64,000 nt of DNA from Asparagopsis taxiformis. Lineage: Eukaryota; Rhodophyta; Florideophyceae; Bonnemaisoniales; Bonnemaisoniaceae. Numbering within the stretch: position 1 is the stretch's first letter; every line of letters starts with the position of its first letter. The notes under the pieces were generated by a model. It saw nothing but the letters and a program-made list of their open reading frames with translations. It was not told where the DNA came from and did not search any database. A program made the position numbers and the translations under genes. Location of the stretch: assembly GCA_030407315.1 (NCBI GenBank), contig JALQPE010001699.1, forward strand, positions 1 to 64,000, read 5' to 3'. Of this stretch, positions 1 to 64,000 are shown in pieces.

Positions 1-812
1 AACAGAGCGGAGCGGATACCGAATACCGATTAGCAGAAAAGGACCGGCGATATGTGCTCCATGTCTGTCCCCATGTCTACCCATGGTACCAAACTTTGCA
101 ACTGTGCTGCTCTTCTCTTCAATCTTCTCGCTACCATGGCCTAATGATAGGTGACGCAGCTCAATGACGTCGTCACTGAGTGACACGGCCACATAATGCA
201 AAGCACTTTATCACTCCAATATTTTCCTCCCCATCCACATCAACATGGCCATAGACACCGACGCGGACAAAGACACACAACATTAATTCCAAACAGCCCC
301 TGATCATTTCACTCCTGTTTGCTAATCTCCACATGTCTATCATCATTCACCCTTCCTTTTACACCCATCGTACTGTAAACAATGAATTGCAATCCAATTC
401 CGTTTTCTATTCCTCCTCTCTCTTCTATCTATCTTCCCACACACCCCATATTCCAAGCCCTTCTCCCTTCTCCCCTCGACACTTCCGCTAGCAATCACAG
501 CGCAGCTCCCACCTGCTCCCACAACCGCCAGTGTATACAATACTATACTCACCCAGTCATTCGTTCATTCATCAATTCACTCAGTCACCCATACAATCAA
601 GCGCTACATTGCATTGAACGAAGAAAGGTTTATACTTTCAGCCTGCCTGCCTGCCGTCACACACGACAAAGAGCACACCAGCTGATACCACAATGCCTTC
701 AAATAGCAAAGCAAAGCAACCAATTCCCTCCCTCCCCTTCCCACCCTCATCCTCCTCTCAAGCTTGCCGCTGTTCACACTCTCCTCAAACCAGCCAAAAC
801 AAATCTATCATA
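1..812. other. No supported gene; pyrimidine-rich stretch
   Basis: No convincing gene. From about 340 to 800 the plus strand is rich in C and T and poor in G, which leaves spurious open frames on both strands. It could be the leader or promoter of the small frame that starts at 813. Confidence 0.4.
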
Positions 813-1064
813 ATGGCTCAACAGCATGCACAAACACAAGCTCGCCCAGACTCCTCCCCCCTTCTACCCAACGAGCAGCGACTTCGCGAAGATCTCGAGG
901 AAATACAATGGTTCCTGAGAAATCTGTCGCAAGTCAACGAAGATGTAGGCGCGCAGGTTCCCCCACTGCGGAGAGCCTGCGAAAAATGCATCATTTCATT
1001 TTCCAGCTCATGTCGCGGGGGCGCGAGGCCTGGTACGCGCTTTGGGAGCACGTGCTGGACATAG
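813..1064 (+). CDS. Possible small protein, unrecognised
   Basis: An ATG at 813 follows a long C/T-rich leader and opens an 83-residue frame with a Gln-rich start (MAQQHAQTQ) and a helical segment around LREDLEEIQWFLRNL. An overlapping frame gives a more protein-like ending from about 960 to 1090 (MHHFIFQLMSRG, then EAWYALWEHVL), so a frameshift or small intron may join them and put the true stop at 1090. An AATAAA at 1169-1174 lies about 80-100 bases downstream and would suit a short transcript. I recognise no family. It could be chance. Confidence 0.25.
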   Translation: MAQQHAQTQARPDSSPLLPNEQRLREDLEEIQWFLRNLSQVNEDVGAQVPPLRRACEKCIISFSSSCRGGARPGTRFGSTCWT

Positions 1065-1174
1065 AATGTTTTCTTGTCACGGATGCGTAGCATCCCTACA
1101 TATGACGGGGAAGGTTGCATTGATTGTGGCCGGAATCGTTTTTGTAGTCATGTAATGAGTGACGAATGAATAAA

Positions 1175-1910
1175 TAAATGAGAAGAAACTTCTGTCCAAA
1201 CCCAAACGAGCCTTCTGTAGTTTTTTCTTTAAATCTGATCAGACGAGATCGGATCTCATACGTGCTGCAATGCTGACAATGTTAGATTATCCTCGGATTC
1301 GCACCTTCCCATACCCACAGTATTTTAGATAGCGTGACAGGTGGCCACACTAATATTGGTTCTCTGATATTTTTTTCAGACCACAACCTAAAGTTAATCT
1401 TAAGTTAATCAAAGCACCAGTGCCGGCCGGAACATGTAATTTTCAATTACAGACAGTTTAGATAATTAAAGTAGGTTTGAATTACTAGTAACTTGGAATA
1501 ATTACAATTACAAGTATGCAAAGTTCGGGTAACTAAAATTGAGGCTGAATGGGGGGTTCAAAGACACGCTGTCCTTCGGCTCATCGCCGCCGGCCAGCGC
1601 GCGACAGACCCGCTGAGACATGGCCGGGTCGAGGGACAGGCTGTCCCTAGAAAACTGGTGATGTCGTACTGTACGGTGCCGTTCTTGCAAACTAGATCGG
1701 GCCAATGCTATTCCACGCTATTTCCGGACGTTTACAGTGAAGCAAATCGCATTGTTGTACGAATGTATGGCCCCTGTTGTTCCTAGTCTGTTATATCTAT
1801 TTTTACCAGAAAAAAATTTGAGAAAAAATCAAAGACGTTTAATCAAGCAGCTAGCATGATATTCAAACTATTCGTAATTCAATGGATTCAAACGGGCCAA
1901 AAGCAAACTA
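1175..1910. other. Intergenic; GGACA...TGTCC motifs
   Basis: No gene. Two inverted motifs lie here: ACACGCTGTCC near 1564-1574 and GGGACAGGCTGTCCC near 1634. The 16-mer around GACACGCTGTCCTTCG recurs at about 16,052, at the base of the large inverted repeat. An A/T-rich stretch follows up to the protease gene. Confidence 0.4.
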
Positions 1911-3221
1911 TCAATTCTGGCTTCTACTAGGGCCAGCTCCTGTAGTCGTTGAGCGGCGATTGGCGCGGGGCACGACCTTTCCATGGTTGTGGCACCCCTG
2001 TCGCACACTAACCCAAGTTTCCGGGGCTTCTGGTGTCGTATTGCGCAACAAACGGAGGTTGGCTTTCACCTTACACGCGGCCCTATTTCTAGTTGCAAGG
2101 CGTCTGAAGCATTTTAGCTCCACACGCTTCACAAACGGGCCCCTTTTGTACTCATATTTAGCATGAATTTGGAAGTACTCCCCTTTGGCCGCACAAGCTG
2201 CCTGAAAAGCTTCCACCGAAACAACTTGTTCTCCAAATGCGAGAATATAAGAAATATCCGAATCGAAACGTAGATTGTTGCGGCCACCGTCGGTAGTGTC
2301 ACAGGGTAAGGGGAAACGTATTTTTAGAGTGATTAGATGTATAACATCCAAATCAGAGACACGAAGGCGGCGATTCGGGGCCAAATTTCGAGCTTGCGTC
2401 TCGTACGTTGCCACAACACACTTGAAGAATGCCAAAACAGCATCACGGCGTAAATCAGCGGTCAGCTTCTTAGCGTAGTCCATGAACGACATGTCGTTTT
2501 CTTGTAGATATTTCGTGTCCTCCATATATGTGAATGTAGTCAGGCCGCCAACGGTCAGTGCAAAATGACTGATAGTTGAAATAACGTAATAACCACAGCT
2601 ATTAACGTCCACGTGGGTCCTGTAATGTAGCACGTCGGTCATGTAGTTCGAGTTCATAATTTGCCACGTAGAACCTGTGATGGCATCTAAAACGGACTTC
2701 ACGACTGACAACATGTCTCCGAAACCTTGTGGTGACTGTTGACCAAGGCTATCGGCCCAGTAGATTCTTGCGGAACTGAAGCCTGGGAGCGACGAGTCGT
2801 TACTCGAAACAACGAGACACCAATGACGTTCATGGGCCATCGGAATGAGTACGGTACGAGTATCACTGCAACGTAGAAGTGGACTGATGCGGTCCACAAG
2901 GCCAGACAAGATGTTTTCTCTTAACGTCTTGTCTGCCTGCGTAGCAGCGCTGATGAACTTGACAGATGGCGACGGCGGGACGACCACAGTGCCCAATGGA
3001 AAGTCCATTTGTGAAAGGGCACCCAATAGAATGTGGTCATCCATCATGTGATCATTCCTCACTTGAAGTAGCCAATTGGGAACGAGATCGTTTGCGCTCC
3101 GTGCGCTGTCACTACTCTTGAAGATTTTCTCCACGTATTGACGGATATATTAGTTATCCGTGTCGACCCCAAGGGACTGGAGTCGACGTGTAGTGAGCGA
3201 CAGCGATGGAGTTCGGGACAT
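1911..3221 (-). CDS. Ulp1-like cysteine protease with C-terminal zinc-finger-like segment
   Basis: Likely a C48-family (Ulp1/SENP-like) cysteine protease. Numbered from the long open part that begins at 3134 (a GTG), the catalytic set is visible as His104-Trp105 in ERHWCLVV, Asp128 in YWADSLG and Cys180 in VNSCGYYV. The last 90 residues hold a Cys...Cys...His-x-His pattern (KCFRRLATRNRAAC, then GCHNHGKV) like the FLYWCH/GCM-type fingers of MULE-related transposon proteins. An ATG at 3221 lies in the same frame but is separated by a TAA at 3150-3152. A GT...AG segment of 39 bases spans this stop, so it may be a very short intron, a mutation, or untranslated leader with true initiation at Met30-Met31. 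It may mature a transposase complex or act on SUMO-like tags; this is inferred from other transposons. Confidence 0.7.
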
Positions 3222-3569
3222 CGTGGTGCGGCGGTAATAGATAGAATGTAATAGTAGATGTTACACTCTCTCAGCTGCCCCTTTTATGTTGTTCTTCTAT
3301 CGGACCTGTTCACTCCCTGCATAATCTTGGCAAGTCTATCGAGCTGTTAGTCTTCCTCATTACCGTAGAAATACACATACTGCATTCTCATTGGATATGA
3401 ACATATCCATCAATAATCGACGTCATGTACAAAAATAGTACTTAATTCTCATTGGACAAGGAGTTATCCTATTGCTATTTTCATCATGTACATTTTGGCA
3501 GTAATTTGAACAGCTCTCTAGCAAAATAGCCAGTAGATTCATCAAAATGAGTATACACCTCGATTTTAT
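3222..3569. other. Intergenic with short direct repeat
   Basis: No gene. ATTCTCATTGGA occurs twice (about 3385 and 3452), each followed by a short inverted TATCC motif. These might be promoter elements for the protease gene on the minus strand. I cannot say more. Confidence 0.35.
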
Positions 3570-4358
3570 TTATGATAACTGCTTCTCAATAGTACTGAGG
3601 GTCTTTCTTCTCTTTCCACCCAGGACTTCCCAACGGGCCTCAAAAGCCTCCACTGCTGTGCCCCACTGGACATCCGGTCCACTAAATATATCTGGTATAT
3701 CATCATTGAACGAACAAATTTCACGCATTAGCCGCTTGTATCGCTGGAACTTGCGTTTGTGGCCCGTTTTAGTCCATTTTGACTCAGTATACTGATCAAC
3801 GATCACTTTTCGCATGTCTATGTCGTTGAAAACACGCACTGGGTGGAACCCCTCTGCAGCGCTTCCGTGGCGCCATAATGACACGAGGCTTGATGCATCC
3901 TTCGGTGTTTTTGGAATATATGTTGCTTCCAATACTCGGCCCACAGATTTGAGTGTATTCGATGGCCCAGGAGTATCCACCGTAGCCTGATCCGCACTCC
4001 CTGATCCAAAGTGTGTCGTAGTCTGACCTATCGCATCAGATGTATCGTGGCCTGTTCTTGCGGGCATCCCAACGGACCTTGCCAAAGTTGGTACACCTCC
4101 TCCATTTGTTCTTCCACTATTTTTAGTTTTTCTGTCCCGGAGTAGCTCAAATCTAGAGAGTAGCTGGTTGGTCCATATTTCTGCGTCGTTGTTTCCCTCC
4201 CCCTTGTACATGTGTAGAGACCGGTTGATCAGCTTCTGGGCGTCTTCCTCTATAGACAACTGATCTGATAGTGACTCGGCCCTTACTTGTACTGGTTCAA
4301 TGAACCCTTCTCCACTGCCTCCTCCTTGAATTCGCTTACTTTCATTCCTTCGCTCCAT
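3570..4358 (-). CDS. GCR1_C-like DNA-binding protein of a Crypton-like element
   Basis: A 262-residue protein; the start is the ATG at 4358 (MERRNES), because the frame upstream opens only with GTG. The first half is polar and low in complexity. From about residue 145 the sequence fits the GCR1_C pattern found in Cryptons: SSLVSLWRHG, then G-F-H-P, then a tryptophan and the basic helix KFQRYKRLMREI near residues 203-214. The C terminus again has a Trp plus basic residues (VQWGTAVEAFEARW...KRRK). The likely role is binding element DNA beside the recombinase. The stop overlaps an AATAAA-like sequence. The family call rests on motif spacing and is moderate. Confidence 0.5.
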   Translation of the reverse strand: MERRNESKRIQGGGSGEGFIEPVQVRAESLSDQLSIEEDAQKLINRSLHMYKGEGNNDAEIWTNQLLSRFELLRDRKTKNSGRTNGGGVPTLARSVGMPARTGHDTSDAIGQTTTHFGSGSADQATVDTPGPSNTLKSVGRVLEATYIPKTPKDASSLVSLWRHGSAAEGFHPVRVFNDIDMRKVIVDQYTESKWTKTGHKRKFQRYKRLMREICSFNDDIPDIFSGPDVQWGTAVEAFEARWEVLGGKRRKTLSTIEKQLS

Positions 4359-5012
4359 ATCCCGGATGTAGTAGTAAACGCTATAGTTGAGTACCAAACA
4401 AGAATAAATCACTTCAATAGAAACTCATGAGTAGTATTTATCGCGAAAGTATGAACCCGTAACAATCAACGCTTAAAATAGAATCGTAACAGCAGAGATA
4501 GATCTAGTAACGGATAGTTGAAAGGTAGCAATCAAACTATCCGTTTTCTTCAGTTAGATTATCAACTAACTACTATGAATTTCTGATTGCGCTATAATAA
4601 CATATTAATATATACTAATTTTTTCACCTTAGAATAAGACTGAAATTATTCACAGGTGCTGTCTCGAACATGGCTTCAGGGTAGGGTTTGGAGTCCCATG
4701 TTCACGCTCCTGAGCCATTGAGGGCTTCCAGGGCGGGTTCATTTTTTGGCAATGTGTGCTGCGAAAACAAGTGCGTGGAGTTAGAACAGGCTGTCATTCC
4801 ACTCCGATCGTCATTCCAAATTCTCCACATTATAACTGAGGCCGATTTAGCTTACCTCAACTTATCATACCATTAGACAGCCTGTATTTCAGGATACATA
4901 AACTGACACTAGTTTGGTACTCTGCAATAGCACTGATAACAATAGATTGGAATCTAATTGTGGTCACTCACTCCCTGTGCGGCACATGTAACGACTTGTT
5001 TATTTTGCTTCT
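4359..5012. other. Intergenic of the Crypton-like cluster; hairpin
   Basis: No gene. An 11-bp hairpin stem (AACGGATAGTT, loop 15) lies at 4509-4545, with a second weak one just after. A motif close to TTACCTCAACTTATCATA at about 4852 recurs near 7145 and 7308. A reverse-strand AATAAA at 4999-5004 suits 3' end formation of the recombinase gene. Confidence 0.4.
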
Positions 5013-6365
5013 CTAGCTGTCACTCTCCTGTTCTGTCCGTTCCAATTGGACCGTATCAGCATGTCTCAGGAAATCTTCTATATTTGTGAACCTGGGGAGA
5101 TCTGGTGCACTGCAGTCGTTGTACGCTGCGCAGTAGTTTGCATATGCATTGGCCCCTGTCATGTGTATTTTTTCCATGACTTGTTCATCGCGTAGCCCAA
5201 GCGATCTGTACAGCTGAACCGCTCCCCGTTTGATTGAGTGGCCCGAGTACATAGTCAGATCTCCTGGGCCTACTCCACACATGCGTAGACGCTCTCGCAT
5301 GAACTCTGTGAACCTCTTCACGGGCTATGCTTCTTCCGGCCTTATCATATTCTTTTTGTCTACTGTACAGAACAAGTACCCGGGCCTGTTTCCACGTATA
5401 CCCAGCCAAGATAGAAGGGCCACGAATGGATCAGCGACGACAGCGCTTCGAATTCCAGAGTTTCCGGGCCACTCCTCCAGCCTATACTCTCGGGGCTTCG
5501 TAGAGTTTTTAATTGACTCAGTAATTTTAAGTAGCACACTCCCTGTACCTGTATGGCCCGGATCTATAGTTACATGCGATACTTTGAACTTTCGAACCTC
5601 ATCATACCTGAGGCCCAGATTCAGTCCTACTATCATGATTGCGTGTAGCAGTATATCTCGCATATCTATCTCTGATCCACAGCCCAACCAGAATCGAGAC
5701 GCGTGTGCGCACACTAGACCCATTGTAAGAGGCCTGGCCCATACCTTAGATCTATCAGATTGTGACAAGTGTACTCTATGCGATGCTCGTAGCTTCTTGA
5801 TATCCTCATTTCCTATCAGAGGGTTCCCACTTGCTAAACCTTCGCTCATATTCATACTCCACGGCCCACGGTGCCCTGCTTCTTCGTATACGACTCGTAA
5901 TCCTTGCACGAGAGCCCCTACAGATTCATCCGTCATAGCGTCAGGCTTCCCTATCCTGCAATACGTAGATATTAAATTTAGAACTATTTTAGATGAATCA
6001 ATTGTCACTCTCCCTGGGTCTTCTGATCCAATTTTCTCGGTAAACTCCTTCAGTAGCTTTGCAGCTCGGTTTTTGTTCTTGATAGACGACTTGGAAGACG
6101 CAATGCCGATGAGGGCCGTTTCCGGTAGTAAATTGGTAGCTGAAACTTCTTGAAATCTGTTACTAGCAGATGCATTTCCCCTCCCTATTCTATTCATAGA
6201 TTCCATTGCAATAAAGAAGAGAATTGAACCCACATTCAAATGTTTGTTAGTAGTGATATTGCTGATTGAGCCAAGTGCTCGGGTTGTGTACAAACTTCTG
6301 ATAGAAGATCCCTCTTTAGCTCTACTCCAGTACCCCTTTTTTCTCATATGCTTCCATCCATTCAT
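5013..6365 (-). CDS. Tyrosine recombinase, Crypton-like, with in-frame TAG
   Basis: Begins at the ATG at 6365. The frame is open for 346 codons, meets a single TAG at 5325-5327, then stays open in the same frame to 5013, giving about 450 residues. Box I is GLRYDEVRKF with Arg253. After the TAG comes the box II region SGHSIKRGAVQ, where the position usually held by the catalytic Arg of H-x-x-R is Lys and Arg follows it. Then comes HMTGANAYANYCAAY, with candidate nucleophile tyrosines and Met in place of the usual Trp after His. The enzyme would catalyse integration and excision of the element. The TAG separates box I from the rest, so without readthrough the product is dead. The altered box II residue also suggests decay or an unusual subfamily. 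Confidence 0.65.
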
Positions 6366-8545
6366 AGATCTAGACTATTCCATACCAAAATGAACGCAAA
6401 CTAAACCAAGATTTCTAGAAGGTTACATTTTTCCCATTGCTAGTTCTTACTGATCGATAGTATACAAAGTAATTGCGGATAGCTCACAGCAACCGGCATT
6501 CTACATTCAAAGCTCTAGAAAATCTACATTCTATCGTACTCAGTCCGTAAGTTCTACCATTTCATCATTTATTGCATGTTTGGATGAATGAATAATGGTT
6601 AGGTTTAACGGTGCGAAATGCCTTGATAATGACCCTAGTAATATTATACCATTTTTCGCACCCTTTGTCGCACCCTCCTACCCTAATTTTTTGAATAATT
6701 TGATGTGGTAACGTTGCAGAGCCCATATTCGCACCCCCTTTTTCTCAGTCATCATTGGCTACGAAAACATATTTTTTTTATATTTTAGGGTATCCCCACA
6801 GTATCCCTCCTTACAGTATCAGTTGCACATTTCGATGTGGCGATGGACTCGATTTCTTCTTTTGCGTTTTTCTCAGTGAAGATGGAGAGATAGAACCCCC
6901 TTTCTTAGTGCCTTCAAGAGGGTCAATAAAAAACTGGTGCTATAACGTAGTATTTGTATGCATTTCCGGGACAATATTGCCTACTATGATAGATGGTGCT
7001 ATTAGAGAAAATGTGCCATTGCGTGATGTACAGTGAAGCTTGTTTAGCTCTCCAACTAGCACTGTGCTACACTTAGACAAATTTGCTTACAGTATCAGCC
7101 CCACAGTATCCCCCTATTGTGCCTCACGTGTGGCGGCCATTTTTTAGTTACCCGAAGTTATCATACGTTGGCCAATTGCCGTTCAGTTCGTGAATAACCC
7201 TAAATTACATACTAGTTTCCGTAATTGTCCCAGACTAATTTATTTCATTGCTGTAGCTCGGGATGCATTGCTGTATGTTTGGCCCTACTAGAACACCTTT
7301 TTATACTTACCTCAAGTTATCATATTTGGGTTGATCGCAATTACAATTTTATACTGGGCGAAGAAATTGAACTAAACTAAATTACATTGGTGCTGCCGTG
7401 CATATTCGCTGGAGCGAGGCACCAATGCACCGGTGCAATTTTATCTAAAGTTTCCTTTTTTTTTCTATTTTCCATTAAAAACCTAATCTATAGCATTGCT
7501 GTCAGCTCGCCGACGGCGGGTGCGAGAAATCTACTGTCACGCTGCAGCGGTGGGTGTTCGCACCGTCCAAAATGCACCCTCCGCGACTGCGTGACAGCTT
7601 TACTAACTTTACTTCATTTTTGTTGCGGTGCGAGTTTGAGGTAATGAGGGTCAGATCAATGCGTGCACGTCTGGTCTGTGTTTCATCCCCGATTGTGAAC
7701 AGACCATTCGTTCTTCTGCGGATGTGCGCTTCAAGGTGTCGTAATGGCAGCAACACCTGTGTTAAGACATTTTGAAATCATGAACAAACCGGTCGTGGAC
7801 TCCTTGGAAAGTCAATTGGAGGCCAATGTCGAAGAGGGGCATGAATAGTGAGATTGGCAGACAAGTACTTACAGACAGACAGACAGACAATCATCAGCGC
7901 ATTGGTAGTTGTACAGAGGCTGTGCAGGGTGTACGTATGCGTTTGGGATGAGAAGAGGAGGTTGAATGAAATCAACACTGTAATAGGGATACCTGTGAAT
8001 GGCAAGGTGAAGAAGCGTGAGCAAAAAGTTTCTGTACTACCGGAAGCGGTGCTGGGAGATCACGTCCGTCTTCTCGGGAATGCGATTATGTCTACACAGT
8101 GAAGTAGTTGAACTGACGAAATGTGCTTCGCGCGTGTGTCCCTGTGTCACACCGTTGGCGTTGGAGCGCTCGGTGCTTCGTGTGAGCTATGATGCGGCCT
8201 CGTTGTCATTGCAAGTTTGTAGAGGTGTAATGAACGAATTGCTTTTGGAATGGACCTACAAGTGTGCGACAAATTCTGGGAGTTGGAAAGGTTTATGTGA
8301 GGGCATACAAGAAGCTTGGAAAGTTTCTGCTGATTCAGATTTCGTCATGCTGTATAGTTAGTATGTGGTGAACAATGGGAAAGGTTTTAGTAGCGTGAAG
8401 ATGGAGCTACCAATTTTGTCACATGGTGGAGATACACTGGGGCTGGTTTTGAGGGGTTTATTCTGATGTAAATGAGATGGGTTACTCCTTGATACCATTT
8501 ACTCCGACGGTTCTGTGGTCCAGTGCCGGTTTAAATATCCGTGTA
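6366..8545. other. Intergenic, no supported gene
   Basis: About 2.2 kb without a credible gene. Frames here are short and lack recognisable motifs. Repeated short words occur: ACAGTATC in two nearby blocks (about 6797 and 7090), CGCACCC several times near 6658-6735, and TTACCTCAAGTTATCAT near 7308, as in the Crypton-like cluster. An eroded transposon end is possible. Confidence 0.4.
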
Positions 8546-8570
8546 CCCTCCCTGAAGGGGTAATTTGGAA
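8546..8570 (+). repeat. Left terminal inverted repeat, pogo-like copy 1
   Basis: Starts CCCTCCCTGAAGGGGTAATT, preceded by TA at 8544-8545. It matches, inverted, 13,324-13,348. Confidence 0.85.
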
Positions 8571-8982
8571 ATTGGAATAATTTGGAACACTTTGGCGACA
8601 AAAGGATGTGTACGTAACTGCAGTGCATCCAGAAACACATGCAATAAAGCAATAGAGCTTTCAGTCAGTTATTGAAAATATACTCAATTACATTAGTTTA
8701 TTCATGAGAACAAGGAAAACGACCAAAAAAACAAAAATTGATCAAAAATATCATTTTTATTAGTAAATTGACCAAATCGTCAAAGATCCAGTATTTGATC
8801 AAAGACCGACCTATTTCCTAATTCACGCATGTCTTCCTGAGCACTAGATGAACTCCGAAAAGATCTGTTCCTCTAGAAAATGCTTCATAGCGTATAAATA
8901 GAGTCTTTTACCTTGTACAACAGTATCAACACTCTCTCACCACACTCATAACCCTTTCATATCACTAATCTTCAATTTTCCA

Positions 8983-10230
8983 ATGATGCAACGCTCCGAT
9001 GAATTCCGCGCCTTGCGCATGCTTTCTGAAGTATCTGAGGAGCGCAGGGAGCGAACTACGGCGTACCAAGACCGCCCACGCTCAGAGAGCGCAGATGAAG
9101 ACAAGTCATCCAGCCCCGTGATGGATGGATTTTTCGAGGAAGAAGGCGCAGAAGCTATCAAACAGATAACAAATTTTACACCATCCGAATTTGGATCTCT
9201 CTGGAAGACTATTGCTAATCATGTGAAATCCAAGTGGAACGTTGGAAGAGGCCGCAAGTCTGACCAAGAACCAAAGGACGTCTTGTTCATGACTCTTTCA
9301 GTACTCAAGCACGGGGACACGTGGGATTACATGGGGAGGATGTTCAAAATCAAGGGCCCAACATTTGAGAAGCTTATCATGGGGTTCCTCAAAGTGGTGT
9401 CAGGAGAGCTTTATAAGGTGCTCGTGGCTAAACTAAGGGCCAAATACATTATGGAAAAAGAGATTGAAGAAAACAAAACGTTTTCCAAATTTCCATACTG
9501 TAGGTATGCCACTGATGGCACATTCCAGCAGACGACTCGCCCAACTGGAAATATACAGGAATCTAAGCCATACTTTAGCGGCAAGCACAAGCTGTACGGG
9601 TACAAGGTTGAAGTTTCAGTCATTCCACGTGGCTTTGCCATTGGGTGCACTACGCACTTTGCAGGGTCTATTAATGACATTGATATATTTTATGACAACC
9701 TTGAATTTCATGAACTGGCATTGCAGAAAAATGAATCATCCGAGGTGAAAGATGATGGATATATTGTTGCAAAATATCCCGATCAGTGGGGCATACTAGC
9801 AGACAAGGGATATCAAGGAGCGGCGCATCACATCAGGCTGATTCATCCGATGAAAAAGCCTACCAGTCGGGACCTTTTCCTCAGTGAGATACAGATGAAC
9901 AATGAGATCTCAAGTGACCGCATCATCGTAGAAAATTTTTTCAGTCGTCTGTCTAGCCTGTGGGGTGTGATGACTAACAAGTACATGTGGAGGGAAGACA
10001 GCTACGATATGATATTTGAAATGTGCCTTGCACTGACTAATCTGCATATCAAGTTCAACCCACTTCGTGCTGAAGATTTGTCGTTCTATGATGCTCTTCA
10101 GAATTACTTGTATGACATAGGATCTCAGCGGGCACAGAAGAGGCGCAATTCGCAGAGGTCTTATAGGCGTAGAACTATGCGTAGGCTTACAATGGAGTTT
10201 GAGGAGGAGGATGGTGATGACATCATTTAG
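8983..10230 (+). CDS. PIF/Harbinger-type (DDE_4) transposase
   Basis: An intact 415-residue frame from the double ATG at 8983. The DDE_Tnp_4 fold is visible: first Asp178 in YATDGTFQQ, second Asp274 in ILADKGYQG and Glu317 in IIVENFFSRL, with the typical YFSGKHKLYGYKVEV block between the first two. The C terminus is strongly basic (RAQKRRNSQRSYRRRTMRR) and then acidic, suiting DNA binding and nuclear import. The enzyme cuts and pastes its own element. The Myb-like partner protein usual for Harbinger elements is not seen here, so the copy may depend on another in trans. It lies inside the pogo-like element and is the only intact transposase in this part of the window. I could not define its own terminal repeats. 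Confidence 0.85.
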   Translation: MMQRSDEFRALRMLSEVSEERRERTTAYQDRPRSESADEDKSSSPVMDGFFEEEGAEAIKQITNFTPSEFGSLWKTIANHVKSKWNVGRGRKSDQEPKDVLFMTLSVLKHGDTWDYMGRMFKIKGPTFEKLIMGFLKVVSGELYKVLVAKLRAKYIMEKEIEENKTFSKFPYCRYATDGTFQQTTRPTGNIQESKPYFSGKHKLYGYKVEVSVIPRGFAIGCTTHFAGSINDIDIFYDNLEFHELALQKNESSEVKDDGYIVAKYPDQWGILADKGYQGAAHHIRLIHPMKKPTSRDLFLSEIQMNNEISSDRIIVENFFSRLSSLWGVMTNKYMWREDSYDMIFEMCLALTNLHIKFNPLRAEDLSFYDALQNYLYDIGSQRAQKRRNSQRSYRRRTMRRLTMEFEEEDGDDII

Positions 10231-11007
10231 ATAGATCGCAGCCCACCTGCATTGATAGCAAGTAGATGAGGGTAGAAATCTCTAGAAGTGATATCCTGGG
10301 GTTATACGAAACACAAATTTGATCAAAAGTAGTTTAAGGGATCTGACATGTCCTGGGGGGAAAAGAGTTGTTGGATCCATCGCGGAAGCTGAATTTTGGA
10401 AATGGCGTTGAGCCGTTCGTTGTACTGTAAGGGGGCTAGTAGTGCGCATGAATTGGTGGACCAGAGAGATTCATGCGTGACGAATGCAACGAACTTTGTG
10501 CCGTACACACATTTCACCCCCCAGTACAAGTCATCCATATGACAGCATTTACCCAGGACCAGGCATCTCATTGAGATTTGAACTCGAGACCAATGCCCGA
10601 GCACCACTTTCTGATTTTGGATTATTCGCCAATAATATAAGAACAAGTTACAGGTCATCCAGCAGACCAGCGTGCCAAGGGTTTGCTCAAGATCTGGAAA
10701 GTTTCTAAGATATTTAATTTTTGATTAGGTTTTCCGTAATTTCTAAAATAATGAGTGTTTTCGAGAAAGAGTCAATCTATGCTCAAAAGCTATATTTATA
10801 GGAAATCACACAGTTCTACTCGAAATGACTCCGTATTTAGGAAATAACTTGATCTTTAATTGAAGTCTAGGTAACTGAGTTTGCGGTCTAATAGGAAGAT
10901 GCAAATGGGCGCCATCTGCATCTACATATTGATTCAAATATAGAGTTCTGGGGGCCACGCGTCATACAATATTCTTTCCAGCACTCTTGAACCTTCCGTC
11001 CAACACA
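10231..11007. other. Intergenic between nested Harbinger gene and pogo remnant
   Basis: Must contain the right end of the Harbinger insertion and the rest of the pogo 5' region. I see no clear terminal repeat. A segment near 10,560-10,610, read on the minus strand, holds a box-B-like GAGTTCAAATCTC, but no tRNA fold is evident. Confidence 0.35.
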
Positions 11008-12905
11008 ATGCCTACCTCCATGCGCAAGCAAACGCAGAACCGGAAAAGGAGGGAGCAGAAACGAAAAGATCAATCCGCTGCCCGGAAATTGGCTGTTCAA
11101 CTGATAATAAACAACGAATCAATCCGTCAGGTTCACAGACAAACAAACGTCTCCGCTACAACGATACATCGATTGAAGAAGTGTATCATGGCCGGAAATT
11201 TTGGCGAGCTTGAACGCATGATAGGCGAATCCATCACACCCGGACGGAAGCCAGTTATTTCAGATAAAGAAACTGTCGTAATAAACGAGCGTTTGAAGCT
11301 TGCTGCACTACGTGGAATGACTGTTGACCGTGAAACATTCAGGCATGTTTTGTCAAGGGTATCGGCAGATGGTAGGAGCGGGTGGAAGAATGGGATTCCC
11401 CGCGAAGACTCAATCCGCGCATACCGAGCCCGATTCGATGACATATCGTATAAAAAGGTGGAAAACAAAGAAGGAGCGAAGTTGGCTGCCGAGTCATACT
11501 CCCATGATGAGACATTTTTTGCTGCACTGGAGCAAGTTGATAAAACCAACCCTGGAATACTCCAAAAATCCGCCTATGTATGGAACATGGACGAAACTAC
11601 TGTAGACTGAACATATGGAAAGCTTAAACGTGGGTTCACAAGCTCTGGGAAACGTTCGGGAGGTTGCGTCAGAGTGAAATCTTCTTACGGTTTGCGAAAG
11701 CTCATCACAGCTGTTATATCAGCATCTGCAGCCGGTGACATATCTCCACCGTTTTTCATAATCGCTGGAAAAAGAATCAGCTCCGATTGGTGGGCTCCTG
11801 TTACAGGAAAGTTTCAAAAGGATCCTGACGGTATCATTGCACCATTCATTAAACCTGACTGGTTTCCGGGAGATGGAGTTATAACTGTATCCGATAAAGG
11901 ATCCATGGAAGGTAATGTGTTGGCTTCTTTTGTACAGCTTTTAGACGAATTTGCTCGCCGGTTTGTAGCTCCAGAAGAGAAGATCCTTCTATGTCTGGAT
12001 GGACATTCCTCACGCAAGGATATTAGGTGGCTTAATTTATGTCTGGAACGAAACATTGAATGGTTGTGAATGCTGCTAATACGTCGCACTTTTTGCAACC
12101 ATGGGACCAGCAGATAAATAAGCGATTCCATGATTGTATGCGTGAGATTCGTGACAAGTTCTGCAAGCAAGGAAATGTTGACACGACAAGGGTTAATTTC
12201 AATCTAGCATGTGCGGTCTATGCTATGAAAAACATTGGAACTGAGCATGTTTCAAAATCATTCAGCAGCACGGGGATATTCCCTTTTGAACGAAATTTTG
12301 CGCATCGATATTGGAGGGAGGATGAATGTTTCAAGAAGAAGTTGGAGGGGGCTACGGATATTCATGAGTCAGGCGGAGTTTCAACATGCCTACAAAGTGC
12401 TAAAAAACGGAATGCAGACGCTGCAACTTTTTCAGAGGTTGAGAATATTATGAGCAGTCGCAGTGGTACATCTCAGAAGCTTGAAAAACTTTCAGTGCTC
12501 CTACGTAGCACCGAAACTATATCTTCTATTTTGGATGAGAGTATGGGTAGCTCAGCGGTATCAATTGCGTCAAGCAATAGTGCATTGGGTCAGGAAGGGC
12601 GAGTACTATATGATTCTGGTGCACCTGCGCAATGGGTTACCCACTCAGAAAGGTTGCAGAGGCGGAAGGATCGTGTGGAAAATGAAAAGAAAGCAGAGGA
12701 TGAGAGGAGGAAAAAGAGAGAAAGGGAGAGGTGTGCAAGTCTGTTGCGTTTAGAAAAATCGAAACGAGAAAGGGAATCGCGGAAGATTCAAAAACAGAAA
12801 GAAAGGCTAGCGAGAAAAGAAGAACGCGATAAAAAGGAACAATTGCAGGTAAAGAAGCGTTTGGCTGCTAAGAGGAAGAGAGAACTTAAGGAAAAGATTG
12901 ATTAA
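11008..12905 (+). pseudogene. pogo-like DDD transposase, copy 1 (broken)
   Basis: Starts MPTSMRKQTQNRKRR, matching MPMSMRKQAHKRKRR of copy 2. An N-terminal helix-turn-helix (SIRQVHRQTNVSATTIHRL) is followed by a DDE_1-type core with the first Asp in VWNMDETTVD, the second in ILLCLDGHSS and the third in FLQPWDQQINKRF. The C terminus is a long lysine/arginine/glutamate helix. Two lesions are seen: a TGA at 11,608-11,610 where copy 2 has the Cys codon TGT, and a frameshift at about 12,060-12,070. It cannot make a full transposase. The reading frames are otherwise well kept, so the loss looks recent. Confidence 0.85.
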
Positions 12906-13323
12906 AGTCGAAAGGAAAGGAGAGAGAAAGCTAGGAAGTTAGGTAGAGAAGTTTCAGGTCTTTACAAGGTATGTGGCAGGAATGCGAAATTTGGGGTCGA
13001 TGATGGAAGCGGGAGAGGGTCCAAGAAGGTCTTGTCTGGCATTCGGAGCTGTCAAATGGTCGCTGGTATTGTTCTGGAGTTAGTGGAATGAGTTTTAGTC
13101 GAGTTCCCAGACTGCTAAAAGTGTTCCAAATAAGTCCAATTTGCCATTCACTTTTTGCTCCAGGAGAATTGCAAAGAATGGTCCTGAAACCGCCAGAATT
13201 TGATATTCCGGCTTCGAATCGCGTATCGTTGAACTCAGCGGACCGCCCGCGTTCTGTTACTTCCAGGTACGATCAACAAAACCACTGCCAAGTATGTTTT
13301 GCATTTAAATTTTTGCTTAGGTG
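12906..13323. other. 3' non-coding part of pogo-like copy 1
   Basis: No gene; lies between the end of the transposase frame and the right terminal repeat. Confidence 0.5.
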
Positions 13324-13348
13324 TTCCAAATTACCCCTTCAGGGAGGG
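13324..13348 (-). repeat. Right terminal inverted repeat, pogo-like copy 1
   Basis: The reverse complement begins CCCTCCCTGAAGGGGTAATT and matches the left repeat over 25 bp; TA follows at 13,349-13,350. Confidence 0.85.
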
Positions 13349-13479
13349 TATGTGCTTACTGTAATTGTATGTATGATTGGTTTGATCATCCGATGACGGT
13401 GTGTTTCGGAATCATGACGGGGATAACCGGGTTGATCATCCGACAGTCGCCTCGGGGCGTGATGGAGAAAGGCGTAGTA

Positions 13480-14690
13480 CCCTCCCTGGAGGGGTAATAT
13501 GAGAATTGGGTGATTTTGGAACATTTTCGCGCCAAATAAATCGTGCGCGATACAGACATGCATGCATCCGCGCATAGATAGATCACACGAGCGTTCCCAC
13601 CATTCGAGACTTTTGTGGCTTTTAGTACTTGGACTTCAGCATCTACCTTCGTGGTGGGTGCAACGAAGCAAGGCTGATTTCCTACTCTGAGTTCAAAAAT
13701 GCCTATGTCGATGCGGAAACAGGCTCACAAACGGAAAAGAAGAGCAAAACCATTGCAAGAACAGTCTAGTAATCGCCAAATGGCTGTTGCTCTCTTGCGG
13801 CAACAACAATCCCTCCGTTCGATTCACCGCCAAACCACCGTTCCAGTTGCTACGATTCATCGAATGAAAATGCTCATTGCATCTGGCAATTTGGATAAGC
13901 TGCAGTTAATGTTGAGTGACACTATAACCCCTGGGAGAAAGCCTGTAATATCTGATGCCGAAGGTGCTCTAATCAATGAGCGTCTGAAACTAGCTGCGCA
14001 AAGAGGTATCACAGTTGATCGCGACTCTTAGACATATTCTATCCAGAGTTTCTGCCGACGGTAGGAACGGGTGGAAAAATGGAATTACACATGACGATTC
14101 CATTCGGGCTTAAAGGGCACGATTTGATGACATCGCATACAAGAAGATCGAGAACAAGGAGGCGGCTAGAATGGCTGCTGAATTATTTTCACACGTGGAG
14201 ACATTCTTTGCAGCAGTTCAGCACGTAAAAGATTCTCATCATGGTTTACTAGATGATCCAAAAAGAGTTTGGAACATGGATGAGACTGCAGTGGACTGTA
14301 CATTTGGAAAGTTGAAAAGAGGATTCACAGAATCAGGAAAGAGGAGCGGTGGCAGTTATGCCGTGAAGTCTAGCTACTCCGCTCGAAAACATATCACTGC
14401 AGTTATCGCAGCTTCAGCTTCTGGGGAAATTGCACAGCCATTATTCATTTTAGCTGGTAAGCGAATCAATTCAGAGTGGTGGGCACCTGTTACGGGTTCT
14501 TTTAATGATGAACCGCATGGTATCATCCTTCCGTTTACGAAACCTGGCTGGTTTCCTGGAGATGGAGTGTTCGAAGTTTCGAGAAATGGATCTATGGAAG
14601 GTAATTTGTTGGCAAACTATGTTAGACATCTGGATGCGTTCGCACCCAGATTTGTTTCTCAAGAGGAGAAGATTCTTTTGTGCTTAGACG
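13480..14690 (+). mobile_element. pogo-like element, copy 2, truncated
   Basis: The left terminal repeat starts at 13,480 (CCCTCCCTGGAGGGGTAAT) after a TA. The element lies about 130 bp from copy 1 in the same orientation. Similarity to copy 1 stops within the second catalytic motif at about 14,690, where GC-rich DNA begins with TGTGGGACTCG. No right end is seen, so it was either interrupted by an insertion or deleted. Confidence 0.75.
13699..14690 (+). pseudogene. pogo-like DDD transposase, copy 2 (broken, truncated)
   Basis: Homologous to copy 1 from MPMSMRKQ onward. A one-base loss near 14,025 shifts the frame (stop at 14,029-14,031), and a TAA near 14,110 replaces the Tyr codon of copy 1. 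The frame is then open again through VWNMDETAVDCTFGKLKRG (first Asp), AGKRINSEWWAPVTG and ILLCLDG (second Asp), where the homology breaks off. The third Asp and the basic tail are missing. Confidence 0.85.
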
Positions 14691-16008
14691 GCTGTGGGAC
14701 TCGTCCCGTATTGCGCTGCGAGCGGTCGCGGGAGGATAATTCCAGGCGTCTGGAAAGGGCGCCAGGAGAGGTCGCTTAAGCGGTACGCTCGCGAGCGTGA
14801 GTGGGGGTTCGGTAAGGAATCAGCCGCGAAGAGCCGCGTTGCTAATCGCCAGCCGCGGTGACATGGCAAGGGAATTGTCGCCCAAGGGAGAATGGGCGCG
14901 TGCCGCCTTGCATTGGCACCGGGCCACATTGCTTGCGCGGGACCCTTCGGCAAGTGTGCCACGTGTAGCGATATAGGCGCGATTAGTCGCACACATGTGC
15001 GAGCGGGAAGATTCTCCCGTTACAACTGTGCACGTGTACGTTACGTCTTGCCATTTCTATTAGTTTACACGTAGCAACGTAGCAGCTAACTCTGTAAGGC
15101 CTCTGGGCCGCATAAACACCCCACAAGGTCCATTGGACGCCGGACCGGGACCATTGGTCCTGGTCCGGTCCCGGCAGTCTCGTTGACCATTTAAGGTCAA
15201 CGGACTGGCCACTAAGCTACAGTAAAGGGAGATCGTTTTGGTTCCAAATCATTCGACCGTGGTCGTTTAACTTACAACTAAACGGGGGCGGCAATTCCTT
15301 CGCAGGATACCAGCCGCTCCTTTCCGATCTCCAATTGGGGACCGCTCGCACTCGTCCCCAATTGCCCGCCGCGAGCCTCCTCCGGCGGGAGTGCACGTGG
15401 ATTGCCCTAGGGCATTTCGTCTCCGCGGTAGTGGACCACCTTACCGCTTCTTTTAACGCCGTCAGGCGGTCGGGAGTGGCCTTCCGCCCACCGGGACAAG
15501 GCTACCGACTGGGAGCGCTGTCGGTTCGGCACCCCAGCCGGTCAACCGAGTCAACGCCCGTGGGCTTCTCAATCGGTCTCGACCGCAGCCGCTGGCGGTA
15601 TCACAGTTGCGGAATCCGCTGTGTGGGCAGCCACGCGTGGAGGCGACCAAAATTTCCCGCGGGGATCCATCGCGCTAAGTGCCCAGTTAACCCTGGAGTT
15701 GGTTGAGGACGGCCACGGCCGATAGATCCCTCCGGTAGGTTAGATCCAGTCCTCCTGGACCCCGCTCTACCACCCGCTACCGGGTTGGGAGACAGGTGTC
15801 CGGGCTCCGAGGGATCGATCTACCCGACACAGCCCTCGGGCTACTAGGATCGCACGAGGCGTCAGCCTCGTGGAATCGGCGCTCTCACTCGTGAGTTCGA
15901 AGCCTTATCCCTATCCTCTTATCCTCCTCGGAGGTACAATCTATCTAAAAGGGCTAAGGTCCTAAAACGGCCATGCGTCGAGGAAAAGTATTGAGTGGCT
16001 GGAGTTGT
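14691..16008. other. GC-rich structured non-coding DNA
   Basis: Composition changes sharply at 14,691. No credible gene. Several strong hairpins are seen: GCCGGACCGGGACCA with its partner near 15,136-15,175, CGTTGACC...GGTCAACG near 15,182-15,203, CAATTGGGGAC...GTCCCCAATTG near 15,331-15,362 and CACGAGG...CCTCGTG near 15,852-15,872. The junction inside the pogo copy and the TG start would suit an LTR or another inserted element, but I find no second copy, primer site or CA end. Confidence 0.4.
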
Positions 16009-16700
16009 GTGTGGAAAGTTAGTTCTAGAGTAGCTGGTACGAACCAGTGGACACGCTGTCCTTCGAAAGAGACAACGAAACAGTGCCACCCGCTGGTGTT
16101 TGACTGTATGTTTGGTAGCAAAGAAAGGATAGGGTAGAGAATAGGTTACCAGGTAGACACGGGCGTCACAACGAACGATCCACGCGAGGATTACGTCAAC
16201 GGACGAGGTGGCACGTCACCGGAGGCGCTCTCAACCAAACCCGTAGGCACGACACGCGATCAGCCTCACGTGTGGCAATGGGCAGGGAGTACGCAGCTCG
16301 ACGGAGACGAAGCCTCGTTAGGCGTAAACGTAAAACGTAACGTGCTGTAGTCTACGACTGACTTCTACGTTACGTTTTACGTTCACGCCTAACGAGGCTT
16401 CGTCTCCGTCGAGCTGCGTACTCCCTGCCCATTGCCACACGTGAGGCTGATCGCGTGTCGTGCCTACGGGTTTGGTTGAGAGCGCCTCCGGTGACGTGCC
16501 ACCTCGTCCGTTGACGTAATCCTCGCGTGGATCGTTCGTTGTGACGCCCGTGTCTACCTGGTAACCTATTCTCTACCCTATCCTTTCTTTGCTACCAAAC
16601 ATACAGTCAAACACCAACGGGTGGCACTGTTTCATTGTCTCGTTCGAAGGACAGCGTGTCCACTGGTTCGTACCAGCTAGTATAGAACTAACTACCACAC
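16009..16700. repeat. Large inverted repeat, arms about 335 bp, loop about 23 bp
   Basis: The left arm (16,009-16,343) and right arm (about 16,367-16,700) are near-perfect reverse complements around a short loop. The outer ends read GTGTGGAAAGTTAGTTCTAG and, inverted, GTGTGGTAGTTAGTTCTAT. It includes GGACACGCTGTCC on both sides. It could be a fold-back element, a MULE-like element reduced to its ends, or a source of long hairpin RNA. No gene lies inside. Confidence 0.85.
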
Positions 16701-16796
16701 TGGTCTTCCGACCTAGAAGTTGCTACGAGCATAATGACAACCAACGAGGTTGAGCTCTTTTACGTTACGAAAGCTACGTGCTAAAGACTACGGTCT

Positions 16797-17036
16797 ATGA
16801 ATTACGCTATGTCTAATTCGCGTACGTCGCCCAGGCAACCGTTGCCAACGTCAGCGGACGCTGAAGCCGACGTGGCCTTGTCAGTAGAAGCGCTCTTCGC
16901 GACCGATCGATCTATCCCGCCGGATATCGAGGCGATCGGCCAGCTACCACGTACTGCAAGCCCGTTTGAGTCCTTGGGTATGGACCCCGCAACGCGCGGT
17001 CAGCTCAATGAAGGGAACGTGACTCCCACGGTGTAG
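16797..17036 (+). CDS. Small hypothetical protein
   Basis: A 79-residue frame from the ATG at 16,797 (MNYAMSNSRTSPRQPLP) to a TAG at 17,034, just downstream of the large inverted repeat. It is Asp/Glu/Pro-rich and matches nothing I know. Its GC-rich codon style resembles the larger gene at 17,990. Possibly a short leader frame of the same element, or chance. Confidence 0.3.
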   Translation: MNYAMSNSRTSPRQPLPTSADAEADVALSVEALFATDRSIPPDIEAIGQLPRTASPFESLGMDPATRGQLNEGNVTPTV

Positions 17037-17989
17037 GACCAGCCGGGGTGGCGATCGCTAAGGGAGTTCTAGAATTTTAGCCGTGTCAGGGCGAGGTGAA
17101 CCGTAACGCGCTGGTTGAACTTGCGTTCGCGCGTCGTTCGGTCGCGCTGGCGAACGGGTGGTACAACGGCGGAACGCGTAGGGAACGATCGCAACACGGG
17201 ATTCGCGGGCCGGCGCAAGCCGTGATCTCAGGGGGAGGTCACCGAGTAAACTCGAGCACAACGCGATCCACACAGGGGTCGTAAATCCCTGGCCTAGTGG
17301 CGTGCGACGCAACGCGCGCTATCGCGGTGCGACGCGGTTCGACGATCGGTTTATGCGCAGCGCGCACGCGAACGTCGGCGATCGTGAGCAACCCGCACGC
17401 AACGTTGTAACGCAATCGGTCCTCGCGATTCGCTAAACGCTTAACTCGTAGCTGCGAAGATGCTGGCTGTTTATTAGTAAGGTGCGAAGCGGAACGACCA
17501 TTAATAGCTAACTACTAAGGACAGGTTGTCCTTGCGCGGCCGGCCGGCGGCCGCTCGCTCGCACGCAAAAAGGGAAATATTTGGGAAAAAGACTTTCGTC
17601 ATAAAAAACCCAAAAAGGGAAAATAAAGGGAAATTCGCAAAAGGCGCTACACGTGGCGCCAAGCTCGCAATCGCACGCGTTCGCGCAGGCGCGCCGTGAC
17701 ACGTAATTGTATCGCCACGCGTACGCTCGCTTACTAACTAAACGCGGATGCACGCGGACTCAACGCGACGCATCGCTCCGACCCGCGCGCGCACTTGCAA
17801 CATAAATTGCATCACACTCCCCCCGACTAACATCACAGCGCGTCCTCGCGCGTCATCTCTTTCCTCACGTGCTCTTCCGTTTCCTTCGTTCTACTCTTTT
17901 CGTCTGCAGCCTCTTCTCTTTTGTTCCATCTCCTTCTTCCTTCTCTCTTGCCACCCGCGTTCGCCGTCATCCTTACCGATTCGCACGCT
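17037..17989. other. GC-rich intergenic, C/T-rich leader at its end
   Basis: No gene. A GGACAGGTTGTCC inverted motif lies near 17,519. The last 100 bases before the next gene are C/T-rich (CCTCTTCTCTTTTG...), like a promoter or leader. CG dinucleotides are frequent. Confidence 0.4.
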
Positions 17990-19858
17990 ATGGCGCACGA
18001 TGGCGATACCCTTCCGAGCTGGCTGCGGGCCAGCATTCCTTCCGGCGAAGATGCTGCGACGCCGCTACGCACTCCGTCTGCCGCTTCGCGCTTTGCTTCG
18101 CCTGCGCCTGCGAGCCCCGAGAGCCCGTTTTATCTTTCCATGGCTCAAGCGTCATCCGCGAGCGCTCCGGTTGCCGCGACGGCGAGTGCGCATAATACGG
18201 ACGGCGCTGACGCATCGCCCGGTATCGACGCGACAGTGGACGTGACTGCTGCTCCCGCATCCGCGTCTGGGAGTCCCACGAACGTCGGCGTGCCTTTGCG
18301 GTCCATTCCCGCTCCTTCCTCTTTTTCTCTTCCTTCTGCTGCGCAACACGTACCCGCCGTCGTCCCGCGGGCGCGCTACGAAGACCCTTCTGCCTTCCGT
18401 TTCCTTCCGCGCGCGATGCCGACTTGGACTGAGCTAGGCCGTGTTCAATACTTCCCGCGGCGTTTTCAGTGGGTACGTATCGCCGACGTCAACCGCTACG
18501 CGGTGTTGCCCGGTCATAAAAACGCGCCGGCCGTGTGGGACGCGCGGCGTGAAGCGGCCCTGTGCGATTTAGCCGTACCCACTAATCTTCCATGCGATGC
18601 CTATTTCCTCGAGGACGCAGCGGATGAGCGGCTTGTGCGTCATCTGGCGCGGCTCCGAACGATGCGTCGCGACAAATTTGCGCATCTTGACCCGTGGGCG
18701 GCGGCGCCTAGCGCCGGCTTTTTGTTGGACGGTGGTGTCCCCTGGAACGACATCGAACAAGAAGGAGAAGTCAGTGTACCGTGGTTCTTCGACGCGGGGA
18801 TGCGTGCCGAAGCGCGCCGCGAGTTACGCATGCGCCGCTCCGAAGGTTACTTCGTCACGTATCGCGACGCGGAGTTTCGCGAGTTCCCCGAGGATCGCGT
18901 TGGCGCTTTCTTTCCGCGCTACGATCCGCACGACTGGCCGGAAGCGCCAGAATCTCTTTCCGTTCCTTTGCCTTGTGTCTTCCACTATGCGCCGTCCGTT
19001 CTTCTTGGCCTGGACGTCCCCGTGGAGACGCGTTCTTATTTCTGGGCCGTTGCCCTTAGCGAGTGGGTCGTCATGGTGGCTTGCGCGTCGCTCCATGTCG
19101 CGTTCGTTGAGCGCCGCATCGTTCGCTTGAGCGACAGACTCGTCGCTGGCATCGAGAGCGTCGGCGCTGCGGCGGTCGTTCGTGGCGGCACGTATTCGGT
19201 TGCGCATTTGGAGAGTCTTTTGACGGAGCATCGCGCATGTCCTTGGGACGAGACGCCTGTCTTCGACGTCGCCCCGGGTGTGGATTTTAACGAGGGTGGG
19301 CAGTGGTTGCCTTGGAGCGCTGAACGCGGCGTGATAGACTGGGCGCACGGCGCGCTCGGGGTTCATCGTCATACCGAAATCCCGCACTTGTTGCTGAAGT
19401 CCCCTCGTAACCCGTCGCGCAGCGCGTTCGCGCACTTGGAAGCGGGTGACGTTGTGACCGTGGATGCCGTCTTGTCGGCCTTATCTTCCAACGAGTTGCA
19501 TGTGATGCGCGCAACTAATTCGCGCGAGTACGCGCAATACCTCGGCATGGCTGCGTTATTGGCCGTCGAGCGCCGGCGTTTCCGCGACGGGCGCTATTCG
19601 TTATTCTCTGAGTCGCCTCGGCCTCCTGTTGACATTACTCAGTTGGACGCAGCGCTACGGGCGGAGTACGTCAAGGTTTATAACGAACTGCAGGAGTTTA
19701 AGAAGTCCATTCCATTCCAAGCCAAGACAACGCTAACGCTCCGGGTGGCGCGAGCGCGAGCGCGGCGGTTGGTAGCGTCGCGGCGTCGAACGCGGTCGCG
19801 GTTATTGACCCGGCGGAGGCGCCGGCGGCGGTGGACGGCGAAAACCTCGTCGCCTTAG
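17990..19858 (+). CDS. Unrecognised 622-residue protein, GC-rich codons
   Basis: The start is the ATG at 17,990 (MAHDGDTLPSW), since the frame upstream opens only with TTG. An Ala/Ser/Pro-rich N-terminal region of about 130 residues is followed by a compact domain with many Trp, Phe and Tyr residues, for example YFPRRFQWVRIADVNRY and VPWFFDAGMRAEARRELRM. I do not recognise it. The layout of disordered N terminus, globular domain and coiled coil would suit a gag-like structural protein of a retroelement, but I see no zinc knuckle or pol. The frame ends in a meaningless Arg-rich tail (about 19,725-19,858) while the adjacent frame carries a sensible continuation, so a base was probably lost or gained near 19,700-19,730. 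Confidence 0.55.
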   Translation: MAHDGDTLPSWLRASIPSGEDAATPLRTPSAASRFASPAPASPESPFYLSMAQASSASAPVAATASAHNTDGADASPGIDATVDVTAAPASASGSPTNVGVPLRSIPAPSSFSLPSAAQHVPAVVPRARYEDPSAFRFLPRAMPTWTELGRVQYFPRRFQWVRIADVNRYAVLPGHKNAPAVWDARREAALCDLAVPTNLPCDAYFLEDAADERLVRHLARLRTMRRDKFAHLDPWAAAPSAGFLLDGGVPWNDIEQEGEVSVPWFFDAGMRAEARRELRMRRSEGYFVTYRDAEFREFPEDRVGAFFPRYDPHDWPEAPESLSVPLPCVFHYAPSVLLGLDVPVETRSYFWAVALSEWVVMVACASLHVAFVERRIVRLSDRLVAGIESVGAAAVVRGGTYSVAHLESLLTEHRACPWDETPVFDVAPGVDFNEGGQWLPWSAERGVIDWAHGALGVHRHTEIPHLLLKSPRNPSRSAFAHLEAGDVVTVDAVLSALSSNELHVMRATNSREYAQYLGMAALLAVERRRFRDGRYSLFSESPRPPVDITQLDAALRAEYVKVYNELQEFKKSIPFQAKTTLTLRVARARARRLVASRRRTRSRLLTRRRRRRRWTAKTSSP

Positions 19859-20185
19859 CGGATTCAACGGGTGCGGCCAACTTGCAGGCACAGATCTCGT
19901 CTGCTGAACAGAACCGCGACGAGGCGCTTTTGCGTGTGACGTCGGTCGCCCAAGCTCGAGACGAAGCCCTGGGACGCCTTGACGTGGCTATCAAGGCCCG
20001 CGACGAGGCGATTAAGGCTCGCGACGATGCGAACGAGGCGCGCAACGAGGCCGTGTCATTCTTACGCGAAACTCGCGCAGCGCTGGCCGAGTCCGAGGCG
20101 CGTGAGGCCGCGTTGAAGCGTAAGGTCGACGAAGACGCCGTGCGCATCGAGCGCATGCATAACACTACTGAGTTTGAGATCAAAA
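19702..20185 (+). pseudogene. Frameshifted coiled-coil tail of the 17,990 gene, truncated
   Basis: In the frame next to the preceding gene, an Ala-rich linker (NANAPGGASASAAVG) leads into a regular coiled coil with repeats of the type ARDEA: VAQARDEALGRLDVAIKARD, then EAIKARDDANEARNEA. It is best read as the C-terminal part of the same protein. The coil breaks off at about 20,185, exactly where the palindrome array of the 24-kb element begins; the stop at 20,206 lies in array sequence. The element therefore appears to have inserted into this gene. I find no continuation after 44.6 kb. Confidence 0.6.
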
Positions 20186-20545
20186 AATGTAGTAAATTTA
20201 CTGCCTGAGGCAGTAAAAATCACTGCCTGAGCAATGTAGTGCCTGAGGCAGTAAAATTACTATTTTAATTTTTTCAGTTCTAGTGCCGCAGGCAGTAAAA
20301 TACAAAATTTCCTGGCAGTACAGTATGTAGCAGAATGCAGTACTGTACGATAGCAAATTCTAGTAATTTTTGCTGGTACCACAGGGCAGTAGTGGAATGC
20401 AGTGATTTTTGATGATTTCTGCAATGGAATGTACTGCCGTACAGTACTGCCCTGGCAAATGACCTGGCATTAGAATCAGGCAGTAAAATATACTGGCTCC
20501 GGCAGTGAATTGTACTGCCTGCAAGTACTGCCTTGATAGTAATTG
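20186..20545. repeat. Left subterminal array of CTGCC/GGCAG palindromes
   Basis: Repeated TACTGCC and GGCAGTA words, with the full TACTGCCTGAGGCAGTA-type palindrome at about 20,199-20,215, another CTGAGGCAGTAAAA near 20,244, and many half sites. Subterminal repeat arrays of this kind bind the transposase in CMC/EnSpm elements, which supports the end assignment. Confidence 0.75.
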
Positions 20546-20854
20546 GTGATTGGTATTTTCTGAGATTCAATGTTGCAATAGTTGTCCAGGATAGGGTTGT
20601 ACAATGTGTTCGCATGTGAGTTCAAGTAGAGAAGAGAGGAAACTATTCTGAAGCTACTAGTAGTGAGAAGTGTAGAGGATGCATGGTCACATGGAAATGA
20701 CCGTTACAAAAAAGGTAGGAGAAAATCGGTCGTTTTCCGAGGATATGAGTAGAGTAGTTGGCATTATTTGTTACTATTGCTAGCATTCTCGTTGCAGGAA
20801 AATCGTCTGGAGTGACACTTTGCGATTGGAACGAGAGGCGAAGTTTGACGGAAG

Positions 20855-22378
20855 ATGGAATCTCAGCGTCGTGAGGAAAATCCAAATGACTGCCTAGCAG
20901 GGATTATTCGAGAGGGATTCAGGACAGTGACTGGGGAAGTTCGTCGTATTGGGGAGAGGATGGATGAAATCGACGATGATCGAACGTCCCAACGCCAGCA
21001 AATCGAAAAGCTGATGAGTCGCGTCGAGTTTATAGTAACGGAATTACAGGGTGTGAAAGACATCTGTGATGGTTTATTACAGCAGAGTCAGGGCAATTCG
21101 AAGAAGGGGATGACTGACAAGGACAGGGACCGTTTGCGCATCTCGCAGTCAGCAGAACTATCGTTTTCTTACAATTTTCTGTGTGCAGTATTTGGAACTG
21201 TTGTACCTTTGCTGGTCGACAAGATTGATGCTGGGGCGACAATTTACACCAACCAAGGAATCTACGACCTCCGTGGTTGCAGGTTGCTCTCTGCAATGAT
21301 GTTTGCGAAGCAGAGCAATGACAAGAGGGATGTGTTCCAATCCAACACCGGGAAGAACAACATCGAGCTTCGATTCCAAGTGGTGATGTCTCTCCTGCGG
21401 AACATTCAGAAGGAAAAGTCGGGTACAGGCCGTACAGTGGAAGGCTCGAGCTCTGGACGCGATTCGAATGCGTTCAACGTCTGGAAGGAGAACAAGTACA
21501 TTCCGGACAAAATAATCGAAGAAGTTGTTTATGGTGCCACTGGCGATGGCCGAAACCAGCCTGCAGGAAGCATTGACGGAGGGGCTAGGAAGCGGAGGAA
21601 AACAGATGGAAATGGTGGACAGTTGAGCAAGCGTGAAATATCTTTGGCTGTTACGAAAGTTGCGCTGACAAAGGTGCTCGGTTTCCTGAACAAGTCTAGA
21701 GAGCAGGTGCGCCATCGATTCCTTGTCGAACTGGGGTTCGCTCTAGTGTTGGAAACGGACGCCTCTATCACTTTCGAGTTTCCAACTCACGATCTCATTC
21801 GAGATATGGATGTTATCCCCGATACCCGTGTGACCAACGGAAATCTAAGGCCTGAGGAACGGAAAGTTGTGGATGACAAGAATTCCGAGATCTTGATACA
21901 ATTCATCGCTGAGCGGAAAGAGATGGTTGTCATCATTCAGTACGAAGTCGAGATATCGGGATGTGTGGCCAAAAGGATGATTCGAAGGAGAATCAATATC
22001 CTGGAGGTAGCCCTGAACACTGCAATTGCTTTCCTTCAATGCACGAGTAGAATGGTTTTCCTGCGACGTTCCTGCAATTCACTCAGATTTGTCTATGCAA
22101 TCGCTTCCGGGATTCTAGGAATTTTCAAGGTACAATCAGGTCAGACCTTCGAAGAAAGTGTACAAGACGAGCTCAAACAATTAGGAAAGGCGATGTTGCC
22201 GAGTGAGCGAATCTGTAAGAGGCATCTCTGCGAAGATGTACTGACAATTACTAACGAAAAATTCGATGAACAACACTTGGAACAGCGTAGTACCGCGTTT
22301 GAGGAGGATAGCGGACATGGAAATGAAGAAGATGGGAGTGAAAGCTACGTTGAAGTTTTCCTTGATGAGGAAGATTGA
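20855..22378 (+). CDS. Coiled-coil protein of unknown function (507 aa)
   Basis: An intact frame from the ATG at 20,855 (MESQRREENPND). Residues 15-80 form a likely coiled coil (GEVRRIGERMDEIDDDRTSQ, then QRQQIEKLMSRVEFI). A globular middle follows (SFSYNFLCAVFGTVVPLLVD), then a basic patch (ARKRRKTDG, a probable nuclear signal) and a helical block LTKVLGFLNKSREQVRHRFL. The C terminus is acidic. I recognise no family. It is the first gene of the 24-kb element and the only one near its left end. The protein at 61,735-64,000, also next to a methyltransferase-SET gene, has a similar order (coiled coil, globular part, K-R-rich helix) and may be a distant relative. A role in DNA binding or as transposition accessory is only a guess. 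Confidence 0.65.
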   Translation: MESQRREENPNDCLAGIIREGFRTVTGEVRRIGERMDEIDDDRTSQRQQIEKLMSRVEFIVTELQGVKDICDGLLQQSQGNSKKGMTDKDRDRLRISQSAELSFSYNFLCAVFGTVVPLLVDKIDAGATIYTNQGIYDLRGCRLLSAMMFAKQSNDKRDVFQSNTGKNNIELRFQVVMSLLRNIQKEKSGTGRTVEGSSSGRDSNAFNVWKENKYIPDKIIEEVVYGATGDGRNQPAGSIDGGARKRRKTDGNGGQLSKREISLAVTKVALTKVLGFLNKSREQVRHRFLVELGFALVLETDASITFEFPTHDLIRDMDVIPDTRVTNGNLRPEERKVVDDKNSEILIQFIAERKEMVVIIQYEVEISGCVAKRMIRRRINILEVALNTAIAFLQCTSRMVFLRRSCNSLRFVYAIASGILGIFKVQSGQTFEESVQDELKQLGKAMLPSERICKRHLCEDVLTITNEKFDEQHLEQRSTAFEEDSGHGNEEDGSESYVEVFLDEED

Positions 22379-22689
22379 TAATGGAAGCGGATAAGTAAAG
22401 TTTCATAACCTTTGAAGTAAAATAATTACGACGAGGCAGACTGAGGAGAAATAGAAACCTTTAGATATGAAACTGTCTAGGATATGAGTGGAAAAGGTGC
22501 ACCCTAGCATGCTACGTACTACATGGTGTACTGGAAACAATAGCTATCGTTCTTATTTTTCAGCTCACTCTGCGACTAGAAAGCGTCATGTCTACTACGG
22601 TTAAGAGTTTTACCCTGTCATTGAGCACGCCTCTAGTAGCTTCGGGGCCTGTGCAGTCCCATCCAATGCCGTAGCTCCACCTGGCAGAG

Positions 22690-22880
22690 TAGTGCGGAAA
22701 ATAATACCGGGTATTATTTTGAGGAATATTTTGCCAAGTGGAGGGCAATCATTCGTACCGACTACAGGCGATCCCTGGACGAAACCTAAGAATAATACCC
22801 GGTATTATTTTCAGGGATATTTTGCCAAGTGGAGGGCAATCATTGTTACAGAATGCAGACAGTCCCTGGACGAAGGAACA
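22690..22880. repeat. Palindrome array A (2 units)
   Basis: Core palindromes at 22,701-22,717 (ATAATACCGGGTATTAT) and 22,792-22,808 (ATAATACCCGGTATTAT). Each is followed by ATATTTTGCCAAGTGGAGGG and then CAATCATT. Unit length is about 91 bp. It lies between the 3' ends of two convergent genes. Confidence 0.85.
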
Positions 22881-22985
22881 GGCCAGAAAGATACGGAGCA
22901 TGTATCGATGGATACCATCGACTTAATCGAGGTTGACTAATTCTGAACAGTCTTGTAGACCCATCTAGAAAAGATAGAAAACGTT

Positions 22986-24374
22986 TTACTCGGAGGCGAC
23001 ATCGTGTACGGTAGGATGAGGTGCATCGACAGGGGAACTATTCTGTCCAACGATAACGTCATGTCCAATTGTGTCTAGCTCGCTGCAGATGGTGTGTCCA
23101 CTGAAAATGCATGCTGGGAGGTTCAAGTATGCAGTTCCCAACACAACATTCTTGAGAACGCGCTCGAAAGTTCCATATGGACGAGGGCCTTGAACAGGTT
23201 TCCAGGTCAGTGAGAACGAGTTGGCCAGTTTGAAATTTTTGCTGTCCGGCAGCTCAAAGTTCTCCTGCATTTCTCGACTTGAGAGGAAGCGAGCTTCCAA
23301 AGGATACGAATAGCTGCAATTGACATAGTCGTATTCATCAGATTCTCGAGTAAGAACGACAGTACTACTCATGTTTTCAGATCTCCTGTATAAAGAGGAA
23401 CCAACAAGAACAGCCTTTGTAGATGGAATAAAATCTTCTGAAGCACTGTCTGCTAGAGTTCCCAAAACTCTAATGACAGAAGACCCAGAATCGTGTCGTG
23501 TTTTCTTCCACTTGAGGATAGTAGAGTTCGTGCATGTAGACATGGAAGGAGCTAAAGTATTGCAGAGGTCATAGTATGTTCCAAAGTGGATCGATAGCTC
23601 TTTATCTCTCCCAGTTGAAATTCGAACCGCCTCGACGCTCGGCAGGAAAATTGTGTTTGGGTTGTTCTTCTCTTCGCATAGCCTGGAAAGTTGTAAAAAC
23701 TGTTCAAGCGAGCAATCTGCTCTTGCCGTCACATAGTCTTGCACCAAGGAGCTCACTTCCCGGCCTGTTTCAGACTTCGTGATTTTGGAGGACAGGGGTT
23801 TGTCCAGTTTTAAGCCAACTCTCTGGAACAGGTAGTCGCACACAATGTTTCCGAAGATGGGTCCAGTAGCGCTTGATGAACCGCGACAGTTGAGAATCTG
23901 CCTTTCGAGGTAGGATACCTTTTGAAACAGCTTGGATATGTCCTCATTGATGTTAGGACCAGGAGGACTCTCATCGCAAACTAAGCGCGGCTCGGACTTG
24001 GATCGACTCAACAAGTTTTGTTTGCAGTCTTTTTTATGGAAACTGTCTTCACCCGCAGACGAGATCGTCTGCTCTAGTGCTAGTTGCTCTCCAAACCTCC
24101 AACGTAGCATGTTTCCAGAGTCAATGTCCAGCAGCGAATTGTTCTTGAATAATTTTGCTGTAGAGACTGACTGGTCGAAACCGTGTTCAGATTGATATTG
24201 CAGCGTAACAAACAAGTTTCCAGTCAAACGATGTTCTCCGGACGCGTCCGGCTTGGCAGTACTCAAAACTTTGGCGCCCCACCAAACCTTTTTCTGTTTC
24301 CTTCCTCTCGTTCGTAAACTCCATTCTACTTCAATGACTGATCCTTCGGAGACAAAGTCTGTTGGGTCTTGCAT
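22986..24374 (-). CDS. Unrecognised 462-residue protein of the 24-kb element
   Basis: An intact frame from the ATG at 24,374 (MQDPTDFVSEG). The first 100 residues look like a small beta-barrel: VIEVEWSLR, KKVWWGAKVL, FVTLQYQSEHGFD, LLDIDSGNMLRWR. The spacing of Trp and hydrophobic strands resembles Tudor or chromo-barrel readers, but I cannot assign it firmly. A short coiled coil (ISKLFQKVSYLERQIL) follows. The last 200 residues are beta-rich and unrecognised. It converges on the 20,855 gene, sharing palindrome array A as 3' region, and diverges from the methyltransferase gene, with which it would share the 24,375-25,105 promoter region. If the barrel is real, it might read marks set by the element's own enzymes. 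Confidence 0.6.
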   Translation of the reverse strand: MQDPTDFVSEGSVIEVEWSLRTRGRKQKKVWWGAKVLSTAKPDASGEHRLTGNLFVTLQYQSEHGFDQSVSTAKLFKNNSLLDIDSGNMLRWRFGEQLALEQTISSAGEDSFHKKDCKQNLLSRSKSEPRLVCDESPPGPNINEDISKLFQKVSYLERQILNCRGSSSATGPIFGNIVCDYLFQRVGLKLDKPLSSKITKSETGREVSSLVQDYVTARADCSLEQFLQLSRLCEEKNNPNTIFLPSVEAVRISTGRDKELSIHFGTYYDLCNTLAPSMSTCTNSTILKWKKTRHDSGSSVIRVLGTLADSASEDFIPSTKAVLVGSSLYRRSENMSSTVVLTRESDEYDYVNCSYSYPLEARFLSSREMQENFELPDSKNFKLANSFSLTWKPVQGPRPYGTFERVLKNVVLGTAYLNLPACIFSGHTICSELDTIGHDVIVGQNSSPVDAPHPTVHDVASE

Positions 24375-24791
24375 AATGGGTATTCCCAGGAAAAGAATGG
24401 AAGAGGTATCGACTGAGGAAACAGGAAAGATGACGAAACTGTACAGCTTGTATCCGTGTGGAATGATAGAGAGAAAATTGGTAGGTTACTATTTTTATAC
24501 TTGCATAACTCGTAACGGTTATAAATTACTAACACCTGTCCCAAGCGACATGGGAGACCAACATCGTGATGATCATCTCTCTTGAACATTCATCACCATA
24601 TAATAAAGATCTTATTCCGAGCTGCTCGAAGCCATTACCAGTAGATTGGGTGTATTTTTCGCTGTGGCAATATAACGGAACCTAGACGTGTATGTATAAA
24701 CAGACGCAGGGATCGAGAATGATGCAGTGAAATCAATGTGTATATTTATATACTGGTTGTAAGAACGAGTCTACAAGTTCGAACAGAAGAT

Positions 24792-24863
24792 GAAGTCCTC
24801 TCAAGAGATTGGTTTTGAAATCTCCGATGGCAGATTTCAAACTCAATCTCTCGAGGGGACTTC
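24792..24863. repeat. 72-bp hairpin upstream of the methyltransferase-SET gene
   Basis: GAAGTCCTCTCAAGAGATTG...TTGAAATCT pairs with AGATTTCAA...CAATCTCTCGAGGGGACTTC around an 8-base loop, with few mismatches. It lies about 240 bp before the ATG at 25,106, in the shared upstream region of two divergent genes (24,375-25,105). The rest of that region is A/T-rich, with a TATATTTATATAC near 24,742. A binding site or RNA hairpin in the leader is possible. Confidence 0.75.
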
Positions 24864-25105
24864 AAATTCAAAACAAAAATGGAAATGTCCGTTGGCGAAA
24901 TAATTGTATTGAAAGGCCGCCGAAGAACCTAATTATTCCTCATTACGTACCCTACCTAGCCAAAGTATACCTGAAAATATTCAGGTTAACTCTTTAACTG
25001 TGCATTTAAGGTTTATCAAGATTGTTGCCGAAGGTTTTTAACGGCAGGTAGGAGAGAAGATTGTTTTCTGCTGGTGGCTGATTGAGGTGAAGAATCTATT
25101 TCTCG

Positions 25106-28100
25106 ATGGCCTCTGAGAAGAGAAATCCAGCGAGCACCTCTGGGCGTCCCCTTCATGGTGAGCGGCGCAATGGGCTATTGCACATCGACCCATTCAAGAT
25201 CAAAAGATATGTCGAGATTCGAGAAATCGACTACAGGCACGTCGATGTTATTGCCGAGAGCATTCAGGTTTACGGCTACAATGACAACAACCCAATTACC
25301 GGTCGGATCATTGCCGGTGAGGTAGAGGTGCTGGATGGTGCGCATCGTTCGAAAGCTGTAATCAAGCTCATAGAGAACGGTGAGCTTCCGCGTGATTTCA
25401 CTGTTCCTATGATTGAAGAAGAAGTCGACATATCTCCGATTACAAGTGCTGCTTTCCTTCTAGATAGTGTGAAAGCATCAAACGCGAACGATATGGCATC
25501 CAGGCAGAAGAGGATGACTTTCATTGAGTACCTGAATCTTACTTTGGATCTTAGAGATGGGTACTGGGAGCGAAACGCAGGTGAAAAACAAGGAAGCTCA
25601 AGCATGGTTACAATTCGCGACGTGAATATGCCATCCATTAGGCGATGGCTCGCCGTGGGATCTCAGCGCGAAGATTTGGCAGAAACTGTGCTGAGGCAGC
25701 CACAGTACGAGAGTTGCTTGTCAATTCTTCGTGTGCTTCGCCCCTACAGTCGCATAGAAGAACCCAATCCCAAAATGGTTCGCTGTCTGTGGCAGTTGTT
25801 CTGTATTGTATGGGGAAGGCCGGTGGAAGTTCAGAACAATTTTGCGATGAAGGAGTTTCCCACATCTCTCGAGAAAAGAGCATCAGTCGGCGAGCAGTTG
25901 TTTGGGATGTCTACAAGTGGTGAAATTGCTTCTCCATTGTGTCGCGAAGTCCTCACCTGTGAGTATTTTCGTTCTGGAAGAAGTGCACAGGGTAGAACAT
26001 TAACAGAAGAAGACAAAGTATTTGGAAGGCTGATGTTTATGATTTCATTTGTGCACATTGCCCTCACTAGACGCAGAAATGCACCCATTCGCCGGGGTAG
26101 GAAGCGTCGTAGAACTGGGAGGGATACAGAGACTTCTACATTCGCCCCTTTCCAGCGCACAAGAGCAAACGGAGAGTCTGTGGGTGTCGTTTTGGAAAGG
26201 GTCATGTCTGCCTGGGATACAACAGCGATGATTCTGGGCTTCGAAAGCGCCTACATGATGTGTCGCCCATACATGGTTTTCGACTCTGAGAAATTCCAAT
26301 TCATCTGTCTTGCTAATCGTACTGACGGGTGGGCACATCCTGACCACTACTCAGATCTTCTGCTTCCGTCCCCGGTAGTGAAACTCCGCGAGAATGCAGG
26401 TTATCCAGGCACTTTGGATATCTCTGTTGATGCAAGGTTGAGGTCTTTGACAGAAGCCGTACTAGTGTCTGTGTATGACTGTATGATAGGCATTGATGTA
26501 TTCGGATCAAGTACGAACCAGATGGAAGGGCTGCGCACTAAATTTTTCCATCAGCCTGACCGGTTCGGATTGAACGCCTTCATCGAAGCAAGAATAGAAC
26601 AATCCATCGCATTGGATGGTCACGAAAGACTCAAGGTATGGAAGAACTGGAACCGTGAAATGCGTGTGAAGCCAGTTGATGTCTGCGACTTGAAAATTCT
26701 CTACGAGACTGAACAGCGCAACGCAGCATCCAGATCTCTTTCTCGAGAAAGAGATCGTCTTGAGTCGAATGAATCAATGCAGCACAGCACTCGCCGTTTA
26801 GGTACAGGTGGAAGGAAACCTACCAATGACTCTGGATCCCAGTATACATCCAGCATGGATGGGAGGGCTTCGTCCGCAATGGACACGGTTATGCAAGATG
26901 TTGCGGAGGATACACCGTCAGCGGAGGCAGTGGGTGAGGAAGAGGGGGTACCGGATCATATTGTGCAATTGAAAAAGGTCATGAAGAGATTTTGCGTGGC
27001 TTACAACTGTACAGCCTCGAGGTTAGTGCACCAGGTTAACACTGATTCCATTGGCATGCTTTCAGGGAATACTATTGATGGACAAGCACAACTTGTGCTC
27101 ACCGATCCACCCTTCAACACGCGGAGGGAGAAAGGCAAGACCAATTCAGACTATGATGACATCAATAGCGCACAAATGTTTCGTACTGGAAAGGACATTT
27201 CTCGAATGCTGCGCCCTGGAGGACATGCCCTGATATTTTCCAGTATCAAACAGTTGGTTGGGTGGGGAGAAGCTCTTCAAAATGCAGAAAGCGGGGAACA
27301 ATCCATGCGTACAGACGATGTTCCTCTCATTCTAAGCCGTCGTCCCTACGTATTCATCCAAAACCCAATGAACAAATCGTGTTCATTACACAACATTCAC
27401 GAGTTTGTTGTGCACAGTTTCAAACGTGGGATGGGAGCTGCCGCGTTTGAAATGGTTGATTATTCTTTGCATAACCGTGACCTTTCACGACATCCAGGGT
27501 ACGTGAACGCAATCGACAACTGCCCAAAGCTCGGACCTGGTGAGTCATTGAACTTCGAAGACAAAAGGCTACGTGCGGAGCAGAAGCCTCTGTCCATACT
27601 TCGAGAGCTTATTTCAAGGTTTTCAAAGCCAGGAGACATTGTGGTAGATCTATTCTCCGGAACGTATTCTACTGCAATAGCTTGCATGACAATGAGAGAT
27701 GGTCTGTATCGCAAGTTTATTGGATGTGAAAAAGACGCCACATGCCATGGATCAGCTCAGCCGTTGTTGCTGGATTGCTTTGTTAGGCAAGGTCGAGATG
27801 GAGTTTTTGGGGAGGCAACCAAAAATGACATATCGAGTATTCTCGCTAACAAAGAATGGAATTACTCGATAAGGAGCAATGTAGGAAGTGAAAGACTTCG
27901 ACATCGAAGTGATGCGCCTGATGGATTCCCGTCGGTATCTTCACTACCACTGCATATGTTGCGATTTGTCTCCTCTGTTGCGCGGGATCAAAGCATGCTC
28001 CGAAGACTTGCCGAAGTCCCAATGAATGAATGGGGCGTAGAAGATTTAGGCAAGGTTTTCTCCGTTGACCCTGAGATGATGCTTGCAGTAGATGCCTCCT

Positions 28101-28615
28101 TTCACAACGTTATTGTTGCTGCATCGACAGTTCGAGAGGGAGGATTGGGGGTTTTTGCCGCAGAAGATTTAGAGAGGGGCTCTGTTGTTGGATGGTATAA
28201 TGGGACAATTTTATACGGGAAGATTGGGGAGAATGAACCGCAACGCAGTCGCTTGTACGGACCGGACGGGTTCGGTTGTACTGGTGAAAGATTCCAAAAC
28301 TTCAACATGGAGATGGAGACCAGTGTCATCGGAGAAGAAGCACCGGTCGACAAGATATATCTTGTACCAGCGGAATACAATGTCTGCAGCTACCTCAACG
28401 ACAGTAGGACCATTGACGGAATGGAGAGAGTTGCAAATGTGCAACGCAGAAAAAATGCAGAGTTCCGAGTTCACAAAGACGTCAATCCTACTTGCGACTT
28501 CAAGTATGCAGTAGCAAAACCTGATCTCATCCTAGCGCAGGTTGTAGTAGATGTTCGAGCTGGGGAAGAGATATTCGTTGACTATGGATCGCGCTACTGG
28601 ACTGCAGAGAAGTAG
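25106..28615 (+). CDS. ParB-like / beta-class DNA methyltransferase / SET fusion
   Basis: 1169 residues, intact, from the ATG at 25,106. (1) A ParB/sulfiredoxin-like domain, about residues 25-100, with the signature LDGAHRSKA (DGAHR at 77-81). (2) A long helical region to about 560, homologous to parts of the two dioxygenase proteins and of the 57,871 protein. (3) An amino-methyltransferase: motif IV DPPFNTRR at 667-670, then LRPGGHALIF, and motif I VVDLFSGTYS at 846-855. The order IV before I marks the beta class, which methylates adenine N6 or cytosine N4 in DNA. (4) A SET domain from about 1000: GLGVFAAEDLERGSVVGWY, YLNDSR, ANVQRRKNAEF and RAGEEIFVDYG. The usual N-H-S-C-x-P-N motif is altered. 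AATAAA follows at 28,660. I infer a nuclear enzyme that marks the element's DNA and perhaps adjacent histones, with the ParB-like head as a candidate for site recognition. Confidence 0.8.
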   Translation: MASEKRNPASTSGRPLHGERRNGLLHIDPFKIKRYVEIREIDYRHVDVIAESIQVYGYNDNNPITGRIIAGEVEVLDGAHRSKAVIKLIENGELPRDFTVPMIEEEVDISPITSAAFLLDSVKASNANDMASRQKRMTFIEYLNLTLDLRDGYWERNAGEKQGSSSMVTIRDVNMPSIRRWLAVGSQREDLAETVLRQPQYESCLSILRVLRPYSRIEEPNPKMVRCLWQLFCIVWGRPVEVQNNFAMKEFPTSLEKRASVGEQLFGMSTSGEIASPLCREVLTCEYFRSGRSAQGRTLTEEDKVFGRLMFMISFVHIALTRRRNAPIRRGRKRRRTGRDTETSTFAPFQRTRANGESVGVVLERVMSAWDTTAMILGFESAYMMCRPYMVFDSEKFQFICLANRTDGWAHPDHYSDLLLPSPVVKLRENAGYPGTLDISVDARLRSLTEAVLVSVYDCMIGIDVFGSSTNQMEGLRTKFFHQPDRFGLNAFIEARIEQSIALDGHERLKVWKNWNREMRVKPVDVCDLKILYETEQRNAASRSLSRERDRLESNESMQHSTRRLGTGGRKPTNDSGSQYTSSMDGRASSAMDTVMQDVAEDTPSAEAVGEEEGVPDHIVQLKKVMKRFCVAYNCTASRLVHQVNTDSIGMLSGNTIDGQAQLVLTDPPFNTRREKGKTNSDYDDINSAQMFRTGKDISRMLRPGGHALIFSSIKQLVGWGEALQNAESGEQSMRTDDVPLILSRRPYVFIQNPMNKSCSLHNIHEFVVHSFKRGMGAAAFEMVDYSLHNRDLSRHPGYVNAIDNCPKLGPGESLNFEDKRLRAEQKPLSILRELISRFSKPGDIVVDLFSGTYSTAIACMTMRDGLYRKFIGCEKDATCHGSAQPLLLDCFVRQGRDGVFGEATKNDISSILANKEWNYSIRSNVGSERLRHRSDAPDGFPSVSSLPLHMLRFVSSVARDQSMLRRLAEVPMNEWGVEDLGKVFSVDPEMMLAVDASFHNVIVAASTVREGGLGVFAAEDLERGSVVGWYNGTILYGKIGENEPQRSRLYGPDGFGCTGERFQNFNMEMETSVIGEEAPVDKIYLVPAEYNVCSYLNDSRTIDGMERVANVQRRKNAEFRVHKDVNPTCDFKYAVAKPDLILAQVVVDVRAGEEIFVDYGSRYWTAEK

Positions 28616-28659
28616 GACAGTTTAGGCGTCCAATTACAGATATCAAGAGTACCATCAGC

Positions 28660-28665
28660 AATAAA
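28660..28665 (+). promoter_or_regulatory. Polyadenylation signal AATAAA
   Basis: Lies 45 bases after the stop of the ParB-like methyltransferase-SET gene and before palindrome array B. Confidence 0.5.
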
Positions 28666-28764
28666 AAGTCTTGCATCTGAACTCGTACAACGTTGTAGTA
28701 CTACAATCTACCTGAGCGATAATAACAGACTTTCATTTGCTGAGCGGTGCCAGTCAGCCCACGC

Positions 28765-29330
28765 CCAATGATAGTGCTGCACCTGGGCTTTGCCATGCCA
28801 AAATAATACCGGGTATTATTTTGGGTGTGGCCAGCCCAAGTGCAGCTCTGCCATTGGCTGTCATGAACGCAGCGGCAGGAATTGCTGCACCTGGGCTTTG
28901 CCATGCCAAAATAATACCGGGTATTATTTTGGGTGTGGCCAGCCCAAGTGCAGCTCTGCCATTGGCTGTCATGAACGCAGCGGCAGCCAATGGAATTGCT
29001 GCACCTGGCTTTGCCATGCCAAAATAATACCGGGTATTATTGGGTGTGGCCAGCCCAAGCATTGGCTGTCATGAACAGCGGCAGCCAATGGAATTGCTGC
29101 ACCTGGTTGCCATGCCAATTATTGGGTGTGGCCAGCCCAAGTGCAGCATTGGCTGTCATGAACGCAGCGGCAGCCAATGGAATTGCTGCACCTGGCTTTG
29201 CCATGCCAATAATACCGGGTATTATGGGTGTGGCCAGCCCAAGTGCAGCTATTTGGCTGTCATGAACGCAGCGGCAGCCAATAATTGCTGCACCTGGGCT
29301 TTGCCATGCCAAAATATATTATAGCCCAAG
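28765..29330. repeat. Palindrome array B (4 intact cores and 2 decayed)
   Basis: Cores ATAATACCGGGTATTAT at 28,803-28,819, 28,911-28,927, 29,024-29,040 and 29,209-29,225; eroded cores near 29,117 and 29,314. Each core sits in a larger imperfect palindrome (GCACCTGGGCTTTGCCATGC on one side, TGGCCAGCCCAAGTGC on the other). It alternates with a second palindrome around GCCATTGGCTG...CAGCCAATGG. Unit about 110 bp. It lies between two convergent genes: the methyltransferase and the first dioxygenase. Confidence 0.9.
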
Positions 29331-29702
29331 TGCAAATTTGCTGCAGGTTTGCATGCCAATTGATTTGGCTGCCAGGTTTGCATCTCAACTATAGTTAGTA
29401 TACTAAGAAGAACAATTCAAGACCTTGGTTACTCGAGTGATGTGGAATTGTGGCAGTCTTGCAAAACTGTGCCATGCATGTAGGAAAGGAAAAGAGATCA
29501 GTCTGTACGATGTAGGGTGTAGAAGCTATGCGGGGTGAGAGGTAGAGGAACTCTAATAGTGCAGTAGACTGACCGTGCTAATATTTTCAAAGTCATGAAT
29601 AGGAGTAGATTTAGTTGTGGTAAAGGAAGTATACTACCGAAGCTAGCTTAGGATTGGCAGATGCTGCCTGTAGAGGGAGAGGCAAAGCAGTATTCTTGCA
29701 GA
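29331..29702. other. Short intergenic
   Basis: No gene; eroded remnants of array B near the start, then unique A/T-rich DNA that would be the 3' region of the dioxygenase gene. Confidence 0.4.
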
Positions 29703-32636
29703 TTATCGCGCACTAGGTGCATCCCAGTAGTTGACTGTTTCGATAGCATCCGCCAATTCTTCTTCGTCACTTAAAAGGTAGAGATGAGAACGAACCGGAA
29801 GACCATATGTTAGGCGATTTTCCGCTGAACTACTGAATCCTTTGCCTCCATGGTAGAAGTCACCACGACCGATGAAGAGAGAATACGGTGGCACGTAGAT
29901 GTCCATAACAGGCGTCTTGTACTTCTCAGCGTCTGCACGCGTCAAACAGACGTGGCTGAAATACGCTCCACGAAGCCAGAACCCATCAGCCGCGCTTGCC
30001 ATCAGAAAGTACGATCTTCCAGGTGGGAAATCGGAATCATTGATGACCACCGGTAGGTCTGTGTGCAAGTCTTGATCTGGAGCACCATCAGAGGTCAGCA
30101 AAAGACGTAAACCGGTTTTAGGAAAGGCCACAGGCTCATGGATTCCTAGGCCCAAGTACATTAGCTCGGCACAGATTGCTTTGCCGACCTCGAGAATCAT
30201 CTTGTTCTTGAATTGATGTTCATCCATCTGCTCGAGATCGTCGCAAATCTTCTTCCTTGAGATAGAGAACCTTCCCAAACGAGAGGCCTGTTGCTCTGCT
30301 GTTACCTCACCCTTGTTTCGAATCTGATGCCAGGGATCATTGGAACTGTCTTCAGCAGAAGAATGAACAGGTTTGAACTTCTGGGCGTAGAACGTGAACA
30401 GTTCATGTGCTGCGTTGCCCACAGTCGAAGAACGGAAGATACCACTGAGTACATGGGCACCCAAGAGATTGAGAGTTGACCTAGCTGTTGCAAAGAACTT
30501 CTCTGCACAGCAAGCTGGACCACTGCACGCTATACAATTCATATCGGCAGCAGCTGCACTCAAAATCTCCTGTCGGATTGTTTCGTACAGCTTGCTGTCG
30601 ATATAGTACTTGACCCTAGAGTCTGACGGTATGGTGTTCGGGAGAATATCCATAATCCGTTCATCGACTACCCTGTCGGGGAGGGGATTTTCCTGCTCAT
30701 CGCTGAACAATGGAATCTCCTCGGTTGAACGTTTAACCGTACGGTTAACTTCCAGTCTTCTGCGCTTCGGAAGGGGCTCTTCGGACTCTTCTTCTACCTC
30801 CGACTCTGCCTGACTGTCGCCGCCAACCCGTAGACTCTCCGTTCTCTGCCGTTTCGACCTGCGAAGTGTCTCGACTGGCTCATTCACCGCAAGCGGTGGT
30901 GCATTGAGAGGGAGACGGAGGAGAACAGATCCCAATTGCTTCTCAGAACCTGCCACAGTGGCATCAGGGGTTCCTTGAGCCTGCTCAACTGCAGGAACGG
31001 AAGTGGCAGGAGCAGGAGGGGTAGCAGGAGGGGTGGAAGGGGCGGGAACGGAAGCGGCAGGAGGAGGGGTAGCAGGAGGGGTGGAAGGGGCGGGAACGGA
31101 AGTGGCAGGAGGAGGAGGGGTAGTAGGAGCAGGAGTAGAAGGAGTAGAAGGGGTAGAAGGGGTAGAAGGGGTAGAATGAGCACGAGGAGCAGGAGGGGTA
31201 GAAGGAGCAGGAGGGGTAGAAGGGGCAGGAGGAGTAGGACCAGAACGGGTAGAAGGGGTAGAAGGCTCATCTGATTGGGGCGTAGATGGCTTCGGCGCAT
31301 CTTCAGATGGCTGTTCATTGTGAACAATGACCCTTTGGTCTTCTTCCATGTCCACAACGCCCGTGGAAAAGCGAAGCTGCTCATACATTTCGTCGGAGAC
31401 GAGAGCATGCTTCGTACCGCTGTTGTCGTCGGTATTGAAGTGCAGGAGGGTCTCCGCGATACTGTTCGCAATAACAGTCTCCTTTCCTGACCCAGTGTTC
31501 TTGAGCTCGGAGTAGAAATGTTCGAGCGGAGGCTCCATCATTTTGTGAGCAGCAACCGGCTCGGACATCTTGAACACTTCAATCAAAACACGAACGAAAG
31601 GATTACCAAATCCTCTTGTCGTCCTACTCAACTGACGCAGATCTCGCATGCGTGTCCAGAGAGCTGTTATGAGCAAGATGAACCTTTGCTGATACTCCGA
31701 GCCGCGACGGAAGTCTGCCATGAAAACGAGATCCATGTTGCAGCCATACATGTCTACGGACTGCTTGAAGACATCGTCGTTGATGTCACGGCCTTCTTTA
31801 ACGGCCCTTTCCTGTTCCGCAGCGAGAATTTCCTTGGTGAACATGCTCGGTACGGAACTCCAGAACTCAAGCGCTTTGTTGTTCACAGTCCGGAAGCCTT
31901 TCGCAGCAGTCACGTGCTTGTTGATGGCTTGGTAGCCCAGTTTCGATATCGACAACTGGCTGTCCATGATGACCTGAATGCACTTCCGATTCGGTTCACC
32001 CAGCATGTCCTTGGTCGTGAGCAGTTGGACCACAGAACACACTCGGTCTGCCAAAGAAACAAGGGCAACATCATGTGTGAGTGTGTTTGCTTGAATGGAC
32101 AGCCCGAGTACTTCAAAAGGTGTGAAGTACTCATCGGAAACTTCTTCTGTCCCTGGGCGCCTGATCAAAGCCACATCGATGTTCCTGAATGAAGCAGCAT
32201 ACGGATGTTGCCCTTCCGGGTCTTCACGAATGCACTTCTGGAGAGCCGCAACGCGATGGCCACCATCGATGTAGAACGTTTGAAGGGTGGGGGTTGTGCT
32301 GCCTTCACTGGGAAGGAGCATTTTGCAGGCAAGGATTCGGGAGATTGAGGAGGTGAATCCTTCCCTCAGGAACTTCTCCTTCAGCTCAAGCACTCTCCCT
32401 TCCCTAATATGACGAGAGAATAGGGGGGGTCTGTGCAAATCCAAGGGAGACAGCCTGTGGTCAGCTTTGGGACAGTCTGACAACTGAACCTCGGCGGTGA
32501 CAGAGTTATCGTGACCAGGGCTGCGAGAAGGGGCGCGAGAGCGAGAAGGGGCGCGAGAGCGAGCGGAGGCCCGACCGCGAGTCGAAGCGCGAGCAGGGGC
32601 GGGGGCAGAGGGTTTGGAGCGAGTGCGAGGAGCCAT
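29703..32636 (-). CDS. ParB-like / 2OG-Fe(II) dioxygenase fusion, copy 1
   Basis: 977 residues from the ATG at 32,636. A basic, Ser/Arg-rich start (RSRAPSRSRAPSRSP) is followed by a ParB-like domain with YIDGGHRVAAL (DGGHR at 124-128), then a helical region shared with copy 2 (KGFRTVNNKALEFWSSVP), a Pro/Thr/Ser/Ala linker at about 470-570, and nuclear signals (RRSKRQR, PKRRRLE). The C-terminal domain fits a 2-oxoglutarate- and iron-dependent dioxygenase: HTD at 858-860 (iron His and Asp), the distal His929 in GDFYHGGKG, and Arg949 in LPVRSHLYL for the co-substrate. YFLMASAADGFWLRG and YSHVCL-like strands are conserved with copy 2. Such folds include TET/JBP enzymes that oxidise DNA bases. With a ParB-like head beside a DNA methyltransferase, action on DNA is the best guess, but RNA or protein substrates are not excluded. 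Confidence 0.75.
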   Translation of the reverse strand: MAPRTRSKPSAPAPARASTRGRASARSRAPSRSRAPSRSPGHDNSVTAEVQLSDCPKADHRLSPLDLHRPPLFSRHIREGRVLELKEKFLREGFTSSISRILACKMLLPSEGSTTPTLQTFYIDGGHRVAALQKCIREDPEGQHPYAASFRNIDVALIRRPGTEEVSDEYFTPFEVLGLSIQANTLTHDVALVSLADRVCSVVQLLTTKDMLGEPNRKCIQVIMDSQLSISKLGYQAINKHVTAAKGFRTVNNKALEFWSSVPSMFTKEILAAEQERAVKEGRDINDDVFKQSVDMYGCNMDLVFMADFRRGSEYQQRFILLITALWTRMRDLRQLSRTTRGFGNPFVRVLIEVFKMSEPVAAHKMMEPPLEHFYSELKNTGSGKETVIANSIAETLLHFNTDDNSGTKHALVSDEMYEQLRFSTGVVDMEEDQRVIVHNEQPSEDAPKPSTPQSDEPSTPSTRSGPTPPAPSTPPAPSTPPAPRAHSTPSTPSTPSTPSTPAPTTPPPPATSVPAPSTPPATPPPAASVPAPSTPPATPPAPATSVPAVEQAQGTPDATVAGSEKQLGSVLLRLPLNAPPLAVNEPVETLRRSKRQRTESLRVGGDSQAESEVEEESEEPLPKRRRLEVNRTVKRSTEEIPLFSDEQENPLPDRVVDERIMDILPNTIPSDSRVKYYIDSKLYETIRQEILSAAAADMNCIACSGPACCAEKFFATARSTLNLLGAHVLSGIFRSSTVGNAAHELFTFYAQKFKPVHSSAEDSSNDPWHQIRNKGEVTAEQQASRLGRFSISRKKICDDLEQMDEHQFKNKMILEVGKAICAELMYLGLGIHEPVAFPKTGLRLLLTSDGAPDQDLHTDLPVVINDSDFPPGRSYFLMASAADGFWLRGAYFSHVCLTRADAEKYKTPVMDIYVPPYSLFIGRGDFYHGGKGFSSSAENRLTYGLPVRSHLYLLSDEEELADAIETVNYWDAPSAR
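30990..31265. repeat. Minisatellite coding the Pro/Thr/Ser linker
   Basis: Tandem GGAGGGGTAGAAGGGGCAGG-like units within the dioxygenase copy 1 gene, reading on the coding strand as TPSTPSTPSTP and APSTPPATPP repeats. It keeps the frame. It probably varies in length between individuals. Confidence 0.8.
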
Positions 32637-33064
32637 TGAAGGATGAGGGAAAGCAGGAATGGAGAGAAGCTTGATTGAGTGTACGACCCCGATAACGACG
32701 ATACAGAGACGATTAAGATAGATTTATTTCGCTACTGCAGTCTGATAAAGGATCAAACGTGAACAATCCGTTTCAACTCTGATTTCAATTTTTTGTTTAT
32801 TTCTAGACCACTTGACTCAGATCAAGAGTAATACTCGAAATTCAGTTAATTTCTGCGGCCAAATACAATCGCTATACGACGAGTTCATACTCAAAGTGGC
32901 TAAACAGGTACGAGTTGGTCATGGTGATTACCCCAAAACCACTCAAGTAATAACTACATAATGCTGAAGTCACATACTTCCCAGCATTTTGCACCAACTC
33001 GTGGAGCTGATGCGTACATACCAAATGCGTCTGTATTCAACATGAACCACGAATAAGTGGGCTT
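32637..33064. other. Promoter-side intergenic of dioxygenase copy 1
   Basis: No gene. A/T-rich, with nothing I can assign beyond being upstream of the ATG at 32,636. Confidence 0.4.
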
Positions 33065-33069
33065 CGGCC

Positions 33070-33690
33070 AATGAGTGCACTGCACCTGGCTTGAGAAACT
33101 AGGAATAATACCCGGTATTATTTTGGCCTCCCAAAAGCCAGGTGCACCAACGCCATTGGCCGGGTATGGCTACCACGGCCAATGGGGTTGGTGCACTTGG
33201 TCTATACCGACCCAAAATAATACCCGGTATTATTTTGGCCTCCCAAAAGCCAGGTGCACCAACGCCATTGGCCGGTGGTAACAACCTCGGCCAATGGGGT
33301 TGGTGCACTTGGTCTATACCGACCCAAAATAATACCGGGTATTATTTTGGCCTCCCAAAAGCCAGGTGCACCAACGCCATTGGCCGGTGGTAGTTTGGAC
33401 AACCTCGGCCAATGGGGTTGGTGCACTTGGTCTATACCGACCCAAAATAATACCGGGTATTATTTTGGCCTCCCAAAAGCCAGGTGCACCAACGCCATTG
33501 GCCGTGGTATCCGGCACCTCGGCCAATGGGGTTGGTGCACTTGGTCTATACCGACCCAAAATAATACCGGTATTATTTTGGCCTCCCAAAAGCCAGGTGC
33601 ACCAACGCCATTGGCTGAGGTTATCCGGAGTACCCCAGGCAATGGGGTTGGTGCACTTGGTCTACACCCACCCAACTTTATACCCGGCCA
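33070..33690. repeat. Palindrome array C (5 cores)
   Basis: Cores at 33,105-33,121 and 33,217-33,233 (ATAATACCCGGTATTAT), 33,329-33,345 and 33,447-33,463 (ATAATACCGGGTATTAT), 33,561-33,576 (ATAATACCGGTATTAT, 16 bp), and a ruined one near 33,675. Units of 112-118 bp, with GGTGCACTTGG and CCAGGTGCACC facing each other and an alternating CCATTGGCCG...CGGCCAATGG palindrome. It lies between the two dioxygenase genes. Confidence 0.9.
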
Positions 33691-33998
33691 GACTCCTGTT
33701 CTCAGGAACTGAAAATTTTACCGGGGATAGTGAACGATGTAATATAATACCAGGTTTTACTATCTGCTATCGTTTCTTGCATCTACTGAAGAGGTTTAGA
33801 ATTTGCAGCTCCTGTAGGTAGAGCTTTCTGTGGAGAATAGCTTTCTGCATGTGGTGTTTGTTACATTTGTGAAGTTGATCTGACTATATAAAGAATCCAT
33901 GCAGTATCTCTTTTATCATGTTCTATTGGAATTGTGTTTATTACTCTACGGATTCATACCCAACTAAGGCTTCAACACGGCTGGACAGATGCCCTTCA

Positions 33999-36900
33999 TC
34001 ACTTCAATTTCGAATTGCCCTCCCAATGTCCAACGACATATTCTCCTTCTTCACTTTGATGCTGCTCAGTTTTGAGGAATATGTGAGATCGGATCGGGAA
34101 CTTGTATTGAAGACCCTTATTGCTCTCAAATCCTTCCTCGTGGTGATAAACATCCCCTCGGCAGACAAGAACAGAATATGGTGGTACTTCACACCTCTTC
34201 ATTGGAACTCTGTATAACTCTCTGTTGGGATGGGATAAACAGACATGACTGTAGGGTGCAAGCACGAGGCCGAATCCATCTGCGCCGCTTGACATCATGA
34301 AGTAGGATGGCGGAGAAGGGGGACTGTTAACTTCATCGATTCCCACTTCATAGTCTGTATGTCCAGCACGAGGTTTAGTCCGCTCTCCAGTCAGCACTAA
34401 AGTAGTTCCAGTGCTGGGGAAGGCCATCGGGTCCTTCCCACTAGTCCTCAATTCCAAACCTTCCGCACAAATACCTAGACCGAGCTCAACAATCATCTTC
34501 TTCCGATAGAGATTATTATTGTTATCCTCGAGGTCATCACATAAGCTCTTCCGCTTTGTTATAAAGATTCCTCTGCCCTTCTCACCTTCTTCATCAGAGT
34601 TTTTCCCATCCATCATAGCCATGCACCACGGTGTCCAGTCCGGATCTCTGCGGGTGTCACCGGATTCAGAGTTCTTCTTGGCATCCTCGAGACGTTCCTC
34701 AAACAACGCAGAAAAATGAAGGAGCAGTTCGTGGATCGCATCTGCAGTAGTAGAAGACTTGAATATTCCGTCCAGAATTGTAAACCCAACCAAGTCTATT
34801 TCATTTCGTTTCTCTCGGAAATAAGCCCTCGAGAGAAACTCAGCGGAAACATTTTGTGCCGAATAGGCACTCGCTGCTGCTTCAGCGACCTCGGCTCGAA
34901 GCGTATCGACCAGTTTCCCATTCACATAGTATTTCATTCGACTGTCGGGATGAATGATAACAGGCAGTTTCGCTTCTATACCTTCCTCCACATCTTTGTC
35001 AGGGACATCATTTTGTTGCCTGTCCGAATACTGACCTCCTTGAACCGCGTGGACTGCAGCGTCTTTGCCGGATTGCAAATTTGCGTCTTCACGCATCTTT
35101 TGCTTCTTCTTCTGCCGCGGCCTGCTGGTATCCTCTCCCACCAGGTCAATAACCTCTTGAGGGGTGACATCCACCAATTTCCGTTTGGATCGTAGAATCA
35201 TTGGCGGCGTCTCCGTATTCCTCGGCTTTGCCTTTAAGGGCACGAAACCACTGCTGTGCTTGGCTTTCATCAACTTCCTAGGCGTAGAACTGGTAACAGG
35301 TGTTTCCGTGTCCTCCAGCTCAGGTAAAACAGGTAGGCCGACATCCGCTGTAGATAACATAGCGTCTCCAGTGCCATCACCCTGATTTCGTACACCTTTC
35401 ATCGGGTCCTCCGTTGTCCTTCCAGAAGAATGTTCGGGACATTCTTCGCGGACATCTTTCGTTCCAGACCCATCGCTCTTCCTAGATTCAGGACCTCCTT
35501 CACCATCTCGACCAGTTCTTGGATGACCAACTGACATATTCGCCGGCGACTTTCCACCCTGCTCTGGTCTGAGCGTGGCACTTCCGGCTGCCACTGGGCT
35601 AGGTGATTGTTGCAGGTCATTTTCATCACCGTGGTCATTTCTTCCTCGATTTGCACCAGTTGGTTCAAGCTCTTGAGTTCCTACGTTCTTCTGCAACACA
35701 TCCCCAACTTCACAATCTCCAGGTTTCGAAGAATTGTTCTCGGTAGGCGCAGTAGGCACTGCGCGGTCCGTTGTAACCTGCTTTGCGCTTTCGGAATCTG
35801 CCGCTTTCCCTGTCGCCTCTTCACCAACCTGTGTTGCAGCACCGACCTCAGCGTTAACACGATCCGATATTTCCAGACTGCCCTGTGTCTGCTGTTGGGT
35901 AAGTACATTTGGACTCTGTACCACGTCCGAGCGATCAATGGCAGCATTTGAAGTATCACCATACGATGCGGATTGTTGTCGTGGTTGAGGTGCAGTATTC
36001 CCTTCCAAGGATTTTCGCCTAGTCCGCCTTTCCTGCACACCTATTTCAGGCGCGACGGAATGGTCGAGAGAGTCATCCGATAGAATTGGGCCGTTGAAAA
36101 CCACATAACGGATTTCTTTCATCATAGACCGCGTCAATGCTGCACGTATACCTCTCCCAGTTGGTGCGTCGGAAGGATAGAAATCTTTGAGGACAGTCAA
36201 AATGCGATATCGTATGGTTTTTCGTGTTCGTCCACCTGGCTCCGGTACTTCATGTAACTTCCTGAAACATGGATGAGGTGAGGAATGCCAGGAGTTTTCT
36301 TTCCGTACAGCTTTCTCAAGTATGTCATATATTTCACACATGCTGTAGCACCACTTTTGCGCGCATGTCTTTAGACTTATACCACCATCTCCTTTCCTAC
36401 GTTTCCACATCGTCCACATTGCAGTGAGCTCTAGAATGACAAGTTTGGTGTCCACCGAAGCTTTTCGAAACGCAGAAGCGAATAGGACGTCCACAGTGCA
36501 TCCCTGCATATTCTTCGAGTCTGGCGGACTAGTTTCAGTTGCAAATCGACTTGGGATAGCTGACCAATGTTCGAACGCCGGGTTATTTACGTCTCCGAAG
36601 CCCTGCGCAATCGAAACGTACTTCATCATGATTCCTTCCTGACAACCTGGAATGACCTTGTTCTCGACTACAACTTTTGTGCACACATTTACCTTCGCCT
36701 TCATCAAGCCCTTCATCATCATGAACTTCATGACCGTACAGACGTGGTCAGCAATAGAAACTTCTATCACGTCATGAGTCTTTTCGTTCAGCTTCTGCGA
36801 TATTCGCATCACTTCAAGAGGATGAAACATTTCACGGGTTCCAGGTGGTCGGATGAAGTCAACGCTAATGCTCCTCAGTCTCCATCGATCAGCAACTGTC

Positions 36901-37523
36901 GGTTTGTTTTCCACAATCGACTGCAAAGCGCTGATACGATGACCTCCATCAATGCACTGCAGTTTCTTCCGTCCGTCTGACCCCATTGTTTCACAGATGG
37001 TCATTCGGGTGCCAGTTTCCAGAAACCCCTCGGTAGATATTTTGCTGACCAGATCGCGCACTCTGGCCTCCTGCACAAGACGAGAAGTTGATTCCGGTTT
37101 GGCAACATCTAGCGGATTGATCATTTTAGGTTCAGTCCTGCATTCGACAATGTTGATGTCAATCCCCATCACAGACTCTTCTGATGCTTCCATGCCAGCA
37201 GGACTCCCCTCGCCTTCACGGACGTTAGACCTCTCCCTGTTTTTCGATTTCACCGTCCCAGGAGTAGATGGAAAGCGTAGAGTGTTTTTCCCAGATGGTG
37301 ATATATCGCCAAGGGTTTTTGCTGCCTCTATCATGGCAGCGTCTGCTCCCTGAATGGGTGTCTGGCTATCTGCCGTCTCCCTTCCCGCTGCAGACGGAGC
37401 CCCTCCATCAGCAGAACCTCCGGAGGGTGTTTTATCACCGCCTACCGTCGTTGCAAGTCTCTCTGCAACGCTTTCGACGGTATCCTTTGGTTCCGCAGCG
37501 CGCTCAGTGTCGCTTCCGGCCAT
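33999..37523 (-). CDS. ParB-like / 2OG-Fe(II) dioxygenase fusion, copy 2
   Basis: 1174 residues from the ATG at 37,523, intact. Same plan as copy 1: a disordered start, ParB-like CIDGGHRISAL (DGGHR at 192-196) and a helical region with IAQGFGDVNNPAFEHWSAIP. A long acidic and Ser-rich linker follows, with nuclear signals (RPRQKKKQKMRE). The C-terminal dioxygenase domain has HTD at 1055-1057, the distal His1127 in GDVYHHEEG and Arg1145 in FPIRSHIFL. The two copies are clearly homologous at both ends, but their linkers differ, so the duplication is old. A reverse-strand AATAAA lies at 33,937-33,942, about 57 bases past the stop. Both copies keep the iron ligands, so both may be active, perhaps on different states of the same base. 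Confidence 0.75.
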   Translation of the reverse strand: MAGSDTERAAEPKDTVESVAERLATTVGGDKTPSGGSADGGAPSAAGRETADSQTPIQGADAAMIEAAKTLGDISPSGKNTLRFPSTPGTVKSKNRERSNVREGEGSPAGMEASEESVMGIDINIVECRTEPKMINPLDVAKPESTSRLVQEARVRDLVSKISTEGFLETGTRMTICETMGSDGRKKLQCIDGGHRISALQSIVENKPTVADRWRLRSISVDFIRPPGTREMFHPLEVMRISQKLNEKTHDVIEVSIADHVCTVMKFMMMKGLMKAKVNVCTKVVVENKVIPGCQEGIMMKYVSIAQGFGDVNNPAFEHWSAIPSRFATETSPPDSKNMQGCTVDVLFASAFRKASVDTKLVILELTAMWTMWKRRKGDGGISLKTCAQKWCYSMCEIYDILEKAVRKENSWHSSPHPCFRKLHEVPEPGGRTRKTIRYRILTVLKDFYPSDAPTGRGIRAALTRSMMKEIRYVVFNGPILSDDSLDHSVAPEIGVQERRTRRKSLEGNTAPQPRQQSASYGDTSNAAIDRSDVVQSPNVLTQQQTQGSLEISDRVNAEVGAATQVGEEATGKAADSESAKQVTTDRAVPTAPTENNSSKPGDCEVGDVLQKNVGTQELEPTGANRGRNDHGDENDLQQSPSPVAAGSATLRPEQGGKSPANMSVGHPRTGRDGEGGPESRKSDGSGTKDVREECPEHSSGRTTEDPMKGVRNQGDGTGDAMLSTADVGLPVLPELEDTETPVTSSTPRKLMKAKHSSGFVPLKAKPRNTETPPMILRSKRKLVDVTPQEVIDLVGEDTSRPRQKKKQKMREDANLQSGKDAAVHAVQGGQYSDRQQNDVPDKDVEEGIEAKLPVIIHPDSRMKYYVNGKLVDTLRAEVAEAAASAYSAQNVSAEFLSRAYFREKRNEIDLVGFTILDGIFKSSTTADAIHELLLHFSALFEERLEDAKKNSESGDTRRDPDWTPWCMAMMDGKNSDEEGEKGRGIFITKRKSLCDDLEDNNNNLYRKKMIVELGLGICAEGLELRTSGKDPMAFPSTGTTLVLTGERTKPRAGHTDYEVGIDEVNSPPSPPSYFMMSSGADGFGLVLAPYSHVCLSHPNRELYRVPMKRCEVPPYSVLVCRGDVYHHEEGFESNKGLQYKFPIRSHIFLKTEQHQSEEGEYVVGHWEGNSKLK

Positions 37524-37774
37524 TGCAAAGATTTGGACGCGTAGAGAAGCCGTTCAGGATAACAAAGATACCTTTTCTCTCCGACTACACGATCAAGAGA
37601 TATTCCTCTTTCAAGGTGGTATTTGGCGGGAAACGATCTCCCTACACGTCTAAACGTGAAATATCAGTTATTGATTCACCTTCCACGCGCTCCAATTGTA
37701 TTCGGCCATCTGTCATTCCTCGATGAAGGACTTCCCACACACAATTCCTTCGTTCCCAAAACCATCCCATTGCC

Positions 37775-38080
37775 ATGAATCATAGTACTCCACTTGTCAC
37801 TGGAGCCAAAAAACTATACCGGGTATTATTTTCCACTTCATTGGCCAGGTGCCGGCTCCCCATTGGCCAGCAGACAGCCATCAGTCACAATACTCCACTT
37901 GTCACTGGAGCCAGAAAACTATACCGGGTATTATTTTCCACTGCATTGGCCAGGTGCCGGCTCCCCATTGGCCAGCAGACAGCCATCAGTCACAATACTC
38001 CACTTGTCACTGGAGCCAGAAAACTATACCGGGTATTATTTTCCACTTCATTGGCCAGGTGCCAGCTCTCCATTGGATTA
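37775..38080. repeat. Palindrome array D (3 units)
   Basis: Three units of about 106 bp with core CTATACCGGGTATTAT at 37,814, 37,919 and 38,024. The left half carries a CTA change compared with the other arrays. Flanks are CACTGGAGCCA and CATTGGCCAGGTGCCGGCTC. It lies between dioxygenase copy 2 and the transposase. Confidence 0.9.
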
Positions 38081-38335
38081 TGCGAACTCAACTTTGTGGA
38101 ACTAGGAGTCCTGCAACTCGCGGCTCCATCTCTAGTACCAATGGCGTCATACGTACGTAAGTGCGTACGCTCTTCGCAAAACACACTTTATTTGTGCGCA
38201 TGGAACAAAATCCCACTCTATTCTTCAAACGACATGTACAAATTTTGTATAGCATTTGTTGGAAGACTTGATCAGGACTGCTGCTAAATGAATTACGAAA
38301 GTTTACTGATGTATTAAACACTGTGCTGGAACACT

Positions 38336-41300
38336 CTATGCTGAACGTGGTGGGTATCCATCTTCTCTAGTTAAGACGCTCACTTCACCACCAGAAAGAA
38401 TATCACTATTGTGCTCTACAATGCCACTTTGTCTATCGTATGAACAAACTCCTGACTCGCAGTTATGTACGTGCAAAACTTCTCGGACCCCGTCGTTCAT
38501 TTCAACGTGAACTATAGTATCATTCCCACCTTTCCGGTACATACCGTCTCCAGTGCATGTCAAGGGAATGCAGACAGCATATGGAGTTTTCTGCTTCCAT
38601 TTCTTTGCCTTCTTCTCCTCTCCTTGCCCTACCACAATAAAAAAGGACAATGTGACGAAAAGGACACGTCTGGAACATGTGAATTCCTCCATGCTCGTCC
38701 TGCTATGGGCGGGTACTACTATACCAGCATCATACCATCCATCTTTGCACACTGCTTGAATGATGCTTCCAGGTTCAGCACGCCCTAACCTCGATTCGCT
38801 CTCAGATCCCTCATGACTAGTGCGCACTCTTTGTGCAGCAGTGAGCCACCATAGTCGTTCACCATGTTGAGACCCGTTTACCTGTCTGGTTCTGAGAAAA
38901 GTTTCAGAAGCTTTACGTATCCTTGCCATCATGACGGTTTCTTCTGCCGGAACATTTTTCGCGTCTTCAACAGATTCCCCTCGCCACCGCGTGATTGGAC
39001 AGTGGGTGCTCACCATAGTACTGCTCCTCTCTGATATGAGATGGAATACAGGACTTAAGAAGCATCTTTTTGCTGCCTCTTCTGTCGCATGTGGACTCTC
39101 CGAAATTCCTTTTCCTAGTGCAAAATACACGCGTCTGCAATCGGCAGACGTCCATTGTTTTGTATTGTGACCTACCGCACCCAGCGTGATGGCTATTCGT
39201 GCGAGCCAGTCATCGGCCATGATGAGCTCCATTGATGACAGATGTTCATTCTTATGGTTCGAGTTTCGAACCCCTCTTTTAAGAGGCTGGTGCATTCTCT
39301 CGAATAAAAGCTCTTCCACATGTTTCGCAGCTCCAAAAGCTGGTAATGTATGTACGCAAAATTCTATCAACCGATGCAAGTTCGGTTTGTCCAGATGTTT
39401 CATTGCAATAGGATCCTTCTTGCATACCTCATGCAGTTCTTTCATATAGTCTGAAACAAGAGCTAGAATGTGGTCATGACGTCCGCCATTCTCGGCCTCG
39501 AACCTCCTGGTTGACTCAAGTCCATCTATCCACCATGTTGGGATGAATCGAATGCTGGCAACAACCATTTGAAACTTTTTCAGCAAACGAAGAATACGTT
39601 CAAGTTTTTCATACCCGTCCCAAGAGTTCCCGATGACGATACGAAATGCCGAATAAAATGCTTGGGGAGCTACAACGAGAACAGCGAATATATCGCTCAT
39701 GTTCATCGATAATAGGTAGTTCTGCCCGAATACCTGACTCTGACTACTCAAACAGAACATTCGGAGGGTATTCAGTAGAACTGTTTCCGCAACATTTCGA
39801 AGTACAGGTGTTGCTGCGGTGATTGTCGCATTCATCACATCTTGAGCCAGTCCGGAGAGCAGATGGTCTGGGGCAACTACAGCAGAGCGATATGGATCGA
39901 ATTGACAAGGAACAACTGGAACTCCTTCTTCGTTTGTAGGAACTCCTCTCCGCACACGATTAAGGGATTCACTCAAATTATGGAGTGCCTTATTCTCAAT
40001 CGGATCTAGGCTTAGTCCAAGAACTTTGAGCTGATCTTGCGATGCGACTTCCCTCACAAGCTTGTTTCGGTGCATTCCTCGGGCATGCGTACTCATCTGA
40101 CTGTTTAGCAATGCTGTGTATGCATTTCGTGAACCTCCACTGCTGCTCATATCTTGCTTTTCGAAAATGCAGCTATGGCATGGTGTATTACTGGTGTGTC
40201 CACGGACATCCAGAGTATGCGAAACAGCTGGGTAATCTCCGATAAATCCAACAGGATCCAGGAATATGACCACGTCTTCTCCATTTGCATCTTTCGCTGG
40301 AAAACCGTCTGTACTTCCCTTCACAATGTCGGGTACAACTCTCTCAATTACAACATTTGTTGAAACTCCCGGGGGAACGAATCCAAGAACGCGGACTGCG
40401 TGGAAGCTTGCTCTCTTGCTTGGCTGTATGCCTAATGGAAGCATATAGCAGCCACCAAAACTTCCTTTCCGGCTTGTGAACGGCTGGAAGTCATCAGCAT
40501 ATAGCAGAAATCGGTATACGATATATTTCCTGCCATCTGAAAGATTCCCCTCACTGCAGGCATCCATACGTTTAGAGCCGGGGTGCCATCTAGACCTCTT
40601 GTCTGGAGCTCCTATGAGCTGGACGTCTTTCACCCGAATTTGTTCGCGATGTAGCTGCCCAGTTGCTCCCCTTGTGGAGCAAATGAGAAAAGTCGCATGT
40701 TCAGAGCGTCCCTTTTTCAGATGTCTGTTCACGAGTAGTAACTCTTCAAATGTGCTCCCATCAGACTTACTTTTTGGCCGAAACAGAGTGATAGCGTCAC
40801 CTGCCCGAATATCATTGTTGCAATGTTCTCCGTCGAGCGTTGTGGTGGAGACGACACGCCTCGCATTTCTTTTCTCGGTTTATTCCATTGCATCGATTTG
40901 CGGGCCTATCACATCTTCCATATTTGATTCTTGTTGTTCTTCTCCGGTTGCAAGATAACTTGCAATGATGATAGCTTCAATTCTCCAGTCACTCCTTGCT
41001 GTAAAACTTCTTCTGCTCCTAGAATTCTTTCCAGTTTCGATGTTCTTTCCCTGTTTCGTTCTGGCTCCTCCCAGCTTAGCCACCAGGGCCTCTTGATTTG
41101 TCGTCGGCATACATATGATCCTCAACTCGTCTCCATGTCGGGCGTATACCTTTCTGTGCATCTTGTGACCGTCATGATCTGATGCACTTACCGAAATGCG
41201 ATGGAATGGGTCATTCAGAACAGCTGAACGGCATTTGACAATGAAAGAGTTTTCAATACTTTCTGAAGCAATTTGATATGCTTCATCTTCTCTTTCATCA

Positions 41301-42037
41301 CTACTATCCCTTTTACTAGACTTTATGCAGTCCAGAATGGGTCCGGTCTGTATATCCCTTTCCGCCCATGTGCTCGGTAGCACGACTCGTACCGATGTAG
41401 TACAATGAGCTCTACGGCTACTAGACAGTCCTGGAGACATCTTTCCAAGCCTAGAGCCGCTTTTTGTTACATCTATTTCACACGTTGTATCCATGCTTTG
41501 TGGGAAACATGTTTTCAGAATGAACGGTAAAATGACTTTCCTCATGTACGAGTCGCTGGGTGCTTGATCCGAAATGTCCCGCTTGAAATTAGACATCTCA
41601 CGCATACCTTCATAGTCCTTGCGTTTCATCCGTAGCGTTCCACTAAGCAATATTATTGCAGAGAATACTGGCCAGGTCAGCAGTTTATCCACAAGTCCGC
41701 GGTCATCTTCCGCTGCCTCTTCTCCGTCGTGGTCATCACAGCTCTCGGCCGAGCTTTCCTCAGAGCCTATCGTTTCTTCTTCTCTGGTAACTTTTCCAGC
41801 CTCAAAAAATCCAATGTGCTCTTCTCCATTGCCACTAGAAATATTCTCGTCTTCAGCAGATGCTTTTCCGACGTTTTCGTCCGGTATATCGGCGTGAACC
41901 TCGAATGTTTCGTTCGAAACTAGCGGGGTTTCCCCATTTTCGTGCCTTGTCCCACTTTCGTATGGGATTGGCAATGATTCAAACCTTCTCCGGGTTCTTC
42001 GAGGTGTACCTTTCTTCCGAACAGCTGTTCGTTTCAT
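38336..42037 (-). CDS. tnp2/EnSpm-like (CMC or Plavaka-type) transposase, in-frame TAA
   Basis: Reads from the ATG at 42,037 (MKRTAVRKKGTPRRTRR) for 385 codons to a TAA at 40,880-40,882, then stays open in the same frame to 38,336, giving about 1230 residues. The first part is acidic and then has the tnp2-type helix MKRKDYEGMREMSNFK. The second part has a BAH/Tudor-like strand region and the core: YADDFQPFTSRKGSFGGCYM (first Asp), VGFIGDYPAVSHTLDVRGHT (second Asp), a CHSC pair, and later ELLFERMHQPLKRG as candidate for the Glu. This matches tnp2 transposases of CMC/Plavaka elements, which cut and paste using subterminal repeats. The TAA would split the protein before its catalytic core; readthrough, a second initiation or a dead copy are the options. 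A reverse-strand AATAAA lies at 38,187-38,192. Confidence 0.65.
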
Positions 42038-43439
42038 CTCTTCTCTTTGGATTCGAGAGAACCTTGCACAAATTCTGGATTAGTGTCAACTAGTAGGCAA
42101 CTAATAAGATGGTATCCGTCTCTTTTTAACCAGGCCACTGTAATAGTTTATGGTACCTATATTTTCTTACCGTTACATCTTATCGAAAACTTCACACTGA
42201 CTAGTGTCCTACCTAACTCAAGGAACAGGTGACTTGATTTCCCATGTTGGGTTCTTCAGCGATCTTTAATGCCTCCAACGATTCCTGCTCCCTTTTCTGA
42301 ATGAAATACACGAATCATTTACAATTTAGCTTCAGTACATGGTATAATAGGCCTCAATAGTAATCTTGTTATGGTAATAAACTATATATAGATGAGAACA
42401 CGGTTGCAATTCTCTTTCGGATTGTCTACTACTCTAATTTACAGCATTTATTCGATGTTTCTCCTTCAGTATGCAGCTAAACATCAATACCAAGACTTTT
42501 AGGTTGGTTTGACATTGCGTAGGGGCATGATTTCTATTTCTGCTAATTTATCACGTCCAGAAAATTTGACAGATCATCCGCTGCCAAATCATCTGCCACA
42601 TCATCGTCTGCCAAATCATCTGCCTTCTAGTTACGACGAGGTCATTATGAGTGGATGAGCTGTCTATTTAAGGCTGTTGATGCGCGACGTATAGGACCAT
42701 TTCATCATCCGGTTATCATGAAGATGACAGGTAAGGCTGGTACGTTGTCGAGTAGGTATCTTTCCCCTCTCTCATTTCTTTCCACATGCTTTCCATGAAA
42801 GATAGTGCACTAACCATAAATATCGTTCTTCGCTGATCTTATTCTAGTCTATTGATTGCAAATGATTCTGGCATAGGTATTGGTTATAGGTTGGAATGAC
42901 GAAAGCTTGCAAGCTTTCGTCATTCCAACCTACAACCAATACCTTTGCACGCAAAAATAGTTCAATGATGGTAAGTTTGTTCATTCCATTCATACTCATG
43001 TTCTTCTCATCCTTTACAATACTTTTCTATATCCGATTGCTAACCTGTTGCAAATCATCTGTAATGGTGTTTATTTCCCTCCTGTCTGAACATCACATGT
43101 AGTTTTGAAACAGCAAGGAACTCGATTTGCTTGCACAATAGTCCTGGTTGTAGAGATAGTAAGATTTTAGATACGATAGTTCGATTTTATGAGTAGTCTA
43201 GTCTAATGATAGAACTGAAACAATCCTTCAAGCATCGTTGTCCTTGCTACATAAAACTTCTGACATCCTTTTAGATCACACTTGGTTATCCCTATACACT
43301 TCTATGAAGACCACCGAGAGAGATACTCCATTCTGCCCGACATTTCGTAGCCAGATGCCTGAACATGCGGCTGGAATGGCATTTCCACCTCATTCTATCG
43401 TCCTGAACATCAATTGTAGGCACTAGAAAGTATTACCCT
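42038..43439. other. Non-coding right arm of the 24-kb element
   Basis: No convincing gene in 1.4 kb. It contains direct repeats of CATCTGCCAAAT (about 42,570-42,630) and the 68-bp palindrome at 42,876-42,943. Confidence 0.45.
42876..42943. repeat. 68-bp palindrome without spacer
   Basis: GGTATTGGTTATAGGTTGGA...GAAAGCTTG meets CAAGCTTTC...CCAACCTACAACCAATACC with a single mismatched pair and no central spacer. It would form a 34-bp cruciform stem. Confidence 0.9.
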
Positions 43440-44626
43440 AGGCATCATATTCTACTACTTTCCCGTTCTGTCCGAGTCAGTACCGCCAGGCACTACAATT
43501 TACTGGTTCAGTATAGACTTCCCGGCAGTAAATTGTACTGTCTCAAGCACTAGTTCCAGGTAGTGAAATGTACTGCCACAGGTAGCACTTCCAGGTAGTA
43601 CACTGCACTGCCACAGGCAGTAACTGGTACTGTCCTATGCCCCTGTCGAGTACAACACTATCAGACAGTACTTTACGCTGATCTGGACAGCTCTATAATA
43701 CATCAAAATCTACTACTTTTTGTAGTGCTGTGGGGCAGCAATTCACATATCCTGGAGCAGTACAGCGTGGCAGTGATTTACACATACGCAAGTAGTAGAG
43801 CACGGCAGCACTTTCCACCACGGCAAGTAGCACGGTACGGTAGCACTTTTCGTATCATAAAGCAGTACTATCAGGCAGCTTTTCCCAGAGACTATCAGCA
43901 CCTCATTTCATTGCTTTCACACATTTCGTCAGACATCATAATTTACTGTCCTCACTCGCTTCCACAGGCAGTAGAATACACAGCCTCGAAGCATGTCTGC
44001 TGTCATCATATTCCACTGCATTACTCTACTGCCAGAACATAGACTTGTCACTACCTGTAAGTACAAAAAAAAGCAGCACCACACAGCAGCAGAAATTACT
44101 GCTTTGTCCAATAATAGAATACAGTACATTTCTCTGCCTCTGCCATGACCTGCAGGCAGTATCATACAGTACATCGGGGCACTACCTAAATATAGCAAAA
44201 TGTGCTGCCGTCATTAGGGCCTGCAGCCAGCACAGCACGCTGCCGGAAACACTAGCTTCTACTGCCACACGGTGCATCCCACGCCACCAAATAGTACTGC
44301 CGTGGGCCATATTCCTGGACAGCATATTTTACTCCCTCCCCGTGCTGCCCAAGTCAGCACAATATACTACTTTATTTTACAGGCCAATGTAGCACAAATC
44401 ACTGCCAGAAAGGCAATCTAAATCCAGCAACTATCACTGCCTCCCACCACTGCCTCACCTCATACATCCAGGCAGTACTTTCTACTGCCGTCGGCAGCAC
44501 ATGGCCACTGCCTCCGGGCAGTGCACTGTACTGCCGGCAAGTAGGGCATTAATTTATATTTTTACAGTACTAAATTTTACTGCCTCAGGCAGTAAATTTT
44601 ACTGCCGTACAGTACTGCCCCAGGCC
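43440..44626. repeat. Right subterminal array of CTGCC/GGCAG palindromes
   Basis: About 1.2 kb dense in TACTGCC, GGCAGTA and ACTGCCACAGGCAGTA-like palindromes. Near its end, TTTTACTGCCTCAGGCAGTA (44,575-44,603 region) is the inverted match to 20,191-20,218. It is three times longer than the left array, as is common where such repeats expand by slippage. Confidence 0.8.
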
Positions 44627-44708
44627 CGATTTCAGACACAGTAGTGTAGAACCTTGTACCCTCGGGTAAGTCTCTTTGAGAGAAATTTTCCTTCGCATCA
44701 TCTTCACG

Positions 44709-46631
44709 ATGCCTCGTAACACTACAACGGGACCTAGTGAGGACATAGCGCCTGCCAGCGACTTATCCGATTCGGATCTGATCGCCGAAGAAGGCGTGGT
44801 GATTAACACACTACAAGATCGGGCTGACCGAATCTTCAACGAACGGTTGGAAGAATTCAAGGCTGAATTCAGCACCGTCGTCGAGAAGACTGTTCAAGAC
44901 CGCAGGGCGGAAATCGTGGACGCTACGGTCGAAACCGTCATGGAACTGGTCGAGCCAAAGCTGATGGCCGCCAGCCGAGAAGCCACCCAAGATCGGGACG
45001 CCGAGTTCCTAGCGGAAACCTGGAATCAGGTCAAAGCCGAATTCGCTAAACGCGTATCCCTTTTGGAAACTCGTCTGGAGGAGCTTTCGATTCACGGCTT
45101 TAATGCCAGTCCATTAGGACAACAGGAGTTTCCTGCTCGCCGCATCCGATCGGCTGATTTCCCTGACCCTACATCCGGTAGGGAGGAAGAAGAAGATCCC
45201 CGATTGGATCAAGTCGCAGAAGCAACCCGACATCTGTTCGACCGTGTCGACGCCCTCGCCGAATCACTATCCCAAACAGGGAATATCTCTCGCACGAGAC
45301 AGCACACTCGTGCCACCGGATCTGCACCGGAAAACCCCTCGTGGGACGATGAAGAAGGACCTCTTGAGGAAGGCTTGGTGCCTTTGAAGGCCCGCGAACC
45401 CGCATTCGACCTAGTGGTCTCCTATCGGTACTACCGACTCAAGAACAAGTCCCTAACGACTGATACCCCAATGGGTAAACCAAGAAGCTTGTATAAGCTA
45501 ACGGAGAAGATCCGTAATTTCAACGCGTCATTCACGCCGTTCGATGGTACGGAACCCATCGATATCCTCCGGTTCCTCGCGGAATTTCAAGATGCATGTG
45601 ATTCATGCGGAGTCTCGGAGGGAGAAGCTACCAAGTTACTCAAGTATTTCCTAGAAGGAGAACCTCAAAGGTTTATCGCCGCCGAGGCGCGAAAGCGCAA
45701 GCTTCTCAACCATCTGCATCAGCAGATCACTTGGCCGCAAGCCGTTAACGCCCTTCTGGCTCGCTACGCAACGGACAATGTCCTAGCGGACGCTTATGAC
45801 GCGGTAACGCGTATACGGCAAGGGCCGGATGAAGATGAAGCTGCATACGCAGACAGACTGCAGGACGCTGCTCTCCTGTGTGCGAACGTCTTCTCGGAAA
45901 GAGACTTGGTCAACTATTACCTCAAGGGCCTACGCCCAGAGGTTAAACACACCGTCAAGGTTACAATCGGCCGCTCCGGCGGGGAAGATTTTCTCGCTGT
46001 CCGTAACCTTGCTCAAGGACTCGGGGACTCTCTAAGAGCTTCGCTGCCCGCAAAGCCGAAGGCTTACCCTACCCGGGAAATTGCCGAACGCAAACGCAAG
46101 GCGATGCTCGCCACCCTACCCGGGGAGCCGTCCGCAATACCGCGGACCCCACCGCCGACATTACCTATCCCTTCTGGGAACTCAACGGGCGCTCCAATGC
46201 AGGCCCCTACCCTAACGGGAGAACATCTTAAACTCGCTGAGAGTATGATCCCTGAAGGGGCTGTTACTTGGAGATGCTCTGGCTGTCGCCAACCGGGGCA
46301 CGTGTTGTACACTTGCCCTTACCTACCACCCTCAGTGGGAACTTACTTCGCCTTTGCGAATTACGCTTACCAGCAAGAACCGGAACAGGTTATGCGCCGC
46401 CAACAGCGCCAGTCCAATCGGTTCAACCGAAAAAGGGATTACCCTAAAACCGTTCTACAACGGCCAAATCCTTCTACACGCATGGTTGCGTTCGCCGATG
46501 ACGAAAATCATCCCAAATTGGGCCCTCTGAGGCGAGACGTTTTAGAACGTAACGGATCTTCCGTAACGGCTCAAGACGTTGCCGACGCCCTAGACACTAC
46601 CGACGACTCCGAAACGTCGTCGGAAAACTAA
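44709..46631 (+). CDS. gag: Gag polyprotein, Ty3/gypsy
   Basis: 640 residues from the ATG at 44,709 (MPRNTTTGPSED); the 11 codons upstream open with TTG and are not used. A helical, acidic N-terminal third is followed by the capsid-like retrotransposon gag domain (about 255-450), with NFNASFTPFDGTEPIDILRF, ITWPQAVNALLARYA and EDEAAYADRLQDAALLC. A single CCHC zinc knuckle CSGCRQPGHVLYTC is at about 523-536. It packages element RNA into particles. The stop overlaps the pol start as TAATG, so pol is probably made by termination-reinitiation or by a -1 shift. Confidence 0.9.
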   Translation: MPRNTTTGPSEDIAPASDLSDSDLIAEEGVVINTLQDRADRIFNERLEEFKAEFSTVVEKTVQDRRAEIVDATVETVMELVEPKLMAASREATQDRDAEFLAETWNQVKAEFAKRVSLLETRLEELSIHGFNASPLGQQEFPARRIRSADFPDPTSGREEEEDPRLDQVAEATRHLFDRVDALAESLSQTGNISRTRQHTRATGSAPENPSWDDEEGPLEEGLVPLKAREPAFDLVVSYRYYRLKNKSLTTDTPMGKPRSLYKLTEKIRNFNASFTPFDGTEPIDILRFLAEFQDACDSCGVSEGEATKLLKYFLEGEPQRFIAAEARKRKLLNHLHQQITWPQAVNALLARYATDNVLADAYDAVTRIRQGPDEDEAAYADRLQDAALLCANVFSERDLVNYYLKGLRPEVKHTVKVTIGRSGGEDFLAVRNLAQGLGDSLRASLPAKPKAYPTREIAERKRKAMLATLPGEPSAIPRTPPPTLPIPSGNSTGAPMQAPTLTGEHLKLAESMIPEGAVTWRCSGCRQPGHVLYTCPYLPPSVGTYFAFANYAYQQEPEQVMRRQQRQSNRFNRKRDYPKTVLQRPNPSTRMVAFADDENHPKLGPLRRDVLERNGSSVTAQDVADALDTTDDSETSSEN

Positions 46632-49600
46632 TGACGGGGAGTGAGGTGTCGCACTCCCGTCAGGAGGTGGAGCGATTACGCTACTCGGTGGACATCTCAC
46701 CACAACCACCTCCGCAGGAAAAGGCTGCAACTCCCTCTAGGGACCAAAGTCTTTCCCAGACACCAACCCACTCGGGTCCCCCGACAGGGACTCGAACACC
46801 TAGGCTGAAAGCCTCATGCCTGCTTAAGGCCGCCCATTACGTAGTAATGGGTTCCATCGGACTCGATCCGTCAATCCTCACGCCCATGCGTATGGTGATG
46901 GACACCGGGTCCGGACCATCGGTCATCCATGAAAGGAGCTTACCCCACAATTGGGAACAATTCCAAGTCCCTACGGGGAAAGTTCCGCAACTGGCCGATG
47001 CTAACGGCAATCCTCTTCGGATAAAAGGCAAGATAATACTGTCATTACAGTTAGGCCACAAGTCCTTTGAGGAAGAATTCTTCGTCGCGCCTAAGTTGGC
47101 CGTACCCCTCATCTTGGGAACTGGGGCAATGAATACCCACGTAGACGCAATTAGGTGCCGGGCCCAACGGATTGATATTCACGACGGCGGGTCGATAGCT
47201 ATCCTAGTGATGTCGCCTACGCGTAAAAAATCCCCCACCCTTTCGTGCTACGTGGATGCCGCGCGACCCTCTAATGGGATTAACTTAGACCGCCAGCCTC
47301 ATGGCATTCGATTGTCACAGAGTGTGAATATTCCTCCGCGGAGTCAAGTAACAACTGCTGTTGTGTGTGCCGGTGGTGGCTTGAGTATAATCACACCGAG
47401 AGATCGGATCCTTCACCGACATCGTGTCTCTATCCCGAATGGGGTTGCGGAAGTCATCCCGCGACAGGAATTCCTGACTATATTAACTAACTTCGGTACA
47501 TCCGACAAGTACCTCCCAAAAGGGACAATTATAGGCTATGCCCTTCGGGCACCCGAACGGCCAATGCGCCCCATGGCTCTCAGCCGTTCTACCCCTTCCT
47601 CCCAAGAGGCCTCCACTATGGTGACTACTCTCCATCAGGAGCAAGAGGCCGAGGCCACACTACCATCAAGTTGGAAGCAAGAAGTCTCTCTAGACCACCT
47701 TGGTCAAATCCCGTTGAGGGAACGCATCCTTAGCATGCTATCTCGACACGAGTCTATGTGGGATGGATCCCTCGGGGACATCCGCGCTACGGAGCACCGA
47801 ATCGATATTATCGAAGGAAGTAAGCCTCGACGGCAACAACCCTACCGGATGGGACCCGCTCGTCGAGAGATTGCCCGTAAGGAAATAACCAGCATGTTGG
47901 AAAAGGGAGTGATCGAACCGTCGACCTCCGAATGGGCTAGCCCAGTGGTACTGGTTCCGAAGAAGGATGGTAAATTACGCTTTTGCGTCGACTATAGAAG
48001 TCTTAACGACATCACAGTCAATGATGTGTACCCCCTTCCACGAATGGATGATTGTATTGACTCCCTCGGAGATGCTCAAGTATTCACCACATTGGATTGT
48101 AACTCTGGTTACTGGCAGATCCCTGTTGCACAGGACGACCGTGACAAAACGGCATTCACCTCCCATTTGGGGACATATCGCTTTAAACGATTGCCTTTTG
48201 GCTTGAAGAATGCACCGGCAACGTTTCAGCGTGCCATCGACATTATTCTTAGCAGCGTTCGCTGGCAGACCTGTCTGATTTACTTAGACGATGTGATCGT
48301 ATTCTCCCGGGACGAGGCCGAACATCTCCACCATGTGGACCAAGTACTCTCCCTCCTACGGGAAGCAGGTGTCACCCTGAAGTTGACAAAGTGTCATTTC
48401 TTCGAAAAGAAGGTTGACTACCTGGGACATGTCGTGATGCCAGGAAAGCTAGCTGTTGCACAGAACGCCACTTCGGCTATCGCTGACGCGATCTTTCCGC
48501 AAACGCCTACGCAAATGCGATCCTTCCTCGGAAGCTGTGGCGTCTTTCGACGATTCATCAAAGGGTATGCCGCAATTGCGCACCCCTTGAACGAAATGCT
48601 GACCAAAGACAGCCTCCCTAAATTCGGGAAAGAACCTCCTACCGAGGACCAACGACGCGCGTTCAACGCTCTCAAGGAGGTCATGACCAAGCCGCCGATA
48701 CTGGCTCTACCCAAGTTGGGTCAACCCTACACCGTGGATACGGACGCTTCCGCGTACCAAATAGGATGTGCTCTGCTTCAGCAGCAAGGGGAAGAGAATG
48801 ATCTCAAGCCAATTGGCTATTGGTCGCGCACGCTGACTAAACCTGAAAGAGGTTACTCCCCTACGGAGCGAGAATGCTTAGCCGTTGTATGGGCTGTCAC
48901 TATCCTACGTCCATATTTGGAACAAACAAAGTTTGTCGTCCGAACGGACCATAACGCGCTGCGTTGGCTTATGAATATCAATGACCCTTCAGGGAGACTA
49001 TGCCGCTGGCGCCTCCGACTTGCGGAATTCGATTATCAAATCATCTACCGTCCCGGTCGGGTTCACCAACTACCTGACGCCCTTTCGCGTGTTGAAACTA
49101 ACGGCGAGACGCCTGTCATCATCGATGATGAAATATCAACTCTGTTGGTCACACATGCACCGCAAGGTGAAACATCCTTTGATGACGACACAGATGCATG
49201 GTTCTACGACCTTTCTCTAGCAAGAGACCACGCCGAGGAGGCGCCTAATCGCAACGGTACCCCCATCTTAACAACTCATCCGCAAACGGAAAACTACAGC
49301 CCGATAACTCGCAAGGAGTGGCTCGAAGAGCAACGAACAGACGACTTCTGTCAACAGGCTCTAGCCTCTCAGAAGTCTGACTCGCTCTTCTTCGAAGATG
49401 AAGACGGTGTCCTTTGTAGGAAGTCCAAATTGGACGGGTCATCCCAGATTGTGGTACCCAAAGCCTTACGGCTACGTCTATTGACGATGTGCCACCACGG
49501 CATCTTGGCAGGACATCCTGGTCAGAATCGTATGTACGACACGATGCGCCTATCGTATTACTGGCCTGCAATGGCTGCGGACATAACCGGAACGGTTGAA

Positions 49601-51109
49601 CGCTGTTCAGCGTGCGCGAGAAACCGATTACGGTTGCGCAAACATGCGAGTACTCTCCAGCTGTTCCCAGCTACCACACCATTGGATGACGTTGCAATTG
49701 ACCTCCTCAGTCCTCTACCTCGTACCAAGAAGGGTAACGTGCACCTACTGGTGATATCGTGTCGCTTTACCAAGCTAACCCAAGTGGTTCCCCTGCGAAG
49801 CATCACGGCTTACCATGTGGCTGTAGCCTTTTGTACACATTGGGTGTTTAAGTATGGTCCCCCACGGACATTATTATCCGATAACGGTCCGCAGTTTGCG
49901 TCGAAGTTCTTCCAGGCTGTCTGCCTCCAGTTGGGAACGAAGAACGTCTTCACGACGGCTTACCATCCCCAGACAAATGGGCAAGTCGAACGGTATAACC
50001 GTACTCTGTTGAGCATGCTACGTAATTACGTCAATGATAACCAGGATGACTGGGATGTCTACGCATCAGCGTTAACCTATGCGTACAATACGCACGTGCA
50101 TCGCACAACGGGAACTACACCCTTCGACCTCATCCTAAGCCGACCTCCACCGCCATATGCGACACACCATTCGGTGAAAAGGAGGGCAACGCCGGACGCG
50201 TTCACGAAGCAAGACTTCTTACGCCGTATTACGGACACCATCGAGCTGGCAGGTAAACGCCTCCACAGCGCGCAAGCACGCTACAAGCGTAACTTCGACC
50301 GGTCGATCCGGAAGTCTAAACGACTCATCACTACCGATGATTATGTCTACCTGGACAATCCAGAAGTCCGTGAACGGAACAAGCTAACGCCAATAGCTCA
50401 AGGTCCCTATAGGGTTGTCCGTGCCGGACGGCGAACGGTTTACATCGACCGCGATGGTATCACCGAAAAGGTTAGTCTCGATAGAGTTGCGCTCGCCCCG
50501 CGTCCAACCGAGGAACCCACCTTGCCACCGAGGCCACATTCCACCAACGCACAAGCATCACCATCAGGTGCAGACGCCCTCGCGCCGAGTACGCGAACAC
50601 AACAACCACAGGGCAACGGCCAACAACACGCACAAAGCGAGTCACTTCCGCCAACTCCTACTCAGGAACTTCCCACCACGGGTCATCCACCGCTTTCGCA
50701 GCAACCTACAATTAGGACAAACGAAGAAGATAGTGGTTTGGGACAAACCACCCTTCAGGAGGGGGCCCCAGACGCTATGCGCGTAAGCCAAAATTTTGCA
50801 ACCCCTCTAGGGATGAACCTAGTAGCCGTACCCCTTTCGGTAACTCACCCACAATTGGGAGCGACGCACACGACCCAAGTCGTTCACCCATGCACCAGGT
50901 GCCAACCGACCGCGACCGCACACAATTGCGAAGAAATCTACGAAGTAGAGAAGCACGCGCTGCCCAGGCAGATGCGGACCAAAGTCGCAACCCTGATAGG
51001 GCTCACCCATCGCACAAGCGAACAACTCGCAAGAGTGGGGCACGCACTGACGCCACAGACTCAGCCCAAAGGCATCCAACTCGCGGAAACGCGAACAAGC
51101 GACGCTTAA
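46631..51109 (+). CDS. pol: Pol polyprotein, Ty3/gypsy
   Basis: 1492 residues, frame intact. An aspartic protease has the DTGSG motif at about 91-95. The reverse transcriptase begins near EKGVIEPSTSEWASPVVLVP, with VFTTLDCNSGYWQIPV and the YLDD box at 551-554. RNase H has VDTDASAYQIGCAL at about 700 and RTDHNALRWLM. The integrase has an HHCC zinc site (about 953-1000, CHHGILAGH...CSACARNR) and a D,D-E core with Asp near 1021, Asp near 1083 (LLSDNGPQF) and Glu near 1119 (TNGQVERYNRTL). The gene order RNase H before integrase is that of Ty3/gypsy. The tail (about 1290-1492) is a Pro/Thr-rich linker that overlaps the chromodomain frame. All catalytic residues are in place. Confidence 0.93.
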   Translation: MTGSEVSHSRQEVERLRYSVDISPQPPPQEKAATPSRDQSLSQTPTHSGPPTGTRTPRLKASCLLKAAHYVVMGSIGLDPSILTPMRMVMDTGSGPSVIHERSLPHNWEQFQVPTGKVPQLADANGNPLRIKGKIILSLQLGHKSFEEEFFVAPKLAVPLILGTGAMNTHVDAIRCRAQRIDIHDGGSIAILVMSPTRKKSPTLSCYVDAARPSNGINLDRQPHGIRLSQSVNIPPRSQVTTAVVCAGGGLSIITPRDRILHRHRVSIPNGVAEVIPRQEFLTILTNFGTSDKYLPKGTIIGYALRAPERPMRPMALSRSTPSSQEASTMVTTLHQEQEAEATLPSSWKQEVSLDHLGQIPLRERILSMLSRHESMWDGSLGDIRATEHRIDIIEGSKPRRQQPYRMGPARREIARKEITSMLEKGVIEPSTSEWASPVVLVPKKDGKLRFCVDYRSLNDITVNDVYPLPRMDDCIDSLGDAQVFTTLDCNSGYWQIPVAQDDRDKTAFTSHLGTYRFKRLPFGLKNAPATFQRAIDIILSSVRWQTCLIYLDDVIVFSRDEAEHLHHVDQVLSLLREAGVTLKLTKCHFFEKKVDYLGHVVMPGKLAVAQNATSAIADAIFPQTPTQMRSFLGSCGVFRRFIKGYAAIAHPLNEMLTKDSLPKFGKEPPTEDQRRAFNALKEVMTKPPILALPKLGQPYTVDTDASAYQIGCALLQQQGEENDLKPIGYWSRTLTKPERGYSPTERECLAVVWAVTILRPYLEQTKFVVRTDHNALRWLMNINDPSGRLCRWRLRLAEFDYQIIYRPGRVHQLPDALSRVETNGETPVIIDDEISTLLVTHAPQGETSFDDDTDAWFYDLSLARDHAEEAPNRNGTPILTTHPQTENYSPITRKEWLEEQRTDDFCQQALASQKSDSLFFEDEDGVLCRKSKLDGSSQIVVPKALRLRLLTMCHHGILAGHPGQNRMYDTMRLSYYWPAMAADITGTVERCSACARNRLRLRKHASTLQLFPATTPLDDVAIDLLSPLPRTKKGNVHLLVISCRFTKLTQVVPLRSITAYHVAVAFCTHWVFKYGPPRTLLSDNGPQFASKFFQAVCLQLGTKNVFTTAYHPQTNGQVERYNRTLLSMLRNYVNDNQDDWDVYASALTYAYNTHVHRTTGTTPFDLILSRPPPPYATHHSVKRRATPDAFTKQDFLRRITDTIELAGKRLHSAQARYKRNFDRSIRKSKRLITTDDYVYLDNPEVRERNKLTPIAQGPYRVVRAGRRTVYIDRDGITEKVSLDRVALAPRPTEEPTLPPRPHSTNAQASPSGADALAPSTRTQQPQGNGQQHAQSESLPPTPTQELPTTGHPPLSQQPTIRTNEEDSGLGQTTLQEGAPDAMRVSQNFATPLGMNLVAVPLSVTHPQLGATHTTQVVHPCTRCQPTATAHNCEEIYEVEKHALPRQMRTKVATLIGLTHRTSEQLARVGHALTPQTQPKGIQLAETRTSDA

Positions 51110-51660
51110 GCGATGCACGTCCACAGACGCCGACCCCTCCTCGACGAGAGGCAAACCCTTTAGCGGGAACGAAACCGCGCACTGCGAACCGAACAAGACA
51201 AGCACCCACCCGGGTGGCAAACCCCAAACAGGGTCGAAACACTCGCTCAAAGGCGACGGCGAACCCCATAGGGTCATGGGAAACCACTCCCAATGGAGAA
51301 GAAGAAAAAGCGCCACCGGGCACCCGACCGAACTCGGAACAAGCATCACTCCCTGAAGGGACGAAGGAAACCCCAGAGGGAAGTGGCGATGCCAAATGCA
51401 CAACCTCGGATGAGGAGTATCCCATCGATGATCTTATAGACTACGTCACTAACGACGATGGGGAACAATGGTTCCTTGTGAAGTGGTATGGCTACCGCAA
51501 GCCAACATGGACGCAACGAGCGAATGTTCCCCCCGAATGGGGATCACGGTACTTCCGTCGTACGCAACACCGTAAGGGTGACAGGCCACCGCGCCGAACA
51601 CGCACGCGCACACCCAGAAGTGGGAAGAAGTTGCATAACCCCTCAGGGACGAGAACCTAA
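50890..51660 (+). CDS. Chromodomain segment of the chromovirus, in a separate frame
   Basis: In the frame -1 to pol, overlapping its last 220 bases; an ATG lies at 50,890. A basic, Pro/Arg-rich stretch is followed by a chromodomain at about 51,427-51,565: DLIDYVTNDDGEQWFLVKWY, then GYRKPTWTQRANVPPEW. Chromodomains at the end of integrase steer chromoviruses to heterochromatin. Normally it is fused in frame to pol, so here it needs a frameshift or has been separated by an indel within the repetitive linker. Confidence 0.75.
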   Translation: MHQVPTDRDRTQLRRNLRSREARAAQADADQSRNPDRAHPSHKRTTRKSGARTDATDSAQRHPTRGNANKRRLSDARPQTPTPPRREANPLAGTKPRTANRTRQAPTRVANPKQGRNTRSKATANPIGSWETTPNGEEEKAPPGTRPNSEQASLPEGTKETPEGSGDAKCTTSDEEYPIDDLIDYVTNDDGEQWFLVKWYGYRKPTWTQRANVPPEWGSRYFRRTQHRKGDRPPRRTRTRTPRSGKKLHNPSGTRT

Positions 51661-51935
51661 CAAGGCATCCACCGGGTGGAGCTACCGAGCCTCGAAAGGT
51701 CAACCCAGAAAGGGCGCACTTTATCACCGCCAACTGGAGCCAGTATGGAAATTAAGATTTTTCGAAAAATGAAATTTGGCCAATAGGGGTTCAACAAACA
51801 AGTCCACACGTCATCGTGATGATGTATCTTTAATGTACCTCAGAGGTGCCTCAGGACTACCTGGTGAACAAAGGCGCAACGCAAAAGCGTGTTCAAACTA
51901 CCCTTAGAGGTTTGTGCGGAGGCAATTGCCTGTCC
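51661..51935. other. 3' tail of the chromovirus
   Basis: No gene. It should contain the purine tract and 3' LTR if present, but I see no clear tract or TG...CA repeat. Confidence 0.35.
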
Positions 51936-53150
51936 CTAGCGACGATAATGGCTCGAAGGCCGAGGCCGCTGGGATGCGGAGGGTGCCGCAGGGGCAAACG
52001 CACGCACGTTCGTCGATGGACGAGGATGGCGGGGTGGAACCCTAGCGTACGTGGGATTGCGACGCAAGCCGCGCTGCGGAACAGCACCGCTACCCCGACG
52101 ACGGGCAGGCACAGGGCCATGCGAAGGCGCGACCGCAGGTGCGGGTAACCCAACTACAGTGACGGACGCGGAACGCGGAGAAACATCTGGCGACTCAGGC
52201 GACCCTAGACGGGCATCCAATTGCGCAAGCAAAGAAGTACGAGCAGCAGCAGCACCCTCAGGGGAACGAAGCCGAGTACGCACATTGCGGTCGGGAATAC
52301 CCTCATCGGGAGACCTAGCACGACGACGTGAATAACCAGGCTGAGCCGCCTCTTCTTCACCCTCCCCGGGAATAACGCGCGAGGCTGAAGCCGCTTGCTC
52401 CAGCAAACGCCTGGCGTCACCTAACTCGCCCTCCAGTTCCCCAATCCGGGTACGCAATTCTGCGGCTTCAAGGCGTGCAGCCTCTATCTCCTTATCTGCC
52501 ACGCGGCGTCGTTATCGCTCTTCGCGAAGGCGCTCCCGGGCGGCATTACGCTGCTCGCGTCCGTGCTTGTAGCGACTAGCCAACGTGACACACGTAAGCG
52601 CAAGCGTGTCCAACGCAGAATCCACGAGGAAACGCCCATTGGCCGAGACGAAAACGGAAGCGACCGTACCATCCCCGATCTCATTGGCCAACCGCCGCAC
52701 CTCTGGGAGTGACATCAACTCCCGACCGGATAATTCCCCACGTAGGATGTTCACAGCGGAAGGCTGACGCCGAGTACCGTCATCACCGGTTACGGATGGC
52801 TCAGAGCCTTTGTCGGACGTTAGAAACGCCTCCATGGCAGGACCCATCTGGGATGACGGAGCAGCCACAGGCTGAGGGGCTGACGCGGTAGGCGTGGTAT
52901 CCATGGGGACCGAACCTTCATACAAGTCATCAGAACCACTGGGTGGTAAGGGAGCAACAGCAGCAAAGCTCCGTCCTGCATAAGGAGAGCGACCGCTCGG
53001 GCCTCCCATCTCGGAAATCCACCACGGACGCGGCACAAACGCTTCGCCAATAGGCTGATACTTGTACGACTCAGGATCACCGTCAGAATAATGGCCAGGC
53101 TCCAAGCCGTAATCGTCTGTGTTCTCGGAAATGGACGCGGACGTCCACAA
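51936..53150 (-). pseudogene. Coiled-coil, gag-like gene fragment with in-frame TAA
   Basis: GC-rich, opposite in direction to the chromovirus. An upstream part (53,150 to 52,515, no ATG, stop just before it) has SAVNILRGELSGRELMSLPE, then VRRLANEIGDGTVASVFVSA. After a TAA at 52,512-52,514 the same frame continues with the coiled coil DKEIEAARLEAAELRTRIGE and a basic, Pro-rich tail ending at 51,936. The plan (disordered, globular, coiled coil) resembles the 17,990 gene, but I see no clear sequence identity. It is probably the remnant of a structural gene of another retroelement, cut at 53,150 where palindrome repeats start. Confidence 0.5.
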
Positions 53151-53335
53151 CCTCTAGTACACCTAGTATTACTAGGCGGACGTCCATGTTCTCCAGTATT
53201 TTTGGATGTCCGCCTAGAACCGGACGTCCATGCGGTCTAGTACGTCTAGTATTACTAGGGCGACATTCATTGTTTCTAGTACAACGGATGTCCCCCTCGG
53301 GATGGACTTCCGCCATGTCTATGTCCACCTAGGAC
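53151..53335. repeat. Cluster of GGACGTCC and CTAGTATTACTAG palindromes
   Basis: CTAGTATTACTAG occurs at about 53,163 and 53,246, GGACGTCC-type motifs several times (CGGACGTCCATG), and GGATGTCC variants. Similar GGACGTCC words recur inside the 500-bp tandem repeats at 54.8-55.7 kb, which links this cluster to that repeat family. Confidence 0.65.
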
Positions 53336-54764
53336 GGGCGCCGGTTCAGAAATTCAAAAATTTCGACCCCAGAAATTTCTGCCGCCGTGCTCGACATGGA
53401 TGTCCGCATCCATCACGGCGACCACTCTATTTTTCCTTGTCGGTTGACTCCAATTTCGTCTTTAATTTTTTCATCCTCTCGCTCACACCCCCTTCCAGTT
53501 GGTGCTCACCTCCCCCGTACTGTACCTCAAACACCCCCAATACCACTCTAGCACGCATTTTCAGATACCTATCCCCGCTTCCACGGTGCACACCTCCATT
53601 CCATACCTACTGTTCTGCTCTACCGTACAGATTTCGTATAACCAGTCCTCATACTACCTCAGAATAAGGAAAAACACCCCTAACTCCTCGACCATGCTCT
53701 CCCCCATCACCTTTGCAACGTATTTTTCTTCAATACCCTCTCTCCTCTACCCTCAACCCCTCTCCTTCGCCCTCTCCACAAACTTCCCCTGCAGCTTACT
53801 CTTCCAAAACCTCTCACTCCCCATCCCGTACCCGACTTGCTCCACCCCTCCCTCCCTCAGCTGCTCCATGCCCCCACGCCATCCGCATCTTCGATACCGT
53901 ATACACCACCACCACCGGCCCACGCTCCCGCACTGCGGGGTGGCACCCCCGCCGTCTCCCCAGAAACCTCCCCGCTCTGAAACACATATCAACCCCCACT
54001 TCGCACCCTTCCTCCCACTCCCCTCCCTCCCCAAATACAATAACCCCCTTCTTCTCCATCACATCCCCACTCACCACAGCCAGAACAGACGCCACCCCCT
54101 CCCCCTCTTTCTCCTCACTTTCCTAAAACCCCCTCCTCTCGGCGACTTCAACCGCACCCTCCTACGGTCCCACCTAAACACCTCCTCCGCCCTCACTACC
54201 CCAACACCCCGCAGCGTCTCCCTAATCCCCATAATATGCTTGTCGGCACTCCTCTCCGAATCACACTCCATTCTAAACCCGCACTCCGTACATTTCCACC
54301 TCCCCCTGTACCATCCCAAGATTGCATCCCTCCACAGAACACATCCTCATACCACAGAAGAATTTTCTTCCTCTCATACCTCATCCTTAAAACCTCCATC
54401 AGCTCCATGTAAATTTCGATGAAAATATTTTCTCTACTATGCAATCTCAAACATGTATGAGCCTATGCCTTTCCGCTTTGTCACCCTTGAATATTGGTAC
54501 TCATGTATTCATAAAATAGGGCCACCCACATCCCTATCCCGTTCTGCAAGCTTTACAAACCACTAGACGCATACTCCAAAACTATACAACAAACACTACT
54601 CGCTATTTCAGACGACGCGGTACACAAGTAGCGTAGTCTCAACCTTCCGTGCAGCCTTCCCTGATGCGTACAAGTGCGAAACACGTCTAGACTACTACTA
54701 CTACGATATAGTATATCAGAAGTGACTGCGGGAATTTTCGGCACAGGAGATGCTGGGCCACCAA
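53336..54764. other. G-depleted pyrimidine-rich DNA, no supported gene
   Basis: From about 53,440 to 54,430 the plus strand is mainly C, T and A with very few G. It stays open for 307 codons in one frame (53,499-54,422), but the product is low-complexity Pro/Ser/His/Leu without recognisable motifs, and the opposite strand is open too. I take this as composition, not a gene. Confidence 0.45.
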
Positions 54765-56215
54765 ATTGATTTTTCGGAAATTTTAGAATTTCTGGGCTGG
54801 CCAGCAGTGCAATCGAGCTGGACATCCACCGGACGTCCATTTCAGGTTGGTCGTGAGAGAGTGAGGCGGGACCATGATGGAACAAGGACCAAGACCTGTC
54901 GCTGACGTGTTGAGCCTGAAATCGACCCGTCGTTAGGCGCCATTTAGCCTTACAGTTAGTGCTTACAGAAGCCAGTGACAACCCCACTCGGGGCGGCGGC
55001 CGGTGCCTGGGGCCGTTGTGGCCAAATTAGACACCTTGATTAGAATTAAAATTTGGGCTATTCTCAAAAACATGCACATGTGAACATGTTTTTGAGATGG
55101 GGGTGTGCCGTACGGCACAATCGACCCGCCCAAATCGTTGATTTTTGCAAGTTTTTTTGTGCCCGAAATTTTAGAATTTCTGGGCTGGCCAGAAGTGCAA
55201 TCGAGCTGGACATCCGCCAGACGTCCATTTCAGGTTAGTCGTGTGCTGCCTACATCGACGCATTGCACAAACTAAGCAGGCGGGTTCACTACTAATACAA
55301 AGTGCACGGAATATGAGTAACGTGATGGGTGAGTATTGTTTGTCGTGAAGGAATAAGGCGGGACCATGATGAAACAGGGAAAAAGATGTCACCCTAGCAT
55401 AACTTAGGCTTAAAGCCTGGAATCGAACCCTCGTAAGACGCGATTTTGGCTTACAGTTGGTGCTTACAGAAGCCAGTGATGGCCCCACTCGGGGCGGCGG
55501 CCGGTGCCTGGGGCCGTTGTGGCCAAATTAGACACCCTGATTTGAATTAAATTTGGGCTATTCTCAAAAACATGCACATGTGAACATGTTTTTGAGATGG
55601 GGGTGTGCCGTACGGCACAATCGACCCGCCCAAATCGTTGATTTTTGCAAGATTTTTTGTGCCCGAAATTTTAGAATTTCTGGGCTGGCCAGAAGTGCAA
55701 TCGAGCTGGACATCCACCGGACGTCCATTTCAGGTTGGTCGTGTGCTGCCTACATCGACGCATTGCAGCAACTAAGCAGGCGGGTTCACTACTAATATAA
55801 AGTGCACGGAATATGAGTAACGTGATGCGTGAGTATTGTTAGTGTTGAGGGAGTAAGGCGGGACCATTATGAAACACGGAAGAAGATTTCTCCCTAGCAT
55901 AACTTAGGCTTGAAGCCTGGAATCGACCCATCTTTCGGCGCCATTTAGCCTCACAGTTAGTGCTTACAGAAGCCAGTGATAGCCCCGATCGGGGCGGCGG
56001 TCGGTTCCTGGGGCCGTTGTGGCCAAATTAGACACCCTGATTTGAATTAAAATTTGGGCTATTCTCAAAAACATGCACATGTGAACATGTTTTTGAGATG
56101 GGGGTGTGCCGTACGGCACAATCGACCGCCCAAATCAAGGTTTTTTACAATATTTTTGCTGCCCGAAATTCTACAAGTTCTGGGCTGGCCAGTAATGCAT
56201 TAGCTATCTGCTCTA
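54765..56215 (+). repeat. About three tandem 500-bp repeats with two palindromes
   Basis: The unit runs from GAAATTTTAGAATTTCTGGG through GGGGCGGCGGCCGGTGCCTG to the hairpin CTCAAAAACATG...CATGTTTTTGAG and the palindrome GTGCCGTACGGCAC (at 55,105, 55,605 and 56,106; spacing 500 and 501). The first unit lacks part of its start and the last one decays after 56,160. A box-B-like GGTTCGATTCC (minus strand, about 55,430) occurs in one unit and is degenerate in the others. Confidence 0.9.
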
Positions 56216-56735
56216 AACCGATTCTAACAAGCAGAAAGAATCCTCTCCTTCATGACGATGCTCTCGAATTGAGTGCAATGCAACGGACTCCCTCCAGGAG
56301 AACGACAGAGCATCGTCTTTTGCAAGGCATTTCCGTACGAAAAATAATCGAAAAACATATTTGACTTTAACCTAACAGCTATCGCGAGCACCGTACTCAG
56401 CTATATTTCCTCTGTAATTTCCTTCCTCCAACCAATCAATAGCCGCTTGGTCACAGGCTTAAAAGCCTTCCACTATCTGTCCTATCCATCGAAGACCCTC
56501 GGAGGGTTCGATCCAGGCCTTCATCACCCATGATGGGTGTGCAACCCGAGAAAATGAAAATGGAACATATTGCGACAGGGACGAGATATCATTCAATGAA
56601 AGAGAAGTTCTCTTTCGTTTACTTTTTTCTAACAAGATTCTAAACGTCTACAAACCCTATGTCGTCCGTCCGTTTTCATCCCGGAGAGATGTGGGTGTGA
56701 GGTAAGACGCAGTGGTGATGTTGTGTTGATTCCCA
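56216..56735. other. Intergenic, no supported gene
   Basis: No gene. A GGTTCGATCC motif near 56,506 resembles a pol III box B, but no tRNA fold is visible. Otherwise featureless. Confidence 0.35.
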
Positions 56736-57066
56736 CAGACGGAGGTGGAGGAGGTGGCTACGGAGGAAGCCTGGAGAACTTCTCCGGTACTGACATCTCA
56801 CATGTTGAACATGTGAGATGTCAGTACCCATGGATGAGAAGAAAAACATGTTGAGGTCCGGTTCCGATATTGTTGCCATTAACGGAGGCGGAGGAGGCGG
56901 CTACGGTGGAAGCCTGCAGAACATGTGACTCACATCTCGGAGATGTCAGTACCCATGGATGAGAAGAAAAGCATGTTGAGGTCCGGTTCGGATATTCGAT
57001 CCATTAACGGAGGTGGTGGAGGAGGCTATGGTGGAAGCCTGGAGAAGAATAGAGTAGTCCTATACC
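56736..57066 (+). repeat. Three tandem modules: Gly-rich codons, palindrome, ATG
   Basis: Gly-rich blocks coding GGGGGYGGSL at 56,741, 56,883 and 57,009. Before the first ATG module is a 43-bp palindrome (56,786-56,828, GGTACTGACATCTCACATGT and its mirror with one central base). A shorter relic ACATCTCGGAGATGT lies before the second. Each is followed by ATG-GAT-x-AAG-AAG; the peptides MDEKKNMLRSGSDI and MDEKKSMLRSGSDI show that the duplicated piece was coding. Confidence 0.75.
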
Positions 57067-57067
57067 C

Positions 57068-57316
57068 ATGGATCACAAGAAGACGTTGTTGGGCTCCTTT
57101 TCGAAGCCCATTCGTCTCTTGAATAAATTTAGCACCCGAATCATATACGATTGCCGAGTTGACACCCCGTATGTCTCGTTGGTAGAAATAGCAGGGGTTC
57201 CACCACTCAGCTGGCGGGAAGTAGTTACTGATTATATGAGATATGGCTTAGCTCCCGCCAAAACCGATAGCTCTGGGCTCAGGTTCTCCAAATGTGGTTA
57301 TACGAATGTGTTCTGA
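57068..57316 (+). CDS. Hypothetical 82-residue protein after the Gly-rich modules
   Basis: Starts MDHKKTLLGSFSKPIRLL, a relative of the MDEKK starts of the two upstream modules, and runs on as IIYDCRVDTPYVSLVEIAG, then PPLSWREVVTDYMRYGLAPA, to a stop at 57,314. It may be a surviving fragment of a gene whose 5' part was duplicated. I do not recognise it. Another copy of the 500-bp repeat follows at once. Confidence 0.3.
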   Translation: MDHKKTLLGSFSKPIRLLNKFSTRIIYDCRVDTPYVSLVEIAGVPPLSWREVVTDYMRYGLAPAKTDSSGLRFSKCGYTNVF

Positions 57317-57344
57317 CAATGCTAGAAGACGAATATCTGCATCC

Positions 57345-57530
57345 TGATTTGAATTAAAATTTGGGCTATTCTCAAAAACATGCACATGTGAACATGTTTT
57401 TGAGATGGGGATGTGCCGTACGGCACAATCGACCGCCGAAATCGATGTTTTTTGCAATATTTTTTCTGCCCGAAATGTAGAATTTCTGGTCTGGCCAGCA
57501 ATGCATCTGAGCTGGACATCCCCATGTCCA
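57345..57530 (+). repeat. Partial copy of the 500-bp repeat (palindrome part)
   Basis: Contains the CTCAAAAACATG hairpin (about 57,371) and GTGCCGTACGGCAC at 57,413-57,426, followed by the TTTCTGGTCTGGCCAGCA relic. It lies 340 bp before the methyltransferase-SET ATG. Confidence 0.9.
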
Positions 57531-57870
57531 GTGGCCGTCCGGATGTCGCTCACCTGGTAAGCGTGATGCACCTGTGACAACCTATGTGACTGCAGTCACA
57601 GCCGCCATGGCGGCCGTGCAGTACAACACTCAAAGACAGGGAATCACAATCTTTTTAAAATTTTTCTCTACCACGTATCCGTCACAACTTATTACCTACA
57701 CCGGTTACGGGTTTCAAGACCTTTCCATGCTGTGTACCCGTATACTCTGTTCCGTTCGATATCAACCAGTGTTCCTCACGAAAGAGTGCAAACGTCACGA
57801 GATACGTCGTCAAATTTGACTGTCTCGCCGAGCGGTCGCCATCCTGTACCGAATTTCCACTCATTCCATT

Positions 57871-60800
57871 ATGACGAATAAGCGCAGGCGCAACAGCAAT
57901 CCGATCGTTGACGACGCAACCGTGCCAATTCTGCGCGAACCCGCTAGCCCTTGGGAGGATTCTAGTGACATGGGTACACGTCGAAACGTAGGTCGCGCCG
58001 CCCGCGAAACTACTCTCGCTGGCAAAGACTTCCTCCGCCTCTTGCTGGATTTGTTCGCCCACTCAAGTTTCGCAGACTTGACGGACAAGCCGGGAGGTTT
58101 CACATACGCGGACCTTGGCGCTTGGGTTGCGCAGGGCACGGAAGAACAATTTGCGGCGCTGCAAGGTCGACTCAGCATGGCCTTCAGCGGTCGTTCGAAG
58201 AATGCTGGAGTCGAGGCGGATGTTGCCGAAATCGTCATGGCAGAGATGAACGTTGAGCGAGCCAAGCAGATTGTTCGTCTGGCATTACCGATTGCCGAGT
58301 TTTCAAGACAGGATGAGCGTATCGGGCAATGGGTTGAGCACTGCATCCTTTCTGGGATCGTGCCGCAGACCTTCCTTATTGGATGTAACATGCTTCCTTC
58401 GCCACTACAGGCGCCGCAGCGCGGGGAACTAAGCGCCTTCGTTCTTGCTCCACCGGAAACGTTCGAGGTATTGATGTATTTCCAAGCGTTGTCTATCATC
58501 CGAAATCACAACAAGAACCTGCCGCGTCGCCGAATAGGCGACGCGGCCGAAGAGGGGAACGAAGCCGCACGCGTCCCAGCCCATCGGAAAAGCACTAATC
58601 GAGCTTGTTACGTGGTTCAAGTTTTATACCATGCTTGGACCGATGTGGCCTTCGCCGCAAAGTTTTCCAGCTTCGAAGAGTTGATGGCGCCGTACATCAT
58701 TTTCGACAGCAGTGAGCATTGGTTTGACGTGCTCGATGAAGGTCTATTCGCACCGATGGAGCAGAAGCTAGATCTCTACCACGACAAAGCTCCCCTATCT
58801 CATCCTGATGGATATGGTGGAAAAGTAGAGACAAGAACCAGTGCGCAGCACAGTGCATTTAGGGACCTTGTGAGGAAGTTCTTCGACCGGTTGCAGTTTC
58901 TTATCGTCAACCCGGACCTGTACACCTGGCCGGAGTCCGACCGCTGGGGGGCGCTGGAAATATACTTGTCAAGCGGAAATCCGGACAAGCTGCCAGCGTA
59001 CTTTGACACCCTCGACGAAGACGTTATGGCTGTCCTCCGCCCGGCACCACAAGCCGCGGACGCAGAAAAGGTCCCCAAGCCGGTTGATGACACTCCCACT
59101 CGTCGCAACACAGGAGGGAGAGGTTTGGTTCCGTCGACAAGACACACAACCAGGCTTCAACTTGGGCCTGGGAGGACCAGTCTTACTGCCCAAGGGCCGT
59201 CTCCCCCGTCACCGTCACCCCATGCGACAGAAGAGCAGGAAAGTGAAGGGCAGGCTCTCGCAAAGGACTTTCTTTCGAAAATGAGTCAGTATTGCCGGGT
59301 GTATGACGTCCCTTTCGAAGATTTGGTCAGTGCCGACGAGAGCCGAGAACACGTGCCCATCACGGGCAACGTTCAGCTCATTCTGACTGATCCGCCCTAC
59401 AATGTTCGTCGTAAGAGGAACGATTCCAACTCTTCGTACGACAGGCTAACTGCAGAAGATATGCAGGCTAGCATCGAAGTGTTTGACGAGCTGTTGCGCC
59501 CCGGTGGCCACGGCATCGTGTTCTGCTCCGTTTTGCAGTTCTACGAATGGTTCCATTACTTGGAAACGTACAAAGGACCGCAGTCAGAAGGCCCAACCGA
59601 TGCTGCTGCCAGTGATGACGGGTCGGATGAAGAAGAGGTTACGTCCATGAATTCGGACTCCGAAGCATCGCAGCACAGTGGCGAAGAAAGTGCGGATGAG
59701 GAGGAGGAGGAGGACGAGGAGGAGGAGGACGTCGTTCGGAATTCAGTTTTCTTCGTTGACGAGGTACCTCTGTTGTTTGTCCGACTACCTGGGCACCTCT
59801 ATCAAATGCCGGGGCGGAAGAGGTACCAACGCATGAACATGGCAGAGGTCGCTATCCACTTCTGGAAGCGAGGTGTTCCGTTCAAGACTGGAAGCGAGAT
59901 GGTGGCCTATAGGAACCACGGATACATGGACGGCACGTACCCGGCGTGGTGCAACGTCACCATCAATATGCCCGCCATCGATTCGAATGAGATGGTGTGG
60001 CGAACAAGGAGCACAACCGGTGCTACGGTCAGAGTTCGTGCAGAGCAGAAGAGCGTCGCTCTCATGATGGAGTTGATCAGCCAGCATTCACAGCCTGGTG
60101 ATATTGTTGTCGATCCATTCTCTGGCACTTTCGCAACGGGAAAAGCAGCTATGAGCTTGCCTGAGCACCGTGTTTTCGTCGGCAGTGACATGGACAAATT
60201 GTGTGTGGCACGATCGCTTCCAAAGCTGTGTGCAGTCATGTCACGTGTAATTCTTTCAAACAACACTGACATGAGGGTCACGACAGAAGCGAAACAGAGT
60301 GCTGAGAAGTTCTTGGCGTCCCCCTCTGTCACGATGCGTACACAGAGGGAACGCAGGATCATCGAACCCCCACCTGGCCTTCCCCTGTACCAGAGGTTCC
60401 CGAAATATATTCGGCAGTACCTCTGGCAGCTGTGCCCAGAGTCGATTGCGTCGCACGAGCACATGGAAAAACCGGTACATTATTGGCCACCTTCCCTGCG
60501 CCGCTGGTTGCAAACTGAAAACCCTCGCGTGATGCGGGCACACGATTGTGTTGCGAAAAAATTGAGCGTTCGACCATCGCTGATTAAGCATCCAAATGCA
60601 GGAAGAGGGCTCTTCGCTGAACAGACATTTAATGTTGGCGACGAAGTATGTGCATACTACGGAACTGTTGTGTACTCTGATATGAGCAAGGAGTCGATGA
60701 GGTTCGCGTACGGAGAGGGTCACATGGCGATAACGAAGGAAACATTCTTGATGTATGCCATCAAGCTGTATGCAACAGCGGAGGACGACGAAAACATCGA

Positions 60801-61074
60801 GCATCCAATTTGGATTGTTCCGGCTCCGTTCTGTTCGGCGCAGTTCATCAACGACCCGCGGTATTTGCGAGGTGAGGACACTCCGGCGGAAGACACCAGG
60901 CGGATGGCCAACGTCGAGTTTGTCGAGAACTACAGCAGCGGTTCGACGGGGAAGAAGCTCAAGGCGAAGGACCTAGAAAATCCGAAGATCATTGTAGTAC
61001 GTGCAATCCGCGATATCCGTCCGGGGCAGGAGCTCTACGTTCATTATGGGACAGCGTTTAGAGCATGGAATTAG
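57871..61074 (+). CDS. Beta-class DNA methyltransferase / SET fusion without ParB-like head
   Basis: 1067 residues from the ATG at 57,871 (MTNKRRRNSNP, a likely nuclear signal), intact. The helical N-terminal half aligns with the middle of the 25,106 protein (for example YADLGAWVAQGT with MPSIRRWLAVGS, and FSSFEELMAPYIIFDSSEHW with FESAYMMCRPYMVFDSEKF), but no D-G-x-H-R ParB motif is present. The methyltransferase has motif IV DPPYNVRRKR (from 507), LRPGGHGIVF and motif I VVDPFSGTFA (about 746-755), beta order. An acidic insert of about 65 residues (about 568-632) is unique to this copy. The SET domain from about 903: NAGRGLFAEQTFNVGDEV, FINDPR, ANVEFVE, IRPGQELYVHYG. AATAAA lies at 61,106-61,111. 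It is flanked by the GTGCCGTACGGCAC repeats, inverted on the two sides, so it is probably the core of a second element. Confidence 0.8.
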   Translation: MTNKRRRNSNPIVDDATVPILREPASPWEDSSDMGTRRNVGRAARETTLAGKDFLRLLLDLFAHSSFADLTDKPGGFTYADLGAWVAQGTEEQFAALQGRLSMAFSGRSKNAGVEADVAEIVMAEMNVERAKQIVRLALPIAEFSRQDERIGQWVEHCILSGIVPQTFLIGCNMLPSPLQAPQRGELSAFVLAPPETFEVLMYFQALSIIRNHNKNLPRRRIGDAAEEGNEAARVPAHRKSTNRACYVVQVLYHAWTDVAFAAKFSSFEELMAPYIIFDSSEHWFDVLDEGLFAPMEQKLDLYHDKAPLSHPDGYGGKVETRTSAQHSAFRDLVRKFFDRLQFLIVNPDLYTWPESDRWGALEIYLSSGNPDKLPAYFDTLDEDVMAVLRPAPQAADAEKVPKPVDDTPTRRNTGGRGLVPSTRHTTRLQLGPGRTSLTAQGPSPPSPSPHATEEQESEGQALAKDFLSKMSQYCRVYDVPFEDLVSADESREHVPITGNVQLILTDPPYNVRRKRNDSNSSYDRLTAEDMQASIEVFDELLRPGGHGIVFCSVLQFYEWFHYLETYKGPQSEGPTDAAASDDGSDEEEVTSMNSDSEASQHSGEESADEEEEEDEEEEDVVRNSVFFVDEVPLLFVRLPGHLYQMPGRKRYQRMNMAEVAIHFWKRGVPFKTGSEMVAYRNHGYMDGTYPAWCNVTINMPAIDSNEMVWRTRSTTGATVRVRAEQKSVALMMELISQHSQPGDIVVDPFSGTFATGKAAMSLPEHRVFVGSDMDKLCVARSLPKLCAVMSRVILSNNTDMRVTTEAKQSAEKFLASPSVTMRTQRERRIIEPPPGLPLYQRFPKYIRQYLWQLCPESIASHEHMEKPVHYWPPSLRRWLQTENPRVMRAHDCVAKKLSVRPSLIKHPNAGRGLFAEQTFNVGDEVCAYYGTVVYSDMSKESMRFAYGEGHMAITKETFLMYAIKLYATAEDDENIEHPIWIVPAPFCSAQFINDPRYLRGEDTPAEDTRRMANVEFVENYSSGSTGKKLKAKDLENPKIIVVRAIRDIRPGQELYVHYGTAFRAWN

Positions 61075-61105
61075 GGTCACGAAAGATGTTTTCATTTCGA
61101 CTACA

Positions 61106-61111
61106 AATAAA
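61106..61111 (+). promoter_or_regulatory. Polyadenylation signal AATAAA
   Basis: Lies 32 bases after the stop of the second methyltransferase-SET gene. Confidence 0.5.
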
Positions 61112-61299
61112 GCTACGTTCCAGAGTTGAAGTATATCATATAATGCAGCATGTCCAGCCACCATTAGTCCAGGGTGAAACCTATTGAGCAGTACTCGCCT
61201 GTCAAAAACCAATCGTTCACACTCTAGGTGCACTTCGTCCGAGCAGTGAACCTGACTGCTTGGTTGCTGTTATGCGTGCAGATGCAAAATACACGACCA

Positions 61300-61502
61300 A
61301 GTTGAAATGGACGCCCGGTGGATGTCCAGCTCAGTTGCATTGCTGTCCAGCCCAGAAATTCTACAATTCAGGGCAGAAAAAAATATTGCAAAAAACATCG
61401 ATTTCAGCGGGTCGATTGTGCCGTACGGCACACCCCCATCTCAAAAACATGTTCACATGTGCATGTTTTTGAGAATAGCCCAAATTTTAATTCAAATCAG
61501 GA
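61300..61502 (-). repeat. Inverted copy of the 500-bp repeat (palindrome part)
   Basis: The reverse complement of the 57,345-57,530 unit: GGACGCCCGGTGGATGTCC, TTCTACAATTCAGGGCAG, GTGCCGTACGGCAC at 61,418-61,431, then the hairpin to about 61,473. Its orientation opposite to the left copies makes the gene at 57,871 lie between inverted repeats. Confidence 0.9.
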
Positions 61503-61734
61503 CGTCTTCCGGACATAGGGGTGCTCGCGGCCTAGCTCGACAGCTGTAATTGTACCTCATTAAATACTGTTGATGACTGCCTACCGTATACAATCTGGGC
61601 TGTTGGCGTATTCTCCGGTACTTGACCTGACCTGAACGTTCATCGCAGACCGTTGTGGTTACCGACACTATACAGCAATCTTTTTTGTATCTCGTGCAAC
61701 TCAATCCTTCCATCGCTTCCGGGAAGGCTTCATT

Positions 61735-62532
61735 ATGCCGCCGCGTATTGCGAAGAAAGCTCCAAAGCCTCCGGGCCTCCAGAAAAACCGGTCAGCAGCT
61801 GCTGTATCGAGTGCCCGACAATCCCGTGCGAAGAAGCGGTCTGGGCCTACCGGCAGCATTGAACCGCGGTCCGGTAGTCGCAAGACGGACCGGCGCAGAA
61901 CTGGGGATCCGCAGCGAGAAAGTGAGGAAGGAGGAACGGCGCGGAGAGAGATGGGGCTTGACCGAGGCAAGCGTGCTCGCAGGGACAGTGAACATCATGA
62001 TGATGACATGATAGTGGCTCAAAACATGTTGGAATTGCGGCAGAGTGCTATGGCAAAGGTAGTTCCTCCCGGGTTGGCAGATGCGGAGGTGCTGCAGACG
62101 GAGTCCCAGCCGGGGGTTCGCGAGACACTGGAGGCTGTGACCCCCACTGCGCCAACTATGCCGAGTACATCAGCCCCAGCAGGTAATGCAGTCAGGGACC
62201 CGAGGATAGCGGCAAGGGATGTTGTTTCTGAGCAACGTTCACAGGATGCCAACTATCATCGGCGGTCAGGTGGTACTGAGGGGAGAGAGCAGCCGGAGTG
62301 CGGGCCTCGTCACAACAGACTGTCATTGGTGCCAAATATGCGCGTAACGCCCCCGCGACGTCAGGCTATTGCCGATGGAGGACATCATAATCCCGATAGC
62401 GTGCGAGATGGGGGGACGGTGAGGGCAGAGAGGTTGCATCCGCCGGAATCCATCGATTTAATGGCGAGTCGCATCAATGCGCAGAAGAAGAAGATCGCGG
62501 AGCTGGAAAAAAAGTGTTTAGCCAGGACATAG
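61735..62532 (+). CDS. Coiled-coil protein, 5' frame
   Basis: From the ATG at 61,735 (MPPRIAKKAPKPPG): a basic, disordered N-terminal region of about 230 residues, then the start of a coiled coil (SRINAQKKKIAELEKK). The frame stops at 62,530, but the coil continues in the -1 frame after the heptamer A-AAA-AAG at 62,507-62,513. I do not recognise the family. It is the gene next to the second methyltransferase-SET gene, as the 20,855 coiled-coil gene is near the first. Confidence 0.6.
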   Translation: MPPRIAKKAPKPPGLQKNRSAAAVSSARQSRAKKRSGPTGSIEPRSGSRKTDRRRTGDPQRESEEGGTARREMGLDRGKRARRDSEHHDDDMIVAQNMLELRQSAMAKVVPPGLADAEVLQTESQPGVRETLEAVTPTAPTMPSTSAPAGNAVRDPRIAARDVVSEQRSQDANYHRRSGGTEGREQPECGPRHNRLSLVPNMRVTPPRRQAIADGGHHNPDSVRDGGTVRAERLHPPESIDLMASRINAQKKKIAELEKKCLART

Positions 62533-63329
62533 CAAACAAGGCGCTCACCACGGAGATAGTTGCGTTGGAGGCTAAGGTGAAGACTCTGCAGGCGGAAAAT
62601 GCCAGCCTTACTGCAATTGCGAGAACAGGTAGAATCAGTGATCACGGTGGCGGTAAGTCGAAAATACAGAAAGCCATTCCTGTGAAATACCTTGGAGTTC
62701 TTAGGGCGGTTGAGGAAAACCTGACAAAGTGGTGCAAGAACGAGACTATGGAGCTGGACCCTATAGCGGAACAAACGCAGAGACGTTGGACTGGACGTAC
62801 CATCGAGGTAGAGCCGGTAGAAGGGACACTTTGGAGCGAAAACGGTGTAGGATATATTGCTACCCCTCCGGGCTATATCATCAAGAATCTGCAGTGGTAT
62901 ACACCTTCGTACAGAGACGAGAGTGATCTGCTGAATGACTTGGTGCGACACGTACTGCGTCAAAGTCCGTGGTGTGATGTGTTTTCCGATGAGGAGCAGC
63001 GTGTGTGCTGTCAAGAGGCTGTGGCGGGGAGCAAGGAATTGAAAGTGAAGGTGACGCAGAAACTGTCCGACGTGATGAGTGCACGGAAGCGTAATGCGAG
63101 GGACAGATTGTTCGGTTCGCTGGGGTACACGAAATTAATGTCTAGATGCACGATGCTGACGACGCGAGCTGAGATGGACGAGCGAGAGGAACAAAAGCGC
63201 GAAGCGTCTGAGAAGCTTTTGAAACGGGAAAGCAACGGTGATTTGGATATGGGGAGGTGGCGAACGGCACCGTTCTCAGAGCTGCGATACAGCAAAGGCT
63301 GGTTCCTGACAGCTTCGAAATGGAAGTGA
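62514..63329 (+). CDS. Coiled-coil protein, second frame (-1)
   Basis: Continues the coiled coil (NKALTTEIVALEAKVKTLQA) and enters a globular part with YIATPPGYIIKNLQWYTPSY and a helix KVTQKLSDVMSARKRNARDR. That helix has the same pattern as LTKVLGFLNKSREQVRHRF of the 20,855 protein. There is no ATG at its start (GTG at 62,514), so it must be reached by a -1 slip on A-AAA-AAG or it is a mutated gene. The last 28 or so codons (about 63,242 to the TGA at 63,327) look less natural than the overlapping third frame. Confidence 0.6.
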   Translation: MFSQDIANKALTTEIVALEAKVKTLQAENASLTAIARTGRISDHGGGKSKIQKAIPVKYLGVLRAVEENLTKWCKNETMELDPIAEQTQRRWTGRTIEVEPVEGTLWSENGVGYIATPPGYIIKNLQWYTPSYRDESDLLNDLVRHVLRQSPWCDVFSDEEQRVCCQEAVAGSKELKVKVTQKLSDVMSARKRNARDRLFGSLGYTKLMSRCTMLTTRAEMDEREEQKREASEKLLKRESNGDLDMGRWRTAPFSELRYSKGWFLTASKWK

Positions 63330-64000
63330 ATGGTGATGCATGGTTTAACAACCGAGTAGCTGTGAATGTGCTGGACATCTTCAGGGGTTATTCGATACGA
63401 CCAGAACAAGTAATGGACATAGAGACGAGCATACTAACGCTGGCGCGCCTGGATGCTTGGCTAGTGACTACTGTGGAGTGTTTGGATGAACCGAAGGGGA
63501 AAGGAGGTGCACGGCAGAAGGAGTTTACAAGGCGGTACAGTCAATATGTGGGGGTAGCTTTTCAGCAATTAGTTGGTATGGTGGTGTACTGCATGTCTTG
63601 TCTCCAAGGCTCGCAAGCAAGGGAAGAAACGGACGTTGTCGAGAGCGAACAGCGGACTAGTGCACAGTCACGGCATGTGTTTGCAAGCCGTACTGTGACG
63701 AGAGAGGCTGTTGAAGTGTGGCAAAGCGGAGAGGGGTCTGGAATTGTTCATGTCGTTGATGATGTAAACCGCTGCTCATCACTTGTTCTAGTGTCCGAGG
63801 ATTGGATTCAATCGCATATTACGTCAAACCTCGGTGCTGTAATGGATTGTGTGATTGCGCAAGGACTAATTGGCGCAGAACTTTTCGTCGTTGACCCATA
63901 TGCTGGACACCTGAGTGCAAACCTGAATGTCGAAATCAATGCCCCACAGTATGGGGGCATGGAGCGGCGCCATGCAGCAACTGCTGATAACGGTTTTGGC
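63242..64000 (+). CDS. Coiled-coil protein, third frame, runs off the window
   Basis: Open without a stop from 63,242 to the end of the window, again -1 to the previous frame; an ATG at 63,320 overlaps the preceding stop. Reads FGYGEVANGTVLRAAIQQRL, then WFNNRVAVNVLDIFRGYSIR, and later SGIVHVVDDVNRCSSLVLVS, a natural-looking globular sequence. It is most likely the C-terminal part of the 61,735 gene. Two changes of frame in one gene favour either decay or unusual recoding. The function is unknown. Confidence 0.55.

What the first reader, a model, noticed from the sequence alone, without database searches (positions are those of the whole stretch)
25106..37523. A ParB-headed DNA methyltransferase-SET and two ParB-headed dioxygenases in one element: a possible self-targeted writer/oxidiser system
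Seen: three neighbouring proteins carry a D-G-x-H-R ParB-like domain (DGAHR, DGGHR, DGGHR) and a related helical region. One then has a beta-class DNA methyltransferase plus SET, the other two a 2OG-Fe(II) dioxygenase domain with HTD, distal His and Arg. Known: 2OG-Fe folds of the TET/JBP type oxidise methylated bases, beta-class enzymes methylate A-N6 or C-N4, and ParB domains bind palindromic sites and spread. Inference: the element marks and unmarks its own DNA, using a shared targeting head and repeated palindromes as nucleation sites.
Basis: partly seen in the sequence, partly recalled or inferred. Interest (0 to 1): 0.92.

Follow-up and report, generated by a model that had tools for sequence, protein, structure and literature searches.

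The report
Giant algal transposon with DNA-marking genes
The three proteins are genes of a 24.5-kilobase jumping gene, present in many near-identical copies in what is probably a red alga, that carries its own predicted DNA methylase joined to a histone methylase plus two oxygenase-like proteins with the same kind of DNA-addressing head, so a mobile element may set its own epigenetic state.

Summary
The proteins exist as described, but belong to a larger object: a giant CACTA/EnSpm-type DNA transposon (window 20163-44646, 24.5 kb) in a phycobilisome-bearing, probably red algal, genome. It has CACTACTG/CAGTAGTG termini, 2-bp target duplications in 12 of 13 copies tested (the window copy is the exception), 182 exact left and 251 right ends, and at least 40 intact methylase genes. 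P1 is a ParB-like head + beta-class N6/N4 DNA methylase + SET. P2 and P3 are paralogues with a ParB-like head and a C-terminal domain carrying HxD...H...R. No profile or fold confirmed an oxygenase, but a third, diverged relative in a second amplified element, which also has a methylase-SET, keeps all four residues. The palindrome occurs 2345 times genome-wide; in the window it forms arrays 190-490 bp downstream of all six long genes, which fits 3'-end elements as well as ParB sites. ParB-methylase proteins in algal transposons are already in print (PMC12477816); the headed oxygenase-like partners and arrays were in nothing I read, but no search aimed at them and two key sources were not held. 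Self-marking or anti-silencing is the likeliest role, untested. New variant of a known kind.

The parts
20163..44646 (.). Giant CACTA-type DNA transposon (24,484 bp), termini CACTACTG...CAGTAGTG
   Evidence: Other copies match from this left end (5 of 5 with that end held) and three of six to this right end; ends and TSDs; end counts
20855..22378 (+). 507-aa protein, coiled-coil look at the N-terminus (by eye), unknown function; intact also in a 12-kb derivative
   Evidence: (only sub-cut-off matches to UBR4 and DUF16)
22986..24374 (-). 462-aa protein of unknown function
   Evidence: no Pfam
25106..28615 (+). P1: ParB-like head + beta-class DNA methylase + SET, 1169 aa
25139..25423 (+). P1 ParB-like head (residues about 12-106, DGAHR)
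   Evidence: PHROG 1033 E 6.3e-5 at residues 38-131; hhalign with phage ParB heads, 0 of 60 shuffles
27089..27742 (+). P1 N6/N4 DNA methylase domain (residues 662-879; DPPF)
28142..28588 (+). P1 SET domain (residues 1013-1161)
29703..32636 (-). P2: ParB-like head + low-complexity linker + C-terminal oxygenase-like domain, 977 aa
29706..30719 (-). P2 C-terminal domain (H858xD860, H929, R949)
33999..37523 (-). P3: paralogue of P2, 1174 aa
34002..35033 (-). P3 C-terminal domain (H1055xD1057, H1127, R1145)
38336..42037 (-). CMC-type transposase-like gene; in the window copy interrupted by one in-frame stop; open across that stretch in 5 of 5 other copies compared
   Evidence: 1206-aa open frame in L061; C(2)C and H(3)H motifs read by eye
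22651..22874 (.). Palindrome array 1 (2 units), 3' of the 507-aa and 462-aa genes
28753..29316 (.). Palindrome array 2 (4 palindrome cores), 3' of P1 and P2
33057..33690 (.). Palindrome array 3 (5 palindrome cores), 3' of P3, 5' of P2
37772..38086 (.). Palindrome array 4 (3 units, one arm altered), 3' of the transposase-like gene, 5' of P3
57871..61074 (+). Second methylase-SET (1067 aa, no ParB head), part of a different amplified element

Best explanation
It is a giant, recently active CACTA-type DNA transposon whose accessory genes form an epigenetic module aimed at the element itself. Shown: transposon ends, target duplications, copy number, methylase and SET domains, ParB-like heads, the HxD...H...R pattern. 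Inferred: the head (with the helical region after it) brings each enzyme to element DNA; P1 methylates adenine (N4-cytosine is possible) and a histone lysine there; P2/P3 oxidise a mark, most simply the host's silencing 5mC, so that copies stay readable by the transposase and escape silencing, much as fungal transposons are thought to use TET/JBP (PMC12730594) and as Spm TnpA and VANDAL VANC proteins (recalled) demethylate their own elements. Element identity about 0.97; ParB-like heads about 0.9 for P1 and 0.8 for P2/P3; oxygenase chemistry about 0.6; self-targeted anti-silencing about 0.4.
For: Boundaries at the same bases in other copies, 2-bp TSDs in 12 of 12 other copies tested, 182 and 251 exact ends with 0 in the reversed controls, copies 0.14-0.37% different from the window. 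Pfam methylase and SET; CcrM and vSET best listed folds of their domains. Heads. H, D, H and R are all among the 33 invariant columns of three C-terminal domains, the third 27% identical to P2. The same pair (methylase-SET plus headed oxygenase-like protein) recurs in a second amplified element with a very different transposase-like gene, which suggests that the pair works together.
Against: No methylation, binding or expression data. The palindromes track gene 3' ends in the window copy and were not found in the part of the second element examined, so they may have nothing to do with the heads. The second element's methylase-SET has no ParB head. C-terminal domains match no known family, and 74 of 100 and 56 of 100 shuffles scored at least as well as their comparison with AlkB and PiuC (48 and 44 of 60). 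No strong CpG decay among copies: 11 of 40 C/G transitions at CpG.
Confidence: 0.45

Rival explanations
1. The palindrome arrays are transcript 3'-end elements (terminator, hairpin or insulator between genes), not docking sites for the ParB-like heads; the heads find DNA another way or serve in assembly.
For: In the window copy all six long genes have an array 190-490 bp downstream of the stop, the divergent 5'-5' gap has none; a 114-nt unit folds as one long hairpin, -67.9 kcal/mol, z -9.0.
Against: Array length is very variable between copies (a long run on C19), unusual for a plain terminator; two of the four arrays are also upstream of P2 and P3. A palindrome folds well whatever its role. 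Gene-by-gene position was measured in one copy only.
Confidence: 0.45
2. The module times transposition or replication rather than escape from silencing: methylation of element DNA licenses or blocks transposase binding, as Dam does for Tn10/IS10 (recalled).
For: Bacterial-type beta-class methylase; subterminal repeats near both ends that a transposase partner could read (families D10 and D11).
Against: Does not explain the SET domain or the oxygenase-like pair.
Confidence: 0.2
3. P2/P3 C-terminal domains act on protein (histone or other) or are no longer enzymes.
For: No significant similarity to any known DNA oxygenase was found; beta-barrel oxygenases with this residue pattern act on many substrates (recalled).
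Against: ParB-like head of the same kind as that of a DNA methylase; all metal and 2OG candidate residues kept across two elements.
Confidence: 0.35
4. The writer represses: SET resembles the viral vSET enzyme, and the element silences host chromatin or its own copies to limit damage.
Against: Fold likeness says nothing of the target lysine; at least 40 near-identical copies suggest recent activity.
Confidence: 0.2

Closest known systems
[quoted passage not shown] it cites refs 50 and 51, of which 51 is Petroll et al. 2025; neither was held; that ref 50 is Iyer et al. 2011 is recalled)
   Same: A giant algal DNA transposon codes an 1104-aa protein with a ParB-like domain and an N4C/N6A methylase; its authors already suggest binding and modification of its own transposon.
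   Different: Passages I read name no SET domain, no ParB-headed oxygenase-like partners and no palindrome arrays; Sola-1 is another superfamily.
Giant EnSpm/CACTA families of Chondrus crispus, 16-20 kb, 4-5 ORFs (Kojima et al. 2013, as cited in PMC6431247, passages read) and giant red algal EnSpm (Petroll et al. 2025, as cited in PMC12477816)
   Same: Superfamily, host group (if the host is a red alga), oversize with extra ORFs.
   Different: 24.5 kb and six long genes; ORF contents of those families not seen here, so some may be close relatives of this element.
TET/JBP-carrying fungal DNA transposons, EnSpm included (Kojima 2025, PMC12730594; abstract, introduction and passages read)
   Same: DNA transposons, CMC-type among them, carry an oxygenase thought to undo silencing.
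   Different: TET/JBP is recognisable there; here the C-terminal domain matches no family and has a ParB-like head and a methylase partner.
HarbingerS and oomycete MuDR transposons with SET genes (cited in PMC12730594, introduction read)
   Same: Transposon-borne SET domain.
   Different: The sentence read does not mention fusion to a DNA methylase; the original reports were not seen.
Phage ParB-N6_N4 methylase fusions (viral loci L002, L003, L005, L008, L009, L011, L012)
   Same: ParB-like head before a beta-class methylase (Pfam on five of the seven heads, four matching and one of those below the cut-off; L009 and L012 by the DGHQR motif only).
   Different: Frames of 427-553 codons without the SET part (read by eye), prokaryotic viruses.
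Bdelloid rotifer N4CMT (PMC8885841, search listing and abstract start only)
   Different: Listed there as a source of an epigenetic mark in rotifer DNA; whether it is ever transposon-borne was not checked.

Membership tests
CACTA/EnSpm (CMC/CMCT) DNA transposon | 5'-CACTA...TAGTG-3' termini | tested here: met
CACTA/EnSpm (CMC/CMCT) DNA transposon | Short target-site duplication (2 to 5 bp for CMCT, PMC12730594) | tested here: met
   2 bp in 10 of 10 pairs fetched plus 2 of 2; the window copy itself AA/TA, not matching
CACTA/EnSpm (CMC/CMCT) DNA transposon | Transposase with C(2)C and H(3-4)H motifs between second D and last E | tested here: inconclusive
   GDYPA, PCHSC and HKNEH occur in that order in L061, read by eye; catalytic residues not established; no Pfam match
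CACTA/EnSpm (CMC/CMCT) DNA transposon | Subterminal repeats at both ends (recalled as typical) | tested here: met
   GGCAGT...ACTGCC-like repeats at 20.2-20.5 kb and 43.5-43.6 kb (family D10)
Beta-class N6/N4 DNA methylase | N6_N4_Mtase profile and fold with DPPF before the SAM motif | tested here: met
Beta-class N6/N4 DNA methylase | Target base adenine N6 rather than cytosine N4 | not testable with these tools
SET-domain lysine methylase | SET profile, G-x-G and catalytic Tyr | tested here: met
   (G1013, G1015, Y1160 invariant)
SET-domain lysine methylase | Asn-His of the NHxC motif (recalled) | tested here: inconclusive
   N1098 invariant, followed by D in 7 of 8 sequences and G in one; effect on activity unknown
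ParB N-terminal domain | Match to ParB_N PF02195 | tested here: inconclusive
   no ParB match for any of five heads, but PHROG ParB-like for three P1-type heads (E 6e-5, 6e-4, 0.014) and 0 of 60 / 0 of 100 shuffles reach the hhalign scores; one of five phage reference heads also has no Pfam match
ParB N-terminal domain | CTP binding, spreading, palindrome binding | not testable with these tools
   needs protein
2OG-Fe(II) oxygenase | HxD...H metal triad and 2OG-binding Arg | tested here: met
   pattern invariant in three diverged C-terminal domains; spacing HxD to H 71-72 residues against 56 in AlkB. That these residues bind metal and 2OG is inferred
2OG-Fe(II) oxygenase | Double-stranded beta-helix fold or profile match | tested here: inconclusive
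   no significant profile match (best relevant a sub-cut-off cupin E 0.22); model too poor; AlkB against PiuC also failed, so the hhalign test had no power
TET/JBP | TET/JBP profile | tested here: inconclusive
   no TET/JBP match in the Pfam scans of the C-terminal domains; a miss at this divergence does not exclude it

The most novel reading that the evidence does not exclude
A self-contained, ParB-addressed epigenetic operating system carried by DNA transposons: one writer that marks both DNA and histone, and matching oxygenase erasers with the same kind of address, passed between unrelated transposon lineages of one alga and nucleated on element-specific palindrome arrays.
Probability: 0.25. 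Interest if true: 0.88.

Novelty: new variant of a known kind. Interest (0 to 1): 0.64.

Why it matters
Transposons that carry one epigenetic enzyme are known. Here a methylase joined to a SET domain travels with oxygenase-like partners that have the same kind of DNA-addressing head, and a methylase-SET with such a partner occurs again in a second amplified element of the same genome, each with dozens of near-identical copies. If the chemistry is real, it is a eukaryotic case of a bacterial-type DNA mark written, and perhaps removed, by the element that bears it. The high copy number and recent spread make it directly testable with native long reads.

Tried and rejected
Protein relatives: P1 gave 7 hits including itself, with only the 7990 candidates sharing most words scored; P2 whole gave none of the 7994 scored, probably because its words were swamped by the low-complexity linker, and its C-terminal part gave none of 2671 candidates. 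Viral contigs: 12 loci for P1, matching within residues 505-905, none for P2/P3. P1 in the phage collection: 144 records, none covering 80%; the 15 rows listed cover residues 639-890 only. PDB sequence profiles: no meaningful match for the heads or C-terminal domains. The P2 structure (pLDDT 31) and the fold search with it are meaningless and I draw nothing from them. In the P1 fold searches the rows shown (50 of 732 Foldseek matches with E up to 10; 50 entries) cover the methylase and, once, the SET; no ParB structure appears among them, which tests nothing because the methylase fills the list. A host cytosine-methylation scar was looked for and not clearly found (11 of 40 C/G transitions at CpG). 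P1 against P2 and P3 by BLAST: no significant match (best E 0.54 and 0.23). A 2025 survey of eukaryotic 6mA (PMC12695648, passages only) has no mention of red algae, rhodophytes or Chondrus. Copy numbers of P2 and of a P0002-like gene were not obtained (unanswered, not resent).

Considered and rejected: a virus or a bacterial island (transposon ends and duplications; phycobilisome genes in the assembly); chance ORFs.
Full report

The ParB-like heads. Pfam sees ParB in none of the five heads. PHROGs sees 'ParB-like partition protein' in the P1 head (E 6.3e-5; a family of unknown function scores better, phrog_4272, E 1.6e-6), in its relative P0002 (E 6.1e-4) and weakly in P0003 (E 0.014), not in P2 or P3. 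As references I took phage methylases found with P1 that themselves have an N-terminal ParB-like region; Pfam sees ParB_N in four of the five pieces, one of them below its cut-off. Profile-profile scores, against targets whose columns were shuffled: P1-type heads against phage heads 29.4 (best of 60 shuffles 16.4), P2/P3 heads against phage heads 23.7 (best 19.9), P1-type against P2/P3 26.8 (best 19.5). With a third head from another element the last two become 28.4 (best of 100: 19.3) and 35.2 (best 22.3; E 7e-5). The alignments of the first three comparisons pair the D-G-x-H-R motifs. The pieces were cut by eye around that motif. I read this as distant relationship; BLAST does not see it.

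The C-terminal domains. P2 has HTD at 858, H929 and R949; P3 has HTD at 1055, H1127 and R1145. No library knows them (the third relative has a sub-cut-off cupin match, E 0.22), and no relative was found in the protein collection. The structure job failed. The best evidence is a third sequence, from the second element below, 28% identical to P2 over 232 columns (tblastn E 8e-15): among 33 invariant columns of the three are H and D of HxD, the distal H and the R. This supports a metal and 2OG site; it does not show the fold or the substrate. Comparison with AlkB and PiuC gave nothing (48 and 44 of 60 shuffles scored at least as well with two sequences; 74 and 56 of 100 with three), but AlkB against PiuC also gave nothing, so that test has no power.

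The element. The window lies in a 141.5-Mb assembly of 3156 contigs. P1 occurs at least 40 times, the window's copy included, with no stop inside and about 100% identity; only 40 candidates were scored, so this is a lower bound. In the six other copies whose surroundings I fetched similarity to the window starts at 20162-20163 in the five whose left end was held (the sixth, C142, is cut by its contig end) and runs to about 44646-44650 in three; C388 breaks off at 37370, the contig of C285 ends inside the element, and C291 stops matching at 44099. The ends read CACTACTG...CAGTAGTG. Of 17 left/right pairs that I saw on shared contigs in the listed rows (100 places each of 182 and 251) I fetched 10; all 10 have identical 2-bp flanks, as do two copies. 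The window copy has AA and TA, the one exception in 13. Genome-wide there are 182 exact left ends and 251 exact right ends, 0 in the reversed controls. Copies differ from the window by 0.14-0.37% of bases over 11.7-22.3 kb aligned; arrays and the P2 linker repeat were left out, only matches of at least 300 columns and 95% identity were used, and P1 was absent in four of six. The window's transposase-like gene carries an in-frame stop; 5 of 5 other copies compared are open there and one gives a 1206-aa frame with no Pfam match but with GDYPA, PCHSC and HKNEH (by eye) in the order that Kojima (PMC12730594, passages) gives for CMC-type transposases. Shorter derivatives of about 12 kb share the ends: the one read (C605) keeps the 507-aa gene intact, has a decayed P1 head with stops, a longer palindrome array and unrelated frames that look, untested, like captured host sequence.

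The palindromes. ATAATACC(C/G)GGTATTAT occurs at 2345 sites in the assembly, 0 for the reversed pattern; a uniform-base estimate is about 0.02 (my arithmetic). I did not place the sites one by one. In the window all 14 copies of the core lie between 22.7 and 38.1 kb, inside the element, in arrays with spacings of 91-118 bp for most units. The units are themselves imperfect palindromes: 34-38 of 50 arm positions match in 6 of 9 units of arrays 2 and 3 (21, 21 and 32 in the others), 32 and 20 in array 1, 21-23 in array 4. Array length varies between copies (a long run on C19). In the window copy each of the six long genes has an array 190 to 490 bp beyond its stop, while the divergent gap between the 462-aa gene and P1 has none. 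That is what 3'-end elements would do; two arrays are also upstream of P2 and P3. One unit as RNA folds as a single long hairpin (-67.9 kcal/mol, z -9.0). I therefore hold the docking-site idea and the 3'-end idea about level.

A second element. The window has another methylase-SET (57871-61074, no ParB head), found 43 times, the window included, near-identical and without stops (43 scored, a lower bound). Flanks of four copies, read for genes in two of them, and 3 kb more of one show around it a gene with a ParB-like head (VIDGLHR) and the third C-terminal domain above, a 265-aa and a 501-aa frame, and a transposase-like frame with HPCHRC. In the C1706 copy the headed gene is split over three overlapping frames of one strand, so that copy is broken or has introns; in C430 it is cut by a rearrangement. 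The two transposase-like proteins align only weakly, at their motif sites (E 0.43). The exact palindrome was not found in the 10 kb examined of each of the four copies. I did not reach this element's ends, so calling it a transposon rests on its copy number and transposase-like frame. A methylase-SET with a headed oxygenase-like partner thus recurs in two distinct amplified elements.

Host. The assembly has 13 phycobilisome matches, 11 on one contig (C469), as a red algal plastid would give. A red alga is likely; another phycobilisome bearer or contamination is not excluded.

What is known. [quoted passage not shown] It also cites giant red algal EnSpm elements with several accessory genes (Petroll et al. 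2025, not held). Arkhipova and Yushenova (PMC6431247, passages) cite 16-20-kb EnSpm families with 4-5 ORFs in Chondrus. Fungal transposons with TET/JBP and oomycete ones with SET are in PMC12730594. The P1 type and the self-marking idea are thus not new. The listings of my ten literature searches and the passages I read show no ParB-headed oxygenase-like partner, no methylase-SET fusion in a transposon and no such palindrome arrays; no search was aimed at the arrays or at a ParB-oxygenase fusion, and the two most relevant sources could not be read, so absence from print is not claimed.

Judgement. The element is as good as certain, the writer domains are sound, the heads are well supported, the oxygenase reading rests on four conserved residues, and the biological role is inference. 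Anti-silencing self-marking is the most likely role because DNA-methylase, histone-methylase and oxygenase-like parts, some with related heads, sit together twice on selfish DNA that has recently spread.

Noticed in passing
57871-61074: Second methylase-SET protein without ParB head, at least 43 near-identical copies genome-wide, in a different element with its own headed oxygenase-like gene and transposase-like gene.
   Followed up: partly
44676-51109: Ty3/gypsy-like retroelement (gag, protease, RT, RNase H, integrase) directly next to the right end of the giant transposon.
   Followed up: no
8983-10230: DDE_Tnp_4 transposase frame (PIF/Harbinger type by recall).
   Followed up: no
L059+L060 (C605:8031-20202): 12-kb derivative sharing both ends, intact 507-aa gene, decayed P1 head, longer palindrome array, and frames (333 and 165 aa) that look, by eye, like captured host sequence, possibly a glycosyltransferase.
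   Followed up: partly
54913-56199: Array of about 500-bp tandem repeats; related pieces recur at 57.3 kb and 61.3 kb and in copies of the second element.
   Followed up: no
42871-42948: Nearly perfect (95%) 39-bp inverted repeat without spacer inside the giant transposon, between the transposase-like gene and the right end.
   Followed up: no
20161-20162 and 44647-44648: The window copy lacks a matching target duplication (AA/TA) although 12 of 12 other copies tested have one; mutation or recombination between copies.
   Followed up: partly
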